A DNA stretch of 64,000 bases, from contig NZ_BAEG01000027.1 in NCBI RefSeq assembly GCF_000238915.1, forward strand, positions 62,001 through 126,000, written 5' to 3'. Position 1 is the first letter of the stretch, and each line of letters opens with the position of its first letter. Under the pieces are notes generated by a model, which saw nothing but the letters and a program-made list of their open reading frames with translations, was not told the origin of the DNA and did no database searches. The position numbers and the translations under genes are program-made. Source of the DNA: Arthrobacter globiformis NBRC 12137. Its GTDB lineage: Bacteria; Actinomycetota; Actinomycetes; Actinomycetales; Micrococcaceae. Positions 1 through 64,000 of the stretch are shown in pieces.

Positions 1-1
1 C

Positions 2-595
2 ATCCAGTGGAATACACCCCTTTGGGAACACGACCTGGACGGAGGTCTGCGGATGCTGCACGGGGCCATCGACACGCACCTGGTCACGAGCCACTTCGCG
101 CTGCCGCTGCTCATCCGGCGGCCGGGAGGACTAGTGGTGGAAATGACGGACGGAACGCGGGAGTACAACACCACGCATTATCGGCTTTCGGCGTTTTACG
201 ACCTCGCCAAGTCCGCTGTCCTGCGGCTCGCCTTCAGCCAGGCCGAGGAGCTGAAGCCGTTCGGTTGCACGGCCGTGGCACTGACCCCGGGGTGGATGCG
301 CTCGGAAATGATGCTCGAGCACTACGGCGTGACCGAAGCCAACTGGCGGGAGGCAGCGGCCACGAATCCGCACTTCGCCGCCATTTCGGAAAGCCCGTTG
401 TTTGTGGGCCGGGCGGTCGCCGCTCTGGCCGCCGATTCTGACGTACACCGCCGAACCGGCGGCTCGTTCTCCTCCGGCGGGCTGGCACTGGAGTACGGCT
501 TCACCGACGTCGACGGCTCCCGGCCTGACTGCTGGCGCTACCTGGCGGAGGTCCAGGACGCCGGACTGCCCGCCGATGATACCGGCTACCGCTGA
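2..595 (+). CDS. SDR family oxidoreductase, C-terminal part (5' end outside window)
   Basis: The reading frame is open from base 2, so the N-terminal Rossmann motif lies to the left of the window. The visible 197 residues hold the catalytic pair of a short-chain dehydrogenase: Tyr at visible residue 66 and Lys at 70 in FYDLAK. A P-G-W segment follows, as in the loop after the beta-6 strand of SDRs. The internal ATG at 53 is not a believable start, because the upstream codons (IQWNTPLWEHDLDGG) continue the same protein. The substrate cannot be inferred. The stop is TGA at 593-595, followed by 287 bp without a gene before the permease. Confidence 0.85.
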   Translation: MQWNTPLWEHDLDGGLRMLHGAIDTHLVTSHFALPLLIRRPGGLVVEMTDGTREYNTTHYRLSAFYDLAKSAVLRLAFSQAEELKPFGCTAVALTPGWMRSEMMLEHYGVTEANWREAAATNPHFAAISESPLFVGRAVAALAADSDVHRRTGGSFSSGGLALEYGFTDVDGSRPDCWRYLAEVQDAGLPADDTGYR

Positions 596-882
596 GGCGG
601 AGGGGGCTGCTGGATCTGACTTCGGCAGCTGCCATCCATCTCCTCGGGCTGCATGCATCTCGGATCCGGCAAAAACCAGGCACGGGGTTGCGAGGCATCA
701 ACAGCAGGGACAGGGCACATTTTGCCGACGCGGCCGCGGAGCATGGCCACCGTTCGCACCAAATGCGGCGCGTCGCACAGTCTGAAATCAAAGACACCAA
801 GAGCCCGTGAGTCTCATCACAGCTCCTCCGAACATGGTCTGCTGGATAGCGATCCCCCTCCCAATGACGAGAAGGTATTCGC

Positions 883-2367
883 ATGCAACAAGCCCAAACA
901 ACTGATGAGTTGGCGCCCGAAAACGCGACCAGCACCGCCGTCGGAACCGCCGTCGAAACCGTTCTGAACCGCGGCCTCAACGTCCGCCACATCCGCTTCA
1001 TGGCGCTGGGCTCTGCCATCGGCACCGGCCTGTTCTACGGTTCCGCGTCTGCCATCCAAAAAGCCGGCCCCGCCGTGCTGCTCGCCTACATGATCGGCGG
1101 CGCGGCCGTGTTCATGGTGATGCGCGCACTTGGCGAAATGGCCGTGCGGCACCCGGTTTCCGGATCCTTCGGGCAGTACGCCAGCCGCTATCTTGGCCCG
1201 CTGGCAGGCTTCGTGACCGGCTGGACCTACGTCTTCGAGATGGCGATCGTGGCCATCGCCGATGTCACCGCCTTCAGCATTTATATGGGCTTCTGGTTCC
1301 CGTCCGTGGAGCGGTGGGTCTGGATCCTGGCCATCATCTTCCTCCTTGCGGCGCTGAATCTGCTGAGCGTAAAGGTCTTCGGCGAACTCGAATTCTGGTT
1401 CACGCTGGTCAAGGTTGCAGCCATTATCGCCATGATCGCGGGCGGTGCGGCCATCCTGGCGTTCGGGTTCCAGAACGGTGAGACCTCGGCCGTTCCGGGC
1501 CTGGGTAACCTGGTGGAGCACGGCGGCCTGTTCCCGAACGGCTTCGAGGGGCTCCTGGCCTCGTTCGCCGTCGTCATGTTCGCCTTCGGCGGGATTGAAA
1601 CCATCGGCATCACAGCCGGCGAGGCAGCCGACCCCAAGAAGGTGATCCCGAAGGCCGTCAATACAGTGCCGGTCCGGGTCCTGCTGTTCTATGTACTCAC
1701 CCTCGGCGTGCTGATGAGCCTCTTTCCGTGGAACGAGATCGGCAGCGGCGGCAGCCCGTTCGTGCAGATCTTCAGCGGCCTGGGCATTCCCGCCGCACCG
1801 CACATCCTCAATGCCGTGGTGATCACCGCCGCCCTGTCCGCCATCAACAGCGACATCTTCGGCGCCGGGCGGATCCTCTTCGGTTTGGCCAGGCAGGGGC
1901 ATGCACCGCAGAGCTTCGGGCGGGTTTCCCGGCATGGCGTGCCGTGGATGACTGTGGTGATGATGGCCGGGATCCTGCTGGTGGGAGTGGTCCTGAACGC
2001 GGTCATCCCGGAAGATGTCTTCCTGCTCATCGCTTCCATCGCCACGTTCGCCACGGTGTGGGTGTGGGTCATGATTCTGGCCTCCCACGTGGCGATGAAA
2101 CGCGAGATCGCCCGGAATGGCCTGCCGGCGTCGGAGTTCCCCTCGCCTTGGTGGCCGGCGGCGTCGGTCCTCACCATCGGCTTCATGGGGCTGGTGATCG
2201 CGGTGCTTGGCTTCTTCGAGGACACGCGCGTGGCGCTCTATGTGGGGGCCGCGTGGCTGGGACTGCTGGTGGTCGCCTACCGGCTCTGGGTCAGGGGCAG
2301 CGGACGACGGCGCGCCCACCTTGAGGATGAGACCTCCCCAGTGCCTGTGGTCGCCAAAACTGAGTAG
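883..2367 (+). CDS. Amino-acid permease, ProY/AnsP-like (APC superfamily)
   Basis: A 494-residue integral membrane protein with about 12 hydrophobic segments and the usual length for the amino acid-polyamine-organocation family. After a 30-residue hydrophilic N-terminus the motif [20 protein letters not shown] marks TM1. [13 protein letters not shown] and [12 protein letters not shown] match the conserved TM6 and TM8 regions of E. coli ProY-type proline/aromatic permeases. It is inferred to import a neutral amino acid with protons; proline is the best guess because the resemblance to ProY runs along the whole chain. It stands alone in its own transcription unit. The ATG at 883 has only a weak purine stretch (gacgagaagg) upstream. 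Confidence 0.88.
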
Positions 2368-2394
2368 GATTCCCGCGAAAATGGCGTGGCAGGT

Positions 2395-2530
2395 GGGAAG
2401 AAGCAAAAACAAGTAGTAAAAATGGGTAAAGACAGGTACTTTCAGCCTGTTACGCGAGTGGCTGATGTGATAAATGAGGTAGATGTTACTCGTGTGACGT
2501 ATGTGATTACTTCCTACAGTGGACTACACG
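2395..2530 (+). promoter_or_regulatory. AT-rich, TGTGA-rich upstream region of the 2625 gene
   Basis: This stretch is clearly poorer in G+C than its surroundings. It holds a small hairpin (CAGG...CCTG around 2431-2451) and several TGTGA/TGTTA words between 2465 and 2510. No coding frame fits. It most likely contains the promoter and protein-binding sites for the small genes at 2625 and 2927. No exact -35/-10 pair is assigned. Confidence 0.3.
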
Positions 2531-2624
2531 GTGCAAGCCGGCTGGGGCAATGACCCCGGATGATGACCCGGAGCCGCGCCGCCAGTGATTCGACTATCGG
2601 TCACACTGTGAAGGAGTGGTCCTC

Positions 2625-2879
2625 ATGTTGGAAATCCAGGCCGGGGCGCCGGCAAAGCATCTTCAATCCGGGCGGACACCCGGTTTCCTGGCCCAGACGC
2701 TGCAGCGGGCGCGCACGGCCGCTGTTCCGTACAAGATCGGCGACGTCCTGGTGGGCGACGACCCGTTCAACGGCAGGCGCGAAGGCACTGTTGTGGTCAA
2801 GAACGGCCGGTCGATCGGGATCTGCACCTCGGATCGGGTGTATTTCTACGACTACCGGCAACTGAGGCGGCCGGACTAG
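2625..2879 (+). CDS. Small hypothetical protein
   Basis: An 84-residue soluble protein that I do not recognise. The start ATG at 2625 is chosen because AAGGAG lies 8 nt upstream at 2611-2616. The GTG at 2616 in the same frame would overlap that ribosome-binding site. The sequence suggests a small beta-rich fold (VVKNGRSIGICTSDRVYFYD). It ends 47 bp before the HTH gene and is probably co-transcribed with it. It has no Cys pairs, membrane segment or known motif. Confidence 0.6.
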   Translation: MLEIQAGAPAKHLQSGRTPGFLAQTLQRARTAAVPYKIGDVLVGDDPFNGRREGTVVVKNGRSIGICTSDRVYFYDYRQLRRPD

Positions 2880-2926
2880 GCGGATCATCCCGCCAGTCCA
2901 GCCGACGTTCAACAGGAGCCGATCCC

Positions 2927-3145
2927 ATGTCCATCACCAACCTGCCAACCGCGTACCTCACCATTGCCGAGGTTGCCGCGGCTCTGCGCCTTTCCAAAAT
3001 GACCGTCTACCGGATGGTCCGGGCCGGGACCCTGGCGGCCGACCGGTTCGGCAAGTCCTACCGTGTGCCGGAGTCTGCCGTGGAGGAGTACATCCGGGCC
3101 TCGGGCAGCCCAGTTACTGAGAACCAACAGGGCGCACGCGGCTGA
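2927..3145 (+). CDS. Helix-turn-helix protein, excisionase/BldC-like
   Basis: A 72-residue DNA-binding protein. Residues 10-55 (LTIAEVAAALRLSKMTVYRM, then RFGKSYRVPESAVEEYI) form the MerR-type winged helix-turn-helix with a wing, as found in the excisionase/HTH_17 family and in actinobacterial BldC. Such proteins act as small DNA-binding cofactors or developmental regulators. No integrase is nearby, so an excisionase role is unlikely. GGAG precedes the ATG. It probably forms a two-gene unit with the preceding small protein. Confidence 0.8.
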   Translation: MSITNLPTAYLTIAEVAAALRLSKMTVYRMVRAGTLAADRFGKSYRVPESAVEEYIRASGSPVTENQQGARG

Positions 3146-3223
3146 GGCGGGAAACTGCCTGGGCCACGGGCCCGAAGCACACAGGTGCTAGCTGGCAGAC
3201 ATCCGCCGGCGTTACGATCAGGC

Positions 3224-3859
3224 ATGCTCCCGCTGCAGAATCTCCTGGCCTTTGCCTTGGTCTCGGCGCTGCTCATCGCCGTTCCGGGCCCCAGCGTCCT
3301 GTTTGTCATCGGACGGTCGCTGGCCCTGGGGCGGCGGGGCGGCCTCCTGAGCGTTCTCGGCAATGCGGCCGGGGAACTGCTGCAGATCGCAGGGGTGGCC
3401 TTGGGCCTCGGCGTGGTGCTGGCTGAGTCGGTGCTGCTGTTCACCGTGGTGAAGTTCGCCGGCGCGGCCTACCTTATTTATCTGGGAATCGTGGCGGTGC
3501 TCCACCGCCGGGGCGGCCCTGCAGGCCCGGATCCGTCCAGGCCGGCCACCACCCGGCGGATTCTGCGCGAGGGCTTCATTGTGGGGGCCACGAATCCGAA
3601 GTCCGTGGTGTTCTTCGTAGCGGTCCTCCCCCAGTTCGTGGACCATTCCGCCGGCGCCATTCCGGTCCAGCTCGCGCTGCTTGGTGCCACGTTCCTGGGC
3701 ATCGCGTTGGTCTCGGACAGCGTCTGGGCACTCGCCGCAGGAACCGCGAGGCAATGGTTCGCCCGCTCACCCCGCCGGGTGGCAGCTGTCACTACTACTG
3801 GCGGGGTAATGATGATCGGGCTCGGCGGCACCCTCGCGCTGACCGGTTCAAAGAGCTGA
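3224..3859 (+). CDS. LysE/RhtB family amino-acid exporter
   Basis: A 211-residue membrane protein with about six hydrophobic segments, the standard size for LysE-family translocators. The N-terminal PGPSVLFVIGRSLALGRRGG is the family signature, and the loop NPKSVVFFVAVLPQFV matches the second conserved block. It exports amino acids or related small compounds; the substrate is unknown. The ATG at 3224 is preferred over the GTG at 3185 because a TACGAT -10 box ends 5 nt before it (3213-3218), suggesting a leaderless transcript. The gene is convergent with bdhA (24-bp gap). Confidence 0.85.
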   Translation: MLPLQNLLAFALVSALLIAVPGPSVLFVIGRSLALGRRGGLLSVLGNAAGELLQIAGVALGLGVVLAESVLLFTVVKFAGAAYLIYLGIVAVLHRRGGPAGPDPSRPATTRRILREGFIVGATNPKSVVFFVAVLPQFVDHSAGAIPVQLALLGATFLGIALVSDSVWALAAGTARQWFARSPRRVAAVTTTGGVMMIGLGGTLALTGSKS

Positions 3860-3883
3860 CTGGTTTCGACAAGCTCACCGGGG

Positions 3884-4654
3884 TTACCGGGCGGACCAGC
3901 CCCCGTCCATCGTGTAGCTGGCCCCGGTGACCATTCCGGCTGCGTCGGAGGACAGCCACGCAACCAGCGAGGCAACTTCTTCAGGTTCCACGAGGCGTTT
4001 CACCGCGGACTCGGTGAGCATCACCTTCGCCAGGACCTCCGACTCCGGAATCCCGTGGACACGTGCCTGGTCCGCGATCTGCTTCTCCACCAGCGGCGTC
4101 CGCACATAACCGGGGTTGATGCAGTTGGACGTAACCCCGTGCTCGCCGCCTTCAAGAGCCGTCACCTTGCTCAGTCCCTCAAGGCCGTGCTTCGCCGAGA
4201 CGTAGGCGCTCTTGAACGGGGAGGCGCGGAGGCCGTGCACCGAGGACAGGTTAATGATGCGCCCGAATCCGTTGGCGTACATGTGCGGCAGCGCGGCGCG
4301 GATCAGCAGGAAGGGCGCCTCAAGCATGAGCGCCAGGATCCGCCGGAACGCCACGGGATCGAAGTCCTCGATGGGGCTGATGCGCTGGATGCCGGCGTTG
4401 TTCACCAGGATGTCGCAGTCCAGGCTCAGCGCGGCCAGCGCCTCGACGTCCAGGAGGTCGACTGCCCAGGACGTGCCGCCCACCTCATCGGCGAGGGCCG
4501 CGGCGCCGGCTTCGTCGACGTCGGCCACCACCACCTTGGCTCCCCTGACGGCCAGTTCCCGTACGCAGGCGGCGCCGATGCCGCTGGCACCGCCGGTCAC
4601 CAGCGCCTTGCGGCCGTTAAGGCTCTTTTCCACGTCCGGACCTTGTGCGTCCAC
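3884..4654 (-). CDS. bdhA: 3-hydroxybutyrate dehydrogenase
   Basis: A 256-residue short-chain dehydrogenase that interconverts (R)-3-hydroxybutyrate and acetoacetate with NAD. The dinucleotide motif TGGASGIG is near residue 21 and NNAGIQ near 86. The catalytic Ser (SSVHG), Tyr and Lys (YVSAKHG) are all present. The stretch LVEKQIADQA is typical of BdhA rather than generic SDRs. The start is GTG at 4654 with GAGGAG about 5 nt upstream. It diverges from a LysR regulator across a 92-bp region carrying palindromes, so the regulator likely controls it in response to a ketone-body or short acid signal. Confidence 0.85.
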   Translation of the reverse strand: MDAQGPDVEKSLNGRKALVTGGASGIGAACVRELAVRGAKVVVADVDEAGAAALADEVGGTSWAVDLLDVEALAALSLDCDILVNNAGIQRISPIEDFDPVAFRRILALMLEAPFLLIRAALPHMYANGFGRIINLSSVHGLRASPFKSAYVSAKHGLEGLSKVTALEGGEHGVTSNCINPGYVRTPLVEKQIADQARVHGIPESEVLAKVMLTESAVKRLVEPEEVASLVAWLSSDAAGMVTGASYTMDGGWSAR

Positions 4655-4669
4655 AGTCTGCTCCTCAAA

Positions 4670-4698
4670 GTGTCCACGTTGACACGTGCCGCCACGTG
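4670..4698. promoter_or_regulatory. Palindromic operator between bdhA and its LysR neighbour
   Basis: GTGTCCACGTTGACAC at 4670-4685 is palindromic at 14 of 16 positions. It overlaps the first of two CACGTG hexamers (4683-4688 and 4693-4698) whose starts are 10 bp apart, one helical turn. The site lies in the 92-bp gap between the divergent starts of bdhA (4654) and the LysR gene (4747). LysR-type regulators bind interrupted palindromes in such gaps. The assignment is inferred. Confidence 0.5.
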
Positions 4699-4746
4699 CA
4701 GCACTTCCGATTCACCCGAGTATTCCTGCAGAAGGAACGGGGTTCA

Positions 4747-5730
4747 ATGACTAATCAGGCACTGGATTCGTGCAAAATTGCAGATATGGATGCCAACCCG
4801 GACGACCTGCTGGTGCTGCTCGCTGTCTCACGCTCGGCGAAGTTCACGACGGCGGCCCAGGTCCTGGGCCTGAACCACACCACCGTTTCACGCCGGATTG
4901 CCGCACTGGAAAAGGCCTTGGGCGGCCGTGTTCTGGCCCGGGCGTCCGGGGGTTGGGAGCTGACCGAGCTCGGCGCCCAGGCCGTGCTGGTGGCTGAGCA
5001 GGTGGAGACGGCGGTGCGTGCGCTGGGACCGTCAGGCCACGCGCCCGACCCGATTACCGGCGTCGTACGCATGACGGCGACCGACGGTTTCAGCGCCTAC
5101 ATCGCCGCCCCGGCGGTGGCCCGGCTGAGGAAGGATCACCCGGGGCTCAGCGTCGAGATCGTCACAGTCACGCGCCGGGCCCTCCAGCAACGCTCGGGAC
5201 TGGACATCGAGGTGGTGGTCGGCGAGCCGCAGGTGCACCGGGCCGAGGCGTTCCGGCTGGGCGAGTACGAGCTCGGGATGTACGCGTCCCGCTCGTACAT
5301 CGAGGCCAACGGCATGCCGGACTCGATAGAGGCCCTGACCGCACATCCGCTCGTGTACTTCGTGGATTCGATGCTGCAGGTGGACGATCTGGACGCACCG
5401 CGCCGGCTGGTGCCGGCGATGCGCGAGGGCGTGAGCTCCACCAATGTGTTCGTGCACGTCGAGGCGACCCGTGCCGGCGCCGGGGTGGGGTTCCTGCCGT
5501 GTTTCATGGCCGACCGGCACGAGGACCTGGTGCGCCTGCTGCCCGGGAACATCGCCGAACGGCTGCCCTACTGGATGGTCCTGCGGCCCGACTCGATGCG
5601 CCGGCCGGCCGTCGCCGCAGTGGTAACGGCGCTGCGAGATCAGACCACGGCGCACCGGGAGTGGCTACTCGGACAGGGCCGCGGCGGCAAAGGCAGGGCC
5701 GCGGCGGTTCAACCGCTGACTGAAGGCTGA
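4747..5730 (+). CDS. LysR family transcriptional regulator
   Basis: A 327-residue regulator. The N-terminal winged HTH occupies residues about 17-75, with the LysR signature AAQVLGLNHTTVSRRIAALE. The rest is a periplasmic-binding-type effector domain. The ATG at 4747 is chosen because AAGGAA lies at 4732-4737; a frame open to 4645 would run through the bdhA leader. It is divergent from bdhA and is the obvious candidate to regulate it, as well as itself, through the palindromes at 4670-4698. Its last 22 bp overlap the 3' end of the convergent gene at 5709. Confidence 0.88.
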   Translation: MTNQALDSCKIADMDANPDDLLVLLAVSRSAKFTTAAQVLGLNHTTVSRRIAALEKALGGRVLARASGGWELTELGAQAVLVAEQVETAVRALGPSGHAPDPITGVVRMTATDGFSAYIAAPAVARLRKDHPGLSVEIVTVTRRALQQRSGLDIEVVVGEPQVHRAEAFRLGEYELGMYASRSYIEANGMPDSIEALTAHPLVYFVDSMLQVDDLDAPRRLVPAMREGVSSTNVFVHVEATRAGAGVGFLPCFMADRHEDLVRLLPGNIAERLPYWMVLRPDSMRRPAVAAVVTALRDQTTAHREWLLGQGRGGKGRAAAVQPLTEG

Positions 5731-6689
5731 GGTGCAGGCTCGGCGGGAGGGGCGGGGTCGTGGCGCACCTGGGCCCCGGCAGCGAAGGCCCGGACCTTGG
5801 CATCGTCCCAGATGTGAGCGGGTACCGCCCCGCCCAGGAGCCGCCGCGCGAGCTGCGGATCGTCCTCGAACGGCTGGTCGCTGCCGGCCATCACCATGTT
5901 GCCGTACCGGCGTCCCTTCAGCATGGCCGGGTCCGCGATGATGGTGGTGTGCCCGAACGTCGCCGCGAGGGTGGCCGCCTCCTCACGGGTGTTTTTCAGG
6001 TCCGGGCCGTCGCCCGAATTCACCACGTACACGCCGCCGGGCGCCAGCACCCGCCGCACATGCGCGTTGAACTCGGCGGTGGTCAGCGGAAAGGGGGTCA
6101 CCGCGCCGGCGAACACGTCCCTGATGATGAAGTCGCGGGTGTCCGGGGTGAGGGTTTCCGTCACAGCGCGGGCCTCGCCGACGCGCAGCCGCAGCAGCGG
6201 GGCCTTGGGCAGGTCGAACCAGCCGCGGACGTACTCGGCCAGCTTCCCGTCAAGCTCCACCACCACCTGCCGGGCATCCGGGTAGGCAGCATGGAAGTAG
6301 CGGGCCAGCGAGCAGGCCCCGCCACCCAGGTGCAGGCCCCGCAGCCTGGGCTTGGACTCCGTCGGCCAACGCGATTCGATCAGGGCGGACATCCAGCGCA
6401 TGTACTCGAAGTCCAGGAACAGGGGATCGGCGAGGTCGATGTGGGAACTCATCACACCGTTGATGCGCAGGAGCCAGCCGGTGGAGTTGTCCTGGTCGGC
6501 AATGAGCTCGCAGTCGCCGGTGTCGATGTAGTAGATGCCCTCAACAGGGCCATCTGCACGAACTCCCCCGGGACGCGCCTGACTGGCATCTTCCAGCACG
6601 ATGGAGGCCGTTGCTGTGCCTCTTCTGCCGCCGGATTTGGTGGCGGCTTTGGGCCCGGATTTCCCACCTGACTTAGTGCGCCGTGCCAT
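5709..6689 (-). CDS. Spermidine-synthase-like protein
   Basis: A 326-residue soluble protein. After a basic, low-complexity N-terminus (residues 1-30) it has a class I Rossmann-fold domain like polyamine aminopropyltransferases. GLHLGGGACSLARYF corresponds to the decarboxy-SAM/SAM-binding glycine loop, followed by an acidic VVELDGK strand end and DFIIRDVFAGAVTPFPL, the gate/active-site region. Many such actinobacterial proteins are annotated as spermidine synthase, although their true substrate is unproven. The ATG at 6689 has GGAG about 7 nt upstream. A seven-codon ORF (6689-6712) ends exactly on this start. Confidence 0.75.
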   Translation of the reverse strand: MARRTKSGGKSGPKAATKSGGRRGTATASIVLEDASQARPGGVRADGPVEGIYYIDTGDCELIADQDNSTGWLLRINGVMSSHIDLADPLFLDFEYMRWMSALIESRWPTESKPRLRGLHLGGGACSLARYFHAAYPDARQVVVELDGKLAEYVRGWFDLPKAPLLRLRVGEARAVTETLTPDTRDFIIRDVFAGAVTPFPLTTAEFNAHVRRVLAPGGVYVVNSGDGPDLKNTREEAATLAATFGHTTIIADPAMLKGRRYGNMVMAGSDQPFEDDPQLARRLLGGAVPAHIWDDAKVRAFAAGAQVRHDPAPPAEPAPQPSVSG

Positions 6690-6712
6690 CAGTTCTCCGC
6701 CGCTTCCGTCAT
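6689..6712 (-). CDS. Possible 7-codon leaderless upstream ORF (MTEAAEN)
   Basis: On the minus strand TAGGCT (6719-6724) is followed by 6 nt and then ATG at 6712. This is the same spacing seen at several leaderless genes in this window. The frame reads MTEAAEN and its TGA overlaps the ATG of the spermidine-synthase-like gene (TGATG). This would let ribosomes that enter leaderless reach the main gene by termination-reinitiation. Coding of so short an ORF cannot be proven from sequence. Confidence 0.35.
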   Translation of the reverse strand: MTEAAEN

Positions 6713-6799
6713 GCTTCAAGCCTAGTTGACCGCAGGCTGCCGCTGCCCCCGGCCCTGTTCCCCGCCAGACCAGCGGGCGACAGGCCAGACCCGCGGGCC

Positions 6800-8386
6800 C
6801 TACGCCTCCGGCACCGGCGCTCCCTCGCCGTTGCGGATGCGCTGGACCATGGCCGTGGTGGAGCGCTCGGCCACGTAATCGAGGATGGTCACCGTGCCGC
6901 CGTAGGCCTCCACGGCCTCGGTTTCGGCCAGCATCTCCGGCGTGTAGTCCCCGCCCTTGGCGTAGATTTCCGGCCGCAGCTGTTCGATCAGCGGAATCGG
7001 CGTCGGGGTGTCGAAGACGGTCACGTAGTCCACGCAGCTCAGGGCGGCGATCACTGCTGCCCGGTCGGCCACGCTGTTAATGGGGCGGTCGGGCCCCTTG
7101 AGCTTGCGCACGGAGTCGTCGCTGTTGAGCGCCACCACCAGGATGTCGCCGAGCTGCTTGGCCTGGTTCAGGTAGCGCGTATGCCCTCGGTGCAGGACAT
7201 CGAAGCAGCCGTTGGTCAGCACCACGCGCTGGCCGTCGCTGCGGTGGGCATGGATGTGCCGCTCCAGTTCGTCGGCCGCCAGCGCGGTGTCCGCGAAGCT
7301 TTCCAGGTAGCGGCCCAGCTCGTCCGTGCCGCATACCGACGTCCCGGGGTGGTGGACCACCACGTCCGCCGCCGCCTGTGCGAGGTCGAGGCTGGCCGTC
7401 AGCGGCAGCGACGCCGCACGCGCCAGGGTCAGCGCCGCCACGAAGGTGTCGCCCGCGCCGGAGGCCTGCTTCTCGGTAGCCGGCCGGGCCCACGTCCGGT
7501 GCGGGTTGCCGGCCGCCGGGATGAGCACCGTTCCGTCCCAGTCCAGCGTGACCACGACGGCGCGGGCTCCCGTTGCCTGCAGCAGCTCGCCGCCGTGCGC
7601 GGTCACCACGTCAGCGCGCCCGGGCCCATTGCCCAGCCTAAGGTCCAGCATCCTGGCCACCTCCTGCGCGTTGGGCGTGGCCAGGTCCGGCTCGAGCCCT
7701 GCCCACGGGCGGGGATCGTGCGCGTCCACCACCACCAGCGTGTCCTGCCCACGGCGGGCAAGGGTCTGGATGAGCCGGCTGCGCACCGGTTCCGCGAGGA
7801 CTCCGGTTCCGTAGTCGCAGATCACCACCGCGTCTTGGCGTCCGACGGCGGCGGGCACCGCCGCTGCGAACGTTGCCAGGGCGTCCGCCGGGACAGCTTC
7901 CGCGGAGTCGTCGAAGCGCAGCAGGACCTGGCCGCCGCTGCTGATCCGGATCTTGGTGGTGGTGACCATGCCCGGGTGTTCGGCGAGCAGTGCGGTGTCC
8001 ACCCCTGCGGCGAGCAGTTGGCGCCTAAGTTCCGCGCCGGCGTCGTCCGCTCCGATGATGCCGGCGACGCTCACGCGGGCACCGAGGGCGGCCAGGTTCA
8101 TGGCGGTGTTGGCGGCGCCGCCGGGGGCAAAGTCCCGCCGGTTGATGTCCACCACGGGAGCCGGGGCCTCGCGGCACATCCTGTCGATCGAGCCGGTCCA
8201 CCAGCCGTCGAGCATGAAGTCGCCCACGACAGTGATGGCCGGCTGCTCCTCGGCCAGCCTCCGGGGAAGCCACGCGGCGAGGCCGCGCTGTTCGGAAAGC
8301 ATTGGTTCGGAACGCATTGGTTCGGAACGCTGCCGCCCGCCGTCGTCCCCGGCGAGTCCTCCGGCGCCGGGTGCTGCGGCCGTCAC
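6800..8386 (-). CDS. hldE: Bifunctional D-beta-D-heptose 7-phosphate kinase / heptose 1-phosphate adenylyltransferase (copy 1)
   Basis: A 528-residue two-domain protein. Residues about 45-360 are a PfkB/ribokinase-type kinase, with substrate loop PGGAANTAMNLAALG and ATP/catalytic motif ASGAGDTF. Residues about 385-520 are a cytidylyltransferase-like domain with NGCFDVLHRGH (HxGH) and NSDDSVRKLKG. Together they phosphorylate D-glycero-D-manno-heptose 7-phosphate and later activate the 1-phosphate with ATP. E. coli HldE is about 477 residues; the surplus here is a variable N-terminus containing a duplicated RSEPM. Its GTG start overlaps the aldehyde dehydrogenase stop by 4 nt. Confidence 0.88.
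   Translation of the reverse strand: MTAAAPGAGGLAGDDGGRQRSEPMRSEPMLSEQRGLAAWLPRRLAEEQPAITVVGDFMLDGWWTGSIDRMCREAPAPVVDINRRDFAPGGAANTAMNLAALGARVSVAGIIGADDAGAELRRQLLAAGVDTALLAEHPGMVTTTKIRISSGGQVLLRFDDSAEAVPADALATFAAAVPAAVGRQDAVVICDYGTGVLAEPVRSRLIQTLARRGQDTLVVVDAHDPRPWAGLEPDLATPNAQEVARMLDLRLGNGPGRADVVTAHGGELLQATGARAVVVTLDWDGTVLIPAAGNPHRTWARPATEKQASGAGDTFVAALTLARAASLPLTASLDLAQAAADVVVHHPGTSVCGTDELGRYLESFADTALAADELERHIHAHRSDGQRVVLTNGCFDVLHRGHTRYLNQAKQLGDILVVALNSDDSVRKLKGPDRPINSVADRAAVIAALSCVDYVTVFDTPTPIPLIEQLRPEIYAKGGDYTPEMLAETEAVEAYGGTVTILDYVAERSTTAMVQRIRNGEGAPVPEA
8291..8330. repeat. 15-bp tandem repeat in the hldE N-terminus
   Basis: ATTGGTTCGGAACGC occurs twice in tandem (8301-8315, 8316-8330), with a degenerate partial unit TTCGGAAAGC before it (8291-8300). 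The unit is five codons, so copy-number change would keep the frame of HldE. It encodes the repeated residues RSEPM. Confidence 0.85.
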
Positions 8387-9822
8387 GATGCTGCCCCGTC
8401 GGTTTCATGAGCAGGGGGCGCAGCTTCACGGGCAGGCGGCGCCGCGATGTGCACCACCTTGACCCGGGTGAACTCATCCAGGAGTTCGGGGCCGTAGCCA
8501 AACCCATGCCCGCTTTCGCCCCGGGGCTGGGCGGCCCCGCCGGGTGCACCGCCGAAAACCTCGTTGACCTTGACGGTCCCCACCGGCAGCGCGGCCACGG
8601 CTTGCTGGGCGTGGGCGATGCTGCCGGTCAGAACGGTGGCGGCAAGTCCGTACCGGCCGGCCGCGGCGAGGGCCAGCCCTTCCTCGAAGCTGTCCACCAC
8701 ACGCACGGGAGCAACAGGGCCGAATGTCTCCTCGGCCATGACGTCCATGGTGTCGGCGCAGTCCACCAGGACCGTGGCCGGGTAGAAGGCTCCGGGCCCG
8801 ACCGGGACCGTGCCGCCCTCAATGGCTCGCGCGCCCAGCTGCAGCGCCTCGGCAACATGCCGGTGGACCGTGTCCCGCATCCGGGTATCCACGAGCGGCG
8901 CGAGGGGATGTTCCGTGTTGCGGTCCCGGGCCTGCCCGGCGAGCGCATGGCAGAACGGTTCGGCGATGGACCGGTGGACGTAGATCCGCTCCACCGACGT
9001 GCAGATCTGCCCGCTGTTGCTGAACGCCCCGATCGCAGCCTGCTCCGCGGCCCAGCCGGGGTCCACGTCCGCGTCCACCACCAGCGGGTCGTTTCCGCCG
9101 TTTTCCCTGATGACATAGGCACCCGTCAGCACCGCCGCCCGCGCAATCCGGTCACCGGTCGCGCTGGATCCGACGTGGGCGAACATGTCGACGTCAGGCT
9201 GCTGGGTCAGGAGGGTCCCGACGTCGGCCCCTCCGGTGAGCGTGACCAGCACGTTGGGCGGAAATACCGGCGCCACTACCTCCCCCAGCAGCTTTCCCAG
9301 GTGCGGGCACCGCTCGCTCGGTTTGTGAATGGCACTGTTCCCGGTAACCAGGGCCGCCCCGATGAGTCCGCACGCCACGGCGACGGGATCGTTCCACGGC
9401 GTCAGCAGGACGGCCACGCCGCGGGGCTCAGCGACCGTGTAATCAGCTGCAAGCGCGTTGCCGCGCAGGCTGTGCCCACGATGTACGGGTCCAAGTTCCG
9501 CGTACTGCTCCAGCGTGGAAACGCCGGCGGCAATGCCGGCAAGGGCTTCATCCAGCGGACGGCCGGTCTCCTGCGCGTTCAGTTCCGCAAGCCCGGCGGC
9601 GGCGGTGTCCAGCGCCCGGGCCGCCTCGCGCAGCAGCTTGCCGCGCTCCCCCGGAGGCGTTGCCGCCCAGCCGGGCTGGGCAGCGCGGGCAGCCGCCACG
9701 GCTCCCGCCACATCATCTGTTCCGGCGACGGAAAGACTGCCGACAGGTTCCCCGGTTCGCGGGTTCAGGATGGTGAGCACATCTTCCGCGTTTGTCAGCT
9801 CACCGGTGATGGTCGATTGCAT
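8383..9822 (-). CDS. Aldehyde dehydrogenase family protein
   Basis: A 479-residue NAD(P)-dependent aldehyde dehydrogenase of normal family length. The general-base Glu lies in IRENGGNDP (usual form ELGGK/N-P), and the nucleophilic Cys in NSGQICTSVERIYV. It resembles benzaldehyde/vanillin and succinate-semialdehyde-type dehydrogenases; the substrate is unresolved. The ATG at 9822 is chosen for the GAGGAG just upstream. It is translationally coupled to hldE (GTGA overlap), so it may act on a sugar-derived aldehyde in the same pathway. The C-terminal 20 residues repeat APPA. Confidence 0.85.
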   Translation of the reverse strand: MQSTITGELTNAEDVLTILNPRTGEPVGSLSVAGTDDVAGAVAAARAAQPGWAATPPGERGKLLREAARALDTAAAGLAELNAQETGRPLDEALAGIAAGVSTLEQYAELGPVHRGHSLRGNALAADYTVAEPRGVAVLLTPWNDPVAVACGLIGAALVTGNSAIHKPSERCPHLGKLLGEVVAPVFPPNVLVTLTGGADVGTLLTQQPDVDMFAHVGSSATGDRIARAAVLTGAYVIRENGGNDPLVVDADVDPGWAAEQAAIGAFSNSGQICTSVERIYVHRSIAEPFCHALAGQARDRNTEHPLAPLVDTRMRDTVHRHVAEALQLGARAIEGGTVPVGPGAFYPATVLVDCADTMDVMAEETFGPVAPVRVVDSFEEGLALAAAGRYGLAATVLTGSIAHAQQAVAALPVGTVKVNEVFGGAPGGAAQPRGESGHGFGYGPELLDEFTRVKVVHIAAPPAREAAPPAHETDGAAS

Positions 9823-9990
9823 GGGGCTCCTCACTGGGGATTGGCCTGCTGCTCAGAGTTTTGGCGGTCCGTTCCCGCACTCTCTGAGGTGATCCGTACC
9901 CCGGCGCCGAAGGGTTTACACGCGCCGGCAGCAGGAGTTTTTCGGGCCGGCGGGCTGGATCCCGTTGAGTACGCGGGCCGGGTTCTCCGG

Positions 9991-10026
9991 GCTGGAAATA
10001 CAGGTTTTCCAAGCTGGCAATACAGG
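9991..10026. promoter_or_regulatory. Direct repeat in the divergent control region of the heptose locus
   Basis: GCTGGAAATACAGG (9991-10004) and GCTGGCAATACAGG (10013-10026) match at 13 of 14 positions. Their starts are 22 bp apart, two helical turns. They lie in the 291-bp gap between the divergent starts of the aldehyde dehydrogenase/hldE unit (9822) and the glycosyltransferase (10114). The arrangement suits a regulator binding one face of the DNA. The rest of the gap holds no gene. Confidence 0.5.
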
Positions 10027-10113
10027 GCCGATGCACCGTAGGGTGGGCCCCACTACCCACCCGACCTGAACGCATCCTGACCTAAACCATCCGGAACCGA
10101 GAGGGCTGACACC

Positions 10114-11358
10114 TTGGAACTCATCAACGCCGACTTCGGCGGAGCACGCATCACAGGCCACGGAATCGGCCCGGTTTTGGAAGAATTCGGCGGTGTTTCC
10201 CGCATCGCTGTCCTCCGTGGCGGCGGGCTCGGTGACCTGATGTATGCCCTCCCGGCGGTGGCAGCCCTGAAGGCCGCCTACCCTGGGGCCAGCGTCACCC
10301 TGCTGTGCGCGCCGGTCCAGGCTGAACTGCTGTCGCAAACCGTGGGACCGGTGGATGAAACGGTGATTCTGCCGTTTGCCGAGGGGGTCCGCCCGGGGCC
10401 GGAAGACCCTCACGAAGTGGAGCGGTTTGTTGCCGGGATGCGCGCCAGGAACTTTGACCTGGCCGTCCAGGTGCACGGTGGCGGCCGGTACTCAAATCCG
10501 TTCCTGCTCCGCCTCGGCGCACGCCACACCGTGGGCACCAGAACCCCGGACGCAGCTCCGCTCGAGCGGACCGTGCCCTACGTGTACTACCAGCACGAGC
10601 CGCTCCGTGCCCTCGAGGTGGCGGGGTTCGCAGGGGCTCCTCCCCGTGAGCTGGAGGCCCGACTCCAGGCTCTGCCGGAGTTCATCCAGCGGCTCGGGCA
10701 GGCGCTGCCCCTGGGAAATGGCGGGTTGGCCAAAGGCGGGTCGGGGCGCGGCGACGGCGGGCCGGGGCACGGCCGGGTGCTAGTGATCCATCCGGGTGCG
10801 ACGGATCCGCGCCGGCGCTGGCCGGCTGAACGCTTCGCCGCGGTTGCCCGGAGGGCCGCCGACGACGGCTTCCGGGTTTATGTGGTGGGCGACAGCAGCG
10901 AAAAGGAACTGGCCGAGACGGTTGTGGAACTCGCCCTCGAGCAGGCCGGAACAGGACAGGCCGGAACAGGACACGCTGCAGAAGCCCGCCCGGCCGTAGA
11001 GTCGCTGGCCGGCAACCTCAGCCTCGGTGAGCTGGCCGCACTGCTAACGGGCAGCACCGTCGTGGTGGCGAACGACAGCGGACCGCGCCACCTCGCCCAG
11101 GCTCTCGGCACCTCCACCGTGGGCATCTACTGGGCGGGCAATGCCATCAACGCAGCCCCGCTGGGCCGCAGTAAGCACCGGGTCCGTCTGGGCTGGGTCA
11201 CGCGTTGCCCGGTGTGCGGCGTGGACGTCACCCAGGTCGGGTGGACGGCCCCACGGTGCCCGCATGACGAGTCCACCGTGAAGGCCGTCGAACCCTCAGA
11301 GGTTTACGAGGATGTACTCCAGCTCACGGCCATGAGCCCTCTTCCTCATGGCAGATAA
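10114..11358 (+). CDS. Glycosyltransferase family 9 (heptosyltransferase-like), copy 1
   Basis: A 414-residue GT-B glycosyltransferase of the WaaC/WaaF family. The N-terminal domain begins with RIAVLRGGGLGDLMYALPAV (residues 30-49), the family-9 hallmark. The C-terminal domain carries VIHPGATDPRRRWP and NDSGPRHLAQALGT, which in heptosyltransferases contact the ADP-heptose donor. It is inferred to transfer heptose to a cell-surface acceptor in the cytoplasm. A Cys-rich tail (CPVCG...RCPHD) is present. The start is TTG at 10114 after GAGAGGG. A glycine-rich linker (about 205-225) and a 15-bp repeat mark it as variable. It overlaps the convergent SDR by 35 bp. Confidence 0.85.
   Translation: MELINADFGGARITGHGIGPVLEEFGGVSRIAVLRGGGLGDLMYALPAVAALKAAYPGASVTLLCAPVQAELLSQTVGPVDETVILPFAEGVRPGPEDPHEVERFVAGMRARNFDLAVQVHGGGRYSNPFLLRLGARHTVGTRTPDAAPLERTVPYVYYQHEPLRALEVAGFAGAPPRELEARLQALPEFIQRLGQALPLGNGGLAKGGSGRGDGGPGHGRVLVIHPGATDPRRRWPAERFAAVARRAADDGFRVYVVGDSSEKELAETVVELALEQAGTGQAGTGHAAEARPAVESLAGNLSLGELAALLTGSTVVVANDSGPRHLAQALGTSTVGIYWAGNAINAAPLGRSKHRVRLGWVTRCPVCGVDVTQVGWTAPRCPHDESTVKAVEPSEVYEDVLQLTAMSPLPHGR
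10942..10971. repeat. 15-bp tandem repeat inside the GT9 gene
   Basis: CAGGCCGGAACAGGA is present twice in tandem (10942-10956, 10957-10971). It encodes the repeated pentapeptide QAGTG in a loop between the ADP-sugar-binding segments. Being 15 bp, it leaves the frame intact. Confidence 0.85.
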
Positions 11359-12025
11359 GCATTTCGCGGACCTCGCAGCCGGTGGGCTGGGACAGGACGA
11401 ACAGGATTGCCTGCGCCACGTTGCCGGGATCATTCAGGCGTGAATCGTCCTGCGGCTTGTATTGCTCAGCGCGGTCGTCGAAGAAGCGGGTCTTCATGCC
11501 GCCTGGGATCATGGTGGTCACGCCGATCTCGCCGCCCGTTTCAGCCGCCAGGGAATGGCTGAAGCCCACCACCCCGAATTTGGAGGCGCAGTACGCTGTG
11601 GCCTCCGGCAGTGCCCGCTTTCCCAGCGTGGACGCGATGGTGACCACCCGGCCGCGGGACTCCTTAAGGTACGGAAGGGCAGCCCGGACGACGGAAACCG
11701 TGCCCATCAGGTTGACCCCGATGACGCGTTCCCATTCCTCCGCGGCCACGTCCTCCAGCTTGCCGCACCGGTCGATGCCGGCCGCCGTGACCACGGCATC
11801 CAGCCCGTCCAGGGTCTCGGCCGCCTGCCGTACTGCCTCGGTCACGGCTACGCGGTCCGAGACGTCCACTTCAAATGCCTTCGCCGCGGAGACGTTCCGG
11901 ATGTCCCGGTCCAGCACCACCGGGGTTCCCCCGGCTTTCAGCACGGCATCGACGACGGCGGCCCCCAGTCCGGAGGCACCGCCGGTTACCAGGACCCGGC
12001 CGGGCCGGATAGTCGATTCAGTCAT
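11324..12025 (-). CDS. SDR family oxidoreductase in the heptose locus
   Basis: A 233-residue classical short-chain dehydrogenase. It has TGGASGLG (residues 15-22), the catalytic Ser (IASTLG), and Tyr/Lys in YCASKFG. The N-terminus binds NAD(P). It lies 63 bp after hldE2, in the same direction, with AAAGGAAC before its ATG, so it is probably the last gene of the long glycan operon. It could reduce or oxidise a heptose or an acceptor sugar, but this is inferred only from position. It is not an extended SDR and does not look like HldD epimerase. Confidence 0.8.
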   Translation of the reverse strand: MTESTIRPGRVLVTGGASGLGAAVVDAVLKAGGTPVVLDRDIRNVSAAKAFEVDVSDRVAVTEAVRQAAETLDGLDAVVTAAGIDRCGKLEDVAAEEWERVIGVNLMGTVSVVRAALPYLKESRGRVVTIASTLGKRALPEATAYCASKFGVVGFSHSLAAETGGEIGVTTMIPGGMKTRFFDDRAEQYKPQDDSRLNDPGNVAQAILFVLSQPTGCEVREMLICHEEEGSWP

Positions 12026-12088
12026 GGTGTTCCTTTCAGTCGGGTCTAATGTCAGGTTTGTGTGGCGGTTCCGCTGAGCATGGCCAGT

Positions 12089-13462
12089 TCAGCTGACCTT
12101 GGCCAGGGCGTCCGCGAGGACTGAGGTGGACCGGGCCGGGTGGAACGGCACCGTCATGCAGCGCCCTCCCCAGCTCTCGACCAGCCCCGCTTCGGGCAGC
12201 TCCGAGGCGCGGTAGTCGCCGCCCTTCACCCAGACGTCCGGGCGCAGCGTCGCCAGGCAGGCCTCCGGCGTGTCCTCCCCGAAAACCAGGACGGCGTCCA
12301 CGCACTCGAGTGCCAGCAGGAGCTCGGCCCGGTCCTGCTGGCTCACGATCGGCCGTTCCTCGCCCTTGATCCGGCGCACCGACTCGTCCGAGTTCAGGCA
12401 CACGATCAGGCAGTCGCCGAGGTCCCTGGCCGCCGACAGCGTGCGGGCATGGCCTGCGTGCAGCAGGTCGAAGCAGCCTCCGGTGGCCACGACGGTTCCT
12501 CCGTTGGCGCGAACCCGCCGGGCAAGGCCGACGGCGTCTTCCTCGCGGCTGTGGTGCCAGACCGGGCGGTGGCGGTCCGGCAGGGAGGCCACCCCGCCAG
12601 CGCCGAGGAAGGCGGCCGCTGCATTTATGGCCCGTTCCGCTGCCTCCTGCAGGCTGCGGCCTTCCGCCAGGTGCACGGCCAGGCTTGCCGCGAGCCGGTC
12701 GCCGGCGCCGCAGGGATCCGCGACCTCGGTGGCAGGGGCCGGGATGGCCACGGGCGGGGTGTCGGGCCGGGACAGCAGGCCACCGCGCTCCCCCATGGTC
12801 ACAAGGACCGCCTGGCTTTGCCAGCGGTCCAGCAGTGTTTCGCCGAGGGCGCTGCCGACGGCGGGAATAGCCCCAGGCGTTCCAACGCCGGAATCTGCGG
12901 CCTTGGCGGCCTCGGACAGGTTGGGCGTCACGACCGCCACCCCCGGCACGGGCATGGCGCCGGACGGATGCGGGTCCCACACGATCGGAATGTCACCGGC
13001 GCGGGCCGCGAGCATCTCGCGGATCTCCGGGTTCGCGGCAACGCCCCTTCCGTAATCGGCCACGACGATCACCTCGGCCTGGTCCAGCGCCCTGAGCATG
13101 CCCGCGGTGGCCGCCGGTACTTCCGGCCGCTCGCATCCCTCGTCCACCCGCACCACCGGCTGGCTGCCCGCCCGCACCCGGGTCTTCACAGGCGTTTTCG
13201 CACCGGAAGGCCCGGACACAACCCGCACGCCGGCGAGCGCGCCTTCCAGTGCCAGGGAGGCGTCGTCGTCGGAAAGCACTGTCACCAGGGTGACCCGGTG
13301 GCCGTCGTGGGCCAGCATCCGGGCCACGAGCCCGGCACCGCCGGCCCGGCGCCGGACGTCGGAGACGTCCACCACGGGCACGGGCGCGTCGGGGCACAGC
13401 CGGGTTGCTTCGCCGGAAAGGTCCACGTCCAGCAAGACGTCGCCCACTACTGTGATCCTCAT
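12089..13462 (-). CDS. hldE: HldE-like bifunctional kinase/nucleotidyltransferase (copy 2)
   Basis: A 457-residue paralogue of the protein at 6800-8386 with the same two-domain plan. The kinase domain (residues 1-300) keeps DPCGAGDRLAASLA with the catalytic Asp. Its sugar loop reads RAGGAGLVARMLA and lacks the Asn of the usual GGAANxAxN. The C-terminal domain has the full nucleotidyltransferase set: GGCFDLLHAGH, NSDESVRRIKG and WVKGGDY. It may therefore work mainly as the adenylyltransferase, or on a modified heptose. Its ATG overlaps the gmhA stop (ATGA, 13459-13462), placing it sixth in a tightly coupled operon. Confidence 0.83.
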   Translation of the reverse strand: MRITVVGDVLLDVDLSGEATRLCPDAPVPVVDVSDVRRRAGGAGLVARMLAHDGHRVTLVTVLSDDDASLALEGALAGVRVVSGPSGAKTPVKTRVRAGSQPVVRVDEGCERPEVPAATAGMLRALDQAEVIVVADYGRGVAANPEIREMLAARAGDIPIVWDPHPSGAMPVPGVAVVTPNLSEAAKAADSGVGTPGAIPAVGSALGETLLDRWQSQAVLVTMGERGGLLSRPDTPPVAIPAPATEVADPCGAGDRLAASLAVHLAEGRSLQEAAERAINAAAAFLGAGGVASLPDRHRPVWHHSREEDAVGLARRVRANGGTVVATGGCFDLLHAGHARTLSAARDLGDCLIVCLNSDESVRRIKGEERPIVSQQDRAELLLALECVDAVLVFGEDTPEACLATLRPDVWVKGGDYRASELPEAGLVESWGGRCMTVPFHPARSTSVLADALAKVS

Positions 13463-14262
13463 CCGCGATCAGCCCCCGGCCCGGGAACGCCCTGGCCCCT
13501 GCGGGCCACTTCAGCTTCGAAGGCCCGGCAAATTGCGTGCAGCGCAATCAGGTGCCCCTCCTGCGCGTTAGCGGAGATGGCATCGATGGCCACAGCGTCG
13601 TCGCAGCAGGAAGCCAGCGGGTTGGGCGCCGGGCCGGTCAGGGCCCACGTGGTCACGTTCAGCCTGGCCGCCGCCTCGGCCGCCCGGAGCAGGTTGGGGC
13701 TCTGTCCACTCGTAGACAGCAGCACGAGGATGTCCCCGGATCTGCCGTGGGCGCGGACCTGCCGCGCGAAGAGTTCCGCGTAGCCGTAGTCATTGGCGAT
13801 GGCCGTGACGGCCGAACTCTCCGCGTGCAGGGAGATCGCGGAAAAGGGCATCCGGTCGCCGTCGAACCTGCCCACAAGCTCCGCGGTCAGGTGCTGCGCC
13901 TCGGCGGCGGACCCGCCGTTCCCGGCGGCGAGCAGCTTCTGCCCGCTCAGCAGTCGCTGGGCCAGTTCCACGCCCCAGCCGGCCAGCCTGTCGGCCTGGC
14001 TTTCCAGGGACCGGAGGGCAGGCAGGACGTTTTCCAGGTGGGTCCGCACAGCCTGCTGCGACCCCAAGGCGGCTTCGTGCAGCGACGCGTCCTGCCCGGC
14101 CCTGTCCGGCCGGGCTCTGTCTGGAGAAGCGACGTCCGGAGAAACCCCGTCTGGAGAAACCCCGTCCGGTGAGGAAGTTGCGGGAGGTGGGGAGAAACCG
14201 GACCGGGCGCCAACCCGGTGCACGGCGGGAAGTTCAGCCTCCCGCAGGGATTCGGGAGTCAC
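13459..14262 (-). CDS. gmhA: Sedoheptulose-7-phosphate isomerase
   Basis: A 267-residue SIS-domain protein that converts sedoheptulose 7-phosphate to D-glycero-D-manno-heptose 7-phosphate, the first step of ADP-heptose synthesis. The core (residues about 65-260) has AAGNGGSAAEAQHLTAELVG, the phosphate-binding and catalytic-Glu region, STSGQSPN, and AQEGHLIALHAIC with the catalytic His. The first 60 residues are an extra Pro/Asp/Ser-rich segment made of repeated SPDGV-like pentapeptides, absent from the roughly 190-residue standard enzyme. The start is GTG with GGAAGGAG upstream. It overlaps the genes on both sides by 4 nt. Confidence 0.88.
   Translation of the reverse strand: MTPESLREAELPAVHRVGARSGFSPPPATSSPDGVSPDGVSPDVASPDRARPDRAGQDASLHEAALGSQQAVRTHLENVLPALRSLESQADRLAGWGVELAQRLLSGQKLLAAGNGGSAAEAQHLTAELVGRFDGDRMPFSAISLHAESSAVTAIANDYGYAELFARQVRAHGRSGDILVLLSTSGQSPNLLRAAEAAARLNVTTWALTGPAPNPLASCCDDAVAIDAISANAQEGHLIALHAICRAFEAEVARRGQGVPGPGADRG
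14104..14178. repeat. 15-bp tandem repeat array in the gmhA N-terminus
   Basis: About five units of 15 bp follow each other from 14104. The best are GTCTGGAGAAGCGAC (14119-14133), GTCCGGAGAAACCCC (14134-14148) and GTCTGGAGAAACCCC (14149-14163). Flanking units are more diverged. On the coding (minus) strand they specify SPDGV/SPDVA/RPDRA pentapeptides. The frame is preserved by any whole-unit change. Confidence 0.85.
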
Positions 14263-15512
14263 AGTGCCGCTCCTTCCATCGGTTCCATGCTGCCTGCGTC
14301 AGCGGTGCCTGCGATGGCCAGCTGGTAGGCCTTTTCGGTTTCCGCGGCGACCCTGCTCCAGGAGTAGCGGGCCTTCGCCCGCCGCTCGCCCGCCTGCCCG
14401 AGTTTCGTGCGAAGGTCCGGGCTGGCCAGCAGCGTTCCGAGGGCGTCTGCGATGGCTTCGGGGTCCTTGGGCGGCACGTGCAGGCCGGTTCCGCGGTCCA
14501 CGACGCTGTCCGTCAGGCCGCCAACTGCAGCGGCAACCACCGGAACGCCGCAGGCCATCGCCTCCAGGGGCACAATGCCGAAGGGCTCATACCAGGGCGT
14601 GCACACCACAGCGTCCGCGCTTCGGAAAATGCCGGGCATGGCGTCCCTGGGCACCTGGCCACGTAGCTCCACATGGCCCGCCACGCCGAGCTCCCGGGCA
14701 AGGTCCAGCAGCCTGCGCGCTTCCGGGTCCTGCCCGCCCGCGTCCGCCCCGCCGCCCACGATCAGCAGCTCAAGGTCGTCGAATCCCGCGTTCAGCAAGT
14801 ACGGCAGCGCGCGGATCACCAGGTCCACACCCTTGCGCGGAACCAGCCGGCCCACGGAGAGGATCCGGTGGAAACGGGACGTCGCGTCGGCCGGGCCCTC
14901 GCTGGAGAAGAGGTCCAGGTCCACCCCGCAGGGAGCGATGGAAACCCTGCGGGTATCGATCCCCATCGCCCGAAGCTCGAAGACCTCATCGGAGCAGGTG
15001 GCCACGATGCGGTCCGCCGAGCGGCCCACGGACGGTTCGAGGAACCGCCTCTCGGCGGGGCTCGTGTCGGCGGCACCCTGGTGGCGGCGCTTGACCGTGC
15101 CCAGCGCGTGGAAGGTCTGCACCACGGGAACCCGGAAACCGCCGGGCTCGCGGCGTGCAGCGTCCAGGGCGGCCACGCCGGACATCCAGAAGTGGCCGTG
15201 CACCACGTGCGGCGGCGAATGACCCCAGTCCTGCACCACGCCGTCCGCCAGCTCGCCCATGAAGGGCAGCAGCTCGTCCTTGGGCACCTGCTCGGCGGGC
15301 CCGGCGTCCACATGGACCACCTCGAGCCGGGGATGCACCTGCACCCGCGCGGGCAGGCCGGGCGCGTCCCGCCTGGTGTACACAGTCACCCGGTGGCCCC
15401 GCCGCGCGAGGGCCGATGACAGGGCGGCAACATGTACGTTCTGGCCGCCCGCGTCCACTCCGCCTAGCGCTGCCAAAGGACTGGCGTGTTCCGAAATCAT
15501 CGAGATCTTCAC
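14259..15512 (-). CDS. Glycosyltransferase family 4
   Basis: A 417-residue GT-B retaining glycosyltransferase. The N-terminus has EHASPLAALGGVDAGGQNVH, the acceptor-side glycine loop typical of sucrose-phosphate-synthase/MshA-like GT4 enzymes. The C-terminal half has SVGRLVPRKGVDLVIRA and the E-x7-E motif EPFGIVPLEAM that binds the nucleotide-sugar. It probably adds a hexose or inositol-type sugar to the same glycan as its neighbours. The start is GTG at 15512, overlapping the upstream gene by 4 nt; the downstream gmhA start overlaps its stop in the same way. Confidence 0.87.
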   Translation of the reverse strand: MKISMISEHASPLAALGGVDAGGQNVHVAALSSALARRGHRVTVYTRRDAPGLPARVQVHPRLEVVHVDAGPAEQVPKDELLPFMGELADGVVQDWGHSPPHVVHGHFWMSGVAALDAARREPGGFRVPVVQTFHALGTVKRRHQGAADTSPAERRFLEPSVGRSADRIVATCSDEVFELRAMGIDTRRVSIAPCGVDLDLFSSEGPADATSRFHRILSVGRLVPRKGVDLVIRALPYLLNAGFDDLELLIVGGGADAGGQDPEARRLLDLARELGVAGHVELRGQVPRDAMPGIFRSADAVVCTPWYEPFGIVPLEAMACGVPVVAAAVGGLTDSVVDRGTGLHVPPKDPEAIADALGTLLASPDLRTKLGQAGERRAKARYSWSRVAAETEKAYQLAIAGTADAGSMEPMEGAAL

Positions 15513-16576
15513 TGGGTATTCCTTTCTCGCGCCGCGGACAGGGCATCCGGTCCGGACACCTTCAAAGCTGCATCCCCCGATGCCACCCTCTCCTGAGACC
15601 CCCTTTGCGGCCTGGCCGCCCCCAGATCTGCCAGCACCTGGTCCCAGTCCGCCAGGAACCGCTCAAGTCCGTAGCGCTCCAGCGCCGCCTCCCGCGCCGC
15701 CTTGCCCCGCCGTCGGGCCTCCTCCGGGTCGTTGACCAGCAGCCGTGCACACCGGCGCAGCTCCTCCACATCCGTGGAGATGCAGCCCGCCTCGGGCGGG
15801 ACGGCCCGCGCCGCCTCAGTGGTGGCCAGGGCCAGGACCGGCATGCCAAGGTGCATCGCCTCCAGCAGGGCCAGCCCCAGGGAAGTCCAGCGCAGCGGGT
15901 GCAGGTATGCCCGGCAGCGCGACAGTTCCCGGTGGAGCTCTGTGGTTTTCAGATCGCCCCTGATAACGAGGCGCGGCGCCGGGATTCCGGTGGCCTCGGC
16001 CAGCCCGTCGCTGCCCATGCCGAAGACCTGAAGCGGGGCGGCAGTGGCGAAACGGGGCAGCAGGTCCGTTCCCGTCACGCGTCCGCGGCGCACCGGTTCA
16101 TTGACCACCACGCCCAGTTCCGGGACCTCGCCTGTGTAGAGGTAGCCGGGGTCCGCGATGCCGTGCTCGATGACCTTGGTGCGTGCCTTGCCGCTGTCCC
16201 AGAACAGCTCGTTGAAATGGGTCACGTGGACGATCGGGATGTCGCGCTGCTCCCCCAGCGGATGGACGGTGAACGGAACATCGCCCTTGGGCGTGTTGTG
16301 TTCCACGTACACGGCGGGAAGATCGACGCCGGGACGGCGGCCAAGCACGCGCGTCACCTCCGCGGCTTCCTCCGTCCGCTGAAGCACGACGGCGTCAATG
16401 CTGCCGGCGTCCAGCTCGGCGAGCGCGACCTCCCGCACCGAAGCGGGCCAGTCCCGGCCGGCCCGGCCCAGTCCCCAGGACCCGCCACCGGGCAGGACCG
16501 GCAGCAGGTACTCGTGCCGGCCGCGGACGAACGCATCCGTCCACGACCCGTGCACGTGCCAGAGCAGAATTCTCAT
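15509..16576 (-). CDS. Glycosyltransferase, GT-B fold (GT4-like)
   Basis: A 355-residue protein starting MRILLWHVHGSW, a beta-strand/Gly-Ser acceptor loop seen in polysaccharide glycosyltransferases. VYVEHNTPKGDVPF lies in the N-terminal domain. The C-terminal domain has HPLRWTSLGLALLEAMHLGM, the second half of the donor-binding E-x7-E region with the first Glu replaced. It is less standard than its GT4 neighbour, so donor and acceptor are open. It is the third gene of the overlapping operon, with ATGA at 16573-16576 shared with the upstream GT9 gene. Confidence 0.78.
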   Translation of the reverse strand: MRILLWHVHGSWTDAFVRGRHEYLLPVLPGGGSWGLGRAGRDWPASVREVALAELDAGSIDAVVLQRTEEAAEVTRVLGRRPGVDLPAVYVEHNTPKGDVPFTVHPLGEQRDIPIVHVTHFNELFWDSGKARTKVIEHGIADPGYLYTGEVPELGVVVNEPVRRGRVTGTDLLPRFATAAPLQVFGMGSDGLAEATGIPAPRLVIRGDLKTTELHRELSRCRAYLHPLRWTSLGLALLEAMHLGMPVLALATTEAARAVPPEAGCISTDVEELRRCARLLVNDPEEARRRGKAAREAALERYGLERFLADWDQVLADLGAARPQRGSQERVASGDAALKVSGPDALSAARERNTQ

Positions 16577-17649
16577 TGTTTCCTGACCTTTCTGCGTGTG
16601 CTGAGAGAGGAGACCCCGCCCAGCAGGCGTTCCACCGCCTCCACCACCTGTTCCGGCGAAACCGAGCTGAGGCAGGGATGTCCCGGCACCGGACAGATGC
16701 GTGCGCGGCTAAGCCGGCACGGTGCGTTCTGGTCCCCCAGCAGTTCCAACGGGACGCCGTACGGCGCCCAGCGGACAGCGGGGACAACGGGGGAAAACAG
16801 GCTCACCACCGGGGTTCCGACGGCGGCGGCCAGGTGTGCGGGCCCGGTGTTTCCGGTGACCACAACGTCTGCGTTGGCCAGGACACCGGACAGGGTGGAG
16901 AGGTCCGTCCGGCCACCCAGGTCGACGGCGGAGGGGCCGGCCACGGTTGCGGTGAGGTCAGTTTCCCCGGGGCCGCCGGTCACCACCACCCGGTGGCCCG
17001 CACCCTCCAGCAGTTCCACCGCCGCCGCATGGTGCAGCGGCGGCCAGGCCCGGGCGGGCACTGTTGCCCCGGGGTGGACTACGACGTAGGGGCCGTCACC
17101 CACCAGGTGCCGGGTGCCGGGAGGGTCCTTGACCGCGAGTTTGCCGTCATCACCCGCCCTGAGCCGGAAGCCCGCCGCCCGGGCGATGCCGAGCGCCCGC
17201 ACGGACTCCGGCTGGTCCTCGGGAAAGTCCTCGCCGGGTTTGAGCCGGACATCCAGCAGGGAACCCGCATAGTCGGTGGAGGCTCCGGTGATACGCTCCA
17301 CGCCGGCCAGCCGCAGCAGGAGCGCCAGGGGCAGCGGCGACTGGTGGAAGGAGGTGAGAATGACCGCCTCGGTGATACGGGAGTTCCGGACATAACCCAC
17401 CAGCGAGTCGAGGTGCGGGCCGGTCACCTGCGGCGCCGGATTGCTGATCCACGGCGTGTCCCAGGCAAAAACGTCGGCGACGTTGGGCAACAGTGAAGCT
17501 GCCGCCTGGCCCTGCGGGCCGCAAAGCACGACGACGTCGTTGGGGCTGCCGCCGTCGGCCCGCCGCCCATTGGCGACGGCCCGGACCGCCGGGCCCGCCA
17601 GGAGAACGTCGCCGACGCTGTCCAGCCGAGCCACCAGGACCCTGCTCAT
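16573..17649 (-). CDS. Glycosyltransferase family 9 (heptosyltransferase-like), copy 2
   Basis: A 358-residue GT9 enzyme. MSRVLVARLDSVGDVLLAGP is the N-terminal family signature, with the Asp that in WaaC acts as base. VVHPGATVPARAWPP and TGNTGPAHLAAAVGTPVVSL bind the sugar nucleotide. ATG 17649 is chosen, although the frame is open farther upstream, because it overlaps the gmhB stop by 4 nt and starts exactly at the domain. The Cys-containing tail (CRLSRARICPVPGHPC) is shared in style with copy 1. It is predicted to add heptose to a surface glycan precursor. Confidence 0.87.
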   Translation of the reverse strand: MSRVLVARLDSVGDVLLAGPAVRAVANGRRADGGSPNDVVVLCGPQGQAAASLLPNVADVFAWDTPWISNPAPQVTGPHLDSLVGYVRNSRITEAVILTSFHQSPLPLALLLRLAGVERITGASTDYAGSLLDVRLKPGEDFPEDQPESVRALGIARAAGFRLRAGDDGKLAVKDPPGTRHLVGDGPYVVVHPGATVPARAWPPLHHAAAVELLEGAGHRVVVTGGPGETDLTATVAGPSAVDLGGRTDLSTLSGVLANADVVVTGNTGPAHLAAAVGTPVVSLFSPVVPAVRWAPYGVPLELLGDQNAPCRLSRARICPVPGHPCLSSVSPEQVVEAVERLLGGVSSLSTRRKVRKQ

Positions 17650-18197
17650 GCCGGTCCTCGAAGCAACGGTGCCTGGAGCAGCAGCGCGACGGCCTGCTCG
17701 AGGTCCGCGGCAACCTCGGCGGCGGCCTCGACTTCTTCGGTTCTGGTCTGCGGAGTGGGAACCAGTACGCCCCGCGCGCCGGCGGCCGCGGCCGCTTCGA
17801 CGTCGCTGCCGATGTCGCCGATGAACGCCGCCTCTGACGGGTCGATGCCAAGGCGCCGGCAGGCGCTGTGGATCATGCCCGGCGCCGGCTTCCTGCACAA
17901 GCACCCCTCACCGGCTGCGTGCGGGCAGACCTCCCAGACGTCGAAGGGGCCCAGGAGATCCTCCACCCGCGCGTTCACGCTGTCCACTTCCTCCGCTGTC
18001 AGGAGGCCTCGGGCAATGCCCGACTGGTTGCTTAGGACGCCGGTGGCCAGGCCCCGGCTGCGCAGCCTGTCGAGGACACTCCTCGCGCCGGGATACGGCT
18101 CCACCCGCTGCGGATCACCGTTGTACGGCACATCAACCACGAGCGTTCCGTCCCGGTCGAACAGCACAGCCTTGAGCACCAAAGCGTTAGTTGCCAT
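17646..18197 (-). CDS. gmhB: D-glycero-D-manno-heptose 1,7-bisphosphate 7-phosphatase
   Basis: A 183-residue HAD-family phosphatase, normal for GmhB, that removes the 7-phosphate between the two HldE reactions. The nucleophile motif is FDRDGT (residues about 12-17), motif II is SNQSG, and the zinc-binding cluster CPHAAGEGCLCRKP characterises GmhB and histidinol phosphatases. GDIGSDVEAA is motif IV. ATG 18197 is chosen for its GGAGGGGG and because the fold starts there. It is the first gene of the six-gene overlapping operon, transcribed from the 115-bp region shared with the GT9 gene at 18313. Confidence 0.88.
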   Translation of the reverse strand: MATNALVLKAVLFDRDGTLVVDVPYNGDPQRVEPYPGARSVLDRLRSRGLATGVLSNQSGIARGLLTAEEVDSVNARVEDLLGPFDVWEVCPHAAGEGCLCRKPAPGMIHSACRRLGIDPSEAAFIGDIGSDVEAAAAAGARGVLVPTPQTRTEEVEAAAEVAADLEQAVALLLQAPLLRGPA

Positions 18198-18312
18198 ACC
18201 CCCTCCGTTCCCCGACTGGGAGAGACCTAAACAACTGGCCGCCCACTTCTTCTCGGCTAGACTCCTCGACAAGCGGCCCCAGGGGCTGACGCCGAGGAGC
18301 AGAAGGACGGCA

Positions 18313-19257
18313 GTGGAAGCACTGAACGGCAAGCACGAACAACCGGTCCTGCTAGTGCTGAGGGCCCTGAAGCTGGGCGACCTGCTGGTTGCCGTGCCGG
18401 CGCTCCGAGCGCTGCGGCGTGCCTATCCGGAACACCGCCTGCTCTATGCGGCCCAGGACTGGCTGGAAGATGCGCTGGAGCTGGTGGGCGGCTACGAACT
18501 GCTCCCGACCCATGGCCTGGATGTTCCGATTCCCATCGAGACTGGCACGGTGGACATAGCAGTGAACCTGCACGGCAGCGGACCCGAAAGCGAGGCCCGG
18601 CTCGCTGCCGTGCAGCCAAGGACCATCGTCGGCCACCAAACCCCCGAGCGGCCTGGCCCCGCCTGGCTGGAGGGAATCCATGAGCGCGAGCGGTGGACCA
18701 GGCTGCTGCAGTGGCACGGCATTGACGCGGAACCGGACGATTTCCGGCTGCTCCCGCCCGCCGTTTCCAGCCTCTGCCCCGGTGCCACCGTGGTGCATGT
18801 GGGGGCCGCCTACGGCAGCCGTCTGTGGCCGGAGGACCGCTTCGCCGAAGTGGCCCGCACCCTCTCGGAGGATGGCCACCAGGTGGTGTTCACCGGCAGC
18901 TCGGCGGAACGGCCGCGGGCACTGCACGTCGCACGGCTCGCCGGCCTCCCGGAAGACCAGGTCCTGGCGGGGCGGCTGCGGCTGGCCGAATTCATGGCCG
19001 CCGTCGCGGAGTCCCGGCTGGTGGTGTCAGCGGACACCGGTGCCGCACACCTCGCCTCTGCCTATTCGCGGCCTTCGGTGGTGCTTTTCGGTCCGGCCCC
19101 GGCCGAGGTCTGGGGGCCGCCACCTGGGCCTCACATTGTGCTGACGGACGCTCAGGCGCGGCGCGGCGACACCTTCGCGGCAACCCCGGACCCGGCCCTG
19201 CTGGCAGTCACGGTGGAAGACGTATTGGCGGCTGTCGGGCAGCTCCGGCCCGTCTGA
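18313..19257 (+). CDS. Glycosyltransferase family 9 (heptosyltransferase-like), copy 3
   Basis: A 314-residue GT9 protein. VLLVLRALKLGDLLVAVPAL (residues about 12-31) is the family start. HVGAAYGSRLWPEDRFAEVA and SADTGAAHLASAYSRPSVVL are the donor-binding motifs. The start GTG at 18313 has GAAGGA upstream; a frame open to 17755 lies over gmhB and is ignored. It diverges from gmhB, so the two heptose units share a control region. Its last 106 bp overlap the 3' end of the convergent sigma factor gene, an unusually long overlap of coding ends. Confidence 0.85.
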   Translation: MEALNGKHEQPVLLVLRALKLGDLLVAVPALRALRRAYPEHRLLYAAQDWLEDALELVGGYELLPTHGLDVPIPIETGTVDIAVNLHGSGPESEARLAAVQPRTIVGHQTPERPGPAWLEGIHERERWTRLLQWHGIDAEPDDFRLLPPAVSSLCPGATVVHVGAAYGSRLWPEDRFAEVARTLSEDGHQVVFTGSSAERPRALHVARLAGLPEDQVLAGRLRLAEFMAAVAESRLVVSADTGAAHLASAYSRPSVVLFGPAPAEVWGPPPGPHIVLTDAQARRGDTFAATPDPALLAVTVEDVLAAVGQLRPV

Positions 19258-20120
19258 TCCGCACCGACCCGCCCGCTGCCCGCCGGGGCGCTGCCTGGCC
19301 TGGTGCTGCCTGTCCTGGTGCTGCCTGTCCGGCAGCTGTCCGTGGTTCCGCCCCGGCCCTCCTCGTCGAGCAGCCGGCGCTGTAACCAGACCAGGATCCG
19401 GGAGAGGCGCCGGGACACCTGCATCTGTGAGATGCCGAACCGTTTGCCCAGTTCCACCTGGGTCTCCTCGCGAAAGTACCGCCGGTACAGCATTTCCCGG
19501 TCGTCAGGGTCCAACTCCTGGATCGCCTCATTGAGGCACACGAGCTCTTCGAGGTGCTCGATCGGCTGGTCCAGCGAGACAAGCCCCTCGCCCATGGCTG
19601 GTCCGCCCCACGGATCGGGGCTGTCCAGCGAGTCGGGATGCATGCTGCTGCCTGCTGCCTGGGCCTCCCGGACGTCAGCCGGGGTGACTCCCAACTCGCT
19701 GGCCAGCTCCTGCGCCGAGGGAACACGCCCCAGTGACTGGGCCAGGTCCGGGGCGGCATGAAGGAGTTGCGTCCGGACGTCCTGGACATGCCGCGGCGGC
19801 CGGACGGTCCAGCACCGGTCCCGCAGAAAGCGCTTGAGTTCGCCGTTAATAGTGGGCGCGGCATAGGCCGGGAAACTTTCGCCCTTTTCCTTGTCAAAGC
19901 CGCGGGCGGCCTTGATGAGCCCCAGGTAGGCCACCTGGACAAGGTCGGAGCGCTCGCGTCCGCGGGCGACGTACCGCGAAGCGAGCGACTCTGCCAGGTC
20001 GAGGTAATTGAGTACCAGTTGGTTCTGGAAGGCATCGTGCAGCCGTCCGGCCCGGGTCGCTGGCTGCGGTGCTGCGCAAGCAGGGAAGGACGCGGACAAG
20101 GAGGGCGGGGTTTCTGGCAT
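19152..20120 (-). CDS. SigB/SigF-type RNA polymerase sigma factor with C-terminal extension
   Basis: A 322-residue group 3 sigma-70 factor of the stress/sporulation type. Region 2 is at about residues 45-110 (RSDLVQVAYLGLIKAARGFD, then FPAYAAPTINGELKRFLRD). Region 3 is at 120-170, and region 4 at 200-255 with the helix-turn-helix RFGISQMQVSRRLSRIL. ATG 20120 is chosen for the AAGGAA upstream. The last 60 or so residues, beyond region 4, are low-complexity Thr/Gly/Ser/Arg repeats. They read through a 15-bp repeat and then into the end of the convergent GT9 gene. A palindromic element at 20185-20198 lies 65 bp upstream, hinting at autoregulation or membership of a stress regulon. Confidence 0.88.
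   Translation of the reverse strand: MPETPPSLSASFPACAAPQPATRAGRLHDAFQNQLVLNYLDLAESLASRYVARGRERSDLVQVAYLGLIKAARGFDKEKGESFPAYAAPTINGELKRFLRDRCWTVRPPRHVQDVRTQLLHAAPDLAQSLGRVPSAQELASELGVTPADVREAQAAGSSMHPDSLDSPDPWGGPAMGEGLVSLDQPIEHLEELVCLNEAIQELDPDDREMLYRRYFREETQVELGKRFGISQMQVSRRLSRILVWLQRRLLDEEGRGGTTDSCRTGSTRTGSTRPGSAPAGSGRVGADQTGRSCPTAANTSSTVTASRAGSGVAAKVSPRRA
19291..19335. repeat. 15-bp tandem repeat in the 3' tail of the sigma factor gene
   Basis: CTGCCTGGCCTGGTG (19291-19305), CTGCCTGTCCTGGTG (19306-19320) and CTGCCTGTCCGGCAG (19321-19335) form three near-identical units. On the minus strand they encode the repeated TGSTR-like pentapeptides after sigma region 4. They start 34 bp after the stop of the convergent GT9 gene. 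Confidence 0.85.
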
Positions 20121-20184
20121 TGTCGTGGATTCCTTCGATCGGGAGGTCGAGAAAGCCTGCGGCAAGACTTAGAAGTAGGAAATC

Positions 20185-20198
20185 ATAAGCGTGCTTAT
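20185..20198. promoter_or_regulatory. AGCATGCTTA-type palindrome upstream of the sigma factor and epimerase
   Basis: ATAAGCGTGCTTAT (6-bp arms, 2-bp centre) lies in an AT-rich island between the divergent sigma gene (start 20120) and epimerase gene (20299). It resembles the elements at 22103, 27638, 40661, 47270 and 52196. Confidence 0.55.
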
Positions 20199-20298
20199 TA
20201 CACAATGCCCTGAGACGCTAGGCTCGAAAGAAGCACCACGGCCACGGCCCGTCGTCGGGCGGCCGGAACATCCCACGGCAACGGACGGAGAGCATTTC

Positions 20299-21363
20299 AT
20301 GCGTATCGCGATCACGGGCGCCAGCGGCAATGCGGGGACAGCACTCCTGCGCAGACTCCAGGAGCCCAGGCAGGAACACCCGGGTGGACTGGAACTGGTG
20401 GGCATCAGCCGCCGCTCGCCGGACACTTCACGGCCGCCGTTCGCCGGCGTCGAGTGGCACACCCTGGACGTGGGCGGGGAGGGTGCTGTGCAGGATCTGG
20501 CCAAGGCCTTTGCCGGAGCCGACGCGGTAGTGCACCTGGCGTGGCAGATCCAGCCGAACCGGGACCTCCCTCAACTGCACCGCACGAACGTCACCGGCAC
20601 TGCCAACATGCTGGCGGCTGCCCGGGAAGCAGGAGTGAGGCACGTGGTGTGCGCTTCCTCCGTGGGCGCCTACAGCAAATCGGCCAAGGACCACCGCGTG
20701 GACGAATCCTGGCCTGCGGGAGGCATGGAGGGCTCACATTACAGCCGGCACAAGGCCGAGCAGGAAAAGCTGCTGGACAGGTTCGCTGCGGACAATCCGT
20801 CGGTTGCAGTGGCCAGACTGCGCCCCGGCCTCATCTTCCAGGGCGAGGCCGGAAGCGAAATCGGCAGGTACTTCCTGGGGTGGGTCCACCCGAGGTTCAT
20901 CCCGCGCCGGCCGGCGTTGCCAATATTGCCGGTTCCCGAGGAACTGATCTTTCAGGCGGTGCATGCCGACGACGTCGCGGACGCGTACTGGCGCGTGCTT
21001 GAGCGCAGGGCCAGCGGCGCGTTCAATGTGGCAGCCGAGCCGGTGGTCACGCCGCAAAATCTGGCCCGGCTCTTCTCCGCCAAGAGGATCCTCCCCGTCC
21101 CGGTCCGCGCGCTGCACGCCTTCGTCGGTGCCACCTGGCGGCTTCGGCTGCAGCAGACTGACTCGGGATGGGTGGAGATGGCGGCAGGCGCGCCGGTTAT
21201 GGACACCACGCGGATCCGGAACGAGCTCGGCTGGGAGCCGCAAACGCCGTCATTGGACGCCATCCGCGAAGTGATCGACGGCATGGGCGAAGGCGCCGGC
21301 GTCCCGGCGTCGCCCCCGCTCAGGCCACGCCGCGGGCTCTTGACGCTCCTGCGCCGGCGCTAG
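20299..21363 (+). CDS. NAD-dependent epimerase/dehydratase family protein
   Basis: A 354-residue extended SDR. MRIAITGASGNAGTALL is the N-terminal NAD-binding Gly motif, VHLAWQ the strand-4 motif, and CASSVGAYS the catalytic Ser/Thr. The usual YxxxK appears as YSRHKAEQE. The ATG at 20299 has GGAG just upstream. The substrate is unknown: such proteins act on nucleotide sugars or other carbonyls. The lack of nucleotide-sugar-type context and the shared upstream palindrome with the sigma factor suggest a stress-linked role rather than the heptose pathway. Confidence 0.82.
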   Translation: MRIAITGASGNAGTALLRRLQEPRQEHPGGLELVGISRRSPDTSRPPFAGVEWHTLDVGGEGAVQDLAKAFAGADAVVHLAWQIQPNRDLPQLHRTNVTGTANMLAAAREAGVRHVVCASSVGAYSKSAKDHRVDESWPAGGMEGSHYSRHKAEQEKLLDRFAADNPSVAVARLRPGLIFQGEAGSEIGRYFLGWVHPRFIPRRPALPILPVPEELIFQAVHADDVADAYWRVLERRASGAFNVAAEPVVTPQNLARLFSAKRILPVPVRALHAFVGATWRLRLQQTDSGWVEMAAGAPVMDTTRIRNELGWEPQTPSLDAIREVIDGMGEGAGVPASPPLRPRRGLLTLLRRR

Positions 21364-21403
21364 CTCCGCCCGCTCGCTACCGGGCGTCGACGGCCGGCGA
21401 CGG

Positions 21404-21979
21404 CTACTCGCGCGGAGTGTTCCGCCTAGTGGCGTCCGTGGTGGCGTCGGCATCCGGGCGGGCATCAGCGTTGCGGGCATTATCTGCCCGTCCATCATCT
21501 GTCCGCACGTCATCTGCCCGCGAACCCATGTCGCGCGCAGCCATGTCCCGTTCACCGGTACGGGCGTCATCAGCCCGAATATCATCACGTCCCGCATCCG
21601 CCCGTGCATCGTGGCGCCGATTGCCATCATCATCCACATCCGGGTCCAGCGCATCAGCCTTGTACTGGTGCTTCTCGGCATCCGTCCGGAATTCCTGCGC
21701 GGCCGACTGCCGCTGCTCTGCCTCTTGGCGAAGGCGCGCCGCCTCGACCTGCGCCTTTTCGGCGTCGGCCTTGGCATGCATGGCCCGGGCTTCGTTTTCG
21801 CGTGCTTCAAGGTCGGCGTTCTCCGCTTTCCTGCGGATCTCTGCGGCATGCTGGCGGTTCTGCTCATCCCGCTTCTGCCGGAACGCCTCCCGGCGCTTGC
21901 GGCTGGACATCAGAAGCACCGCGATGAGCGCGATGACGACGATTACAACGACGATCCAAATCCAGGCAGTTGGGTCCAT
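21404..21979 (-). CDS. Membrane-anchored coiled-coil protein with Arg/Asp-rich tail
   Basis: A 191-residue protein that I do not recognise. Residues 5-25 form one hydrophobic transmembrane helix (WIWIVVVIVVIALIAVLLMS). Residues 27-105 are strongly charged with heptad-like Ala/Glu/Arg, a likely coiled coil (EARENEARAMHAKADAEKAQ). The tail from 110 is an Asp/Arg/Ala-rich repeat (RADD, DARTG, DDGRADNAR), probably disordered. AGAGGTGG lies before the ATG. It stands between the epimerase and the small hydrophilic protein at 22184, in the stress-type neighbourhood. Confidence 0.7.
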   Translation of the reverse strand: MDPTAWIWIVVVIVVIALIAVLLMSSRKRREAFRQKRDEQNRQHAAEIRRKAENADLEARENEARAMHAKADAEKAQVEAARLRQEAEQRQSAAQEFRTDAEKHQYKADALDPDVDDDGNRRHDARADAGRDDIRADDARTGERDMAARDMGSRADDVRTDDGRADNARNADARPDADATTDATRRNTPRE

Positions 21980-22102
21980 CGTGGATCCACCTCTCTCTTT
22001 TCCAGCACGTCATTCCGGGCAGAACCCGGCCGCTGACAGCCGGCGTGACGCTGCCGGAGGGGCGGCCGTTTGAACTAGCGGCGATCAGGGTACTTACGAT
22101 CT

Positions 22103-22124
22103 AATAGTAACCATGCTTACTATT
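22103..22124. promoter_or_regulatory. AGTAAGCATGCTTACT-type palindrome upstream of the 22184 gene
   Basis: AATAGTAA-CCATGC-TTACTATT: 8-bp perfect arms around a 6-bp centre, in an AT-rich island 60 bp before the ATG at 22184. It is the longest inverted repeat of the motif family described for 20185, 27638, 40661, 47270 and 52196. Confidence 0.6.
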
Positions 22125-22183
22125 TTATGGCGAGCGATTACCGGTGGCACTCGCCAACCCGACATGCCGGAAAGGGATCAACC

Positions 22184-22399
22184 ATGACGGATAACCAACG
22201 GCCGCAGGGCGCCGGCGCTCCCCCGCCCAACGCGCAGGACCCCAACCCCCTGGCTTCCGGCCAACTGGCCGAAAGCCCGCAGTCGGACACCCGGACAGCG
22301 GACGATCCGCTGGGTGAGAAGCAGCCGGCCGACGATCCGCTGGGGAGTGACCCGCTCACCCTGGACCGCCGCAATCCGCCCCGGTCGCCCGGATCGTAA
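22184..22399 (+). CDS. Small hydrophilic hypothetical protein with DDPLG repeats
   Basis: A 71-residue Pro/Asp/Gln-rich protein without hydrophobic core, probably disordered. It contains the repeated words ADDPLGEKQP and ADDPLGSDPL. The ATG at 22184 is chosen because AAAGGGA lies 8 nt upstream and the frame before it runs across the palindrome at 22103. It precedes the YihY gene by 117 bp in the same direction. Function unknown; position and upstream element suggest a stress-induced small protein. Confidence 0.65.
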   Translation: MTDNQRPQGAGAPPPNAQDPNPLASGQLAESPQSDTRTADDPLGEKQPADDPLGSDPLTLDRRNPPRSPGS

Positions 22400-22516
22400 G
22401 GGACCCGACCCCTGATGCGACCTCACAAACCACCCGCGAGCCCGAACCCCTGATAGCGGGCAGGGAACGATCCGCGACGCCGGAACACGTCCCGCCCGCG
22501 AACGAAAGGATGCCTC

Positions 22517-23695
22517 ATGGCGACGAAAGAAGCCCCGGAAACCAGTACCGCAAAGGCCGGCAGCGCCCCCGCACCGGATGACCCGCGAAAGCCGGACAGT
22601 CCCACGGACGTGGACAAGCCATCGTGGAAGTACATTGCCCGCAAAACCCTGCGTGAATTCACCGCGGACCAATGCCCCGACCTCGCCGCCGGGCTCACCT
22701 ACTACGCCATCTTTTCGATGTTCCCCGCACTTCTCGCCCTAGTTTCCCTGCTCGGCATCTTTGGCCAAGCGGAGAAAACGACGGCGGCACTCCTGGAAAT
22801 CGTCCAGGGCATCGCGCCCGGGCAGGCTGTGGAGATGATCCGCGAGCCCATCCAGGAACTGACCACCTCACCGGCAGCCGGCTTTACCCTGGTTATCGGC
22901 CTCCTGACGGCCCTCTGGTCCGCATCAGGGTATGTGACCGCGTTCGGCCGGGCCATGAACCGGATATACGAAATTGATGAAGGCCGGGGCTTCGTAAAGC
23001 TTCGCGGCACCATGCTCGCGGTGACCCTGGTCTCGCTGATCATCGTTGCGCTGCTCGCCGCCATGCTGGTCATCAGCGGCCCGGTGGCAGAGGCCGTCGG
23101 CAACGTCATGGGCCTGGGCGGCGCCTTCCTGACCGTCTGGAACATCGCGAAGTGGCCGGTCATTGTCGCACTGGTGATCGTCGTCATCGCCATCCTCTAC
23201 TACGCCACCCCCAACGTCCGCCAACCAAAGATCCGCTGGATGAGCCTGGGTTCCCTCATCGCCCTGCTCATTTTTGTGCTGGCCTCTGTGGGTTTTGGGT
23301 TCTACGTGGGCAACTTCAGCAACTACAACAAGACGTACGGCGCCATCGGCGGCGTGATCGTCATGCTGCTGTGGCTCTGGATCCTGAACATGTCCCTGCT
23401 TTTTGGTGCGGAGTTCGACGCCGAGATGGAACGTGGCCGGCAGCTGCAGGCTGGCATTGAGGCCGAGGACACGCTCCAGCTTCCGCCCCGCGACACCAAG
23501 AAGAGCGACAAGCTGCAGGAGAAGGAAGAGGAAGACATCCGGCTGGGACGCGAGCTGCGCGAGAAATACAGCGAAAAGGCCAACGGCCACGAGGGCAAAG
23601 ACCAGGACGGCAGCGACCGCGACAACCGGGACACCGACCGCCGGAACGGCCATGGCGGAGCCACCGCCCGTGAAGGCAACGGCAACAGCCGCTGA
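22517..23695 (+). CDS. YihY/BrkB family inner-membrane protein
   Basis: A 392-residue protein. A hydrophilic N-terminus (1-40) is followed by the YihY/virulence-factor-BrkB domain (about 45-310) with six transmembrane segments. DLAAGLTYYAIFSMFPALLA is the family signature, with NKTYGAIGGVIVMLLWLW near the end of the domain. Despite historical RNase BN naming, the family is a membrane protein of unclear role. The last 80 residues are highly charged (KEEEDIRLGRELREKYSEK), probably cytoplasmic and disordered. AAAGGA precedes the ATG. A 12-bp stem terminator follows. Confidence 0.87.
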   Translation: MATKEAPETSTAKAGSAPAPDDPRKPDSPTDVDKPSWKYIARKTLREFTADQCPDLAAGLTYYAIFSMFPALLALVSLLGIFGQAEKTTAALLEIVQGIAPGQAVEMIREPIQELTTSPAAGFTLVIGLLTALWSASGYVTAFGRAMNRIYEIDEGRGFVKLRGTMLAVTLVSLIIVALLAAMLVISGPVAEAVGNVMGLGGAFLTVWNIAKWPVIVALVIVVIAILYYATPNVRQPKIRWMSLGSLIALLIFVLASVGFGFYVGNFSNYNKTYGAIGGVIVMLLWLWILNMSLLFGAEFDAEMERGRQLQAGIEAEDTLQLPPRDTKKSDKLQEKEEEDIRLGRELREKYSEKANGHEGKDQDGSDRDNRDTDRRNGHGGATAREGNGNSR

Positions 23696-23710
23696 ACCAC
23701 CCGACTCCAC

Positions 23711-23742
23711 CCCGGGCAGCTGCCTGCCGGCAGCTGCCCGGG
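23711..23742. terminator. Hairpin between convergent yihY-like and GT2 genes
   Basis: CCCGGGCAGCTG (23711-23722) pairs perfectly with CAGCTGCCCGGG (23731-23742) across an 8-nt loop. It lies between the stops at 23695 (plus) and 23756 (minus), so it can serve both. No long T-run follows. Confidence 0.7.
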
Positions 23743-23755
23743 GGCGTTTACGGCT

Positions 23756-24511
23756 TCAGCTGCTCCGGAGGGCCGCGGCCGTCTCCACGCCCAAGGCACG
23801 GAGGTATGAACCAAAACCGTGTGGTGCCCGGGCAGTGGTCCGCCCGGAAGTCAGTACACGCGTGCTGTCCGTGGCGGTGACGGCGAAGCCCCTCCGCCGT
23901 AACAGTTCCACCAGGGCACGGTCTTCCGAGGACGGCAGCGGCGGAAATCCGCCAGCCTGGAGGTACGCCGAGGCGCGCACGCCGAGATTGGCGCCGTACA
24001 CATTGCCGTGCCGTTCCTCCAACGGATGTCTGAGGCGCCAGCTCCGTAGCAGCTCCGGATCCATCCCCGCGGAGTCCGGCTCCACGGAACCCAGCAACAC
24101 GTCCCAGCCGGCGTCCGCGAAGTGCAATTGGCGAACAAGCCAGCTCTCTGGAACTCTGGAATCGGCGTCCGTATTTGCCAGCCAAGTGGTGTCAAGAGTG
24201 CCGCTGTCGAGGTCCCGGATGGCTGCCGCGACTCCCGCCGCCCTGCTGGCACCGGCGTTGCGGAACCGGCGGCGCAGCACTCTTACCGCTGGCCGGGACC
24301 CGGCGAAGCGGTCCGCGATCTCTGCCGAACGGTCGGTGCAATGATCGAGGACAACGGTGATTCCCACGCCCACTGAGGGTCGCCGGCGGGCCAGGGCTTC
24401 AGACGCGCTGCGGAGCGCGGAAAGGGCAGCTCCAAGGTGGCCCTCCTCGTCATGCACCGGCATCACCACCTCAACCCGGCTGATGGCTGGCCTGGATCTG
24501 TGCGGCGTCAC
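23756..24511 (-). CDS. Glycosyltransferase family 2
   Basis: A 251-residue GT-A enzyme. VEVVMPVHDEEGHLGAALSA opens the nucleotide-sugar-binding domain. TWLANTDADSRVP holds the metal-binding D-x-D, and GNVYGANLGVRASAYLQAGG the acceptor region. No membrane helix is present, so it is cytoplasmic. Its GTG start overlaps the stop of the PIG-L/methyltransferase gene by 4 nt, tying it to that uncharacterised cluster. The donor and acceptor cannot be inferred. Confidence 0.8.
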   Translation of the reverse strand: MTPHRSRPAISRVEVVMPVHDEEGHLGAALSALRSASEALARRRPSVGVGITVVLDHCTDRSAEIADRFAGSRPAVRVLRRRFRNAGASRAAGVAAAIRDLDSGTLDTTWLANTDADSRVPESWLVRQLHFADAGWDVLLGSVEPDSAGMDPELLRSWRLRHPLEERHGNVYGANLGVRASAYLQAGGFPPLPSSEDRALVELLRRRGFAVTATDSTRVLTSGRTTARAPHGFGSYLRALGVETAAALRSS

Positions 24512-25872
24512 GCGCTGGTTCCGGCGCGATCTGGTCCCGGCGCGATGAAGGTTTCCAGCACGAAGTCACGCTCCCGGTATGTGCCGGCCGGTGGCCACCG
24601 CAGCTGGCTCCGTGCCATCGTGTGGACCGCGTCGCCGTCGAGCTCCCAGCCGGACACCGGATGCCTCCAATGGCAGAGCAGCAGTGTTCCGCCCGGGGTC
24701 AGGGACGCGGCGATCCGGGTGATCAGCTCCTCCAGTTCCGCGGCCGCAAGGTAGTAGCCCATCTCGGAGACCACGATCAGGTCAAAGTTGGCGGCCGGCC
24801 ACTGTTCCGGCAGGGTCAGCTGCCGCGCTTCGGCGCCCGGGAACCGGGCGAGCCTTTCGGCGGCGCGTGCCACGGCAGTGCCGCTGGCGTCCACGGCCAG
24901 GAACTTCCCGCAGCGCCCTGCCAGCTCCGCGCTCAGGGTGCCGATCGAGCAGCCAACTTCCAGGCCGGCGTCGTACTTCTGTTCAGGGAGCGCGGCGAGC
25001 GTCAGACTGCGTTTGCGCTGCTCGTACCAGCTGTCCTGGTACTTCCATGGATCCTCGGCGCTGCGGTGCAGGGCATCAAAGACGGCCTCGGCGTCCCGGG
25101 CGCTCCGCCGTCCGGTGACCGGCGGCCGCCACGCGAAAACCTCAAAGGGCCGGGCGAAGTGCGCAAGAAACTGCTCTGACAGGAGCGCCTCGTCGCCCGG
25201 CTGGTCAGAGAGCGGCCGCAGCTGGGAGGCATGGGTGTGCAGGGCCTCGCGTTTGGTCCGCTGTTCGGCGGGGCTCAGGGGCAGCCGCACCCAGTTCCGC
25301 CACGCGGTGTCACCGGGCGTGGCCCACAGCCAGTACCAAAGGGGGTATTCCAGAAGCCCGTGGCCGCCGGCCTCGGCGGTCTCCGCAGCCACGGATCCCA
25401 GGGTGTCGTGGTCGGTGTGTCCGTCTCCGCGGTACGGGGCAACAATGGCCACGGTGCGCTGCCCAATAGCCTCCGTCAGGCGTTCGGCGATGACGGCGCG
25501 GTGCTGGGCCAGCCCGCTGTCCGGGAGGTCCAGGAACTGCCAGTGGTCCGCCAGTCCGAACGCAGCCATGGCCGCCGCGAACTCCTCCCGGCGGACGGCG
25601 GCAAGCTGCTCCGGCGTCGTGGTAGGCGAATCCGGATGGGACGCCTCCCCCGCCGAACACAGCAGCACCTCAACGTGCGCACCGGCGGACGTGAGGCGGG
25701 CAAGCAGCCCTCCGGCACCAAGGGATTCGTCGTCCGGGTGGGCAACCAAAACGACGAACTCCATCCCGGCCAGCTCCGCCGCATCCAGCGGGAGTTCGCC
25801 GATCGTGTCCAGGCCGCTGGCCGCCCAGGCCGCCTCATCGGTGCCCGCATCCGCGTGCGAGAACGTCACCAC
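24508..25872 (-). CDS. PIG-L deacetylase fused to a SAM-dependent methyltransferase
   Basis: A 454-residue two-domain protein. Residues about 35-235 form a PIG-L/LmbE-type zinc-dependent N-acetyl-sugar deacetylase, with AHPDDESLGAGG (His-Pro-Asp-Asp metal motif) and GHTDHD as third ligand. Residues about 270-450 form a NodS-like class I methyltransferase, with LEVGCSIGTLSAELA for SAM binding. The fusion implies that deacetylation and methylation act on one compound. It overlaps the acyl-CoA dehydrogenase gene by 7 bp and the GT2 gene by 4 bp. The start codon is GTG at 25872. I know of no established pathway for this set. Confidence 0.83.
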   Translation of the reverse strand: MVTFSHADAGTDEAAWAASGLDTIGELPLDAAELAGMEFVVLVAHPDDESLGAGGLLARLTSAGAHVEVLLCSAGEASHPDSPTTTPEQLAAVRREEFAAAMAAFGLADHWQFLDLPDSGLAQHRAVIAERLTEAIGQRTVAIVAPYRGDGHTDHDTLGSVAAETAEAGGHGLLEYPLWYWLWATPGDTAWRNWVRLPLSPAEQRTKREALHTHASQLRPLSDQPGDEALLSEQFLAHFARPFEVFAWRPPVTGRRSARDAEAVFDALHRSAEDPWKYQDSWYEQRKRSLTLAALPEQKYDAGLEVGCSIGTLSAELAGRCGKFLAVDASGTAVARAAERLARFPGAEARQLTLPEQWPAANFDLIVVSEMGYYLAAAELEELITRIAASLTPGGTLLLCHWRHPVSGWELDGDAVHTMARSQLRWPPAGTYRERDFVLETFIAPGPDRAGTSA

Positions 25873-26924
25873 GCGTGCTCCCCTTTGAGCGTGAGCACGC
25901 CCAGCTGGGCGTCGTCACGCGTGGCGTGGTGCTGCCGCACGTAGAGGGACAAGTCCGCCATGCCCTTGCCGTACCGTTCGTCAAAGGCCAGGGGGCCGGG
26001 CCCCAGGTTCTGGCTCACCAGGAGCTGGACGCGTTCGACGGCGGCGGCAACAGTTCCCCGGACACGGAGCGCCTCGCTCCACCCGCCAACGGCACTGCTG
26101 TCCAGCCCGGCCCCGCCGCCGGTGCTGGGCTGGCCGTGGGCCCCGTCCATGGCGGGTTCCCGTTCCGTCCCGGCAGCGTCCACGGCGTCGGCGGCACGGG
26201 TGAGGTACTGGAGGGCAGAGGTCAGGATCCGGTCCACTTCGCCGAGGGCGGCGAGTGCCACCTGGTCCGGCTCGCGCTGGGACCTGGCACCCCGCAGGAG
26301 GGCGGCTTCGAAGTGCCGGCCCAGCGCGACGGCGCCGCCCAGCCAGCACGCTGCCACGCCCATGCCGCCCCAGGCAAAGCCGGGGCGCTGGAAGTACCAG
26401 CCGTCGCCGCCGAGCGGGACGGCCGGAACCCGGTCAAAATGGACAGTTCCGCTGGGGATCTCGCGCAGTCCGCGGCTGGTCCATTCCGGGACGTCGCACG
26501 TGACGCCAGCGGCCCTGAGATCGACGGCGAAGGCGGCCCGGCCACCGGTCTCCGTGTGTGCAGTCACCACGGCGTGGTCCACGAACTGGGCCAGAGAGCA
26601 CCAGGGCTTGGAGCCGTTCAGCTGCACGCCAGCGGCTTTCCCGGTGGGTTCTGCCTCGCCGGGTCCTGCCTCGGCGGCCAGCCGCGTGCCGGGGGCCTCG
26701 GCTGCGTACACGCCCCACGATCCGGTAAAGGATTCCGGTGTTCCCGCCTGGGACAGGATGGCGCCGGCATCCAGGTGCGGTTCCATAACCCGCGCAGCAG
26801 CCACGTCCACCGCGGCCACGGATGCCAGCAGCTCCCAGAGCCGGGCTGTCCGCCCGTCACCGGGCTTCGGCGCGGAACGGCCGGCCTGCTGGGCGATGGC
26901 CAGCAGGGCAGGGACGTCCCCCAC
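25866..26924 (-). CDS. Acyl-CoA dehydrogenase-like protein, N-terminus uncertain (in-frame TAA upstream)
   Basis: A 352-residue flavoprotein of the acyl-CoA dehydrogenase superfamily. GSWGVYAAEAPGTRL and GSKPWCSLAQFVDHAVVTA match the FAD-binding beta domain, and a helical C-terminal domain follows. The frame continues upstream with plausible codons (ESALEEPPLDVEQLQDRVAS) to a TAA at 26991-26993. Beyond that, the same frame reads back to an ATG at 27044. The GTG at 26924 is the first usual start codon after the TAA but has no ribosome-binding site. The gene may thus be broken near its 5' end. It leads the cluster with the PIG-L/methyltransferase and GT2 genes. Confidence 0.6.
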   Translation of the reverse strand: MGDVPALLAIAQQAGRSAPKPGDGRTARLWELLASVAAVDVAAARVMEPHLDAGAILSQAGTPESFTGSWGVYAAEAPGTRLAAEAGPGEAEPTGKAAGVQLNGSKPWCSLAQFVDHAVVTAHTETGGRAAFAVDLRAAGVTCDVPEWTSRGLREIPSGTVHFDRVPAVPLGGDGWYFQRPGFAWGGMGVAACWLGGAVALGRHFEAALLRGARSQREPDQVALAALGEVDRILTSALQYLTRAADAVDAAGTEREPAMDGAHGQPSTGGGAGLDSSAVGGWSEALRVRGTVAAAVERVQLLVSQNLGPGPLAFDERYGKGMADLSLYVRQHHATRDDAQLGVLTLKGEHAW

Positions 26925-26990
26925 GGCCGACGCGACCCTGTCCTGTAGCTGCTCGACGTCCAGCGGAGGTTCTTCCAGGGCGGACTCGCC

Positions 26991-27044
26991 TTACGACGGC
27001 GGGCTGAGGCGGATGGGCTGCCACTGGCGGTGTGGAGCGTTCAT
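26991..27044 (-). CDS. 17-codon ORF in frame with the acyl-CoA dehydrogenase
   Basis: ATG at 27044 opens MNAPHRQWQPIRLSPPS and stops at TAA (26991-26993), 43 bp after the dps stop. It is in the same frame as the acyl-CoA dehydrogenase. It is either the true N-terminus of that enzyme cut by a nonsense change (one base from TCA, TAC or similar) or a leader peptide. No clear ribosome-binding site is seen. Confidence 0.4.
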   Translation of the reverse strand: MNAPHRQWQPIRLSPPS

Positions 27045-27086
27045 GCGGTGTCCGCTGACGAGCGGGATGGCGGGATCATGGCGCTG

Positions 27087-27566
27087 CTATTTCCCTTCCG
27101 GGGCGGTCACGGACGCCGAGGCCGGCATCACTTCCGCGTTCACCATCCAGGCCAGCTGCTCCAGCCGGGTGATGGCCTCGTGCAGGAGGTCCGCGCTTGT
27201 GGGATCTTCTTCATCAACCTCATCGTGGACGTCGCGGATGGTCTTGACCGTTTGTTCCAGCCTCTTGGTGATGAGCTTGGCGGTGTCCTTGGTGACGGTC
27301 AGGCCGGCAGGATACTGTTCCAGCCTGGTGCCGGACGAGACGGTGGCGCTCCGGCCGTCCGGAAGGGCATGGAGCGAGCGAATGCGCTCAGCGGTCTGGT
27401 CGGCGAGCAGCCGGGCGCTGTCCACGATCTCGTCCAGCTGCAGGTGCAGGTCGCGGAAGTTGGTGCCCACCAGGTTCCAGTGCGCCTGCTTGCCCTGAAC
27501 GTGCAGCTCGATCAGGTCGGTGAGGACCTTCTGCAGATTGCTGGCCAGAGTGTCGGATGCTTTCAT
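27087..27566 (-). CDS. dps: Dps-family DNA-binding ferritin-like protein
   Basis: A 159-residue protein of the Dps/ferritin fold. The dinuclear ferroxidase signature is clear: QAHWNLVGTNFRDLHLQLDE, with His, Asp and Glu ligands from two subunits. It forms dodecamers that bind DNA, oxidise Fe(II) with peroxide and store iron, protecting DNA under stress. GGAGGAAG precedes the ATG. The element AGCATACTTATC (27638-27649) lies about 72 bp upstream and resembles elements upstream of the sigma factor and other stress-type genes, suggesting shared control. Confidence 0.92.
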   Translation of the reverse strand: MKASDTLASNLQKVLTDLIELHVQGKQAHWNLVGTNFRDLHLQLDEIVDSARLLADQTAERIRSLHALPDGRSATVSSGTRLEQYPAGLTVTKDTAKLITKRLEQTVKTIRDVHDEVDEEDPTSADLLHEAITRLEQLAWMVNAEVMPASASVTAPEGK

Positions 27567-27637
27567 TGTCTTCCTCCGCTGCGGTCACCGATGCGTTTCA
27601 TGCCTGGCCGGCCGGGCAGCCGGCAAGGATGATTCCC

Positions 27638-27649
27638 AGCATACTTATC
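27638..27649. promoter_or_regulatory. AGCATGCTTA-like element upstream of dps
   Basis: AGCATACTTATC (minus strand GATAAGTATGCT) lies 72 bp before the dps ATG in the 119-bp gap after the signal peptidase stop. It is one arm plus centre of the palindrome family seen at 20185 and 22103. Confidence 0.5.
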
Positions 27650-27685
27650 TTTTTGGCCGGGGTCTTTTTGGCGCGGGCATGTGCA

Positions 27686-28135
27686 TTAGCGGCCGGAGGG
27701 CCACAGCACCGTTGCCTGCAACGATTCCAGCGGAACGCTCCCATAGGTGCGTGAATCGATGGAGCCCGCCCGGTTGTCCCCCAGGACGAAGACGTGCCCG
27801 GCCGGCACCGTGACCGGACCAAAGTAGGTGCCGTCGATGCGGCTGTGGTCGATGCCCGGCTCGGCCTGTGCGATCCCGTCCACCACCAGCACCGAATCCT
27901 CGATGGCGACGGTCTGGCCCCCGAAGGCAATGGCCCGCTTCACGGCAGGGTTGCCGTCCTCCGGGCTCGTGAACACCACCAGGTCTCCGGTCCTGAGGGA
28001 CCCCAACGCTGGCCCCGGCTTGAACATCAGCACCGTGCTGCCCCTGGGCAGTGCCGGTTCCATGCTTTCCGAGCTGACCGTCACCGGCTCCACCAGCCAC
28101 AGGCGGGCGGCGAGCAGACCGGCGGCCAGCAGCAC
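27686..28135 (-). CDS. Signal peptidase I
   Basis: A 149-residue type I signal peptidase, short but complete in its catalytic parts. An N-terminal transmembrane segment (about residues 1-15) is followed by SSESMEPALPRGSTVL with the nucleophilic Ser. The general-base Lys is in GNPAVKRAIAFGG, and VFVLGDNRAGSIDSR forms box E. It cleaves secretory signal peptides on the outer face of the membrane. The start is GTG at 28135; a GGGGAGG lies 15 nt upstream and touches the end of a terminator hairpin, so the exact start is uncertain. It is a likely accessory enzyme rather than the main house-keeping copy. Confidence 0.83.
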   Translation of the reverse strand: MLLAAGLLAARLWLVEPVTVSSESMEPALPRGSTVLMFKPGPALGSLRTGDLVVFTSPEDGNPAVKRAIAFGGQTVAIEDSVLVVDGIAQAEPGIDHSRIDGTYFGPVTVPAGHVFVLGDNRAGSIDSRTYGSVPLESLQATVLWPSGR

Positions 28136-28155
28136 CGCCGTCGTGATTGTCCTCC

Positions 28156-28193
28156 CCGAAAACCCTGCCGGGCGGATCCGGCAGGGTTTTCGG
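28156..28193 (-). terminator. Rho-independent terminator after the multicopper oxidase gene
   Basis: CCGAAAACCCTGCC (28156-28169) pairs perfectly with GGCAGGGTTTTCGG (28180-28193), a 14-bp stem with a 10-nt loop. It lies 55 bp downstream of the multicopper oxidase stop and just before the signal peptidase ribosome-binding site. Confidence 0.8.
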
Positions 28194-28247
28194 TAATGGT
28201 TCTGCTGTCCGGGCCGGTCCTGGACTTTGGATCGGCCCGGTGCGCCG

Positions 28248-29852
28248 CTAGCCGTCCCACTGGGGCAGCGCCGCCGTCATGGGGTCGTTGGGATCGTTGT
28301 CATCTTCCTTCAGCCCCACCCGGAACTGAACCATCATGTCGTGGTCCTCGTGGGGCAGGTTGTGGCAGTGCACCATGTAGCGGCCGCGGTGCGGACCGAA
28401 CTTCATGAGCAGCCGGACCGTCTCCCCCTCACCCACGTAGACAACGTCCTTGGGACCGAGCTCATGAAGAAAAGGTGCCCGGCCGTTGCGGCTCAGGACC
28501 TTGAAATCCACGAGGTGGATGTGCACGGGGTGGAACCAGCCGCCGGACCGGTTCTCGATCTCCCACACCTCGACGGCGTCCAGGTCCACCTCCGCGGCGA
28601 CCTTCTTGTAGCCGCTGGCAATGACGTCCTGCCAGCTGTCGTCGTCGATGGTCCAGATGTTGGTGACGTCATTCCGCTTGACCCGGAACTTGCGGACCTT
28701 CGTGGCCTGCTTCTCGGTCATGGTCATGACCTCATTGGTGGGCGCCAGCTGCGCGGGCACCGTGTTCCAGGTCGGGTCGCCGGTGTTGACCGGTTCATCC
28801 GTAACGTCGAAGGCCATCACCTTGCTGGTGAAGTCGTAGTCAACGTTGTTGGGGTTGGACAGGTTGCGCAGCTCGATCCGCTGGCCGGCTTTGTACTTCC
28901 GGAAATCGATGAGCACCTCGTACCGTTCTGCCCCGGCATGGCGGTAGTTGGCCACCTTTTGCGGTGTGGGGACCAGGCCGCCGTCGGTACCAACGATGAT
29001 CAGCGGATCCCCGGTGCTCAGCGTCAGCCTGACGGAGCGGGAAATGCTGCAGTTCAGGACCCGGAAGCGGTAGATGCGCTTCTGCACCTTCATCACCGGC
29101 CACGGCTTGCCATTGACCAGGATGACATCCCCCCAGAGTCCGGAGTGGGTATTGTCGTCGTAGCCCAGGGCGCCGTTCGCGGCGAACATCGCGTCGGAAA
29201 TAATGCGAGGCACGTCGAACCCGCCTTGCGGAAGCAGCTGGCGTTCCAGCGGATCGTGCAGGTGGTACTGGGCTGCCAGGCCGGAGTAGGCGTTTTGTGC
29301 CGTGAAGTGCACCCCGTGGTCGTGGTACCACAGCGTGCGGGCGGGCTGGAAGTTCGGGTAGTGGTAGTCCTTGAAAAACCCGGTCTGGGTGACGTCACTG
29401 GCATACCCGTCGAACTGCGGCAGCGAGGCGGAACCGTGCAGGTGTGTGGACGTGGATAGCACGTGGCCATCGTTCGGGTGTGTTGCGGGAAGCCGGTTCC
29501 GGACCCGGACCACCGCCTTGGTGCCCTGGTCCAGGCTGATCGTGGGGCCGGGGAAAATCCCGTTGTAGCCCAAAATAGGTGTCTGAAGCCGCGGCAGGAT
29601 GGATGCCATGGCTGCCTTCTCGGTCACGGTGTAGTGGTTAACTGGCTTGCCGTCGGCGGGGTCCACCTCCACCTTGTCCGGGGCCAGCACCGGCGGCATC
29701 ACGAACGCCGACTGGAACGGTTTGGGCATCTCTGCGCTGCTGAGCCTGCTGGCGGATTTGGCCTCCACTTCGCCGTGCGGGAGCGAAACAACGCCGGCTC
29801 CAACAACACCGAGGCCACCCAGTAACAGGACATTTCGTCTGGACACGGTCAT
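28248..29852 (-). CDS. Multicopper oxidase (CotA/bilirubin-oxidase-like), Tat-exported
   Basis: A 534-residue three-cupredoxin-domain oxidase. The N-terminus MTVSRRNVLLLGGLG has a twin-Arg followed by a hydrophobic stretch, so Tat export of the folded enzyme is expected. All four copper motifs are visible: THLHG, WYHDHG, HPVHIH, and HCHNLPHEDHDMM with the type 1 Cys-His and axial Met. It oxidises phenols, bilirubin-like compounds or metal ions while reducing oxygen to water. AAAGGAGG precedes the ATG. It is a single-gene unit, separated by 362 bp from the divergent secreted repeat protein. Confidence 0.9.
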   Translation of the reverse strand: MTVSRRNVLLLGGLGVVGAGVVSLPHGEVEAKSASRLSSAEMPKPFQSAFVMPPVLAPDKVEVDPADGKPVNHYTVTEKAAMASILPRLQTPILGYNGIFPGPTISLDQGTKAVVRVRNRLPATHPNDGHVLSTSTHLHGSASLPQFDGYASDVTQTGFFKDYHYPNFQPARTLWYHDHGVHFTAQNAYSGLAAQYHLHDPLERQLLPQGGFDVPRIISDAMFAANGALGYDDNTHSGLWGDVILVNGKPWPVMKVQKRIYRFRVLNCSISRSVRLTLSTGDPLIIVGTDGGLVPTPQKVANYRHAGAERYEVLIDFRKYKAGQRIELRNLSNPNNVDYDFTSKVMAFDVTDEPVNTGDPTWNTVPAQLAPTNEVMTMTEKQATKVRKFRVKRNDVTNIWTIDDDSWQDVIASGYKKVAAEVDLDAVEVWEIENRSGGWFHPVHIHLVDFKVLSRNGRAPFLHELGPKDVVYVGEGETVRLLMKFGPHRGRYMVHCHNLPHEDHDMMVQFRVGLKEDDNDPNDPMTAALPQWDG

Positions 29853-30214
29853 AACCGGGCCTCCTTTCGATTCGGATGGTTCGAGACCGGTTGGGATAGT
29901 TCGAGGATGTCGCGGCGTACTTGGAAAAAGCCGGACCGGGCTGGGAAGGGGTGGGGGTCGGCGGAGGGCGCCCCCAATTGGGCCCCCTCAAATCGATGGT
30001 CTAATTCCGTTTCACCGGCCGGAGTCCACACGATTTCCGGACCGCATCCCTTGGCATACGCGAACATGGGGCAGCGCAGACCCCCGAATTCACCGGTTTT
30101 ATACGACCTTTATCCAAGGTGCTGCGTCCAGTGTTGACGCAGTTGGGAACGCATCTCCCGGCTTGGCCTTGAAGGTACTGGGGGCCACAAATCGAGTGTC
30201 CATAAGGAGTTACC
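29853..30214. other. Intergenic control region between multicopper oxidase and FG-GAP protein
   Basis: These 362 bp between divergent starts hold no credible gene. Visible features are a direct repeat of GTTCGAG (29879 and 29898, 19 bp apart) near the oxidase start and the palindrome CCCAATTGGG near 29975. A strong AAGGAG lies 8 nt before the FG-GAP gene. Confidence 0.5.
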
Positions 30215-32380
30215 ATGTCCTCGCATTCCGCGATGAGGCCCATGATGCCCGACGGAGCCAAGCGCTCCCGGCCAGCGCACCGCAAGGCCTCCATTACGGC
30301 CGGCCGGATTGCCCCGGCTGTCGCCGGCGCCCTGCTCGCCGCCGCGTTGTCGCCCCTCGGCGCTGTCCCGGCTAACGCCGAAACGGCCGGGATGGGCCCG
30401 GTCGACCCCGCAAACGGGTTCCCCACCTGGTTTTCGGACGGCACGGTCCGGCTGCAGCTCTGCTACCAGGCGGGGCAGGGTTGCCTCGTCGAGCCGCCGA
30501 ACCCGGACCAGCCGGCGTCCTACCCGGACAACTTCCCCGACGAAGCCTTCTGGTTCGCCGCTGAAGCGTCCGGCGGCAACCTTGGCCTCTACGAAGCGGC
30601 CCTCGAAGCAGCGCATGCCAACGAGGCCGTGATCGACGGCGACCAGATGGGCTTCGCCCGGCTCCGGTTCCGCCTGGACGGCCTCGTGGCCGGGCAGTCG
30701 TACACCATCACCCACCCTTATGGCGTCCATACCTTCACGGCCGCCGCCGACCGAGACGGACTCGGTGTCATCAACGAGACCCTGGACCAGGGCGCCTGCG
30801 CCCCCACCCCCGACGCCGCGTGCAACTGGGCCGGCGTCGGAGCCGCCTTCCTCGGGGACTTCGGCAGGGGGACCACCGCGACCTTCCTCCGCCAGGAGGG
30901 CGCTGCGGCCGGCACCCTGGGCGACATCAACACCGCACGGACTGTCACCGGCGCCCCCTCGGGCAACAACTTCGTGAACGTCGTCGGACCGAACGCCGGC
31001 GGGCCGGGCGTGAACACCCTCACGGTGAACACCTTCACGGTCCAGGGCCTGCTCGCGACGGACTCCGTTGGGGGTCCCAATACGCCTGACCTGCCTGCTG
31101 CCAGCGACAGCGGCCGCTCCAGCTCCGACAACATCACGAGGGTCAACGCGCCTACCATCACGGGCACGCTGCCCGCGGGAACCGCGGGCCCGGTTCAGCT
31201 CGTTGTCGACGGCGGCGCTCCCCGGGCCGCCACCGTTACCGGTTCTACCTACTCCCTGAAACTGCCCACGCTGGCGAACGGCCCCCACTCTGTGCAGGCT
31301 GTTGCCGGCGGACTGACCTCCGGGACCCTCAGGTTCACCGTGGACACGGTCGCGCCGCCGGTTTCGATCGTGTCACCGTTCCCGTCCTCGCCCAGCCTGG
31401 ACAACTCCCCGACCCTGAGCTTCACGAGCAGTGATACGGGTGCGCGGTTCGAATGCCAGCTCCAGCCCACGAACGTGGTCTGGGATCCCACCTGCGCCTC
31501 ACCGAAGACGTGGGACGCACAGGTCAGCGGCACGTACAACTTCCTCGTCCGTGCCACGGACGCCGCCGGCAACGTCAGCCCGCTGGCGAGCCGCACCGTG
31601 CAGATCGGCACCACTGTCACCGCTCCGTACCGCAAGGTGCAGGACTTCAACGGTGACGGCCGGGCCGACATCGTTTCCCGCGACTCCACCGGAACCCTGT
31701 GGCTCTACCGCGGCAACGGCACCGGCGGCTTCCAGACCCGGACCAAGGTCGGAACCGGCTGGAACTCGATGAACTCGATCATCAGCAGCGGCGACTTCAA
31801 CAACGACCGCAAGGCCGACGTCATCGCCAGGTCCTCCACCGGCCTGCTGTACCTCTACAAGGGCAATGGACTCGGCGGCTTCTCCAGCCGCAGCCAGATC
31901 GGTTCCGGCTGGAACTCCTTCACCGCCATCACCGCCGGAGGCGACTACAACGGCGACCGCAAGGCCGACCTTGTGGCCCGCGACAGTGCCGGCAGGCTCT
32001 ACGCCTACCTCGGCGTCGGCAACGGCGGCCTCTCCGGACGGATCCAGATCGGCAGCAGCTGGAACACCCAGAACACCATCCTGGGCACCGACTTCAACGG
32101 CGACGCCAAACCCGATATCGTCTCCCGGGACGCTGCCGGCAGCCTGTGGCTCTACCGTGGCGACGGCGCCGGCGGGTTCCTCGCCCGGGTCCAGATCGGC
32201 GCCGGCTGGGGCAGCCTGAGCTCCCTGGCGACCCCCGGTGACCTGAGCGGTGACGGCAGGGCGGACATCACTGCCCGTGATTCGAGGGGAACCCTCCTTC
32301 TTTACCGCGGCAACGGCAGCACCCTCGTCAGCAAGTCCACAGCCGGCACCGGCTGGAACTCGATGAGTTCGATCCAGTAG
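30215..32380 (+). CDS. Secreted FG-GAP/VCBS repeat protein
   Basis: A 721-residue exported protein. A long Sec-type signal peptide covers residues 1-57, with a hydrophobic core near 34-48 and a likely cleavage after PANA. Residues 58-300 form an unrecognised secreted domain. About 310-460 holds two Ig-like segments (GTLPAGTAGPVQLVVDGG; FECQLQP...FLVRATDAAGNVSP). From 475 to the end there are five FG-GAP/VCBS blades of about 48 residues each, with calcium-type loops such as DFNGDGRADIVSRDS. Such C-terminal propellers bind ligands or calcium on the cell surface. AAGGAG precedes the ATG; a strong hairpin follows. Confidence 0.85.
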   Translation: MSSHSAMRPMMPDGAKRSRPAHRKASITAGRIAPAVAGALLAAALSPLGAVPANAETAGMGPVDPANGFPTWFSDGTVRLQLCYQAGQGCLVEPPNPDQPASYPDNFPDEAFWFAAEASGGNLGLYEAALEAAHANEAVIDGDQMGFARLRFRLDGLVAGQSYTITHPYGVHTFTAAADRDGLGVINETLDQGACAPTPDAACNWAGVGAAFLGDFGRGTTATFLRQEGAAAGTLGDINTARTVTGAPSGNNFVNVVGPNAGGPGVNTLTVNTFTVQGLLATDSVGGPNTPDLPAASDSGRSSSDNITRVNAPTITGTLPAGTAGPVQLVVDGGAPRAATVTGSTYSLKLPTLANGPHSVQAVAGGLTSGTLRFTVDTVAPPVSIVSPFPSSPSLDNSPTLSFTSSDTGARFECQLQPTNVVWDPTCASPKTWDAQVSGTYNFLVRATDAAGNVSPLASRTVQIGTTVTAPYRKVQDFNGDGRADIVSRDSTGTLWLYRGNGTGGFQTRTKVGTGWNSMNSIISSGDFNNDRKADVIARSSTGLLYLYKGNGLGGFSSRSQIGSGWNSFTAITAGGDYNGDRKADLVARDSAGRLYAYLGVGNGGLSGRIQIGSSWNTQNTILGTDFNGDAKPDIVSRDAAGSLWLYRGDGAGGFLARVQIGAGWGSLSSLATPGDLSGDGRADITARDSRGTLLLYRGNGSTLVSKSTAGTGWNSMSSIQ

Positions 32381-32418
32381 CTCACCGGCTCCTGGAAGGA
32401 AGAGCACCCAGCAAAAAG

Positions 32419-32455
32419 AGCACCGCCCGCGTACAGCCAGTACGCGGGCGGTGCT
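32419..32455. terminator. Bidirectional terminator, 16-bp perfect stem
   Basis: AGCACCGCCCGCGTAC (32419-32434) pairs with GTACGCGGGCGGTGCT (32440-32455) across a 5-nt loop. On the minus strand it is followed by CTTTTTGC, so it best terminates the O-methyltransferase transcript. It can also stop the FG-GAP transcript. Confidence 0.85.
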
Positions 32456-32486
32456 TCGCTGTGGGGCGGTTAACGACGACGCGGGG

Positions 32487-33164
32487 TTAACGCACAACGG
32501 CCAGCGCGAAGCCGTCCCAGCCTTTGGACCCCACGGTCTGGATGACGGTGGCGTCCAGCCGGCTGTCCTCCCCCATCATCTTCAGCGCGCCGATGATTCC
32601 CGGGGCGTTGACCTCATCGATCGAGGGGTCCAGCGCCACACCCTCCCATACGACGTTGTCCATCACGATGCTGGTTCCGGCCCTGCCCAGCCGCACTGCC
32701 CATTCCAGGTACTGCGGGTTGTTTTCCTTGTCTGCGTCGATGAAGACGAAGTCGAACGGAGCCGCACCTTCGGCTTCGAGGGCGGCCAGCGTGTCCAGCG
32801 CCGCACCCGTCCGGATCTCCACCTTGTGGCCGACGCCCGCCGCGTCCACGTTTGCCCGGGCAACATCGGCATGCTTCTGGAGGTATTCGCACGTCACCAG
32901 CCGCCCGTCGTCGGGCATTCCCTGGGCCATCCAGATGGTGCTGAAGCCAGCCAGCGTGCCGATCTCCAGCACCCTGCGGGCGCCGGACGCCCGCACCAGC
33001 AGCTTCAAAAGCTTTCCGGCGTTCGGGGTCACCTCGATCGGCGGCATCCCGGCCTCTTCGGCGGACCGGACGGCGCGCTGGACGGAATCATCGGGGTGGA
33101 CGACGACGTCGGACAAGTACTCTTCTACGGCCGTCCACTCGGGCCGCGGCTTGTGCTCAAACAT
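32487..33164 (-). CDS. O-methyltransferase, caffeoyl-CoA/catechol type
   Basis: A 225-residue class I SAM-dependent methyltransferase. VLEIGTLAGFSTIWMA binds SAM. FDFVFIDADKENNPQYLEWA holds the metal-binding Asp and the Lys-Asn typical of caffeoyl-CoA-like O-methyltransferases. It methylates a hydroxyl on a small, probably aromatic, molecule. The ATG at 33164 is preferred over the GTG at 33170; TAAGAC ends 7 nt upstream (33172-33177), consistent with a leaderless transcript. The strong terminator at 32419-32455 follows its stop. Confidence 0.87.
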   Translation of the reverse strand: MFEHKPRPEWTAVEEYLSDVVVHPDDSVQRAVRSAEEAGMPPIEVTPNAGKLLKLLVRASGARRVLEIGTLAGFSTIWMAQGMPDDGRLVTCEYLQKHADVARANVDAAGVGHKVEIRTGAALDTLAALEAEGAAPFDFVFIDADKENNPQYLEWAVRLGRAGTSIVMDNVVWEGVALDPSIDEVNAPGIIGALKMMGEDSRLDATVIQTVGSKGWDGFALAVVR

Positions 33165-33219
33165 GCGCACAGTCTTACAGCAAGCGCCCGGCCCGGCTAG
33201 GCTGCGGCAGTCAATAGCC

Positions 33220-33558
33220 TCAGGCTTGGGAACCGTTCAAGGCACCTTCCAGGCGCTCCACTTTGGCCGTGAGTTCGCCGGAGAAGCCAGGCCGGATGTC
33301 GGCCTTGATCACCAGGGACACCCTGCTGCCGAATTTCCCCACCGCCTCGGTGGCACGCTTTACGACGTCGAACACCTCGTCCCACTCGCCCTCGATGGTG
33401 GTGAACATGGAGTCCGTCTGATTGGGCAGCCCGGATTCCCTGACGATCTTGACGGCGGCAGCCACGGCGTCGTGCACCGAGGCATCGCCGTTCCCCGCCG
33501 CAGCGTAGGCAGTATCAGCGGGAATTCCGGAAGGGGCGACAGAAAAGGCAAGCAACAT
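33220..33558 (-). CDS. MTH1187/YqgV-family thiamine-binding protein
   Basis: A 112-residue protein of the DUF77/MTH1187 family, ferredoxin-like proteins that bind thiamine or related ligands. Characteristic segments are FSVAPSG near the start, VHDAVAAAVKIVRESGLPNQ, and MFTTIEGEWDEVFDVVKRA. CAGACT at 33565-33570 ends 6 nt before the ATG, so the mRNA is probably leaderless; that leaves no room for a TPP riboswitch. It diverges from the TetR regulator across 113 bp. Confidence 0.83.
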   Translation of the reverse strand: MLLAFSVAPSGIPADTAYAAAGNGDASVHDAVAAAVKIVRESGLPNQTDSMFTTIEGEWDEVFDVVKRATEAVGKFGSRVSLVIKADIRPGFSGELTAKVERLEGALNGSQA

Positions 33559-33620
33559 GGGTCCAGTCTGACACGGAGGAATCTGCCGCCCGGAAACGTG
33601 TGCTGCGTCATATTCGGCGC

Positions 33621-33669
33621 TACCAACCGGTAACGGAGTCAGGCTGACACAGCGTTGCTAACCTTGGTT
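33621..33669. promoter_or_regulatory. Small palindromes upstream of the TetR gene
   Basis: TACCAACCGGTA (33621-33632, arms TACC/GGTA) and AACCTTGGTT (33660-33669, perfect 10-bp palindrome) lie in the 113-bp divergent gap. The second overlaps the -10 to start region of the TetR gene. TetR proteins usually repress from such short palindromes, so autoregulation is plausible. Confidence 0.35.
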
Positions 33670-33671
33670 CC

Positions 33672-34292
33672 ATGAACCTCGCAGTAGAGCGCAAGCCACT
33701 TCGTGCTGACGCTGCACGCAACGTGGACAAGATCATTAATGCCGCCCGCGAGTGTTTCCGGCAGTATGGCCCGGATGTTCCGTTGCAGACCATTGCCGCT
33801 ACCGCGGGAGTGGGGCCGGCAACACTGTTCCGTAATTTCTCGGACAAGGAGCAGCTCGTCCTGGCTGCCCTGAACCGCCAGCTCCGCCTCCACGTGGACC
33901 CTGTTATCGACGTCGCCCTTGCCGGCACCGATGCCGCCGACGGCCTGTTCCGGGTCATTGACGCCGTGATGAGCGCAGCCAGCGACAACGCCAACCTGCT
34001 CGGTGCCGTAGCCGGCCGGCGGGACTTGCTGACCGGAATCACCGGGAGCCTGATCGAGTCCGTTGGCGTACTCCTTGACCGCGGCCAGGACCAGGGCACC
34101 CTGCGGGTGGACATCTCACTCACGGACATGGTGCGGCTCCTGGCAATGCTGATCGGAGTGGTCGACACCATGGAGCCGGGTTCGGACGCCTGGCGCCGCC
34201 CGGCTGCCCTTGTCGAGGACGCCGTCCGCGCGGAACGGCCCACCAGGCCGCTGCCTGCCCAGGTGCCGCTCCCGTCATCACAGTTTGAGTAG
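33672..34292 (+). CDS. TetR family transcriptional regulator
   Basis: A 206-residue regulator. The N-terminal helix-turn-helix is at about 10-60 (NVDKIINAARECFRQYGPDV, then IAATAGVGPATLFRNFSDKE). The rest is an all-helical ligand-binding and dimerisation domain. The ATG at 33672 follows TAACCT by 7 nt, suggesting a leaderless transcript. No obvious target operon sits beside it other than the divergent thiamine-binding protein gene. It probably responds to a small hydrophobic compound. Confidence 0.88.
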   Translation: MNLAVERKPLRADAARNVDKIINAARECFRQYGPDVPLQTIAATAGVGPATLFRNFSDKEQLVLAALNRQLRLHVDPVIDVALAGTDAADGLFRVIDAVMSAASDNANLLGAVAGRRDLLTGITGSLIESVGVLLDRGQDQGTLRVDISLTDMVRLLAMLIGVVDTMEPGSDAWRRPAALVEDAVRAERPTRPLPAQVPLPSSQFE

Positions 34293-34415
34293 CAACTGGT
34301 GTGGCGGCCGCGGAAACCCGGGCCGGCATATTCCGCACACAGTGCTTGCACAGTAAGCTAGGCACACCGGTGGGTTAGGCAGCCAGCCTCGGGCATTCCA
34401 AATACGGAGCACATC

Positions 34416-34463
34416 ATGTCATTCTTTTCATGTGTTCATCTGATACCGGCCGTGGCACCATGA
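34416..34463 (+). CDS. Possible 15-codon upstream ORF overlapping the next start
   Basis: ATG at 34416 has CGGAG about 7 nt upstream and reads MSFFSCVHLIPAVAP. Its TGA (34461-34463) overlaps the ATG of the following gene (ATGA at 34460-34463). The following gene has no ribosome-binding site of its own, so this small ORF may feed it ribosomes by coupling. Confidence 0.4.
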   Translation: MSFFSCVHLIPAVAP

Positions 34464-34684
34464 ACCGCTCACAGCTTGCCCAGTTCATGAAACACGCGCC
34501 GGACCCTGAAGCTACCCTGATGGCAGCCTCCACCGACGAGCTCGCCATCATCGTGGACGCACTCTACCGGAACCTCGATACCCCGACGCCAGTGTTCGGC
34601 GCCCAGGACTGGTACGATCTCGCCACCGAAGAGCTCGCCAGACGGTCCGAGCCAGCTTCCCCTGACGCCTACGGCGCCGCCTGA
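34460..34684 (+). CDS. Small hypothetical protein
   Basis: A 74-residue acidic, soluble protein starting MNRSQLAQFM. The sequence has two helices (PEATLMAASTDELAIIVDAL and WYDLATEELARR) and no recognisable motif. An in-frame ATG exists at 34430, but the 34460 start is preferred because it overlaps the stop of a 15-codon ORF that has a better ribosome-binding site. It is followed by a 17-bp tandem repeat and the convergent degenerate gmhA. Function unknown. Confidence 0.55.
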   Translation: MNRSQLAQFMKHAPDPEATLMAASTDELAIIVDALYRNLDTPTPVFGAQDWYDLATEELARRSEPASPDAYGAA

Positions 34685-34737
34685 GTCCGGCCCGGCCAAG
34701 CCCAACCCCGCACCTCAGGGCCCCCTCGGGCGCCGGG

Positions 34738-34800
34738 TTCACCTGGGCTTCCGGTTCACCTGGGCCTCGGACTCACCTGGGCTTCCGGTTCACCTGGGCG
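34738..34800. repeat. 17-bp tandem repeat at the 3' end of the second gmhA-like gene
   Basis: Four units of TTCACCTGGGCTTCCGG-type sequence start at 34738, 34755, 34772 and 34789. The fourth is incomplete and contains the stop codon of the gene on the minus strand (34790-34792). Units 2 and 3 differ slightly. It fills most of the 105-bp convergent gap. Confidence 0.85.
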
Positions 34801-35455
34801 GTTCCGGCCGGGTGGCCATGGCGTGCAGGGCCGCAGCCAGGCATTCGCTCATGGCTTGGAGTGCGATCAGTTGCGCTTCCCGCACCTGCGGTTTGGGAGC
34901 GTTGATGCAGATCGATTCATCCGCAGCCTGGGCCAGCGGGTTGGGCGCCGCCCCCGTCACCGCCCAGACGGTGGCTCCGGCTGCCCGCGCCGCGGTCGCG
35001 GCCTCCAGCAGGGCATGCCGGTGCCCGCTGGCGGAGACTACCAGGAGGACATCGCCGGAACGGATGTGCGCCCTCACCCCGACGGCAGCCTCTTCGGCGT
35101 GGCCCTGCGCGATTTCGATGGCATTGACCGGCGCAGCACTGGCTGCCACCCCTGGCCGAAGGGCAATGACGGAGAATGGCCGGCGCTCACCGGCGTGGCG
35201 CCCCAGCAGTTCCGCGGTGAACTGCTGCACTTCGGCCGCCGAACCGGCACTTCCCGCCGTGAGCAGGCGGTTTCCGGACAGCAGGCGGCGGGCCAGTTCC
35301 TCTCCCCAGCCAGCCAAGCGCGAGGATTCGTTCCGCAGGGAGGCCAGTGCGGGGCCAACCTGGCGCAGGTGCTCGAGGACGATATCCACCGGGGCTTTCA
35401 CTTCGAACTGCGCGTCGGTGGCGCGGGTACGCGACAGTCTGCTGACGGCCTTCAT
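34790..35455 (-). CDS. GmhA-like SIS-domain protein lacking catalytic histidines
   Basis: A 221-residue paralogue of the gmhA product at 13459-14262, aligned over its whole length. The phosphate loop GNGGSAAEAQHLTAELVG has become GSAGSAAEVQQFTAELLG. The segment AQEGHLIALHAIC has become VREAQLIALQAMS, so both His residues of the isomerase region are Gln. The Glu of TAEL is kept. It may be inactive as an isomerase, a regulatory partner, or act on another phosphosugar. AGAGGAG precedes the ATG. It stands away from the heptose locus, downstream of azlCD on the same strand. Confidence 0.8.
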   Translation of the reverse strand: MKAVSRLSRTRATDAQFEVKAPVDIVLEHLRQVGPALASLRNESSRLAGWGEELARRLLSGNRLLTAGSAGSAAEVQQFTAELLGRHAGERRPFSVIALRPGVAASAAPVNAIEIAQGHAEEAAVGVRAHIRSGDVLLVVSASGHRHALLEAATAARAAGATVWAVTGAAPNPLAQAADESICINAPKPQVREAQLIALQAMSECLAAALHAMATRPEPPR

Positions 35456-35549
35456 TTTTTGATGCTCCTCTTAGCTACTTCGAGCATACAACGGATGTGA
35501 TTCACGTCACTCCAAATGCCGCGTCTGCCTGGCTGATGTGCCAGCCGGC

Positions 35550-35861
35550 TCAGTTCCAGCCGGCCAGCCGGAGCAGGGCCGCAGCTCCCGCACCTGCCAG
35601 CACAACCACCAGGAAGGGTGCCCGGAGGAACAGGGCTGCAGCGGCGGCCGCCAACGCGCCCAGCCGGGCATCGAGTACCAGCGCCTGCCCGCTGGCCAGG
35701 GTGTTGACGATCGTCAGGGATGCCAGCAACCCGATGGTCATGGTTCCGGCCATCCGGGACATCCTGGGGTTCTGCAGCAGGCTGTCCGGAAGCAGGTAGC
35801 CCACCAGCTTCCACGCGTAGGCGAAGAGGCAGGAAAGCAGCAGCCACACCCACAGACTCAT
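35550..35861 (-). CDS. azlD: AzlD-family branched-chain amino acid export subunit
   Basis: A 103-residue membrane protein with three to four hydrophobic helices, the standard size for AzlD. YLLPDSLLQNPRMSRM resembles the conserved cytoplasmic loop of the family. Together with AzlC it forms an exporter of branched-chain amino acids or related compounds. Its ATG overlaps the azlC stop by 4 nt, so the two subunits are translated together. Confidence 0.82.
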   Translation of the reverse strand: MSLWVWLLLSCLFAYAWKLVGYLLPDSLLQNPRMSRMAGTMTIGLLASLTIVNTLASGQALVLDARLGALAAAAAALFLRAPFLVVVLAGAGAAALLRLAGWN

Positions 35862-36652
35862 TTGGCTCCTCCGGGGTTGGTCCCGTTGCCCTTGTACTGT
35901 CCGGCGCCCGGGTGATGGCCGGGGTGCCGCTCCGTATAGGGATCGATGTCCGGTTCAAGCCCTTCGTCCTGGCGGCCATGGCTGAGCCAGCCGATGACGG
36001 CGGCCACCACGGCGGCAATCAGAATGGGGACACCCGCCGGGACGAACGGCACGGCCAGCACCGTGGCCAGGGCGCTGACGACGGCGATTGCCACCGGCTC
36101 CCGGCCCTTGAGCCGCGGCCACAGCAGACCGAGGAACGCCGCGACGGCTGCGCCGTCGAGCCCCCACTGTTTCGGGTCTCCCAGCGCACCCCCGGCCAGC
36201 GCGCCAACCGCGGTGAAGACGTTCCAGAGGACAAAGATCCCGATGCCGGCGGCCCAGAATCCGCGCCTCTGCTCGTCCGGGTCGGACTGACCGGTACTGG
36301 TGGCGGTGGACTCGTCAATGGTGACGTGTGCGGCGGCAAACCTGCGCCACCCCCGCGGCTGCAGCAGTGCGTTCAGCTGCATGCCGTAGATGCCGTTGCG
36401 CATGCCCAGGAGAGTTGCCGCGCCCATCGCGGCCACCCCTGATCCGCCGCCCGCCACCACGCCGATGAACGCAAACTGGGAGCCGCCGCTGAACAGCAGC
36501 AGGCTCAGTGCCATGGTCTGCCAGAAGTCCAGGCCCGAGGTCACGGAGAGGGCCCCGAAGGACACCCCGTACAGGCCGGTGGCGACGCTGATGGACAAGC
36601 CAACACGGACCGCAGGGGAACGCAGGAGTTTCGGGGGCCAGGTGATGGGCAT
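35858..36652 (-). CDS. azlC: AzlC-family branched-chain amino acid export subunit
   Basis: A 264-residue polytopic membrane protein. SVATGLYGVSFGALSVTSGL, the LLLFSGGSQFAFIGVVAGGG pore-type segment, and AAHVTIDESTATS are all conserved in AzlC. It exports branched-chain amino acids with AzlD. The ATG at 36652 is preferred over the TTG at 36664. It begins 12 bp after the glycerophosphodiesterase stop, so the three genes probably form one transcript. The last 35 residues are a His/Pro/Gly-rich cytoplasmic tail. Confidence 0.84.
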   Translation of the reverse strand: MPITWPPKLLRSPAVRVGLSISVATGLYGVSFGALSVTSGLDFWQTMALSLLLFSGGSQFAFIGVVAGGGSGVAAMGAATLLGMRNGIYGMQLNALLQPRGWRRFAAAHVTIDESTATSTGQSDPDEQRRGFWAAGIGIFVLWNVFTAVGALAGGALGDPKQWGLDGAAVAAFLGLLWPRLKGREPVAIAVVSALATVLAVPFVPAGVPILIAAVVAAVIGWLSHGRQDEGLEPDIDPYTERHPGHHPGAGQYKGNGTNPGGAK

Positions 36653-36664
36653 GCCACCACTCAA

Positions 36665-37594
36665 TCACAGCGGCGGCTGCGACTGGGTTGTGGTCGAGGT
36701 TGACGCCAGGGCTGGTTGCCGGAGCTGGGCCAGGACCTGCCCCGGCCGGTTGGTGGTGATCTCATGGATGCCCAGCCCCCGGCACAGCTCCACGTCGTGG
36801 TCCTCGTCCACCGTCCAGACCCGGAACCGGCGCCCGGAGTCCAGCCAGCGCCGCACAGTGCCGGGATGCCGGCGGACATAATCAATGCCGGGCCCGGCCA
36901 TTTCCACTGCGCCCTCGTTGAGAATCCGTTCACCCTCCAGCTGCGCGGCCTTCATCACGTTGGCCACAGCACTGCCCGTGAAAGGCCCCAGGCCCAGCTC
37001 CTCACGGATCCCGGTGACATTCACGTCGTCCACGAGCTGGCAGATGAACTCCCCGGGCACCGACTTGCGAAGGTGCCTCACCGAGTCCGGGCTGAAGCTC
37101 ATGAAGGTCACCCGGATGTTGCCCAACCTGGATGTGGCGGCGTCCCAGCCCTCGGCCAGCAGCACTTCCAGCACCCGGTCCTCCAGCCGCAGCTGGTAGG
37201 GGCTGGGATGCTTCAGCTCGATGGCCAGCCCGATCTCCCGCCCGGCAGCCCCCAGCAGGTCCAGCAGGTCCGGCAGGGTCAGGAACTGTTCGGACCTGGG
37301 CCCGTAGGCCTCGGGGATCCGGACGCCCTTCCAGGATGAAAAATCCATCTGCCGCAACTGGTCGACGGTGCGTTCGGCCACGGGACCGGTGCCGTCCGAG
37401 GTCCGGTCCAGATTGGAGTCGTGCAGCAGGACAACGTGCTGATCGCGGGTGAGGTGCACATCGCACTCCACGCCGTCCGCGCCGTCGGCGAGCGCCCGGA
37501 GATAGGCGGCGCGGGTGTGCTCGGCGAAATCCGCACTGGCACCCCGGTGGGCGTAGACCAGGGGACGGGTTAAGGCTGACTCGTCGGCTGTCAT
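36665..37594 (-). CDS. Glycerophosphodiester phosphodiesterase
   Basis: A 309-residue TIM-barrel enzyme of the GDPD family, hydrolysing glycerophosphodiesters to glycerol 3-phosphate and an alcohol. YAHRGASADFAEHT and GVECDVHLTRDQHVVLLHDS carry the catalytic His pair and the metal-binding Glu-Asp. WTVDEDHDVELC is the C-terminal conserved strand. No signal peptide is present, so it is cytoplasmic. The ATG at 37594 follows TAACGT (37601-37606 on the minus strand) by 6 nt and is probably leaderless. It diverges from the DUF445 gene across 50 bp. Confidence 0.87.
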   Translation of the reverse strand: MTADESALTRPLVYAHRGASADFAEHTRAAYLRALADGADGVECDVHLTRDQHVVLLHDSNLDRTSDGTGPVAERTVDQLRQMDFSSWKGVRIPEAYGPRSEQFLTLPDLLDLLGAAGREIGLAIELKHPSPYQLRLEDRVLEVLLAEGWDAATSRLGNIRVTFMSFSPDSVRHLRKSVPGEFICQLVDDVNVTGIREELGLGPFTGSAVANVMKAAQLEGERILNEGAVEMAGPGIDYVRRHPGTVRRWLDSGRRFRVWTVDEDHDVELCRGLGIHEITTNRPGQVLAQLRQPALASTSTTTQSQPPL

Positions 37595-37644
37595 GGTCAC
37601 ACGTTAGCGGACCGCGGCCGCCAAAGCGGGGCTAGGCTTGGCAC

Positions 37645-39015
37645 ATGCAGGTGAACTCTGAGCCAACCACCCAGCAAGATTCGACGGAGGAGCTTTCCCC
37701 GGAAAGCCCCGAGCGGAAAGACGAACACGGCGGCCGCACTCCGGCGCGTCCCGCCGTCGTACGCCAGCTCACGGCGGGCGACGCCGAAAAGGCGGCCGCA
37801 CTCCGGAAGATGAAAGTGGTGGCACTCTGCCTGCTCATAGCCATGGCTGTGGTGTTCGTCGTGGCCTTCGCGCTGCAGAAGCAGTACCCCTGGCTGGAGT
37901 ACGTCCGGGCCGCTGCGGAAGGCGGCATGGTGGGCGCACTGGCCGACTGGTTCGCAGTGACGGCCCTGTTCCGCTACCCCATGGGGCTGAAGATCCCGCA
38001 CACCGCCATCATTCCGCGCCGCAAGGACCAGATCGGCGCGTCCCTGGGCGAGTTCGTGGAGACCAACTTCCTCTCCGAACAGGTGGTCCAGGACAAGCTG
38101 GCCAGCATCAACATCTCCGGCAAAGTGGGTAGCTGGCTGTCAGGCCCGGGCGGCGCCGAGCGTGTGGCCAAAGAGGGCGCCGCCGTCATCCGCGGTACGT
38201 TCAAAGTTCTGAACGACGACGACGTCCAGGCAGTTATCGAGGGCATGGTCCGCAGGCACCTGCTGGCTCCCCCGTGGGGCCCGCCCGTGGGACGCATGGC
38301 CGAGCGGATCTTCGCCGACGGGCACCACCACAAGCTGGTGGACCTCCTCGTGGACCGGGCAGCGGACTGGATGGCGGCCAACCACCAGACGGTAAGCCGG
38401 CTCGTCACGGAGCGCTCCCCGCAGTGGGTGCCCAGCTTCGTGGACGGCCTGGTGGGGGACAAGGTCTACATCGAGCTGCTGAAATTCACCCGGGCGGTCC
38501 AGGATGACCAGCAGCACCAGGTCCGGCTGTCCATCGACAAGTACCTGACCGACCTGGCCCAGGATCTGCAGCACGATCCCGCCATGATCGCCCGCGCGGA
38601 GGGCATCAAGGCGCAGGTGCTTGGCGATCCGGAGGTCCGTGAACTTGCTTCCCGGACCTGGGCCACCATCAAGGGCGCGCTGCTCACCGCCGTCGACGAT
38701 CCGGACAGCGAACTGACGGTGAAGTTCAAGGCGGCCGTCCGCGATTTCGGCACCCGGCTGGTCACCGACGAGGAACTGGCCGGCAAGGTCAATGCCTGGA
38801 TCGGCGACGCCGCCGGCTATCTGGTCCGCACCTACCGGTCCGACATAGCCGGGGTGATCACGGATACGGTGGCCCGCTGGGATGCCGAGGAAACGTCGCA
38901 GAAGATCGAGCTCCAGGTGGGCAAGGACCTGCAGTTCATCCGGATCAACGGCACGGTGGTGGGATCCCTCGCCGGACTCGCCATCTTCACGGTGGCCCAC
39001 CTGACGTTCGGCTGA
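37645..39015 (+). CDS. DUF445 family membrane protein
   Basis: A 456-residue DUF445 protein. A charged N-terminus (1-50) is followed by one transmembrane helix (about 58-76, LCLLIAMAVVFVVAFAL). Then comes the family signature RAAAEGGMVGALADWFAVTALFR, a long soluble helical domain, and a C-terminal transmembrane segment (VVGSLAGLAIFTVAHL). Function unknown; related to a Bacillus YheB-type family. TAGGCT at 37633-37638 ends 6 nt before the ATG, indicating a leaderless transcript. It shares the 50-bp promoter gap with the divergent GDPD gene. Confidence 0.85.
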   Translation: MQVNSEPTTQQDSTEELSPESPERKDEHGGRTPARPAVVRQLTAGDAEKAAALRKMKVVALCLLIAMAVVFVVAFALQKQYPWLEYVRAAAEGGMVGALADWFAVTALFRYPMGLKIPHTAIIPRRKDQIGASLGEFVETNFLSEQVVQDKLASINISGKVGSWLSGPGGAERVAKEGAAVIRGTFKVLNDDDVQAVIEGMVRRHLLAPPWGPPVGRMAERIFADGHHHKLVDLLVDRAADWMAANHQTVSRLVTERSPQWVPSFVDGLVGDKVYIELLKFTRAVQDDQQHQVRLSIDKYLTDLAQDLQHDPAMIARAEGIKAQVLGDPEVRELASRTWATIKGALLTAVDDPDSELTVKFKAAVRDFGTRLVTDEELAGKVNAWIGDAAGYLVRTYRSDIAGVITDTVARWDAEETSQKIELQVGKDLQFIRINGTVVGSLAGLAIFTVAHLTFG

Positions 39016-39016
39016 C

Positions 39017-39042
39017 GGGCCGCGTCCCCGGGCCGCGTCCCC
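39017..39042. repeat. 13-bp tandem duplication in a convergent gap
   Basis: GGGCCGCGTCCCC occurs twice in tandem (39017-39029, 39030-39042), flanked on both sides by GGCTGACGGG. It lies between the DUF445 stop and the pxpA stop. Confidence 0.8.
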
Positions 39043-39054
39043 GGGCTGACGGGG

Positions 39055-39810
39055 TTAGGCGAACGGCGTCAGTTCCACGCCGGCTTCCTCCAGGCCGGCG
39101 CGGACGGCCGCAGCCATTTCCACCGCGCCGGGGGTGTCGCCGTGGATGCACAGGGAATCCGGGTCCACCCGGACCACGGTCCCGTCCACCGCCACCACCT
39201 CACCCTTGAGCGCCAGGCGCACCGCCCGCTCAACGATCGGCACGACGTCGTGCAGCACGGCGCCCTCCTGCGAGCGCGGCACCAGGGTGCCGTCCGGCAG
39301 GTAGGCGCGGTCCACGAACGCCTCGCGGAATACGGGATGCCCGGCATCCTGCGCCTGCTTCAGCAGCTCGGAACCCGGAAGACCCAGGATCGGCAGCCCG
39401 GGATCGTACGCGTGGATGGCTGCCACCAGCGCGGAAGCCTGCTCGGCATCGTGGAATGCCCGGTTGTAGAGGGCACCGTGCGGCTTGACGTAGTCCACGG
39501 TGGCACCCACCGCGTGCGCTACCCCGTCGAGCGCCCCGAGCTGGTACAGGACGTCGCCGAACAATTCGTCGAAGGACATGTCCAGGGAGCGCCGCCCAAA
39601 GCCGGCGAGGTCCCGGTAGCCAACGTGGGCGCCGACCGTGACGTCCAGTTCATAGGCGGCGCGGCAGCTATCCAGCATCGTCACGGGGTCTCCGGCATGG
39701 AAGCCGCAGGCCACGTTGGCACTCGTGATGAGCTCGAACATGGCCGCGTCATCACCCATGGTCCAGGAGCCGAAGGACTCCCCGAGGTCAGCGTTCAGAT
39801 CCACCCGCAC
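39055..39810 (-). CDS. pxpA: 5-oxoprolinase subunit A (LamB/YcsF family)
   Basis: A 251-residue LamB/YcsF protein. DLNADLGESFGSW and ANVACGFHAGDPVTM are the family signatures, and VKPHGALYNRAF the third conserved block. PxpA works with PxpB and PxpC to open 5-oxoproline with ATP, recycling a damaged form of glutamine/glutamate. No pxpB or pxpC lies in this window, so they must be elsewhere. The start is GTG at 39810 with GGAAGG upstream. It overlaps the upstream membrane-protein gene by 23 bp on the same strand. Confidence 0.86.
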   Translation of the reverse strand: MRVDLNADLGESFGSWTMGDDAAMFELITSANVACGFHAGDPVTMLDSCRAAYELDVTVGAHVGYRDLAGFGRRSLDMSFDELFGDVLYQLGALDGVAHAVGATVDYVKPHGALYNRAFHDAEQASALVAAIHAYDPGLPILGLPGSELLKQAQDAGHPVFREAFVDRAYLPDGTLVPRSQEGAVLHDVVPIVERAVRLALKGEVVAVDGTVVRVDPDSLCIHGDTPGAVEMAAAVRAGLEEAGVELTPFA

Positions 39811-40588
39811 TACCTTCCGTTGTGTCCCGTTGACTCGTGAGCTCGCCCGGTAACGTGTCCGGCATCGGCCCGAAGGCTTCTTTCGCGTTGGCGACGACGG
39901 CCCTGCCCATCATGAGGTTACCGGCACCGCCCACCACCGCTCCAATGCCGAAAGGCAGCGCACGTCCGAACAGGGCGGTTCCCTGCCGCCTGAGCAGGTT
40001 CCGCAGGAAGGCCTTCTGGATGCGCTCCCGGATGAAACCGAACCCGGACGACGGCATCCTGCCCGCCAGCGCATTTCCCCAGGCCTGGCTGGCACCCTTG
40101 CCGCGGCCCATGGCCTGGCCGCTGAGCGAGCCCAGCAACGCGGTGCCCTCCTCGCCGAGCATCACGGCCATCACCAGGGTGCTGGCTTTCTCCGGATCCG
40201 TCATCCGGATCCCGTGCAGTTCGGCCAGCGAGGTGGCGTACAGGGCCGTTGCCTCGAGGAAACCGACGGTGGCGGCGGCGGAGAGGCCCAGTGACGCCAC
40301 AGTGCCGACCCCGGGAACGACGGCGGTGGCCCCGACCAGCGCTCCCCCGCCTGTCACTGCCCGAAGATAGTCGCGCTCCAGGATGTCCGCGAGCTGGGCT
40401 GCAGATGCCCGCGGGTTGCGGCGCTGGAGCCGGCGGATGTTCGCCACCACCAGCGGGCGCTGGATCTCCACGGCCCGCAGCAGCAGGTTGTGAACGCCGG
40501 GTTTGGGATTGCCGTGTGCGTCGAACACGGCGTTGTGGGCTGTTTCCTGCGCGATTCTCATCGCGGGATTGCGTCGCTTGGCCATCAT
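39788..40588 (-). CDS. Conserved hypothetical membrane-associated protein
   Basis: A 266-residue protein that I cannot name. The N-terminal 75 residues are basic (MAKRRNPAMRIA; RRLQRRNPRASAAQLADILE). Three Gly/Ala-rich hydrophobic segments follow (ALVGATAVVPGVGTVASLGL; FLEATALYATSLAELHGIRM; FGIGAVVGGAGNLMMGR). The tail is polar. GAGG motifs lie before the paired ATGs at 40588/40585. The palindrome CCAAGCATGCTGATCA (40661-40676) lies about 75 bp upstream, in common with dps and the sigma factor, so a stress role is possible. It is coupled to pxpA by a 23-bp overlap. Confidence 0.7.
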   Translation of the reverse strand: MMAKRRNPAMRIAQETAHNAVFDAHGNPKPGVHNLLLRAVEIQRPLVVANIRRLQRRNPRASAAQLADILERDYLRAVTGGGALVGATAVVPGVGTVASLGLSAAATVGFLEATALYATSLAELHGIRMTDPEKASTLVMAVMLGEEGTALLGSLSGQAMGRGKGASQAWGNALAGRMPSSGFGFIRERIQKAFLRNLLRRQGTALFGRALPFGIGAVVGGAGNLMMGRAVVANAKEAFGPMPDTLPGELTSQRDTTEGSAGGSER

Positions 40589-40660
40589 CACCTCTACCTC
40601 GGAACAACCGGCGGCCGGAGACCGCCGTCTAGCCTTAACACTAGGCCACACCTCAAGATA

Positions 40661-40676
40661 CCAAGCATGCTGATCA
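40661..40676. promoter_or_regulatory. AGCATGCTTA-type element upstream of the 40588 gene
   Basis: CCAAGCATGCTGATCA on the plus strand; its minus-strand core is AGCATGCTT. It lies about 75 bp before the minus-strand start and shows the AAGCATGCT core of the recurrent palindrome. TAGTGT on the minus strand, downstream of it, could be the -10. Confidence 0.5.
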
Positions 40677-40712
40677 TAGTGGTGCCGGGCCAGCCCTCAC
40701 ATCAGCCGGCAC

Positions 40713-41303
40713 TCACAGCGCCCACGACTCGCCCACGGCCATGTACGCCGATGAGGACGGCCCTCGGGGTCCGGGGTAGACAGTAGGCGCGCCGGGCCAT
40801 TCGACGCCGAACTCGGAGAGTTTGCCTCCGCTGCAGGGGTGGTAGACGTTGCTCATGGAGGCGCTGGCGGGTCCCAGCTGGAAGTCCGGCGCAGAAAACT
40901 GCCGCCGGTCCAGCACCCCGGAGATCTCGAGGGCGGCCCGCCGCCCCGTCGCCCGGAATCCGCGTTCAAGGTCCAGTTCGACGTCGAACTCGTCCTGGGT
41001 ATGGCTGACCGCGCCGAGCGGAAAGCGCGTGGCCTCCGGAAAGAAGCGCGTCAGTTCGGTGGCCAGGGAAGAGGCGAAGAATTCGTTGGAGCCGTAGCTG
41101 CGCCAACCCTGGAGCGTGGCCACCATGAGGACCGTTCCGGTGCCCCACCGGGACCAGTCAGCCACCCAGAAAGAGGCGAAACAACTGGCGGGCTCACCGG
41201 GGATATGGACGCCGTTCCGGTCCACCGGGTGCAGGGCAAGGCCAAAGTTTGCGCCGATCAGCGCCACATTGCGCCGCCCCGGCCGGGCCGGTGTGTTCCC
41301 CAT
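40713..41303 (-). CDS. Hypothetical protein, no recognised family
   Basis: A 196-residue soluble protein with no motif I can assign. It has the aromatic-rich stretch CFASFWVADWSRWGTGTVLM, an FDVELDLERGFRA segment typical of beta-strands, and no signal peptide or membrane helix. AGCCTA on the plus strand (41310-41315, TAGGCT on the minus) is 6 nt from the ATG, the leaderless arrangement, which supports the start. It diverges from the MFS gene across 61 bp. Confidence 0.65.
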   Translation of the reverse strand: MGNTPARPGRRNVALIGANFGLALHPVDRNGVHIPGEPASCFASFWVADWSRWGTGTVLMVATLQGWRSYGSNEFFASSLATELTRFFPEATRFPLGAVSHTQDEFDVELDLERGFRATGRRAALEISGVLDRRQFSAPDFQLGPASASMSNVYHPCSGGKLSEFGVEWPGAPTVYPGPRGPSSSAYMAVGESWAL

Positions 41304-41364
41304 GGCTAGAGCCTATCCCGCCGGACGCGTTCCACGCGCCAGAGGCTCGGCCTAAGATTGCCGT

Positions 41365-42657
41365 GTGCCCCTCCCCCGCGCCCTCCGACCCTTTTCCCAC
41401 CGCGAATACCGCGTCCTGATCGGCGCCCTCGCCGTATCCATCTTCGGCTCAGGCATGTGGGCCGTGGCCATGGTGTACCAGGTCATCCACATCGGCGGCG
41501 GCCCGCTCGAACTGTCCCTCGTCGCGGCGGCAGGCAGCGTGGGCCTCGTGGCATTCGTCCTGGCCGGTGGCATCGCAGCGGACCGCGTTCCGCAGCGCCT
41601 GCTGATCATCGCCGTCGAGGGAACCAACCTTGCCGTGATCGCAACTGTCAGCGGGCTGGCGATGACCGGCTGGCTTCAGCTCTGGCATTTGGTGGCCGGT
41701 GCCTTCGTCCTTGGGGTCGGGGCGGCGTTCTTCTTCCCGGCGTACTCGGCGATTCTGCCGCGGATCCTGCCGCCGGAGGACCTGCTGGCCGCCAACGGCA
41801 TGGAAGGAACCCTGCGTCCCACGCTGCAGCAGGCGGCGGGTCCTGCCGTGGCCGGCATCGTTGTGGCGGCGTTGTCGCCGTCGCATGCGGTGACGGGCGT
41901 GGCGGGGTGCCACCTGCTGGCCTTCATCATCCTGAACTTCCTCGGCCAGCACGCCCTTGCGGCCCCCGGATCCGCCACGGCAGCACCAGCCAAGACTTCT
42001 TTCTTCTCCGACCTCCGTGAGGGCGTCAGCTATACGGTCCGGACGCCGTGGCTCCTGTGGACGCTGCTGTGGGCGTGCATTTCGGTGCTGTTCCTGATCG
42101 GGCCCATCGAAGTGCTCCTGCCTTTCGTGATCCGGGACCAGCTGGGCGGGGACAGCCGCATGTTCGGGTTCCTGCTGGCCGTCATGGGGGTCGGCAGCGC
42201 CGTGGCCTCGCTGGTTACGGCGTCCGTCCGGCTCCCGCGCCGCTACCTCACCGTCATGATGGCGTGCTGGGGAGCGGGCACCCTGCCGCTGGCAGCGGTG
42301 GGGCTCATGGACAGCTTCTGGCTGCTGGCCCTGGCACTTTTCATTTTCGGTGCCACGGGCAGTGTGGGCATGGTCATCTGGGGAACGCTGCTGCAGCGGC
42401 GCGTGCCCCCGCATCTGCTGGGGCGGGTTTCCAGCCTGGACTTCTTCGTGTCGCTGGCGCTGATGCCGGTCTCCATGGCGCTGGCCGGTCCCGCCGCCGC
42501 CGTGCTCCCGATCTGGCTCATCTTCCTGGTGGCGGGCGGGGTCTGTCCGGTCATGGCGGTGGCGGCCCTGCTGGTGGCCCGGATGTCCGTGGACGAAATC
42601 GCCCATCCGCTCGACCGCCGGGACGCGCTGCCCGCCGGAGCCGAGGCCACCACCTGA
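41365..42657 (+). CDS. MFS transporter, macrolide-efflux-like (DHA3 type)
   Basis: A 430-residue major facilitator protein with 12 predicted transmembrane helices. HREYRVLIGALAVSIFGSGM is helix 1, and GGIAADRVPQRLLI the loop 2-3 motif. NGMEGTLRPTLQQAAGPAVAG is the usual helix 5 region of enterobactin-exporter/MefA-like DHA3 pumps. It probably exports a drug or metabolite. The GTG at 41365 follows TAAGAT (41353-41358) by 6 nt and has no ribosome-binding site: probably leaderless. It is convergent with the GH65 gene. Confidence 0.86.
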   Translation: MPLPRALRPFSHREYRVLIGALAVSIFGSGMWAVAMVYQVIHIGGGPLELSLVAAAGSVGLVAFVLAGGIAADRVPQRLLIIAVEGTNLAVIATVSGLAMTGWLQLWHLVAGAFVLGVGAAFFFPAYSAILPRILPPEDLLAANGMEGTLRPTLQQAAGPAVAGIVVAALSPSHAVTGVAGCHLLAFIILNFLGQHALAAPGSATAAPAKTSFFSDLREGVSYTVRTPWLLWTLLWACISVLFLIGPIEVLLPFVIRDQLGGDSRMFGFLLAVMGVGSAVASLVTASVRLPRRYLTVMMACWGAGTLPLAAVGLMDSFWLLALALFIFGATGSVGMVIWGTLLQRRVPPHLLGRVSSLDFFVSLALMPVSMALAGPAAAVLPIWLIFLVAGGVCPVMAVAALLVARMSVDEIAHPLDRRDALPAGAEATT

Positions 42658-42700
42658 CCGCGCGCCCGCTACGGTGTGCCCGCTGACGCCCGTCCCCTGA

Positions 42701-42728
42701 CCGGGCACCACCAACCGGGCACCACCAG
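42701..42728. repeat. 14-bp tandem duplication in a convergent gap
   Basis: CCGGGCACCACCAA (42701-42714) is followed directly by CCGGGCACCACCAG (42715-42728). It lies between the MFS stop (42657) and the GH65 stop (42737). Confidence 0.75.
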
Positions 42729-42736
42729 GTCCCGGG

Positions 42737-45106
42737 TCACTCGCGGGCGCGCACCACGGGGATGCTCGCCGTCGGCGGCCCGCTGGGGAACACCGAGGGC
42801 TCGGGGACGTGCACCGGTTCCAGCGCAACCCGCACCGGGTGGGAAGCCACGGAGTGCCGGACCCCGCGCACGTCGATGTCCAGCGCATCGCCGTCGAGGA
42901 CTGTCAGCGTAATGGCGTCCTGATCGAGTTCCACCAGGAGCCGGCGGCCCTGGAGCTGCAGGTGGAAGCGCAGGGTGTCCCATTCCTCGGGCAGCCGGGG
43001 ATCGAAGAACGGCACGGGGCCCTGGTCGCGGAGCCCCGCGAAGCCGCACACCAGCGAGCTCCACACCCCGCCGGTGGAGGCGATGTGGACGCCGTCGATC
43101 GTGTTGCCGTGGGAGTTGTCCAGGTCGATGAACACGGCATTGGTGAAGTGCTCCAGGGCAGCCTTGCGGTACCCCACCTCGGCGGCCATGATCCCCTGCA
43201 CACACGCCGACAGCGTGGAGTCCCCCGTGGTGATCGGATCGTAGAAATCGAAGGCGCGGCGCTTCTCCTCCGCGGTGAACTCCTGCCACTGCAGGAACAT
43301 GGCCAGCACCGTGTCCGCCTGCTTCAGCACCTGGTGGCGGTAGATCACCAGCGGGTGGAAGTTCAGCAGCAGCGGGTACTTGGAGCGCGGCGTTGTCCAG
43401 TCCCATGGTTCCAGGGTCATGAAGTCGTTGTCCTGCGAGTACACCTGGAAGTGCTCGTCGAAGGGCAGCTGGATCCGCTCCGCAGCCGCTTCCCACAATT
43501 CCCGTTCGGCGTCGTCGACCGCCGCGTGGTTCAGTGCGGCGGCTGCCCGGAGATTGAACCGGGCCATGACGTTCGTGTAGAGGTTGTCGTTCACCACCGC
43601 GGTGTACTCGTCCGGGCCCGTCACGCCGTGGATGTGGAACAGGCCGTCCTTGCCGAAGAAGCCCAGGGAAACCCACATGCGGGCGGTCTCGATGAGCAGG
43701 TCGGCCCCCATCCCGGCCCGGAACTCCGAATCACCGCTGGCCCAGAGGTACCTGTTGGTGGCAAAGGCAATGGCCGCGGCGATGTGGAACTGCGCCGTGC
43801 CGGCGGCGTAGTAGGCGCTCGCCTCCAGGCCGTTGATGGTGCGCCAGGGGAAAAGCGCCCCGTCAACGCTCAGCTCCTTGGCGCGGATCTTGGCGTCCGG
43901 GAGCATCTCGTGCCGGAACTCCAGGACCTGGCGCGCGCCGTCGGGGTTTGAATACGTCATGTACGGCAGGAGGTAAACCTCCTGGTCCCAAAAGTAGTGC
44001 CCGTCGTAGCCCGAACCGGTGACACCCTTGGCCGGGATGCCTGCGACACCCGCCCTTGCGGTGGCCTGCGCCAGCTGGAAGAGGTTCCAGCGGATGGCCT
44101 GCTGCAGTTCCGGCTGCCCGCCCACCTGGATGTCGGAGCTGGCCCAGTAGCTGCGGTAGTGTGCCTCGCTTTCGGCGAAGATATCGCCCACCGGCTTCAG
44201 CCCGGCTTCCGCCGTGACGGCCGGGTCCTCCCCGGCTTCCGCGTCCGCAGCGCCGGGCACACCCGTCCGGGCGCCCCGGGACACGGCGTAGCTGACACTC
44301 TTTTCGAGCCGGAACGGCTCGTCGGCGGCGACCGCCAGCACGTAGCGGACGCTGCTGCCGTCCTGGTCAACGAGGGTGTCGAACGGCTGGTGGCCGGCGG
44401 ACGTCCAGTGTTCGACGGCCATTCCCACCCGCTGCTTCGATTCAGCAGCCTCCCACGACAGGCGCAGCGAACCGTCGCCGCCCTCCATCTTGAGAGGCAG
44501 CAGGACCCGGCCCGCGTGCCGGCCCGACCGGCGCGGGTCGTGGGTGGAGTGGTCCTCCACTGGCTGGTCCTGCCGGTTGATGACCGACGAGGTGACGTCG
44601 GCGGAGACCGCCCGGTCGGCAGAAACCTCCAGGGAGATGCCCAGGCTGCCGCGCGTTTCGAAGCCCACAGCCCGGCGTTCCACGGTGGTCACCGCGGCGC
44701 CGGAACGGCACTGCCAGACGATGCTGCACTCGTAGATGCCGGTGGCGAAATCGACGGACCGCCGGTAGTCCAGCACTGCCGATTCGGTGAGGCTGAGCAT
44801 TTCACCGTCGATGATGACCGTGAAGTTGTTGGCGTCCGGAATGTAGAGGATGCGCTGGCCCGTGCGCGCGAAACCGTAGGCATTCTCTGCGTGCTTGATG
44901 TCCCAGATCTCGTGGAACCCGTTGATAAAGCTGCCGGGCAGTTCAGCATCGGCCGATGCCCAGTGGGCACCCCGGACACCGAGGTGTCCGTTGCCGAGGG
45001 CGAAGAGCGTCTCGAGCGTCCCGGCGTCGCCGGGTGCGTGGCTCGTCTCCACGAGCCTCCAGGGATCACTGGGGAAGCGGACGCGGTCAGCGTTGATGAG
45101 TGCCAT
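42737..45106 (-). CDS. Glycoside hydrolase family 65 disaccharide phosphorylase
   Basis: A 789-residue GH65 enzyme, normal for maltose, trehalose or kojibiose phosphorylases. It splits an alpha-glucoside with phosphate to give beta-glucose 1-phosphate. The N-terminal beta-sandwich (1-270) has ETLFALGNGHLGVRG. The (alpha/alpha)6 barrel has GHYFWDQEVYLLPYM and VTGPDEY, whose Glu is the general acid, and GDSTLSACVQGIMAAEVGY near the phosphate site. The C-terminal beta domain follows. The exact disaccharide cannot be read from sequence. A beta-phosphoglucomutase gene lies 85 bp upstream on the same strand and would use the product. Confidence 0.88.
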   Translation of the reverse strand: MALINADRVRFPSDPWRLVETSHAPGDAGTLETLFALGNGHLGVRGAHWASADAELPGSFINGFHEIWDIKHAENAYGFARTGQRILYIPDANNFTVIIDGEMLSLTESAVLDYRRSVDFATGIYECSIVWQCRSGAAVTTVERRAVGFETRGSLGISLEVSADRAVSADVTSSVINRQDQPVEDHSTHDPRRSGRHAGRVLLPLKMEGGDGSLRLSWEAAESKQRVGMAVEHWTSAGHQPFDTLVDQDGSSVRYVLAVAADEPFRLEKSVSYAVSRGARTGVPGAADAEAGEDPAVTAEAGLKPVGDIFAESEAHYRSYWASSDIQVGGQPELQQAIRWNLFQLAQATARAGVAGIPAKGVTGSGYDGHYFWDQEVYLLPYMTYSNPDGARQVLEFRHEMLPDAKIRAKELSVDGALFPWRTINGLEASAYYAAGTAQFHIAAAIAFATNRYLWASGDSEFRAGMGADLLIETARMWVSLGFFGKDGLFHIHGVTGPDEYTAVVNDNLYTNVMARFNLRAAAALNHAAVDDAERELWEAAAERIQLPFDEHFQVYSQDNDFMTLEPWDWTTPRSKYPLLLNFHPLVIYRHQVLKQADTVLAMFLQWQEFTAEEKRRAFDFYDPITTGDSTLSACVQGIMAAEVGYRKAALEHFTNAVFIDLDNSHGNTIDGVHIASTGGVWSSLVCGFAGLRDQGPVPFFDPRLPEEWDTLRFHLQLQGRRLLVELDQDAITLTVLDGDALDIDVRGVRHSVASHPVRVALEPVHVPEPSVFPSGPPTASIPVVRARE

Positions 45107-45191
45107 GAGTGGCGTTCCTTAGACGGTCGAAAATGGTGCTGGAAGTTCTGTCGGGCCTGCGGGGCCCGGTCGGTGTACGGGAGCTGCGGGC

Positions 45192-45938
45192 CTAGAGAAG
45201 TTCCTCGAGGTCGTTGACCACCAGGGTGGCGCCGGCATCGAGCAGCGTCTGCCGCCCGGCCCCACGGTCGACGCCGATGACTGAGTGGAAACTGCCGGCG
45301 CTGCCCGCCTGCACACCGGACACGGCGTCCTCGACGACGACGCACTGCTCGCTCGGCAGGTCCAGGAGCCGGGCGGCATACTCGTAGGTCGCGGGGTCCG
45401 GCTTGCCGGGCAGCCCTTCCTCAGCGGCCACGACGCCGTCCACGACCACCGGGAACCGCTCCGCCAGCCCCGCCGCACGCAGCACCGAGGGGGCGTTCCG
45501 TGAGGAGGAGACGACGGCGACCTTCAGTCCGCGGTCCAGCGCGGCTTCCAGGAAACGCACCGATCCCGCGAAGGGCTCCACCCCGGAACTGACAATGTCG
45601 TTGAAGATCCGGTTCTTCCGGTTGCCCAGGCCCTGGACCGTGATGTTGTCCGGATCGTCGTCGGCCGGGCCCTCGGGCAGCGTGATGCCACGGGACGTCA
45701 GGAAGTCCCGGACGCCGTCGAACCTCGGTTTGCCGTCGATGTGGTCAAAGTAGTCACTCTCCCGGTACCCGTCCTTTTCCGGAACGGTTTCGAGGTAGCC
45801 GTCGAACAGCTCCTGCCAGGCGCGCTCGTGGACCACGGCAGTGGGCGTGAGCACGCCGTCAAGGTCAAAAAGGATGGCGGCGGCGCCGGTCCAGCTGTTT
45901 GGCCGGCTGCCAGCGCTGGTATTCAGGGTTTTGGTCAT
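45192..45938 (-). CDS. Beta-phosphoglucomutase-family HAD hydrolase
   Basis: A 248-residue HAD protein. The nucleophile motif FDLDGVLTPT is at residues 24-33, VVSSSRNAPSVLRAAGL is motif II, GKPDPATYEYAA motif III, and VVEDAVSGVQAG motif IV. It converts beta-glucose 1-phosphate to glucose 6-phosphate, completing the GH65 phosphorolysis route. The ATG at 45938 is chosen for the GAAAGGA upstream and because the conserved domain begins there. It is the first gene of the GH65 unit; the LacI-type operator at 46496-46509 lies far upstream on the same strand. Confidence 0.85.
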   Translation of the reverse strand: MTKTLNTSAGSRPNSWTGAAAILFDLDGVLTPTAVVHERAWQELFDGYLETVPEKDGYRESDYFDHIDGKPRFDGVRDFLTSRGITLPEGPADDDPDNITVQGLGNRKNRIFNDIVSSGVEPFAGSVRFLEAALDRGLKVAVVSSSRNAPSVLRAAGLAERFPVVVDGVVAAEEGLPGKPDPATYEYAARLLDLPSEQCVVVEDAVSGVQAGSAGSFHSVIGVDRGAGRQTLLDAGATLVVNDLEELL

Positions 45939-46557
45939 GCTTTGTTCCGTGTCCTTTCGGGGGTCGGACAGCAATGTGTTGGGAATTACCAGGAACGTGG
46001 TCGCCGGTGACCTAAGAATGTGGTGCGCCCGCAGAAACTGCCGCTTGCTGAACCTGCAGCCTGCAGCATCTGCGTTCAGGGCAGCGGGCTTGGCGGGTTC
46101 AGTTACGGTGATTCTGCGGCGTGAACAACAGGCCGGCACATCCTGCGGACCGGGGCTGCGCTGCCCTGGCCGCCACCAGCGTCCTGCTGTTGGCGCGGCC
46201 GGCTTGGTAGGTACCGGCCGGGTTATGTCCGGCGGGTGAATTCTCGCGGTTCCGCCACATGCACCGCGGCGTTGCGGGCCAGGCGGAAGGCTTCCATGCG
46301 CGGGCGCACGATTTTTTGCCTATGTCCATGATGAGGGCGCGGGCGGTTCAGGGCAAGCCAGCGGAACATCCCCGCAGGACGGGTGGCGCAAGGATGCATG
46401 GCGCGGTCCTGCCCTTTCGAACACTCTTCGGTGATGCACTGCCAGCCGCCACCCCCGAATGGACGCCTGCCGGCCGAGTCCCGGCCGAAGAAGAGTGTAA
46501 GCGCTTGCAGTTTTACCCCGCAACTGTTTTTAATTGCGCCTCCGCCGGAACCGGGAG
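45939..46557. other. 619-bp region without a credible gene, upstream of the GH65 unit
   Basis: No open frame here has the codon bias, ribosome-binding site or protein features of its neighbours. Its main visible element is the LacI-type palindrome at 46496-46509 beside a possible minus-strand -10 TAAAAC. If that promoter serves the phosphoglucomutase gene, its mRNA has a leader of over 500 nt. The region may be the remnant of a lost regulator or transporter gene. Confidence 0.45.
46496..46509. promoter_or_regulatory. LacI-family operator
   Basis: TGTAAGCGCTTGCA is palindromic at 12 of 14 positions and fits the LacI/GalR-type consensus TGNAAGCGCTTNCA. On the minus strand it directly follows TAAAAC, a possible -10. 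LacI regulators usually govern sugar genes, and the phosphoglucomutase/GH65 genes are the nearest such genes on that strand. Confidence 0.6.
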
Positions 46558-47175
46558 TCAGCCCAGGACATAGTGCCGCAGGAACGCACTGACGTCCACC
46601 ATCTCCTGCTTGGACATGGCGTGGCCCATGCCCGGATATGTCCTCGCCGTGAGCCGGGTGTGCGTGTTGAGCCACTCCTCCGTGTACGCGGTTGCGTCCC
46701 CGTTGATCACGAGATCGGCCTTGTCCCTGCCCCAGAAGAACGGGGGCCGCTCGTCAAACGACTCGCTGAGCGCCAGCAGGTCGTTGTCCAGGACGAACCC
46801 GGAAAGCCCCACCACCGCCGGGAAGCCCCGGGGCCGCAGGCGCAGGAGCGTGCTCGCCATGGCCATCCCCTGCGAATAGCCCAGCAGGCTCACACTGGTG
46901 TGGAGCGACCGGACCGAGTCGATCCAGGAAAACACTGAATTGGCAGCCGTGATGACATCGGCAAAGTCGTTGGTCAGGAAATAGTCCAGCAGGAACCAGC
47001 CGTAGCCCTCAGCGATTGGCATGGGCGCGCGGAGTGCCGCACAGGTGAATTCCGCGGGGAGATAGTCGAAGAGGTTGACCATCCGGGATTCATCGGTCCC
47101 GTAGCCGTGCATCATCACCAGCAGCGGGGTGCCGGGACGCTCCTCTTGCGGCTTGGACCATACAACCGTCTCCAT
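46558..47175 (-). CDS. Alpha/beta hydrolase, carboxylesterase/phospholipase type
   Basis: A 205-residue single-domain esterase. MMHGYGTDESRMVNLFDYL forms the oxyanion-hole region, LGYSQGMAMA holds the nucleophilic Ser (G-x-S-x-G), and GMGHAMSKQEM the catalytic His. It resembles the YpfH/phospholipase-carboxylesterase group, acting on short acyl esters in the cytoplasm. TAGGCT (minus strand, plus coordinates 47182-47187) is 6 nt from the ATG and there is no ribosome-binding site, so the mRNA is probably leaderless. Confidence 0.84.
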   Translation of the reverse strand: METVVWSKPQEERPGTPLLVMMHGYGTDESRMVNLFDYLPAEFTCAALRAPMPIAEGYGWFLLDYFLTNDFADVITAANSVFSWIDSVRSLHTSVSLLGYSQGMAMASTLLRLRPRGFPAVVGLSGFVLDNDLLALSESFDERPPFFWGRDKADLVINGDATAYTEEWLNTHTRLTARTYPGMGHAMSKQEMVDVSAFLRHYVLG

Positions 47176-47269
47176 CCGACCAGCCTATCGAGTTGCCGAA
47201 AGCCACCCTCGCCCTGACCTGCGGATTTGATTGAAACGGGACTTACCCGGATGTAGCCTGACGCTTGAC

Positions 47270-47280
47270 AGCATGCTTAG
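47270..47280. promoter_or_regulatory. AGCATGCTTA element upstream of the DUF6458 gene
   Basis: AGCATGCTTAG lies 66 bp before the ATG at 47346, in a gap that is less GC-rich than average. It matches the core of the palindromes at 20185, 22103, 40661 and 52196. Confidence 0.5.
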
Positions 47281-47345
47281 CAAATGACGCACGGCCAACC
47301 GTACGAACCAAGTTACGAGAAGTCCGCGAACGCAAGGAGCAAGTC

Positions 47346-47603
47346 ATGAGAATCGGTTCCGCCATTTTCCTCATCGCCCTGGGTGCGATCCTCGCCTGGG
47401 CCATCACACCAGGCCTCATTCCCAACGTGGATCAGACCCTGATCGGCTACATCCTGATGGCCGTGGGGGTGATCGGCCTCATCGCATCCCTGGTCATGGC
47501 GTCCCCCGGCCGGAGCCGCCGCATCAGCGAGACACGCTCCGTCGTGGACCCCAACACGGGTGAAAGGATCACCCGGAATGAAAGCCGTGACAGCGGCCTC
47601 TAG
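47346..47603 (+). CDS. DUF6458-type small membrane protein
   Basis: An 85-residue protein with two transmembrane helices: SAIFLIALGAILAWAI (4-19) and IGYILMAVGVIGLIASLVM (33-51). A polar cytoplasmic tail contains VVDPNTGERITRNE. This plan matches a family of small actinobacterial membrane proteins that I believe is DUF6458, of unknown function. AAGGAG lies 6 nt before the ATG. The AGCATGCTTAG element lies upstream and a strong hairpin with a T-rich tract follows, so it is a monocistronic unit. Confidence 0.78.
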   Translation: MRIGSAIFLIALGAILAWAITPGLIPNVDQTLIGYILMAVGVIGLIASLVMASPGRSRRISETRSVVDPNTGERITRNESRDSGL

Positions 47604-47646
47604 TTGCGACGGTGACGTTGAACGGGCAGCGGTGAAGCCAGCAGCT

Positions 47647-47703
47647 TGGCCGGACCGGACCTTCGGGTCGGGTCCGGCCATTTTGGTTTTCTGTTGTTTT
47701 TTC
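47647..47703 (+). terminator. Rho-independent terminator after the DUF6458 gene
   Basis: TGGCCGGACC (47647-47656) pairs perfectly with GGTCCGGCCA (47671-47680), with a further short stem inside. It is followed by a T-rich tract to 47703. This is the clearest intrinsic terminator in the window. Confidence 0.9.
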
Positions 47704-47704
47704 G

Positions 47705-47734
47705 TTGACAAACCAACAAGAACGAAGATAAAGT
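47705..47734 (+). promoter_or_regulatory. Promoter of the fructose operon
   Basis: TTGACA (47705-47710), an 18-bp spacer and TAAAGT (47729-47734) form a good sigma-70 promoter. The inverted repeat GTGAC-AGCG-GTCAC at 47752-47765 lies just downstream, where a DeoR-type repressor such as FruR could bind. The leader to the GTG at 47857 is about 115 nt. Confidence 0.7.
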
Positions 47735-47856
47735 CAAGTACTTGCAGATTTGTGACAGCGGTCACTGACCACAGTTACTGATCGAGGGATTACGACAGGT
47801 GCAGGAAGACGCACTGCAGAAAAATTGCAGCGCAGGAACTACGCAATGGAGGGTAT

Positions 47857-48663
47857 GTGTTTGCCGAGGAGCGTCAGCAGCAGATCGCCGGGCTCGTTGC
47901 GGCCAGCGGCCGCGCCAGCGTGACCGATCTCGCCGAGCGCTTCCGCATCACCACCGAGACCGTCCGCCGCGACCTCGCCGCCCTGGAGTCGGCAGGCACG
48001 GTGCGCCGCGTGCACGGCGGCGCCGTGTCCGCGGACCGCTTCAGCACCACGGAGGAGAGCATCCTCGAGCGGACCATCCAGCGGCAGGCGCAGAAGCTCC
48101 GCATCGCCGAAGCCGCCCTGGGCTTCCTTCCAAAGGGCCCCTCCAGCAGCATCCTCCTCGACGCCGGTTCCACCACCGAAGTCCTCGCCGACCTCCTCGC
48201 CCGCCGCGGCGCCGCAGCTCCGGCCAAACCGGCTGATCCGTCCCGGGAACTCCTTGTCATCACACACGCCGTCCCCATTGCCGCCAAGCTCGCAAGCACA
48301 CCAGGCATCGCCCTGCAGATTCTCGGCGGCCGGGTCCGCGGACTCACGCAGGCCGCGGTGGGCCAGGGCACGGTGGAAGCCGCCGGCAAGCTGCGTCCGG
48401 ATATCGCTTTTGTGGGGACCAACGGCATCCATGCAAGCTTTGGCCTCAGCACACCAGATTCTGAAGAAGCCGCCGTCAAGGCTGCCTTCGTCCACTCGGC
48501 ACGCCGCATCGTGGTGCTGGCCGACTCGTCCAAGCTGGATGCGGAAACGCTCGTCCAGTTCGCCTCGTTGAAAGATCTGGATACCGTGATCACTGACCGC
48601 AAACCCAGCTCGGAACTAGCTGCGGCCCTCGCCGACGCCGGCGTGGAGGTGGTAGTCGCATGA
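47857..48663 (+). CDS. fruR: DeoR-family regulator of the fructose operon
   Basis: A 268-residue DeoR/GlpR regulator. The N-terminal winged HTH (residues 1-57) has MFAEERQQQIAGLVAASGRA and RFRITTETVRRDLAALE, followed by VRRVHGGAV. The C-terminal sugar-phosphate sensor domain has DAGSTTEVLADLL and FVGTNGIHASFGLSTPD. It likely represses the operon until fructose 1-phosphate appears. The start is GTG 47857, with GGAGGG just upstream. Its stop overlaps the fruK ATG (ATGA). Confidence 0.88.
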   Translation: MFAEERQQQIAGLVAASGRASVTDLAERFRITTETVRRDLAALESAGTVRRVHGGAVSADRFSTTEESILERTIQRQAQKLRIAEAALGFLPKGPSSSILLDAGSTTEVLADLLARRGAAAPAKPADPSRELLVITHAVPIAAKLASTPGIALQILGGRVRGLTQAAVGQGTVEAAGKLRPDIAFVGTNGIHASFGLSTPDSEEAAVKAAFVHSARRIVVLADSSKLDAETLVQFASLKDLDTVITDRKPSSELAAALADAGVEVVVA

Positions 48664-49658
48664 TCGTCACCCTCACAGCCAACCCAAGCCTGGACCGGAC
48701 GGTGGCGCTGCCCGGCCCCCTCGAACGGGGCGAAGTGCAGCGCGCAGTTTCCGTCCGACAGGAATCCGGCGGCAAGGGAGTTAATGTTTCCCGTGCCCTC
48801 GTAACCTCCGGCCTCGAAACACTTGCGGTGCTGCCCGGCGCGGAAACCGATCCCGTGCTGGCCGGCCTGCGGGAAGAAGGCGTGCCCTTCGCTTCGCTCG
48901 CCATCCACGAACCGTTGCGCACCAACGTGGCGCTGACGGAGCCGGGCGGTGTCACCACCAAAATCAACGAACCTGGCCCTGTCCTCGCCGAGGACGCACA
49001 GGAGGCGCTGATCAGCCTGCTCCTGGAACGTTCACGCGGAGCCAGCTGGGTGGTCCTGGCGGGTTCGCTTCCGCCCGGCGTCCCGGCTGACTTCTACGCC
49101 ACGGTCACCCGGCGGCTGCGCAATGCCGACGCCGGGGCCGGGGTTCCGATGATTGCCGTCGACTCCTCCGGCGCACCGCTGGCAGCGGCCGTCGCCGGCG
49201 ACGCAACAGAAGCAGCGTCCGGAAAACCGGACCTGCTCAAACCCAATGCCGAGGAGCTGGCCGAACTGGCCGCAGCAGCAGGATTTTCCTCGGCAAGCAC
49301 GGCTGAGGAACTCGAAGCGGATCCGTATGCCGCCGCGGCGGCAGCTGCCGCCGTCGTGCGTTCCGGTGTGGGGGCCGTGTTGGCAACGCTCGGTTCAAAG
49401 GGCGCTGTCCTCGTGACGGCCGACGGCGCGTGGCTGGCCACGCACCCGCCGGTCACCGCAGTCAGTACGGTCGGCGCCGGTGACTCGTCGCTGGCCGGCT
49501 ATCTGCTGGCCGCCAGCCAGGGCGCAGCCCCGGCTGACTGCCTCCGCCAGGCTGTGGCGCATGGCGCCGCTGCCGCTTCCCTGCCGGGCTCCACCGTCCC
49601 GGCAGTCCACCAAACAACCCCCGACGCCGTAACCATCACGGCTCTCCGGAAGGATTGA
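48660..49658 (+). CDS. fruK: 1-phosphofructokinase
   Basis: A 332-residue PfkB-family kinase that phosphorylates fructose 1-phosphate to fructose 1,6-bisphosphate. TLTANPSLDRTVALPGPLE is the N-terminal signature of FruK-type enzymes, ESGGKGVNVSRAL the substrate loop, and STVGAGDSSLAGYL the ATP/catalytic motif with the base Asp. An Ala-rich insert (AAAAAAAVVRSGVG) is present. It overlaps fruR by 4 nt and is followed at once by fruA, so all are translated from one mRNA. Confidence 0.92.
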   Translation: MIVTLTANPSLDRTVALPGPLERGEVQRAVSVRQESGGKGVNVSRALVTSGLETLAVLPGAETDPVLAGLREEGVPFASLAIHEPLRTNVALTEPGGVTTKINEPGPVLAEDAQEALISLLLERSRGASWVVLAGSLPPGVPADFYATVTRRLRNADAGAGVPMIAVDSSGAPLAAAVAGDATEAASGKPDLLKPNAEELAELAAAAGFSSASTAEELEADPYAAAAAAAAVVRSGVGAVLATLGSKGAVLVTADGAWLATHPPVTAVSTVGAGDSSLAGYLLAASQGAAPADCLRQAVAHGAAAASLPGSTVPAVHQTTPDAVTITALRKD

Positions 49659-49660
49659 CA

Positions 49661-51718
49661 GTGACTCAGCTCATCACCGCGGACCTGGTCGAGCTTGACC
49701 AGAACCTGGGCAATTCGCCCGAGGACGTGATCCGGCACCTGGCCGGCCGTGTTGCCGCCAACGGACGCGCCAGCGAAGTCGAAGGCCTCTTCACCGATGC
49801 CTTCGCCCGCGAGCAGAAGACCGCCACCGGCGTTCCCGGCGGCATCGCCATCCCGCACTGCCGCTCGGCTGCCGTGACCGAACCGACCCTTGCCATGGCA
49901 CGCCTGTCCCAGCCCGTCAACTTCGGCGCCAAGGACGGTCCCGCCGACCTTATTTTCTTCATCGCTGCACCGGCCGGCGCCGACCAGGAGCACCTGAAGC
50001 TGCTGTCCAAGCTTGCCCGCTCGCTCATCAAAAAGGACTTCACCGGCGCGCTCCGCGCGGCCACGTCCCGGGAAGAAATCGTGGAGCTCGTGGACAACGC
50101 CCTGGCGGACAAGCCGAAGGCTCCCGCCTCCGAAACCGCGGCCACCGCTGCTGCCGGCGGCGCCACGGCCGGCGCTGCAACTGCCGGCGCTGCTTCCGGT
50201 GGCGCTGCTGCCGGTGGACCGCGGCGCCTCGTCGCCGTCACGGCCTGCCCCACCGGCATCGCGCACACCTACATGGCCGCGGACTCCCTCGTGGCCGCGG
50301 CCCAGGAAATGGGCGTGGACCTCCAGGTTGAGACCCAGGGCTCCTCCGGTGCCAAGCCGCTGGACCCGGCAGTCATTGCCGCAGCCGACGCCGTGATCTT
50401 CGCGGTGGACGTGGACGTGCGCGGCAAGGAGCGCTTCGCCGGCAAGCCGGTCATCAACGCGCCGGTCAAGCGCGGCATCGACGAACCCGCCAAGATGGTC
50501 CAGGAAGCACTCGACGCAGCCAACGACCCGCACGCGCGCCGCGTCCCGCACTTCGGTGCCGAAGAGCAGGCGGAAAAGGAAGCCGCCGAAAAGGGCGAGC
50601 ACATTGGCCAGAAGCTGAAGAGGGCGCTGCTCACCGGTGTGAGCTACATGATCCCGTTCGTGGCCGGTGGCGGCCTCCTGATCGCTCTGGGCTTCCTGCT
50701 GGCCGGGTTCGACATCGCCCTGGGCACCAAGGCCAACGACATCCTGGCCAACAACTCCCTGGTTAACCTTCCCGACGGCAACCTCGCCCTGTACCTCGGA
50801 ACCGTCTTCTTCAAGATCGGTGCCCTGTCCATGGGCTTCCTGGTTCCCGCCCTCGCCGGCTACATTGCCTACGCGATCGCCGACCGTCCGGGTATTGCAC
50901 CGGGCTTCGTTGCGGGTGCTGTCTCCGGCTTCATGGGTGCCGGCTTCCTCGGCGGCATCGTCGGCGGCCTGCTCGCCGGCTACATCGCCCACCTGATCGG
51001 AACATGGTCAGTGCCCCGCTGGCTCCGTGGCCTGATGCCCGTCGTCATCATTCCGTTGCTGGCCTCCATCATCGCCTCCGGCGCGATGTTCCTGTTCCTC
51101 GGTGGACCGATTGCCGGCATCACCGTCGGGCTGAACACCTGGCTCTCGGGCATGTCCGGCGCGTCCGCCGTCGTTCTGGGCATCATCCTCGGCCTCATGA
51201 TGTGCTTCGACCTCGGCGGCCCCGTCAACAAGGTGGCCTACGCCTTCGCCGTCGCCGGCCTCGGCGCCGGCAGCGCCACCAACCAGGCACCCTGGCAGAT
51301 CATGGCCACCGTGATGGCCGCCGGCATGGTACCGCCGCTGGCGATGGCCCTGGCCACCGTCCTGGACAAGAAGCTCTTCAGCCTGGCCGAGCGCGAAAAC
51401 GGCAAGGCCGCCTGGCTGCTGGGTGCCTCCTTCATCTCCGAGGGTGCCATTCCGTTCGCTGCGGCGGACCCGCTGCGCGTCATCCCGGCGAGCATGGTCG
51501 GCGGCGCTGTCACCGGCGCGCTCACCATGGCCTTCGGCGTCACGTCACAGGCACCCCACGGCGGCATCTTCGTGTTCTTCGCCATCGGCAACGTGCTGAT
51601 GTTCATCGTGTCCATCCTGGCCGGAACCGTGGTCACGGCGCTCATCGTGGTGGCCCTCAAACGCTGGGCTGCCCGCAAGGCCGTTGATACGGTGGAGAAC
51701 GTGCCCGTAACTGTCTGA
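49661..51718 (+). CDS. fruA: Fructose-specific PTS enzyme IIABC
   Basis: A 685-residue phosphotransferase. The EIIA domain (about 1-145) has GGIAIPHCRSAAV with the phospho-His. An Ala/Gly linker (about 150-185) follows, then EIIB (188-285) with VAVTACPTGIAHTYMAADSL and the phospho-Cys. EIIC (310-680), with about nine membrane helices, carries the sugar site. It imports and phosphorylates fructose to fructose 1-phosphate. GTG 49661 is chosen because AAGGA lies 7 nt upstream; the TTG at 49655 would overlap fruK. It is the third gene of the operon. Confidence 0.92.
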   Translation: MTQLITADLVELDQNLGNSPEDVIRHLAGRVAANGRASEVEGLFTDAFAREQKTATGVPGGIAIPHCRSAAVTEPTLAMARLSQPVNFGAKDGPADLIFFIAAPAGADQEHLKLLSKLARSLIKKDFTGALRAATSREEIVELVDNALADKPKAPASETAATAAAGGATAGAATAGAASGGAAAGGPRRLVAVTACPTGIAHTYMAADSLVAAAQEMGVDLQVETQGSSGAKPLDPAVIAAADAVIFAVDVDVRGKERFAGKPVINAPVKRGIDEPAKMVQEALDAANDPHARRVPHFGAEEQAEKEAAEKGEHIGQKLKRALLTGVSYMIPFVAGGGLLIALGFLLAGFDIALGTKANDILANNSLVNLPDGNLALYLGTVFFKIGALSMGFLVPALAGYIAYAIADRPGIAPGFVAGAVSGFMGAGFLGGIVGGLLAGYIAHLIGTWSVPRWLRGLMPVVIIPLLASIIASGAMFLFLGGPIAGITVGLNTWLSGMSGASAVVLGIILGLMMCFDLGGPVNKVAYAFAVAGLGAGSATNQAPWQIMATVMAAGMVPPLAMALATVLDKKLFSLAERENGKAAWLLGASFISEGAIPFAAADPLRVIPASMVGGAVTGALTMAFGVTSQAPHGGIFVFFAIGNVLMFIVSILAGTVVTALIVVALKRWAARKAVDTVENVPVTV

Positions 51719-51769
51719 CCGCGCTGTCCTTCAGCACCCAAACCCACACTGCAAATGCAAGGAGCAGAA

Positions 51770-52048
51770 ATGTCCGAACGTACCGCAACAGTCGCCAGCC
51801 GCGTAGGCCTGCACGCCCGTCCCGCCGCCATCTTCGCTGAGGCAGCAGGCGAGTTTGACCTCGACATCACCATTGCCCGCGAAGGGGAGCCTGCCGACGA
51901 GGCCATGGACGCGGCCAGCATCCTTTCCCTCATGAGCCTTGGCGCATCGCACGGCGACGTTGTGGTGCTGCGGGCCGACGGTGATGGCGCCGACGCCGCC
52001 CTCGAGCGCCTGGTCCAGATCCTGGAAACGGATCACGACGCCGAGTAG
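51770..52048 (+). CDS. ptsH: PTS phosphocarrier protein HPr
   Basis: A 92-residue HPr. The phosphoryl-accepting His is in SRVGLHARPAAIF (residues 10-22), and the regulatory Ser region in DAASILSLMSLGASHGD. It passes phosphate from enzyme I to FruA. AAGGAG lies 6 nt before the ATG. It is the last gene of the fructose operon; enzyme I is not in this window. Confidence 0.93.
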   Translation: MSERTATVASRVGLHARPAAIFAEAAGEFDLDITIAREGEPADEAMDAASILSLMSLGASHGDVVVLRADGDGADAALERLVQILETDHDAE

Positions 52049-52062
52049 GCACCGCGCGCTTT

Positions 52063-52116
52063 ACGGCCGGCCTTCGCAGCAGCTTCCGTCAGGGGACTGC
52101 CGCGAAGGCCGGCCGT
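52063..52116 (+). terminator. Hairpin after ptsH
   Basis: ACGGCCGGCCTTCGC (52063-52077) pairs perfectly with GCGAAGGCCGGCCGT (52102-52116), a 15-bp stem with a 24-nt loop. No long T-run follows, but its position just after the operon fits termination. Confidence 0.7.
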
Positions 52117-52195
52117 TGCCGTTTCCGGATGGTTTTTGCCGCGGGTGCATGGCCGGGGCCCGTCATCGCACCTGATCAGCGGGCAATTGCACGTC

Positions 52196-52211
52196 AGTAA
52201 GCAAACTTAGT
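52196..52211. promoter_or_regulatory. AGTAAGC-type palindrome upstream of the SRPBCC gene
   Basis: AGTAAGCAAACTTAGT is an imperfect palindrome in an AT-rich island 96 bp before the likely start at 52307. Its outer arms match the recurrent AGTAAGCATGCTTACT element, but the central CATG is replaced. Confidence 0.45.
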
Positions 52212-52306
52212 AGTTTCTTGTTTTTGATTCTTCGCCGCACTAGCTTGGAACTGTGGCCAGCCATTCGATTGACCCCGGGACTGCCGGGCTGAAGGAGGAT
52301 GACAGA

Positions 52307-52786
52307 GTGGAAACCTTGCAGGAAAGCGTGGACGTCGAGGTACCGGTCAGCACGGCCTACAACCAGTGGACACAGTTCGAATCGTTTCCCCGTTTCATGA
52401 AGGGCGTCGAGTCCGTGGAGCAGATCGACGAGACCTCCCTCCATTTCCGCACCAGCGTGGCGGGCGTCAGGCGCGAATACGACGCACAGATCCTGGAACA
52501 GACGCCGGACCGGTGCATCGCCTGGGTCAGCAAGGACAAACCCCGCAACGCCGGCCGAGTCACGTTCGAGGACTTGGGCAAGGACCTCTGCCGCGTGAAC
52601 GTGGAACTCGCATGGGAGCCCGAGAGTCTGCTGGAAAGGGCCGGTGCCGCCGCCCACGTTGATGAGCAGCAAGTGTCCTCCGACCTGGTGCGGTTCAAGG
52701 AATTCATCGAAGCCCGGGGCATCGAGACGGGCGCCTGGCGTGCCGCGGTGGACCGGGGCGAAGTAGACAGTCCGGGAGCCCACTGA
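52307..52786 (+). CDS. SRPBCC/polyketide-cyclase-like protein
   Basis: A 159-residue START/SRPBCC-fold protein. DVEVPVSTAYNQWTQFESFP and FMKGVESVEQIDETSLHF are typical of the family's first strand and helix. The fold offers a hydrophobic cavity; the substrate is unknown. The start GTG 52307 is chosen because AAGGAGG lies at 52292-52298, 8 nt upstream. The in-frame GTG at 52253 has only a weak site. It is followed 53 bp later by the Rho-N-type protein and likely co-expressed with it. Confidence 0.8.
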   Translation: METLQESVDVEVPVSTAYNQWTQFESFPRFMKGVESVEQIDETSLHFRTSVAGVRREYDAQILEQTPDRCIAWVSKDKPRNAGRVTFEDLGKDLCRVNVELAWEPESLLERAGAAAHVDEQQVSSDLVRFKEFIEARGIETGAWRAAVDRGEVDSPGAH

Positions 52787-52839
52787 CTTGATCCACCCGA
52801 TCGTTCCTTAATGCCTGTCGTCCCATCACGGAGGTAGCA

Positions 52840-53106
52840 ATGCCAGGGAGGAAGAACCCCAGCGTGAAAGATCCAAAACTCTACGAAGAGCTCCGCGACG
52901 AGGGGGCCTCGAAGCAGAAGGCGGCGCGCGTCTCCAATGCGGCAGCCAACAAGGGACGCTCCGGGGTGGGCCGCAAAGGCGGCAAGTCCGGGAACTATGA
53001 GGACTGGACCGTGGATCAGCTCAAGGCCAAAGCCAAGGAAATCGGCCTCAAAGGATATTCAGGCAAGAAAAAGAGCGAACTCGTCTCCGCGCTCAGGAAT
53101 TCCTAA
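52840..53106 (+). CDS. Small basic Rho-N/SAP-like domain protein
   Basis: An 88-residue basic protein. The N-terminal part ([20 protein letters not shown]) resembles small stress-type proteins. The C-terminal 40 residues, [20 protein letters not shown] then [14 protein letters not shown], form a Rho termination factor N-terminal/SAP-like helix-turn-helix that can bind nucleic acid. CGGAGG precedes the ATG. It sits next to the convergent Ku gene, a reasonable place for a small DNA-binding partner, but no function is established. Confidence 0.8.
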
Positions 53107-53146
53107 GCGGGTGCACGTGCAGCCGCGCCGCGGGGCGCCCGCCCAT

Positions 53147-54295
53147 TCAGGCGCCCTTACGCGCGGTCTTCGCCGTGGACTTGGCAGCGGTACTGGTCTT
53201 CGAGGCAGCGCCGGTCTTGGAGCCGGCGCCGGTCTTGGATGCGGTGCTTGCCGCCGAGGCTGTGCCGGTTTTCGACGCTGCGCTGGTCTTGGCAGCGGTA
53301 CTGGCCTTGGACGCGGCACTCGTCTTGGCGGCGCCGGCAGTCTTGCTGCGGGTCCTGGCGGTACCGCTCTTGGCGGCTTCGGCGTCGGAATCCTCCGCGT
53401 CCTTTTTGGCGGTGCTGCTCCGGCTGCTGCTGCGGCCGCTGCGCTTGGCCGGACCGGAGGGTTCGTCCTCGGACGACTCGTCTTCAGAGGTGTCCTGTGC
53501 GGCCGGCCCTCCCCCGCGCTTCTTGTCGAGGCTGCGTTTCAGGGCCTCCATCAGGTCGATCACTTCCCCCTTGCCACCCTCGGCCTCGGCACCGAACGTC
53601 TCTTCGGTGTCCAGCGCGTCGCCCTTTTCCAGCTTCGCCTCGATAAGCTGCCGGAGCTGGGCCTGGTAGTCGTCGGTGAACTGCGCGGGCTCGAAGTCGG
53701 AGGCCATGGACTCCACCAGCGCGGCGGACATCTCCCGTTCCTGCGCGGAGATGCGGATGGACGTGTCCAGGGCAGGGAACGAGGCGTCCCGGACTTCATC
53801 CGCCCACAGCAGCGCCTGCAGCATCAGGACGTCGTCCCGGATCCGCAAAGCACCCAGCCGGGTCTTGTCCCGCAGCGCGAACTGCACCACGGCCACCCGC
53901 TCAGTGTCCTCCAGTGCCCTGCGCAGCAGCATGTAGGCCTTGGGCGACTTGGAATCCGGCTCCAGGTAGTAGCTCTTCTCGAACATGATGGGGTCGAGCT
54001 GTTCGGAGGGGACGAACTGCACCACTTCGATTTCGTGGCTGTTCTCCGCGGGAATGGACTTGAGCTCCTCTTTGGTGAGGATCACCGTCCGGCCGTCGTC
54101 CTCGTAGGCCTTTTCAATGTCGGAGTAGTCGACGATCTCGCTGCAGACCTCACAGCGGCGCTGGTAGCGGATGCGGCCGCCATCGGCGTTGTGCACCTGA
54201 TGGAGGCTGATGTCGTGGTCCTCGGTGGCGCTGTAGACCTTCACCGGGACGTTGACCAGCCCGAACGCGATGGCGCCTTTCCAGATGGCTCTCAT
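53147..54295 (-). CDS. ku: Ku DNA end-binding protein
   Basis: A 382-residue bacterial Ku. The core (residues 1-255) has MRAIWKGAIAFGLVNVPVKV and RCEVCSEIVDYSDIEKAYE, forming the homodimeric ring that threads onto broken DNA ends and recruits LigD. The last 120 residues are a low-complexity Lys/Ala/Ser/Thr tail (repeats of ASKTG, AAKTS and similar), longer than usual and probably binding DNA non-specifically. ATG 54295 is chosen because the family start is exact there. It diverges from ligD by 40 bp, so the two share a promoter region. Confidence 0.92.
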   Translation of the reverse strand: MRAIWKGAIAFGLVNVPVKVYSATEDHDISLHQVHNADGGRIRYQRRCEVCSEIVDYSDIEKAYEDDGRTVILTKEELKSIPAENSHEIEVVQFVPSEQLDPIMFEKSYYLEPDSKSPKAYMLLRRALEDTERVAVVQFALRDKTRLGALRIRDDVLMLQALLWADEVRDASFPALDTSIRISAQEREMSAALVESMASDFEPAQFTDDYQAQLRQLIEAKLEKGDALDTEETFGAEAEGGKGEVIDLMEALKRSLDKKRGGGPAAQDTSEDESSEDEPSGPAKRSGRSSSRSSTAKKDAEDSDAEAAKSGTARTRSKTAGAAKTSAASKASTAAKTSAASKTGTASAASTASKTGAGSKTGAASKTSTAAKSTAKTARKGA

Positions 54296-54335
54296 GGGAC
54301 AAGTCAACAGCACACAACGCCGGAGGTGAAGCCCC

Positions 54336-56873
54336 ATGGCCGGCGGTAAGGAACGCGTGCGCGTCGGCGGCCGCGAATTGACCCTGACCAACCTCGACAA
54401 AGTGATGTATCCCGCCACCGGCACCACCAAGGCGGACGTCATCGCCTATTACGCCGCTGTGGCCCCGGTGCTGATCCCCGCCGCCAGAAACCGACCGGCA
54501 ACCCGCAAAAGGTGGGTGCATGGGGTAGGAACCGAAGCGCAGCCCGGCGAGATGTTTTTCCAGAAGAACCTGGACGACTCTGCCCCGGGCTGGGTGCCTC
54601 GCGCCGCCATCACGCACAAGTCCAATACCAACTACTATCCACTGGTTAATGATCCGGCCACCCTCACCTGGCTGGCGCAGATCGCCTCGCTGGAAATCCA
54701 CGTGCCGCAATGGACGGTGGACTCCCACGGCAGTGCCCTGCCGCCCGACCGGCTCGTCCTGGACCTCGATCCCGGGGAAGGCGCGGGACTGCCCGAATGC
54801 GTGGAGGTGGCCAAGCTGGCCCGGACCATCCTGCAGGACGTGGGACTTGAGCCGGTTCCGGTCACCAGCGGCAGCAAGGGGATCCACCTGTACGCGGTCC
54901 TGAAAGGTACCCAGACCTCGGACGAGGTGTCAGCTTTCGCCCGTGAACTGGCGCGGGCGCTGGAGGCCGACCACCCGGACCTTGCGGTCAGTGACATGAA
55001 GAAGACCCTCAGGACGGGAAAGGTCCTGGTGGACTGGAGCCAGAACAACGCGGCGAAGACCACCATCGTTCCGTATTCGCTCCGCGGGCGCCTGCACCCC
55101 ACCGTGGCGGCTCCGCGGACCTGGCGTGAGTTGAGCTCGCCGTCGCTCAAGCATCTGGACTATGAGGAAGTCATGCGCCGGGTGGCAGCCGGCAAGGACC
55201 CCTTCGCCCCGGTCAGTGCGGGCACCATCCATGCATCCCCCGAGCCTCCAAAAACGGCGGGATCGCGCGGCGGCGGGCACGCGGATCCCCGGCTGACCAA
55301 GTACCGGTCCCTGCGCGACCAAGGCAAGACGCCCGAGCCGTTCACCGCGGAAGAGCACCACGCGGCAAAAGCCAACGGCCTACCGGGGCAGGCGGGCAAG
55401 GAGATCTTCGTCATCCAGGAACACCACGCCAGCCGGCTCCACTATGACTTCCGGCTGGAGCACGAGGGCGTGCTTGTCTCCTGGGCGCTGCCTAAGGGCG
55501 TGCCGGAGTCAGGGGACAAAAACCATCTGGCGGTACAGACCGAAGACCACCCCATGGACTACGCCGATTTTGAAGGCGACATCCCCAAGGGCGAGTACGG
55601 TGCGGGCAGTGTGAGCATCTGGGACAAGGGCGTCTACGAGCTCGAGAAATGGGTCAACGGCACGGAAGTAATCGCCACGCTGACGGGCGGTGAGGGCGGC
55701 GGGCTGGGCGGCAGCAAGAGGTTCGCCCTGATCCACACGGGAAAGGGCCAGGGCGAGGAGTCACAATGGCTCATCCATCTGATGGACAGGGTTCCAGGGG
55801 CACGGAAATCGCCTGGTAGCACCAAGGTACCGGCTGGCGCCAAAGGTCCGGCGGGACCGGCCCGCACGGCGGCTTCCAGGCCGGCAGCACCCCGAAGGGA
55901 TACCCTCCAGGAGGACCCGGCCCCCATGCTGGCCTCGGCGGGCACCCCGGCGGACCTGCACGGCAGCGACTGGCTCTTCGAACTCAAATGGGACGGGATC
56001 CGTGCGCTCGTGGTGGCGGACGGCGACCGCATCCGGCTCCTGAGCCGCAACGGCAATGACATGTCGGCCAGCTATCCCGAATTCACGGACCGGAGCTGCT
56101 GGCCACCGCAGGACTTCATCGCGGACGGCGAGATTATCGCCGTCGGGCCTTCCGGCACGCCCGACTTCGGGCTCCTGCAGGGAAGGATGAAACTGACCAG
56201 GCCGGGCGACGTGAAACGTGCCCGTGCCGCCATCCCGGTCCGGATGATGCTCTTTGACCTGCTCGCCGACGGCGGCGACGACCTGCGCAGGCTTTCCCTA
56301 CGGAAACGGCGGGAACGCCTCGCTGACTTTTTCAAGCCCGCGGACTGCCCGGTGGAACTCTCGGAGACCCTGGATGACAGGGTGGAACACATCCTGGAGA
56401 GCGCCCGCGAGCTCGGCCTGGAAGGCGTGATGGCCAAGCGGGCGGACAGCCGCTACGTCAGCGGGCAGCGGACCCACACGTGGATCAAGCTCAAGATCGA
56501 GAAGACCCAGGAAGTGGTGGTGGGCGGCTGGCGCGCCGGCAGGGGCGACAGGTCCAACACCGTGGGCTCCCTCCTGGTCGGCATTCCGGAGGGCAAAGCG
56601 CTGCGGTATGTGGGCCGCGTGGGAAGCGGTTTCAGCATGGGTGAACTGGAGGAACTGCGGAAAAAGATGGAGGGGCTGGCCCGGAAGACGTCGCCGTTCG
56701 ATGACGTTCCCTCGGCGGACGCGGCAGACGCGCGCTGGGTGAACCCCGCCCTGGTGGGTGAGGTGACCTTCGGTGAATGGACCGGAAGCGGCAAGCTCCG
56801 CCATCCGGTGTGGCGCGGCTGGCGGCTGGACAAGGAACCGGCGGAGGTCGTGATGGAATCCCCGCAACTATGA
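54336..56873 (+). CDS. ligD: Multifunctional ATP-dependent DNA ligase D
   Basis: An 845-residue non-homologous end-joining enzyme. The domains are a primase-type polymerase (about 5-290; LVLDLDPGEGAG holds the metal Asp pair), a 3'-phosphoesterase (about 330-480; FVIQEHHASRLHYDFRLEHE with its His residues), and an ATP ligase (about 525-840; ELKWDGIRALV with the adenylated Lys, then DGEIIAV and GVMAKRADS). This polymerase-phosphoesterase-ligase order is the mycobacterial arrangement, unlike Pseudomonas. GGAGG precedes the ATG. It diverges from ku. Confidence 0.93.
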   Translation: MAGGKERVRVGGRELTLTNLDKVMYPATGTTKADVIAYYAAVAPVLIPAARNRPATRKRWVHGVGTEAQPGEMFFQKNLDDSAPGWVPRAAITHKSNTNYYPLVNDPATLTWLAQIASLEIHVPQWTVDSHGSALPPDRLVLDLDPGEGAGLPECVEVAKLARTILQDVGLEPVPVTSGSKGIHLYAVLKGTQTSDEVSAFARELARALEADHPDLAVSDMKKTLRTGKVLVDWSQNNAAKTTIVPYSLRGRLHPTVAAPRTWRELSSPSLKHLDYEEVMRRVAAGKDPFAPVSAGTIHASPEPPKTAGSRGGGHADPRLTKYRSLRDQGKTPEPFTAEEHHAAKANGLPGQAGKEIFVIQEHHASRLHYDFRLEHEGVLVSWALPKGVPESGDKNHLAVQTEDHPMDYADFEGDIPKGEYGAGSVSIWDKGVYELEKWVNGTEVIATLTGGEGGGLGGSKRFALIHTGKGQGEESQWLIHLMDRVPGARKSPGSTKVPAGAKGPAGPARTAASRPAAPRRDTLQEDPAPMLASAGTPADLHGSDWLFELKWDGIRALVVADGDRIRLLSRNGNDMSASYPEFTDRSCWPPQDFIADGEIIAVGPSGTPDFGLLQGRMKLTRPGDVKRARAAIPVRMMLFDLLADGGDDLRRLSLRKRRERLADFFKPADCPVELSETLDDRVEHILESARELGLEGVMAKRADSRYVSGQRTHTWIKLKIEKTQEVVVGGWRAGRGDRSNTVGSLLVGIPEGKALRYVGRVGSGFSMGELEELRKKMEGLARKTSPFDDVPSADAADARWVNPALVGEVTFGEWTGSGKLRHPVWRGWRLDKEPAEVVMESPQL

Positions 56874-56900
56874 TGGCACAGTCCTGCCAGCCACACAGAA

Positions 56901-56938
56901 CAGCCTGGTGGCGCCCGATATTGGGCGCTGCCAGGCTG
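56901..56938 (+). terminator. Hairpin after ligD
   Basis: CAGCCTGGTGGCGCCC (56901-56916) pairs with GGGCGCTGCCAGGCTG (56923-56938) at 14 of 16 positions around a 6-nt loop. A TGTTTTC tract follows. It lies 28 bp after the ligD stop and 19 bp from the convergent small gene. Confidence 0.8.
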
Positions 56939-56956
56939 TCTGGTGTTTTCAGCTGG

Positions 56957-57217
56957 TCAGGACGAGTGGGGCATTTGCGGACGGCTGGTCCGGTGGATTG
57001 CCGTCACAGCGGCACCCTGTCCAAGGCGGCCGGGGCTTGCGCCGTGTTCCTTGGGGTGGCGCCGTTTGCCGTTGCCGTCCGGCCACTGCTTCGCCCCACC
57101 CATTGCCGTGGTCACGGCCAAGGTCTCGGGAGTGGGCAGCGGCGGCGTGTCCATCGATTCCGCCAGATGCGCAGCGACATCCGGCTTGATGCTGCTTCCG
57201 TTGTGGGAGTCGCCCAT
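56957..57217 (-). CDS. Small hypothetical protein
   Basis: An 86-residue hydrophilic protein that I do not recognise, starting MGDSHNGSSIKPDVAAHLAE. It is rich in Gly, Pro, His and Thr, with no hydrophobic segment. Its main support is a good ribosome-binding site, AAAGGAAG, 7 nt before ATG 57217, and a terminator immediately beyond its stop. It lies between ligD and the DUF2231 gene. The frame is open upstream, but nothing there resembles a start. Confidence 0.5.
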   Translation of the reverse strand: MGDSHNGSSIKPDVAAHLAESMDTPPLPTPETLAVTTAMGGAKQWPDGNGKRRHPKEHGASPGRLGQGAAVTAIHRTSRPQMPHSS

Positions 57218-57446
57218 TTGTTCTTCCTTTCCGCGATGAAATGGAATGTCCCCATATGAGATCCGTGATTCCGCCGGTACCGGATGGCAAGGAAGCCCTG
57301 CTCCAGCGAAGAAGCAGTGCGAAGCCAGAAAACCTGAACAGGCGGAGTTGATTGCGGCGGCGAATGCCGGAGCCGGCACTACTCAAAGATCAGTGTTCCC
57401 ATGGGTCCACCTTAGGCAGAATCACGCCGTCCGGGAAGAGACTTCT

Positions 57447-57953
57447 TTAGTCGTCGGCCCCGGTCCGGAAGGATCCTTCCCAGACCGCCCTGGACCCTGA
57501 TTCCCCGATCAGCGCCACGGCGGTTACTGCGCCGCCGCAGAGCACCAAGGCGACCACCACGGCGACAATCCCCGCGATGCGGGACCCGGCGGCACCCATT
57601 CGCCTCCGCATCCCCTCTGCCTGCGTGGTGCCGTAGCGGAACCACAGCCACTGGGCCAGGGCCACGAGGAACACGCCCACCACCCACGGCAGGAGCGTCC
57701 CGGCAAGCTGCATATGGGCATTGATCCGCGGGGTGGGATCAACGCGGTCCAGGAGCCACGCGCCGGCAGCGGCGGTGACCGGCACCAGGACCAGCGCCAA
57801 CAGGCCAATAAGCGGCGTAACGATTCCCAAACGCCGTCGGGCCGCGGGCCAGAGAAGGCTGAGCAGCGTGCAAAGGGCCGCCAACGGAACGAAGACCACC
57901 GTTGCGTGGACGAGCAACACATGCATCGGCAGACCGCTGATCTCGTAGTCCAT
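57447..57953 (-). CDS. DUF2231-like membrane protein
   Basis: A 168-residue membrane protein with four transmembrane helices. LPMHVLLVHATVVFVPLAAL opens the family with His residues in or near helix 1. Helix 2 is LLALVLVPVTAAAGAWLL, helix 3 LPWVVGVFLVALAQWLWF, and helix 4 IAGIVAVVVALVLCGGAVTA. RINAHMQLAG between helices 2 and 3 carries another His, as in DUF2231 proteins, which may bind haem or metal. ATG 57953 is preferred over GTG 57962. Confidence 0.8.
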   Translation of the reverse strand: MDYEISGLPMHVLLVHATVVFVPLAALCTLLSLLWPAARRRLGIVTPLIGLLALVLVPVTAAAGAWLLDRVDPTPRINAHMQLAGTLLPWVVGVFLVALAQWLWFRYGTTQAEGMRRRMGAAGSRIAGIVAVVVALVLCGGAVTAVALIGESGSRAVWEGSFRTGADD

Positions 57954-58341
57954 GGCGAACACCCTGTCTGGAAGTGATGAACTGTCTGGAAGTTATGACC
58001 TAACCAATCAGACGAGCACCGCGGTTGAACGGTTCAATCAGCACCCGTCCGTTGCTCATTTCCCTTGCCGGCAGGCCCGGAATCGGCACAAAATCGGGCC
58101 CGTACAGCCCCGTTCCAGAAAAAGGTTTGATAACGATCGCCGGCGATGCGGAAAATCCGCGGAATGGCGGGGCCAGATCGGCCAAAACAAATCTGACTTT
58201 CGGTCAGTTCCACCCCCCGAAACCGGGCGATCATACGGCACCCAACTCTCGATTTCCATGGAAATCCCGTAAAATTGAAGGCCTGCCCGGAGCGGGGCAG
58301 CTATAAGTCGCAAGCAAATGACCTCCACAGGAGTTGCCCAA
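57954..58341. other. 388-bp divergent control region before the ProP-like gene
   Basis: There is no gene here. The left 200 bp hold no strong signal I can name. The right part carries the perfect palindrome at 58251-58266 and a -10 at 58270-58275. The region is less GC-rich than the flanking genes. Confidence 0.5.
58251..58275 (+). promoter_or_regulatory. Perfect 16-bp palindrome and -10 box of the ProP-like gene
   Basis: GATTTCCATGGAAATC (58251-58266) is a perfect palindrome. It is followed 3 bp later by TAAAAT (58270-58275), a good -10. The palindrome thus covers the spacer between -35 and -10, a classic repressor position. The start codon at 58342 is 66 bp beyond the -10. Confidence 0.6.
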
Positions 58342-59952
58342 ATGCCCACAGACCGAAGCACGACCGACTCTTCAGCAGGCGCCAGGAACGCCAGCGGAAC
58401 CAACCAGGCCGCACCCCAGGGTGCGAAGAAACCAAAGCTGCTCGCGCGGCGCCGGCTCAAGGTATCCGACGTTAACGTCGTCGACCAGCCCATGCTCAAG
58501 AAGGCCCTCGGCGGCACGATCGTGGGCAACACCATGGAGTGGTACGACGTCGGCGTGTTCGGCTACCTCATCACCACCATGGGGCCTGTGTTCCTGCCGG
58601 AAGCCGACAAGAGCGTGCAGACCCTGTTCCTCCTGGGCACGTTCGCTGCCACCTTCATCGCGCGCCCGCTCGGCGGCGTCGTGTTCGGCTGGCTGGGCGA
58701 TAAGGTCGGCCGGCAGAAGGTCCTCGCGGCCACGCTGATGCTGATGGCGGCGAGCACCTTCGCCGTCGGCCTGCTGCCCGGCTACGCGCAGATCGGCATG
58801 TGGGCAGCCGCCCTCCTGGTGGTGCTCAAGCTCGTGCAGGGCTTCTCCACCGGCGGCGAATACGCCGGCGCCACCACCTTTGTCAGCGAGTACTCCCCTG
58901 ACAAGCGCCGCGGCTTCTTCGCCAGCTTCCTGGACATGGGCAGCTACCTCGGCTTCGCTCTGGGCGCCGCGCTGGTGTCTGTGCTGCAGCTGACCCTGGG
59001 CCAGGCCGCCATGGAGGACTGGGGCTGGCGCCTGCCCTTCCTGATCGCGGGTCCCCTGGGCCTGATCGCCGTGTACTTCCGGAGCAAGATTGAGGAGTCG
59101 CCCCAGTTCCAGGCCACCCTGGACGCCCAGGAGGAACTCGCCAAGGATGCTGCCGCCGGTGATGAGGCTGCCGCAAAGGGGCCCATCGGCATCGTCAAGG
59201 CTTACTGGCGCTCGATCATCGTGGCCATGATCCTCGTGGCAGCGGCCAACACCGCCGGCTACGCGCTGACGTCCTACATGCCCACCTACCTCACCGAGTC
59301 CAAGGGTTACGACCCCGTCCACGGCACGCTGCTCACCATCCCTGTGCTCGTGGTCATGAGCCTCTGCATTCCGCTGACCGGCAAGCTCTCTGACCGCATC
59401 GGCCGCCGCCCGGTTCTCTGGATCGGTGCCGTCAGCACCGTGGTCCTGGCCGCCCCGGCGTTCATGCTGATCGGCATAGGCAGCATCTGGTCAACCCTGG
59501 CCGGCCTGTCGCTGATCGCGTTCCCCGTGACTTTCTACGTTGCGAACCTCGCCTCCGCGCTGCCGGCGCAGTTCCCCACTGCCAGCCGCTACGGCGCCAT
59601 GGGCATTGCCTACAACTTCTCTGTGGCAATCTTCGGCGGCACGACGCCGTTCATCGTGGATGCCCTCATCAACGCCACCGGCAACGACATGATGCCTGCC
59701 TACTACCTGATGGCCACCTCGGCTGTTGGTGCCGCGGCCATCTACTTCCTCAAGGAATCCGCCCAGCGCCCGCTGCCCGGCTCCATGCCCAGCGTGGACA
59801 CCGCGGCGGAGGCCCGTGAACTGGTGGCCACCCAGGACGAGAACCCGCTGATCGATCTCGACGAACTGCCGTTCGACGCCATCGACGAAGTCGACCGGGA
59901 CCTGGACAAGGACCTCGACGACGAACTCAACAAGGTGCCCGCCCGCGCCTGA
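58342..59952 (+). CDS. MFS transporter, ProP-like metabolite:proton symporter
   Basis: A 536-residue major facilitator protein of the MHS (metabolite:H+ symporter) group. GNTMEWYDVGVFGYL is helix 1, FGWLGDKVGRQKVLAATLML the loop 2-3 motif, and QGFSTGGEYAGATTFVSEYS the ProP-type helix 4-5 signature. The last 45 residues are very acidic (DLDELPFDAIDEVDRDLDKD), perhaps cytoplasmic sensing. It probably imports proline, betaine or an organic acid. ATG 58342 is chosen because AGGAG lies 8 nt upstream, rather than ATG 58318. Confidence 0.87.
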   Translation: MPTDRSTTDSSAGARNASGTNQAAPQGAKKPKLLARRRLKVSDVNVVDQPMLKKALGGTIVGNTMEWYDVGVFGYLITTMGPVFLPEADKSVQTLFLLGTFAATFIARPLGGVVFGWLGDKVGRQKVLAATLMLMAASTFAVGLLPGYAQIGMWAAALLVVLKLVQGFSTGGEYAGATTFVSEYSPDKRRGFFASFLDMGSYLGFALGAALVSVLQLTLGQAAMEDWGWRLPFLIAGPLGLIAVYFRSKIEESPQFQATLDAQEELAKDAAAGDEAAAKGPIGIVKAYWRSIIVAMILVAAANTAGYALTSYMPTYLTESKGYDPVHGTLLTIPVLVVMSLCIPLTGKLSDRIGRRPVLWIGAVSTVVLAAPAFMLIGIGSIWSTLAGLSLIAFPVTFYVANLASALPAQFPTASRYGAMGIAYNFSVAIFGGTTPFIVDALINATGNDMMPAYYLMATSAVGAAAIYFLKESAQRPLPGSMPSVDTAAEARELVATQDENPLIDLDELPFDAIDEVDRDLDKDLDDELNKVPARA

Positions 59953-59986
59953 TGCAGGCTGTTGGCACTGAAAGCTGACGCGACTG

Positions 59987-60043
59987 AAGGCCCGTCCGGG
60001 CCGCCCTCTCCAAGGGCATACCGGGCGGGCCTTCGCGCTGCCA
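59987..60043 (+). terminator. Hairpin after the ProP-like gene
   Basis: AAGGCCCGTCCGG (59987-59999) pairs with CCGGGCGGGCCTT (60031-60043) with one G-T wobble, enclosing a smaller GCCCT/GGGC stem. It lies 35 bp after the stop codon. Confidence 0.75.
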
Positions 60044-60152
60044 TCTCGACAGCGCTGACCCAGTTGACCCCCCGTTGAACCGCCCCTGTTGCCTGCCTCA
60101 CTTTGTGACGCAGCCCGCGGTGAGATCTTTGCGGCGGTGTTACCTTCGTAGG

Positions 60153-61256
60153 GTGAAAGGGGTCGTGCCGGTGCAGTCTGTAGTGCACCACCTGCGGCAG
60201 CTCCACAGCCTGGGCCCCGCCAACAACGACCACCTCTCCGCATGGCGTGTGGCCATCAGCGTGGCCGTCCCCTCCCTCGTCCTTTTGCTCGCCGGCCGGC
60301 CGGAGCTCACCATTTACGCCGTGTTCGGAGCGCTTACCGGCATGTACGGCCGCTCGGAGCCGCACCAGCTCCGGCTCAAGCACCAGCTCCAGGCGGCGCT
60401 GGTCCTGCTCTCGGGCGTGACCGTGGGCGTGTTCCTTTCGGTCAACGGCCTGCATTCATGGTGGCTCGTTGGCATCGAAGCCCTTCTGGCCGGCGTTGGA
60501 TCCGTCTATTCGGACAAGGTCCATCTCCGGCCCAACGGCCCCTTCTTCGGGATCCTTGCCCTGGGCGCCTGCGCATCCGTTCCCACCGCCGTACCTTGGT
60601 ACGTTGCGCTGCTCATCGCTGCCGCGGCCGCCGCTTTCTCCCTGCTCGTGGGATTCGGCGGCTGGGTCCGGGGCAGGGCATGGCGCCGCGGCGCAGCGCG
60701 GCCGTCCGCCCGGCTGCGGGGAGCACTGCGCCGCCGGACTGCCCTGCACGCCGCCCGCTATGTGCTGGCCGTCGGCGCCGCCGGTGCCATCGGCGTCCTG
60801 ACCGGAAGCGGCCACCCGCATTGGGCGATGGCTGCGGCGGCGGTTCCCCTCGCCGGCGCGGACCTGCCCAGCAGCGTCCACCGTGGCATCCACAGGATCA
60901 TGGGGACGTTCCTCGGGCTGGTGCTGGTCGCCGTCGTACTTCTGCCTGGGCCATGGGCCCCGCTGCACTTCTTCCCGGGCGCGGAGGCTGCGGTGCTGGC
61001 GCTGCTGGTGATCGTCTTCCAGTTCGGCACCGAGCTGTTCATGACCCGGCACTACGGGCTGGCGATGGTCTGGTTCACTCCGGTGATCCTGCTGATGACG
61101 CAGCTTGCGGCGCCGGCGGACCCGCAAGTGCTCATCGTCGAACGCGCCGTCGAAACCGTGGTGGGGGCCGGCACCGGAATCCTCGTGGTGCTCCTTATCC
61201 GCTCGCGGCGGAACCGACGCCAGGCTCCTGCGGCCGGCGCGGCGGCCCGGCCGTAA
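60153..61256 (+). CDS. FUSC-family aromatic acid exporter-like protein
   Basis: A 367-residue membrane protein with about ten hydrophobic helices in two sets. It resembles the membrane part of FUSC/aromatic-acid exporter proteins, with AWRVAISVAVPSLVLLLAGR at the first set and HPHWAMAAAAVPLAGADLPS plus a GIHRIMGTFLGLVLV segment at the second. It probably exports small aromatic acids or lipids. GTG 60153 follows TACCTT (60141-60146) by 6 nt, the leaderless spacing; GTGs at 60165 and 60171 with AAAGGGG before them are alternatives. The last 62 bp overlap the convergent SDR. Confidence 0.75.
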   Translation: MKGVVPVQSVVHHLRQLHSLGPANNDHLSAWRVAISVAVPSLVLLLAGRPELTIYAVFGALTGMYGRSEPHQLRLKHQLQAALVLLSGVTVGVFLSVNGLHSWWLVGIEALLAGVGSVYSDKVHLRPNGPFFGILALGACASVPTAVPWYVALLIAAAAAAFSLLVGFGGWVRGRAWRRGAARPSARLRGALRRRTALHAARYVLAVGAAGAIGVLTGSGHPHWAMAAAAVPLAGADLPSSVHRGIHRIMGTFLGLVLVAVVLLPGPWAPLHFFPGAEAAVLALLVIVFQFGTELFMTRHYGLAMVWFTPVILLMTQLAAPADPQVLIVERAVETVVGAGTGILVVLLIRSRRNRRQAPAAGAAARP

Positions 61257-61998
61257 ACCTGTCCGGCACCACGCGGACGACGGCGGCCAGCACCTTGTAG
61301 CGCTTGGTCGGGATGGAAACAGCCTTTCCGCGCTCATTGTCCGCCAGCGCTTCGCGGACCACGCGCCCCGGCCGCAGCCACGTCCAGCCCGGGGACACGG
61401 ACTTGTCCATCCCCATCCGGTCATGGAACTCGGTGTGGACAAATCCGGGGCAGACGGCGGTCACCTTAACGCCGCGAGGCGAGTAGGCAAGGTTCGCCCA
61501 GCGGCTGAAGCTGAGCTGCCAGGCCTTCGCCGCCGAGTAGGAACCGCGGGGAAGGAAAGCCGCCACACTGGCCACGTTGATGATCCGGCCGGAACCGCGG
61601 GCCAGCATGCCCTGCAGGGCGGCGTGGCTGAGCTCCATAGCCGTCTGCACATGGAGCTTCAGGTGCTTCCGCTCGTCCTCGATCGGGTTCTCGTCAAAGT
61701 TGTGCAGCAGCCCGATTCCGGCGTTGTTCACCAGCACGTCCACCGGCCGTGACGGGTCTGAAAGGCGTCCGACGACGGCGGCCACGCCGCCGTCGTCGGT
61801 CAGGTCCGCGGTCAGCACCTCCGCCGTTGTTCCGTACCGCCGCCGCAGCTCGTCCGCTGTGGCCTGCAGCCGTGCCGTATCGCGCGCCACGAGCACCAGG
61901 TTGTTTCCCTTTTCGGCGAGCTGGCGGGCAAATTCGGCGCCAAGTCCCGCGGTGGCGCCGGTGACGAGGGCTGTGGGTCTGGCGGTATTCGGCGTCAT
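61195..61998 (-). CDS. SDR family oxidoreductase
   Basis: A 267-residue classical short-chain dehydrogenase. TGATAGLGAEFARQLAEKG binds NAD(P) (residues 13-31), NNAGIG follows at about 90, VASVAAFLP holds the Ser, and YSAAKAW the Tyr/Lys pair. It resembles the YqjQ/DltE-like SDR group with unknown substrates. TAGGCT (minus strand, plus coordinates 62005-62010) is 6 nt from the ATG with no ribosome-binding site: probably leaderless. Its C-terminus overlaps the FUSC gene by 62 bp. Confidence 0.83.
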   Translation of the reverse strand: MTPNTARPTALVTGATAGLGAEFARQLAEKGNNLVLVARDTARLQATADELRRRYGTTAEVLTADLTDDGGVAAVVGRLSDPSRPVDVLVNNAGIGLLHNFDENPIEDERKHLKLHVQTAMELSHAALQGMLARGSGRIINVASVAAFLPRGSYSAAKAWQLSFSRWANLAYSPRGVKVTAVCPGFVHTEFHDRMGMDKSVSPGWTWLRPGRVVREALADNERGKAVSIPTKRYKVLAAVVRVVPDRFTAGPPRRPQEPGVGSAASG

Positions 61999-62052
61999 GC
62001 CACCAGCCTAGCCCCGCAGCACCGATGAATCAGCCGTGCCCGACGGCGGAGC

Positions 62053-63888
62053 TCAGGCGAATGTGGCCAGCGGATTCGCGAGCCGTCCCGCCTTCTGCAG
62101 GCCCCCGGACGGGTCAGCCAGGTCCAGCATCTGCTGGTTGTTGCGCAGCTGCAGCCGGTTCAGGCAGGAGAGTTCGAAGTCCGGGGCGAACAGATCGTGG
62201 CGGGCAAACTGGTCCGCGAGTTCCGGGTGCTCCGCCTGGTAGCCGCGAACCGCTGCCGCCGCGGTACGCCAGAACTCCTCGCCGCCGAGCACGCCATCCT
62301 CCTCCAGGAGGGCGGCGAGGAAGCGGAAGATGCAGTCGAACACGTCGGTGAAGATGGACAGGACCTTGTCGCCGTCGGGAATGTCCACCTTGATCCGGGA
62401 CACCGCTTCGGGCAGGTCAAGCCTGTCCCCCATCACCACGATCTCCTCCGCGATGTCCTTCATGACGGCGCGGACCGGCACGCCGTTCTCGAGGACCAGG
62501 ATCACGTTCTCGCCATGGGGCATGAAGGCCAGCTCGTAGCGGTACAGGCAGTGCACCAGCGGGACGAGGTACGCCTCGAAGTACTGCCGCAGCCACGCGC
62601 CCGGCTCCATCCCGGACTGCTCGATCAGCGCGGACACCATGGGCTTGCCCGCGGCGTCGACGTGCAGGAGGGAGGCCATGGTGGCCAGCTGCTGGCCGTC
62701 CTTGAGCAGCGGCAACGGACTTTCCCGCCACAGCGCGGAGAGCATCTTCCGGTACGGCGACTCCTTCGCAGCGGCTGCCTCGTAGTAGCCGTTGTGGTAG
62801 CCGATGGCCGCCACTTCACGGATCATGGCAAGCCCCCGGCCCTGGAGTGCCTCGTCACCGGCGATCAGGTCCTGGAGCCAGTCGTTGATCGCCGGCGTTG
62901 CCTTCATGTACTGCGGTGACAGCCCGCGCATGAACCCCATGTTGAGCACGGACATGGCCGTTTTGACGTACGTTTTCCCCGGCGCGGTGCTATTGAAGAA
63001 CGTGCGGATGGACTGCTGGGCCTGGTACCTGTCAGCCCCGATTCCGAGGTGGACAATGTGCCGCTGGGCGATTTCGGCGGCAAACGTGACCGTCAGCTTG
63101 TTCTCCCACTGCCACGGATGCACCGGCATCAGGAAGTACTGGGCAGGGTCCAGGCCACGGGCGCCGAGTTCGGCGTCAAAGAAGGCCAAGGCGCCTGCCC
63201 CCAGTTCCGCTTCCAGGTGCGCGGCGTAGTCCAGCCCTTCGCTGGATGTGAAGACCGCCTTGCTGCGGTGCACCGCGATCCATTCCAGCTGCACCGGGGC
63301 TGCTGCCTCCGGGGCAAAGGCGCGGTAGTCACCGATTCCGAACCCCAGCCGCCCGTTGTTGGCCACAAAGCACGGGTGCCCCTCGGTCATGCTGCGTTCA
63401 ATCGTCTGGAAGTCCGTGGCTGCGTCCGCCCCGCGGGTCACGCCGGCTGCCAGTTCGGCCGACGACGGCTGGCCCATCCACTGCTTGAACGCATGGCTGG
63501 AGAGGGTGCTGCTGATCTCCTCGAGGTAAATGGGCAGCATTTCCTGGCGGATGCCCAAGGTTCCGGAGAGTTCAGTAATGAAGCGCAGCGCATCCAGCGG
63601 GGCGTCCTGGCCGTCGCGGCGGCAGGTAATCGAAGCCGCGTCGACGGACCAGTGGTCCATCTGCAGGATCCGGGCGGAGAAGCGGTATTCAGCGGTGCCG
63701 TCGTCACTGCGGACCCGGTACCCGCCGTCGCCGTTTCCGGTCGGTTCCGGGACGAGGATCCGCTCGTGCGAGAACTCGGCGAGCGCTTTGCGGATCAGGT
63801 GCCGGTTGGCAGCGGCCCAGCGTTCCGGCGTGAGGTGGGAAGCCGCATTGCCGGCGGTCAGGACAGATTCAAATTCAAGGGTGGTCAC
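62053..63888 (-). CDS. IucA/IucC-family NIS siderophore synthetase (DesD-like)
   Basis: A 611-residue NRPS-independent siderophore synthetase. EGHPCFVANNGRLGFGIGDY, then HPWQWENKLTVTFAAEIAQR and SIRTFFNSTAPGKTYVKTAM, carry the ATP-binding His/Arg/Lys residues. AFMPHGENVILVLENGVPVR is the C-terminal palm motif. It condenses hydroxamate-succinyl-diamine units, as DesD does for desferrioxamine. GTG 63888 is chosen because AGGAAG is 8 nt upstream and the codon overlaps the stop of the gene before it (GTGA). A frame open to 63969 is ignored. Confidence 0.87.
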   Translation of the reverse strand: MTTLEFESVLTAGNAASHLTPERWAAANRHLIRKALAEFSHERILVPEPTGNGDGGYRVRSDDGTAEYRFSARILQMDHWSVDAASITCRRDGQDAPLDALRFITELSGTLGIRQEMLPIYLEEISSTLSSHAFKQWMGQPSSAELAAGVTRGADAATDFQTIERSMTEGHPCFVANNGRLGFGIGDYRAFAPEAAAPVQLEWIAVHRSKAVFTSSEGLDYAAHLEAELGAGALAFFDAELGARGLDPAQYFLMPVHPWQWENKLTVTFAAEIAQRHIVHLGIGADRYQAQQSIRTFFNSTAPGKTYVKTAMSVLNMGFMRGLSPQYMKATPAINDWLQDLIAGDEALQGRGLAMIREVAAIGYHNGYYEAAAAKESPYRKMLSALWRESPLPLLKDGQQLATMASLLHVDAAGKPMVSALIEQSGMEPGAWLRQYFEAYLVPLVHCLYRYELAFMPHGENVILVLENGVPVRAVMKDIAEEIVVMGDRLDLPEAVSRIKVDIPDGDKVLSIFTDVFDCIFRFLAALLEEDGVLGGEEFWRTAAAAVRGYQAEHPELADQFARHDLFAPDFELSCLNRLQLRNNQQMLDLADPSGGLQKAGRLANPLATFA

Positions 63889-64000
63889 AGTGATGCTTCC
63901 TGCGTTGATTGGCGTGTCGGGGTCAAGGAACGGGCGGCACGCGCAGCGTGGAATGACTCGCGTGTACAAAAGCTCAGGAGTGCCTGCTTGTCCGGCAGGG
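63885..64000 (-). CDS. C-terminal end of the gene upstream of the siderophore synthetase (partial)
   Basis: Reading from the right edge on the minus strand, one frame is open through 37 codons (LPDKQALLSFCTRESFHAAR...STQEASL) and stops at TGA 63885-63887. That stop overlaps the synthetase GTG by the same 4-nt GTGA pattern as other operons here. In desferrioxamine-type operons this position is held by an acyltransferase (DesC/IucB), so that is the likely identity. The visible tail has no motif to confirm it. Confidence 0.5.
   Translation of the reverse strand, partial: LPDKQALLSFCTRESFHAARAARSLTPTRQSTQEASL

Follow-up and report, generated by a model that had tools for sequence, protein, structure and literature searches.

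A cwg-type locus for predicted NDP-heptose synthesis and transfer in Arthrobacter globiformis

The window examined here, a 64,000-nucleotide stretch of the Arthrobacter globiformis NBRC 12137 genome, carries a compact cluster of sugar-nucleotide and glycosyltransferase genes at 6.8-19.3 kb (Table 1). A sequence-only reading had proposed that gmhA, gmhB and two hldE genes in this cluster make up a full gene set from sedoheptulose 7-phosphate to ADP-D-glycero-beta-D-manno-heptose, with three GT9 and two other glycosyltransferases among them. All of these genes were recovered by family models, beyond chance, and the two other glycosyltransferases are of the GT4 type. Isomerase, kinase, phosphatase and nucleotidyltransferase are all represented, completing the gene set up to NDP-heptose. 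Five successive 4-nt overlaps join gmhB, GT9b, GT4b, GT4a, gmhA and hldE2, and the 3' end of the neighboring sigma gene overlaps GT9c. Across the whole genome, the only GT9 genes found are these three and the only hldE genes found these two, and the window gmhB is the sole one of three matches to TIGR01656 (histidinol-phosphatase/GmhB-type) to exceed the cut-off. A simple hydropathy scan found no clear membrane protein in the cluster, and no flippase, polymerase or ligase was found among the core genes.

Table 1 Genes of the predicted heptose locus (window coordinates)
Gene	Position	Strand	Assignment and remarks
hldE1	6800..8386	-	heptose-7-P kinase / heptose-1-P nucleotidyltransferase; homologous region starting near residue 48
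ALDH	8383..9834	-	aldehyde dehydrogenase; 4-nt overlap with hldE1; 15/20 genus loci
GT9a	10114..11358	+	heptosyltransferase-like, R192 and D261; 9/20 genus loci
SDR	11324..12025	-	SDR oxidoreductase; follows hldE2 after 63 nt; 20/20 genus loci
hldE2	12089..13462	-	second HldE; module core; cwgI position
gmhA	13459..14262	-	sedoheptulose-7-P isomerase; cwgH position; family matches start at residues 78-100
GT4a	14259..15512	-	MshA / sucrose-phosphate-synthase-like glycosyltransferase; cwgG position
GT4b	15509..16576	-	GT4-type glycosyltransferase; module marker; cwgF position
GT9b	16573..17649	-	heptosyltransferase-like; Asn at WaaC D261; cwgE position
gmhB	17646..18197	-	HAD-IIIA heptose-1,7-bisphosphate 7-phosphatase; cwgD position; ATG start, possible TTG start at 18332
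GT9c	about 18313..19257	+	heptosyltransferase-like, R192 and D261; cwgJ family; divergent; 9/20 genus loci
Sigma gene	19152..20165	-	SigB/SigF/SigG family; beside module in 20/20 genus loci; candidate regulator

The strength of these assignments varies between enzymes. The hldE1 product scored 367.6 bits against the full-length HldE model and 196.7 bits against the TIGR02199 nucleotidyltransferase domain (cut-off 181.5), and the hldE2 product 298.6 bits against the HldE model and, for TIGR02199, 180.9 in one search and 183.7 in another. GmhA matched its family model with 155 bits, gmhB the beta-type GmhB model with 114.2 bits, and GT9a, GT9b and GT9c each exceeded the Pfam GT9 cut-off. When the NCBI equivalog models for the heptose pathway are applied, the HldE nucleotidyltransferase domain is the one component to attain the curated cut-off; the scores for GmhA, GmhB and the kinase domain of HldE are clear, yet remain under their own. 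Stretches of GmhA align with solved phosphoheptose isomerases, and both HldEs keep the GAGD (kinase) and H-x-GH (nucleotidyltransferase) motifs.

The locus recurs among Arthrobacter relatives, where the sequence-only reading had suggested looking for it. The six-gene run from gmhB to hldE2 is colinear at 20/20 genus, 17/20 order and 4/20 class loci, as well as at 52 of 58 named loci, a set that leans toward one family branch because it was chosen as the best 80 of 568 relatives (less 22 loci under 19 kb). At least six of the seven core genes were found at 20/20 genus, 17/20 order, 15/20 class and 57/58 named loci; GT9c, core elsewhere, is present at only 9 of the 20 genus loci. Colinearity of the run extends to named Streptomyces, Geodermatophilus and Micromonospora. 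The GT4b marker occurs in 79 of 121 genus genomes, which comparison of the genome lists showed to be exactly the set with an HldE match at E < 1e-50, and in 39 genomes among 396 drawn from across the phylum, possibly an undercount since only five first-look candidates per genome were scored. Based on gene content and order, the locus is a rearranged member of a family spread in Actinomycetota: the earlier placement of the pathway in a Gram-positive actinobacterium stands, but not as an oddity of one actinobacterium, since the family is scattered through the phylum.

A separate group of genes at 23756-26924 (PIG-L/methyltransferase, GT2, acyl-CoA dehydrogenase) was considered as part of the system and, from the distribution of its PIG-L/methyltransferase gene, judged a neighbor rather than a partner. 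Of 61 genus genomes, 42 carry this gene; hldE is missing from 13 of these 42, and 10 further genomes have hldE only. Where both lie on one contig, they are 12-16 kb apart in 14 of 15 genomes and 33 kb apart in the other.

The closest described counterpart of this locus is cwg of Streptomyces coelicolor, a 12-gene, vancomycin-inducible cell-wall-stress operon under sigmaE control (SCO6179-6190), in which cwgH has been described as a phosphoheptose isomerase and cwgI as a bifunctional synthase/transferase. Our comparison rests on these published gene descriptions and on S. coelicoflavus, in which homologues of the 12 genes occur in order, with gmhA eighth and hldE ninth, as for cwgH and cwgI, and with hldE and GT9c standing 0.7 kb apart. 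The seven core genes lie there in the order gmhB, GT9b, GT4b, GT4a, gmhA, hldE, GT9c; the window retains the order of the first six, whereas its GT9c is divergent and upstream rather than last. The window lacks the epimerase, carbamoyltransferase, cwgC-type glycosyltransferase and last two glycosyltransferases of cwg, and has instead the SDR, hldE1, ALDH, GT9a, divergent GT9c and adjacent SigB/F-type sigma gene. Carbamoyltransferase, epimerase and cwgC-type glycosyltransferase were matched at 0/20 genus loci, and the carbamoyltransferase, found in 4/4 positive-control genomes, is absent from the window's own genome, so that the product need not equal the Streptomyces one. Judged by its shared core, the window locus is a cwg-type locus, a variant of the operon family corresponding to S. 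coelicolor cwg. In the literature, neither a cwg product nor an HldE-dependent actinobacterial glycan was named in titles or abstract starts among the matches listed, and a paper on an Actinoplanes polysaccharide gave no match to the terms used.

The two HldEs differ in origin. A recent duplication was rejected, as HldE1 (n = 27) and HldE2 (n = 72) formed separate clades (supports 0.96 and 0.91) in a tree rooted on E. coli HldE. To limit its size, the tree omits 56 of the 156 proteins, all belonging to the named set, and each HldE1/HldE2 label is that of the best-matching window query. HldE1 is, on this topology, anciently distinct from HldE2, and the putative HldE1-ALDH-GT9a group would be a further heptose unit that evolved separately and was joined to the core. 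The window gmhA and hldE2 are separate, out-of-frame ORFs with no fusion, while gmhA and hldE lie in one frame at 11 of the 55 loci having both matches. Tang et al. 2022 reportedly describe, going by the title, heptose synthetases, including tridomain NDP-heptose synthetases, in actinobacteria. As far as that title indicates, the neighboring window genes correspond to such a synthetase in unfused form, with the isomerase (GmhA) encoded in one ORF and the kinase/nucleotidyltransferase (HldE2) in another.

Both HldEs also carry an arginine that bears on nucleotide use. A (F/L)xxG-R-STT motif with Arg at position 5 (STTR5) has been reported to be tied to CDP- and UDP-heptose synthesis by NTP-promiscuous nucleotidyltransferases. 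This Arg is present in both window proteins (YVAERSTT and FHPARSTS), but Glu or Ala stands in place of the motif Gly; the E. coli protein has Cys. The residue suggests that the window HldEs may make CDP- and UDP-heptose besides ADP-heptose, and while ADP-heptose is retained as a predicted product, the earlier label of an ADP-heptose pathway is perhaps too narrow.

Residues of the GT9 proteins bear on the configuration of the sugar. D,D-heptosyltransferases have been reported with Arg at the position of WaaC K192, and GT9 heptosyltransferases share the signature D261(T/S)(G/A)xxH266, in which position 261 contacts the heptose (PMC3559599). Counted over proteins in an alignment excluding partial matches and proteins with internal stops, Arg occupies the 192 column in 19/19 GT9a, 127/127 GT9b and 102/108 GT9c sequences, and Asn replaces Asp261 in 127/127 GT9b sequences; a second residue count, made by motif pattern rather than from this filtered alignment, has a different denominator. 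R192, E222 (mostly) and H266 are conserved across the GT9s; GT9a and GT9c fit the signature, and GT9b departs from it at 261. The donor of GT9b could therefore differ, although WahF, with S261, indicates that a change at this position is compatible with activity (PMC3559599). In line with the sequence-only reading, no HldD reached the model threshold: the six model matches in the whole genome all fell below cut-off, the best at 90.8 vs. 274.6 bits. An NAD-epimerase gene at 20191-21363 was tried as HldD and rejected, with no HldD model among the 15 families matched and a best score of 67 bits to another model. Since no HldD exceeded the cut-off and all three GT9s carry R192, the heptose is expected to be of the D,D form, as previously proposed.

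Comparison with other heptose systems places these features in a broader context. The LPS inner-core pathway (GmhA, HldE, GmhB, HldD, WaaC/WaaF) shares the NDP-heptose enzyme families and GT9 transferases with the window, which differs in having no HldD above cut-off, Arg for Lys at 192, Asn261 in GT9b and an actinobacterial host. Burkholderiaceae plasmid clusters (L117, L120, L204 and L205) encode homologues of gmhB, GT4a and GT4b together with two GT9s, and comparison of six of these GT9s with the window GT9s and WaaC/WaaF segments revealed the same R192/N261 and R192/D261 pairing at the three loci aligned. Like cwg and unlike the window, these clusters include genes for a carbamoyltransferase and for an epimerase of the UDP-glucuronate-decarboxylase type; neither gmhA nor hldE was matched in the 29-kb stretch examined. 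Finally, deletion of gmhD, a GDP-route gene of Rhodococcus ruber YYL, has been reported to abolish a capsular polymer (PMC12298843, PMC12786566). As described there, that system likewise has a heptose nucleotidyltransferase gene in an actinobacterium, one needed for the capsular polymer, which offers a precedent for an envelope role of heptose in this phylum; it differs in being GDP-activated, with a separate guanosyltransferase and no HldE.

Taken together, we consider the best explanation (probability about 0.6) to be a cwg-type operon making NDP-heptose for an envelope glycan, its enzyme activities, D,D form, acceptor, export and envelope location all being predicted. GmhA would convert sedoheptulose 7-phosphate to heptose 7-phosphate, the HldE kinase domain would form the beta-1,7-bisphosphate, GmhB would strip the 7-phosphate, and the HldE nucleotidyltransferase domain would yield NDP-heptose (ADP-, perhaps also CDP- and UDP-heptose). 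GT9b and GT9c would then transfer D,D-heptose, with GT4a and GT4b attaching other residues. We infer the surface location by analogy, from the sigmaE link of cwg.

With no flippase, polymerase, ligase or clear membrane protein in the core, the product may instead stay inside the cell, and a heptosylated small molecule that is soluble or secreted (a specialized metabolite, compatible solute or thiol-like glycoside) is an unlikely alternative. The lack of any clear membrane or export protein extends to the five extra Streptomyces-type proteins. GT4a is similar to MshA and sucrose-phosphate synthase, and Foldseek matches to the predicted GT4b structure include BshA, enzymes of a kind that use small soluble acceptors; a heptose antibiotic, septacidin, is also made by a Streptomyces. 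Against such a product, S. coelicolor cwg is induced by vancomycin and answers to envelope stress through sigmaE; conservation is wide and spans the operon, unlike that of a specialized-metabolite cluster; and the Rhodococcus surface polymer, so far as it is described, provides a heptose precedent.

The same GT4b structure also matched SdgB, solved with bound peptides, and GT9b weakly matched the Aah/TibC model, which would fit a cytoplasmic protein heptosylation like that of Aah/TibC on autotransporters. That match (18.6 bits) is far under the cut-off of 200, however, and the core showed no conserved acceptor protein; this reading is highly improbable. Repurposing of the enzymes to another sugar phosphate, with GT9s using a non-heptose donor, is improbable to a lesser degree: three of the assignments (GmhA, GmhB, HldE kinase) lie below their cut-offs and GT9b has Asn at a heptose-contacting position, but the pathway genes are kept together at one locus in most lineages examined, and the conservation of R192, E222 and H266 noted above also speaks for a heptose donor.

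Beyond the envelope-glycan operon itself, a wider scenario can be put forward tentatively, as possible though somewhat doubtful. Many Actinomycetota lineages, and Burkholderiaceae megaplasmids, may carry a cross-phylum, stress-linked family of D,D-heptose glycans, to which the window would belong, with a fixed GT9 pair, in which N261/R192 would define a new heptosyltransferase class and NTP-promiscuous HldEs would supply CDP- or UDP-heptose; many of these glycans would be carbamoylated, the Arthrobacter-type branch having swapped this decoration for the HldE1-ALDH-GT9a unit.

Actinobacterial heptose synthetases (Tang 2022) and a GDP-route heptose gene for a Rhodococcus surface polysaccharide are, as those sources present themselves, already published. 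New here, as predictions from aligned residues, are the GT9 Arg at WaaC K192, the invariant Asn261 of GT9b and the STTR5 Arg in both HldEs. A role of the locus as a source of ligand for the host sensor ALPK1, as earlier suggested, is a possible but generic idea, given published reports that enzymes for NDP-heptose are widespread; more Gram-positive soil bacteria would be expected to carry such ligands. Recognition of the locus as a heptose operon brings with it a predicted D,D configuration, a core common to Streptomyces and Arthrobacter, and a Burkholderiaceae counterpart. The roles of CDP- and UDP-heptose have been reported as elusive, and the locus bears on where these nucleotide sugars might be used.

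The heptose locus of the window is a real, conserved operon that stands apart as a variant within the cwg family, named after the 12-gene, sigmaE-controlled cell-wall-stress operon of Streptomyces coelicolor (SCO6179-6190), and it is not unique to its source organism. Gene calls at 6.8-20.2 kb came from a reading-frame survey combined with family searches, with predicted start codons (see table). The sequence-only reading had described a heptose gene set with three family-9 transferases (GT9a-c) and no HldD, the 6-epimerase of the L,D-heptose branch. That observation stands: gmhA, gmhB, two hldE genes, the GT9s, and the GT4s were all located by family searches, the three GT9s and two HldEs are the only ones detected in the genome (4.95 Mb, 124 contigs, 99.97% complete), and the six genome-wide matches to the HldD model all fell far under its cut-off.

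Features of the window locus and of loci compared with it
Feature	Position	Strand	Remarks
gmhB-GT9b-GT4b-GT4a-gmhA-hldE2	within 6.8-20.2 kb	minus	successive 4-nt overlaps
SDR	63 nt downstream of hldE2	minus	reading-frame survey and family searches
ALDH, then hldE1	beyond SDR	minus	4-nt overlap between ALDH and hldE1
GT9a and GT9c	within 6.8-20.2 kb	plus	reading-frame survey and family searches
Sigma gene, SigB/F/G family	beyond GT9c		205.7 bits against a subfamily cut-off of 234
GT2, PIG-L deacetylase/NodS-like methyltransferase fusion, acyl-CoA-dehydrogenase-like gene	window 23756-26924	minus	head-to-tail overlaps
HldE1-like and GT9a-like pair	L097:8360-12388; L098:8415-12512; L113:9652-13400
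Protein pairing a caspase-like domain with a protein kinase domain	L097:14251-16917
GT4b homologue (52%) and GT9a-like hit	L118:12001-14000		Clavibacter californiensis mobilizable plasmid pCCa

Among the encoded enzymes, the HldE nucleotidyltransferase domains scored at or touching the curated cut-off, while GmhA, GmhB, and the HldE kinase domains had good scores that were nevertheless under their respective cut-offs. Motifs are intact in both HldEs, and GmhA aligned to solved phosphoheptose isomerases across the NGGSA, STSG, and QE-H...H stretches. GmhB fits the beta-type model better (114 bits, cut-off 178) than the alpha-type (54 bits, cut-off 250). We infer that GmhA, GmhB, and both HldEs are enzymatically active.

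A search across relatives, as proposed by the sequence-only reading, showed the locus to be widespread in the genus. HldE domains scored above cut-off in 78/121 genus, 22/297 order, and 80/394 class genomes (64 order genomes at E <= 1e-20, partly with weak scores of ~80 bits, and 93 class genomes at E <= 1e-35), these draws overlapping in some genomes. The GT4b profile matched 79/121 genus genomes, exactly the set with an HldE hit at E < 1e-50; a single genome with one weak HldE hit (G044, 1e-21) is the sole difference between the GT4b and HldE lists. Phylum-wide, 39/396 genomes matched GT4b, possibly an undercount. From the hits we then hand-picked, for spread and long contigs, three sets of 20 loci, one from the genus, one from the order outside this genus, and one from the class outside the order, and compared them alongside 80 named loci, 58 of which spanned at least 19 kb. 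The six-gene colinear run from gmhB to hldE2 was found in 20/20 genus, 17/20 order, 4/20 class, and 52/58 named loci. Of the seven core genes (the run plus GT9c), six or more were present in 20/20, 17/20, 15/20, and 57/58, respectively, and all seven in 9/20, 17/20, 12/20, and 54/58, the class loci mostly holding the core genes in an often rearranged order. The module is split in L106-L108, three class loci that belong to a single genus (g96), with GT4b and GT4a ~5 kb away from gmhB. In L106 and L107 this gap is occupied by the genes for the epimerase, carbamoyltransferase, and GT, and L106 also has a gene for a UDP-glucose/GDP-mannose dehydrogenase after GT9c. The PIG-L/NodS-like fusion gene listed in the table occurs in 42/61 genus genomes, 13 of them lacking hldE.

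The likeness to cwg was judged from gene order in Streptomyces coelicoflavus (L189), where the homologues of all 12 genes form a single colinear run (epimerase, carbamoyltransferase, GT, gmhB, GT9b, GT4b, GT4a, gmhA, hldE, GT9c, GT, GT), and from published descriptions of the S. coelicolor genes. In the latter, the eighth of 12 genes, cwgH, is described as a phosphoheptose isomerase, cwgI (ninth) as a bifunctional synthase/transferase, cwgJ (tenth) as a transferase, and cwgD (fourth) as a 'dehydratase' (PMC5839063), a label we read as a HisB-like annotation of a GmhB-type phosphatase. On this basis, the window locus is read as a core of the cwgDEFGHIJ type that lacks cwgA, B, C, K, and L. The strict 12-gene order was annotated in 15/146 loci (L052-L091, L097-L202), including named Streptomyces and Actinacidiphila, and on a Streptomyces plasmid, whose cwgA, B, C, K, and L versions served as five extra query proteins and matched nothing among the 20 genus loci. 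The carbamoyltransferase was absent from the source genome and matched in 4/4 positive-control genomes. On a linear plasmid of Streptomyces sp. CA-256286 (L119), STAS, ANTAR, PP2C, CBS, and CsbD genes flank the cwg-type run, as in a general-stress island.

HldE1 is present in all 20 genus loci, ALDH in 15, and GT9a and GT9c in nine each. HldE1 and HldE2 form two distinct clades, which rules out a recent copy as the source of the second HldE. HldE1-like and GT9a-like genes are neighbours in L097, L098, and L113, with the cwg core missing from the same 20-kb stretch; L113 additionally carries a GT9c-like gene, and L097 comes from a genome (G501) in which another HldE and a GT4b lie at other sites. 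These pairs suggest that a small heptose unit exists separately in other actinobacteria, and that HldE1 and GT9a represent a second heptose unit joined to the cwg core in the Arthrobacter-type branch. Arthrobacter sp. StoSoilB13 has a copy of the locus on a plasmid of 1 Mb, 92.1% identical to genus locus L067 across alignments that sum to 18.7 kb, and the 18.8-kb Clavibacter stretch (L118) yielded no gmhA, gmhB, or hldE match.

Residues of the GT9s bear on sugar configuration. Key WaaC residues are D13, K192, E222, D261, and H266; of the seven L,D-heptosyltransferase groups tabulated, six have Lys at 192 and one, WahF, has N/T, both D,D groups show R or N/R, and the authors consider the significance of such differences not clear (PMC3559599). 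All three window GT9s align Arg at 192, as do 19/19 GT9a, 127/127 GT9b, and 102/108 GT9c sequences, the other six GT9c having Lys. H266 is conserved throughout, E222 in 16/19, 116/127, and 104/108, respectively, and position 261 is Asp in 18/19 GT9a and 108/108 GT9c and Asn in 127/127 GT9b. Together with the missing HldD, Arg 192 points to D-glycero-D-manno-heptose as the probable GT9 donor, so that the D,D form expected from sequence is supported, short of proof. As for the nucleotide, Arg at position 5 of (F/L)xxGxSTT is reported to enable CDP- and UDP-heptose synthesis in addition (PMC11573728, PMC11461863). Both window HldEs have this Arg, where E. coli HldE has Cys, and lack the preceding Gly. 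Since it occurs in 73/128 HldE2 and 15/27 HldE1 (window included; totals count 18 and two sequences, respectively, that yielded no motif), the Arg varies across the family and is not universal.

We infer an envelope location for the product by analogy, because cwg is a vancomycin-induced sigmaE target (PMC6767563) and a Rhodococcus ruber gmhD mutant (GDP-heptose route) reportedly loses its capsular polymer (PMC12298843, PMC12786566). The main rival is a soluble product. No cluster protein is clearly membrane by a simple hydropathy scan, with lone borderline segments in ALDH, GT4a, and GT9c. The predicted GT4b model (pLDDT 82.5) resembles BshA, TarM, SdgB, sucrose-phosphate synthase, and PimB-type enzymes among the 50 matches listed (13-19% identity, query TM-scores 0.52-0.67), a modelled likeness that does not fix the acceptor.

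A GT4b search of plasmid records matched 14 records, 10 of them Burkholderia, Paraburkholderia, Caballeronia, and Cupriavidus plasmids (35-38%). Of five loci fetched, four have gmhB, two GT9s, GT4b, a GT4a homologue, a further GT, carbamoyltransferase, and an epimerase of the UDP-glucuronate-decarboxylase type within one stretch; matches were fewer in the remaining locus, L206, with no carbamoyltransferase among them. GT9 pairs aligned from three loci comprise one R192/N261 and one R192/D261 member. Near the carbamoyltransferase-bearing clusters (L117, L120, L204, L205) lie PIG-L deacetylase and GT genes, and in L117 also BON-domain, DUF2795, and DUF4142 genes. As WapO-type enzymes are described to carbamoylate LPS core heptose in Pseudomonas (PMC8005017), a reasonable guess is that cwg and the Burkholderiaceae clusters, not the window, would make a carbamoyl-heptose product.

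No name for the cwg family product was found in the literature searched. We put forward five points: that the Arthrobacter-type locus corresponds to cwg, that its GT9s predict a D,D heptose, that GT9b has an invariant Asn, that the second HldE arose separately, and that Burkholderiaceae carry a counterpart.
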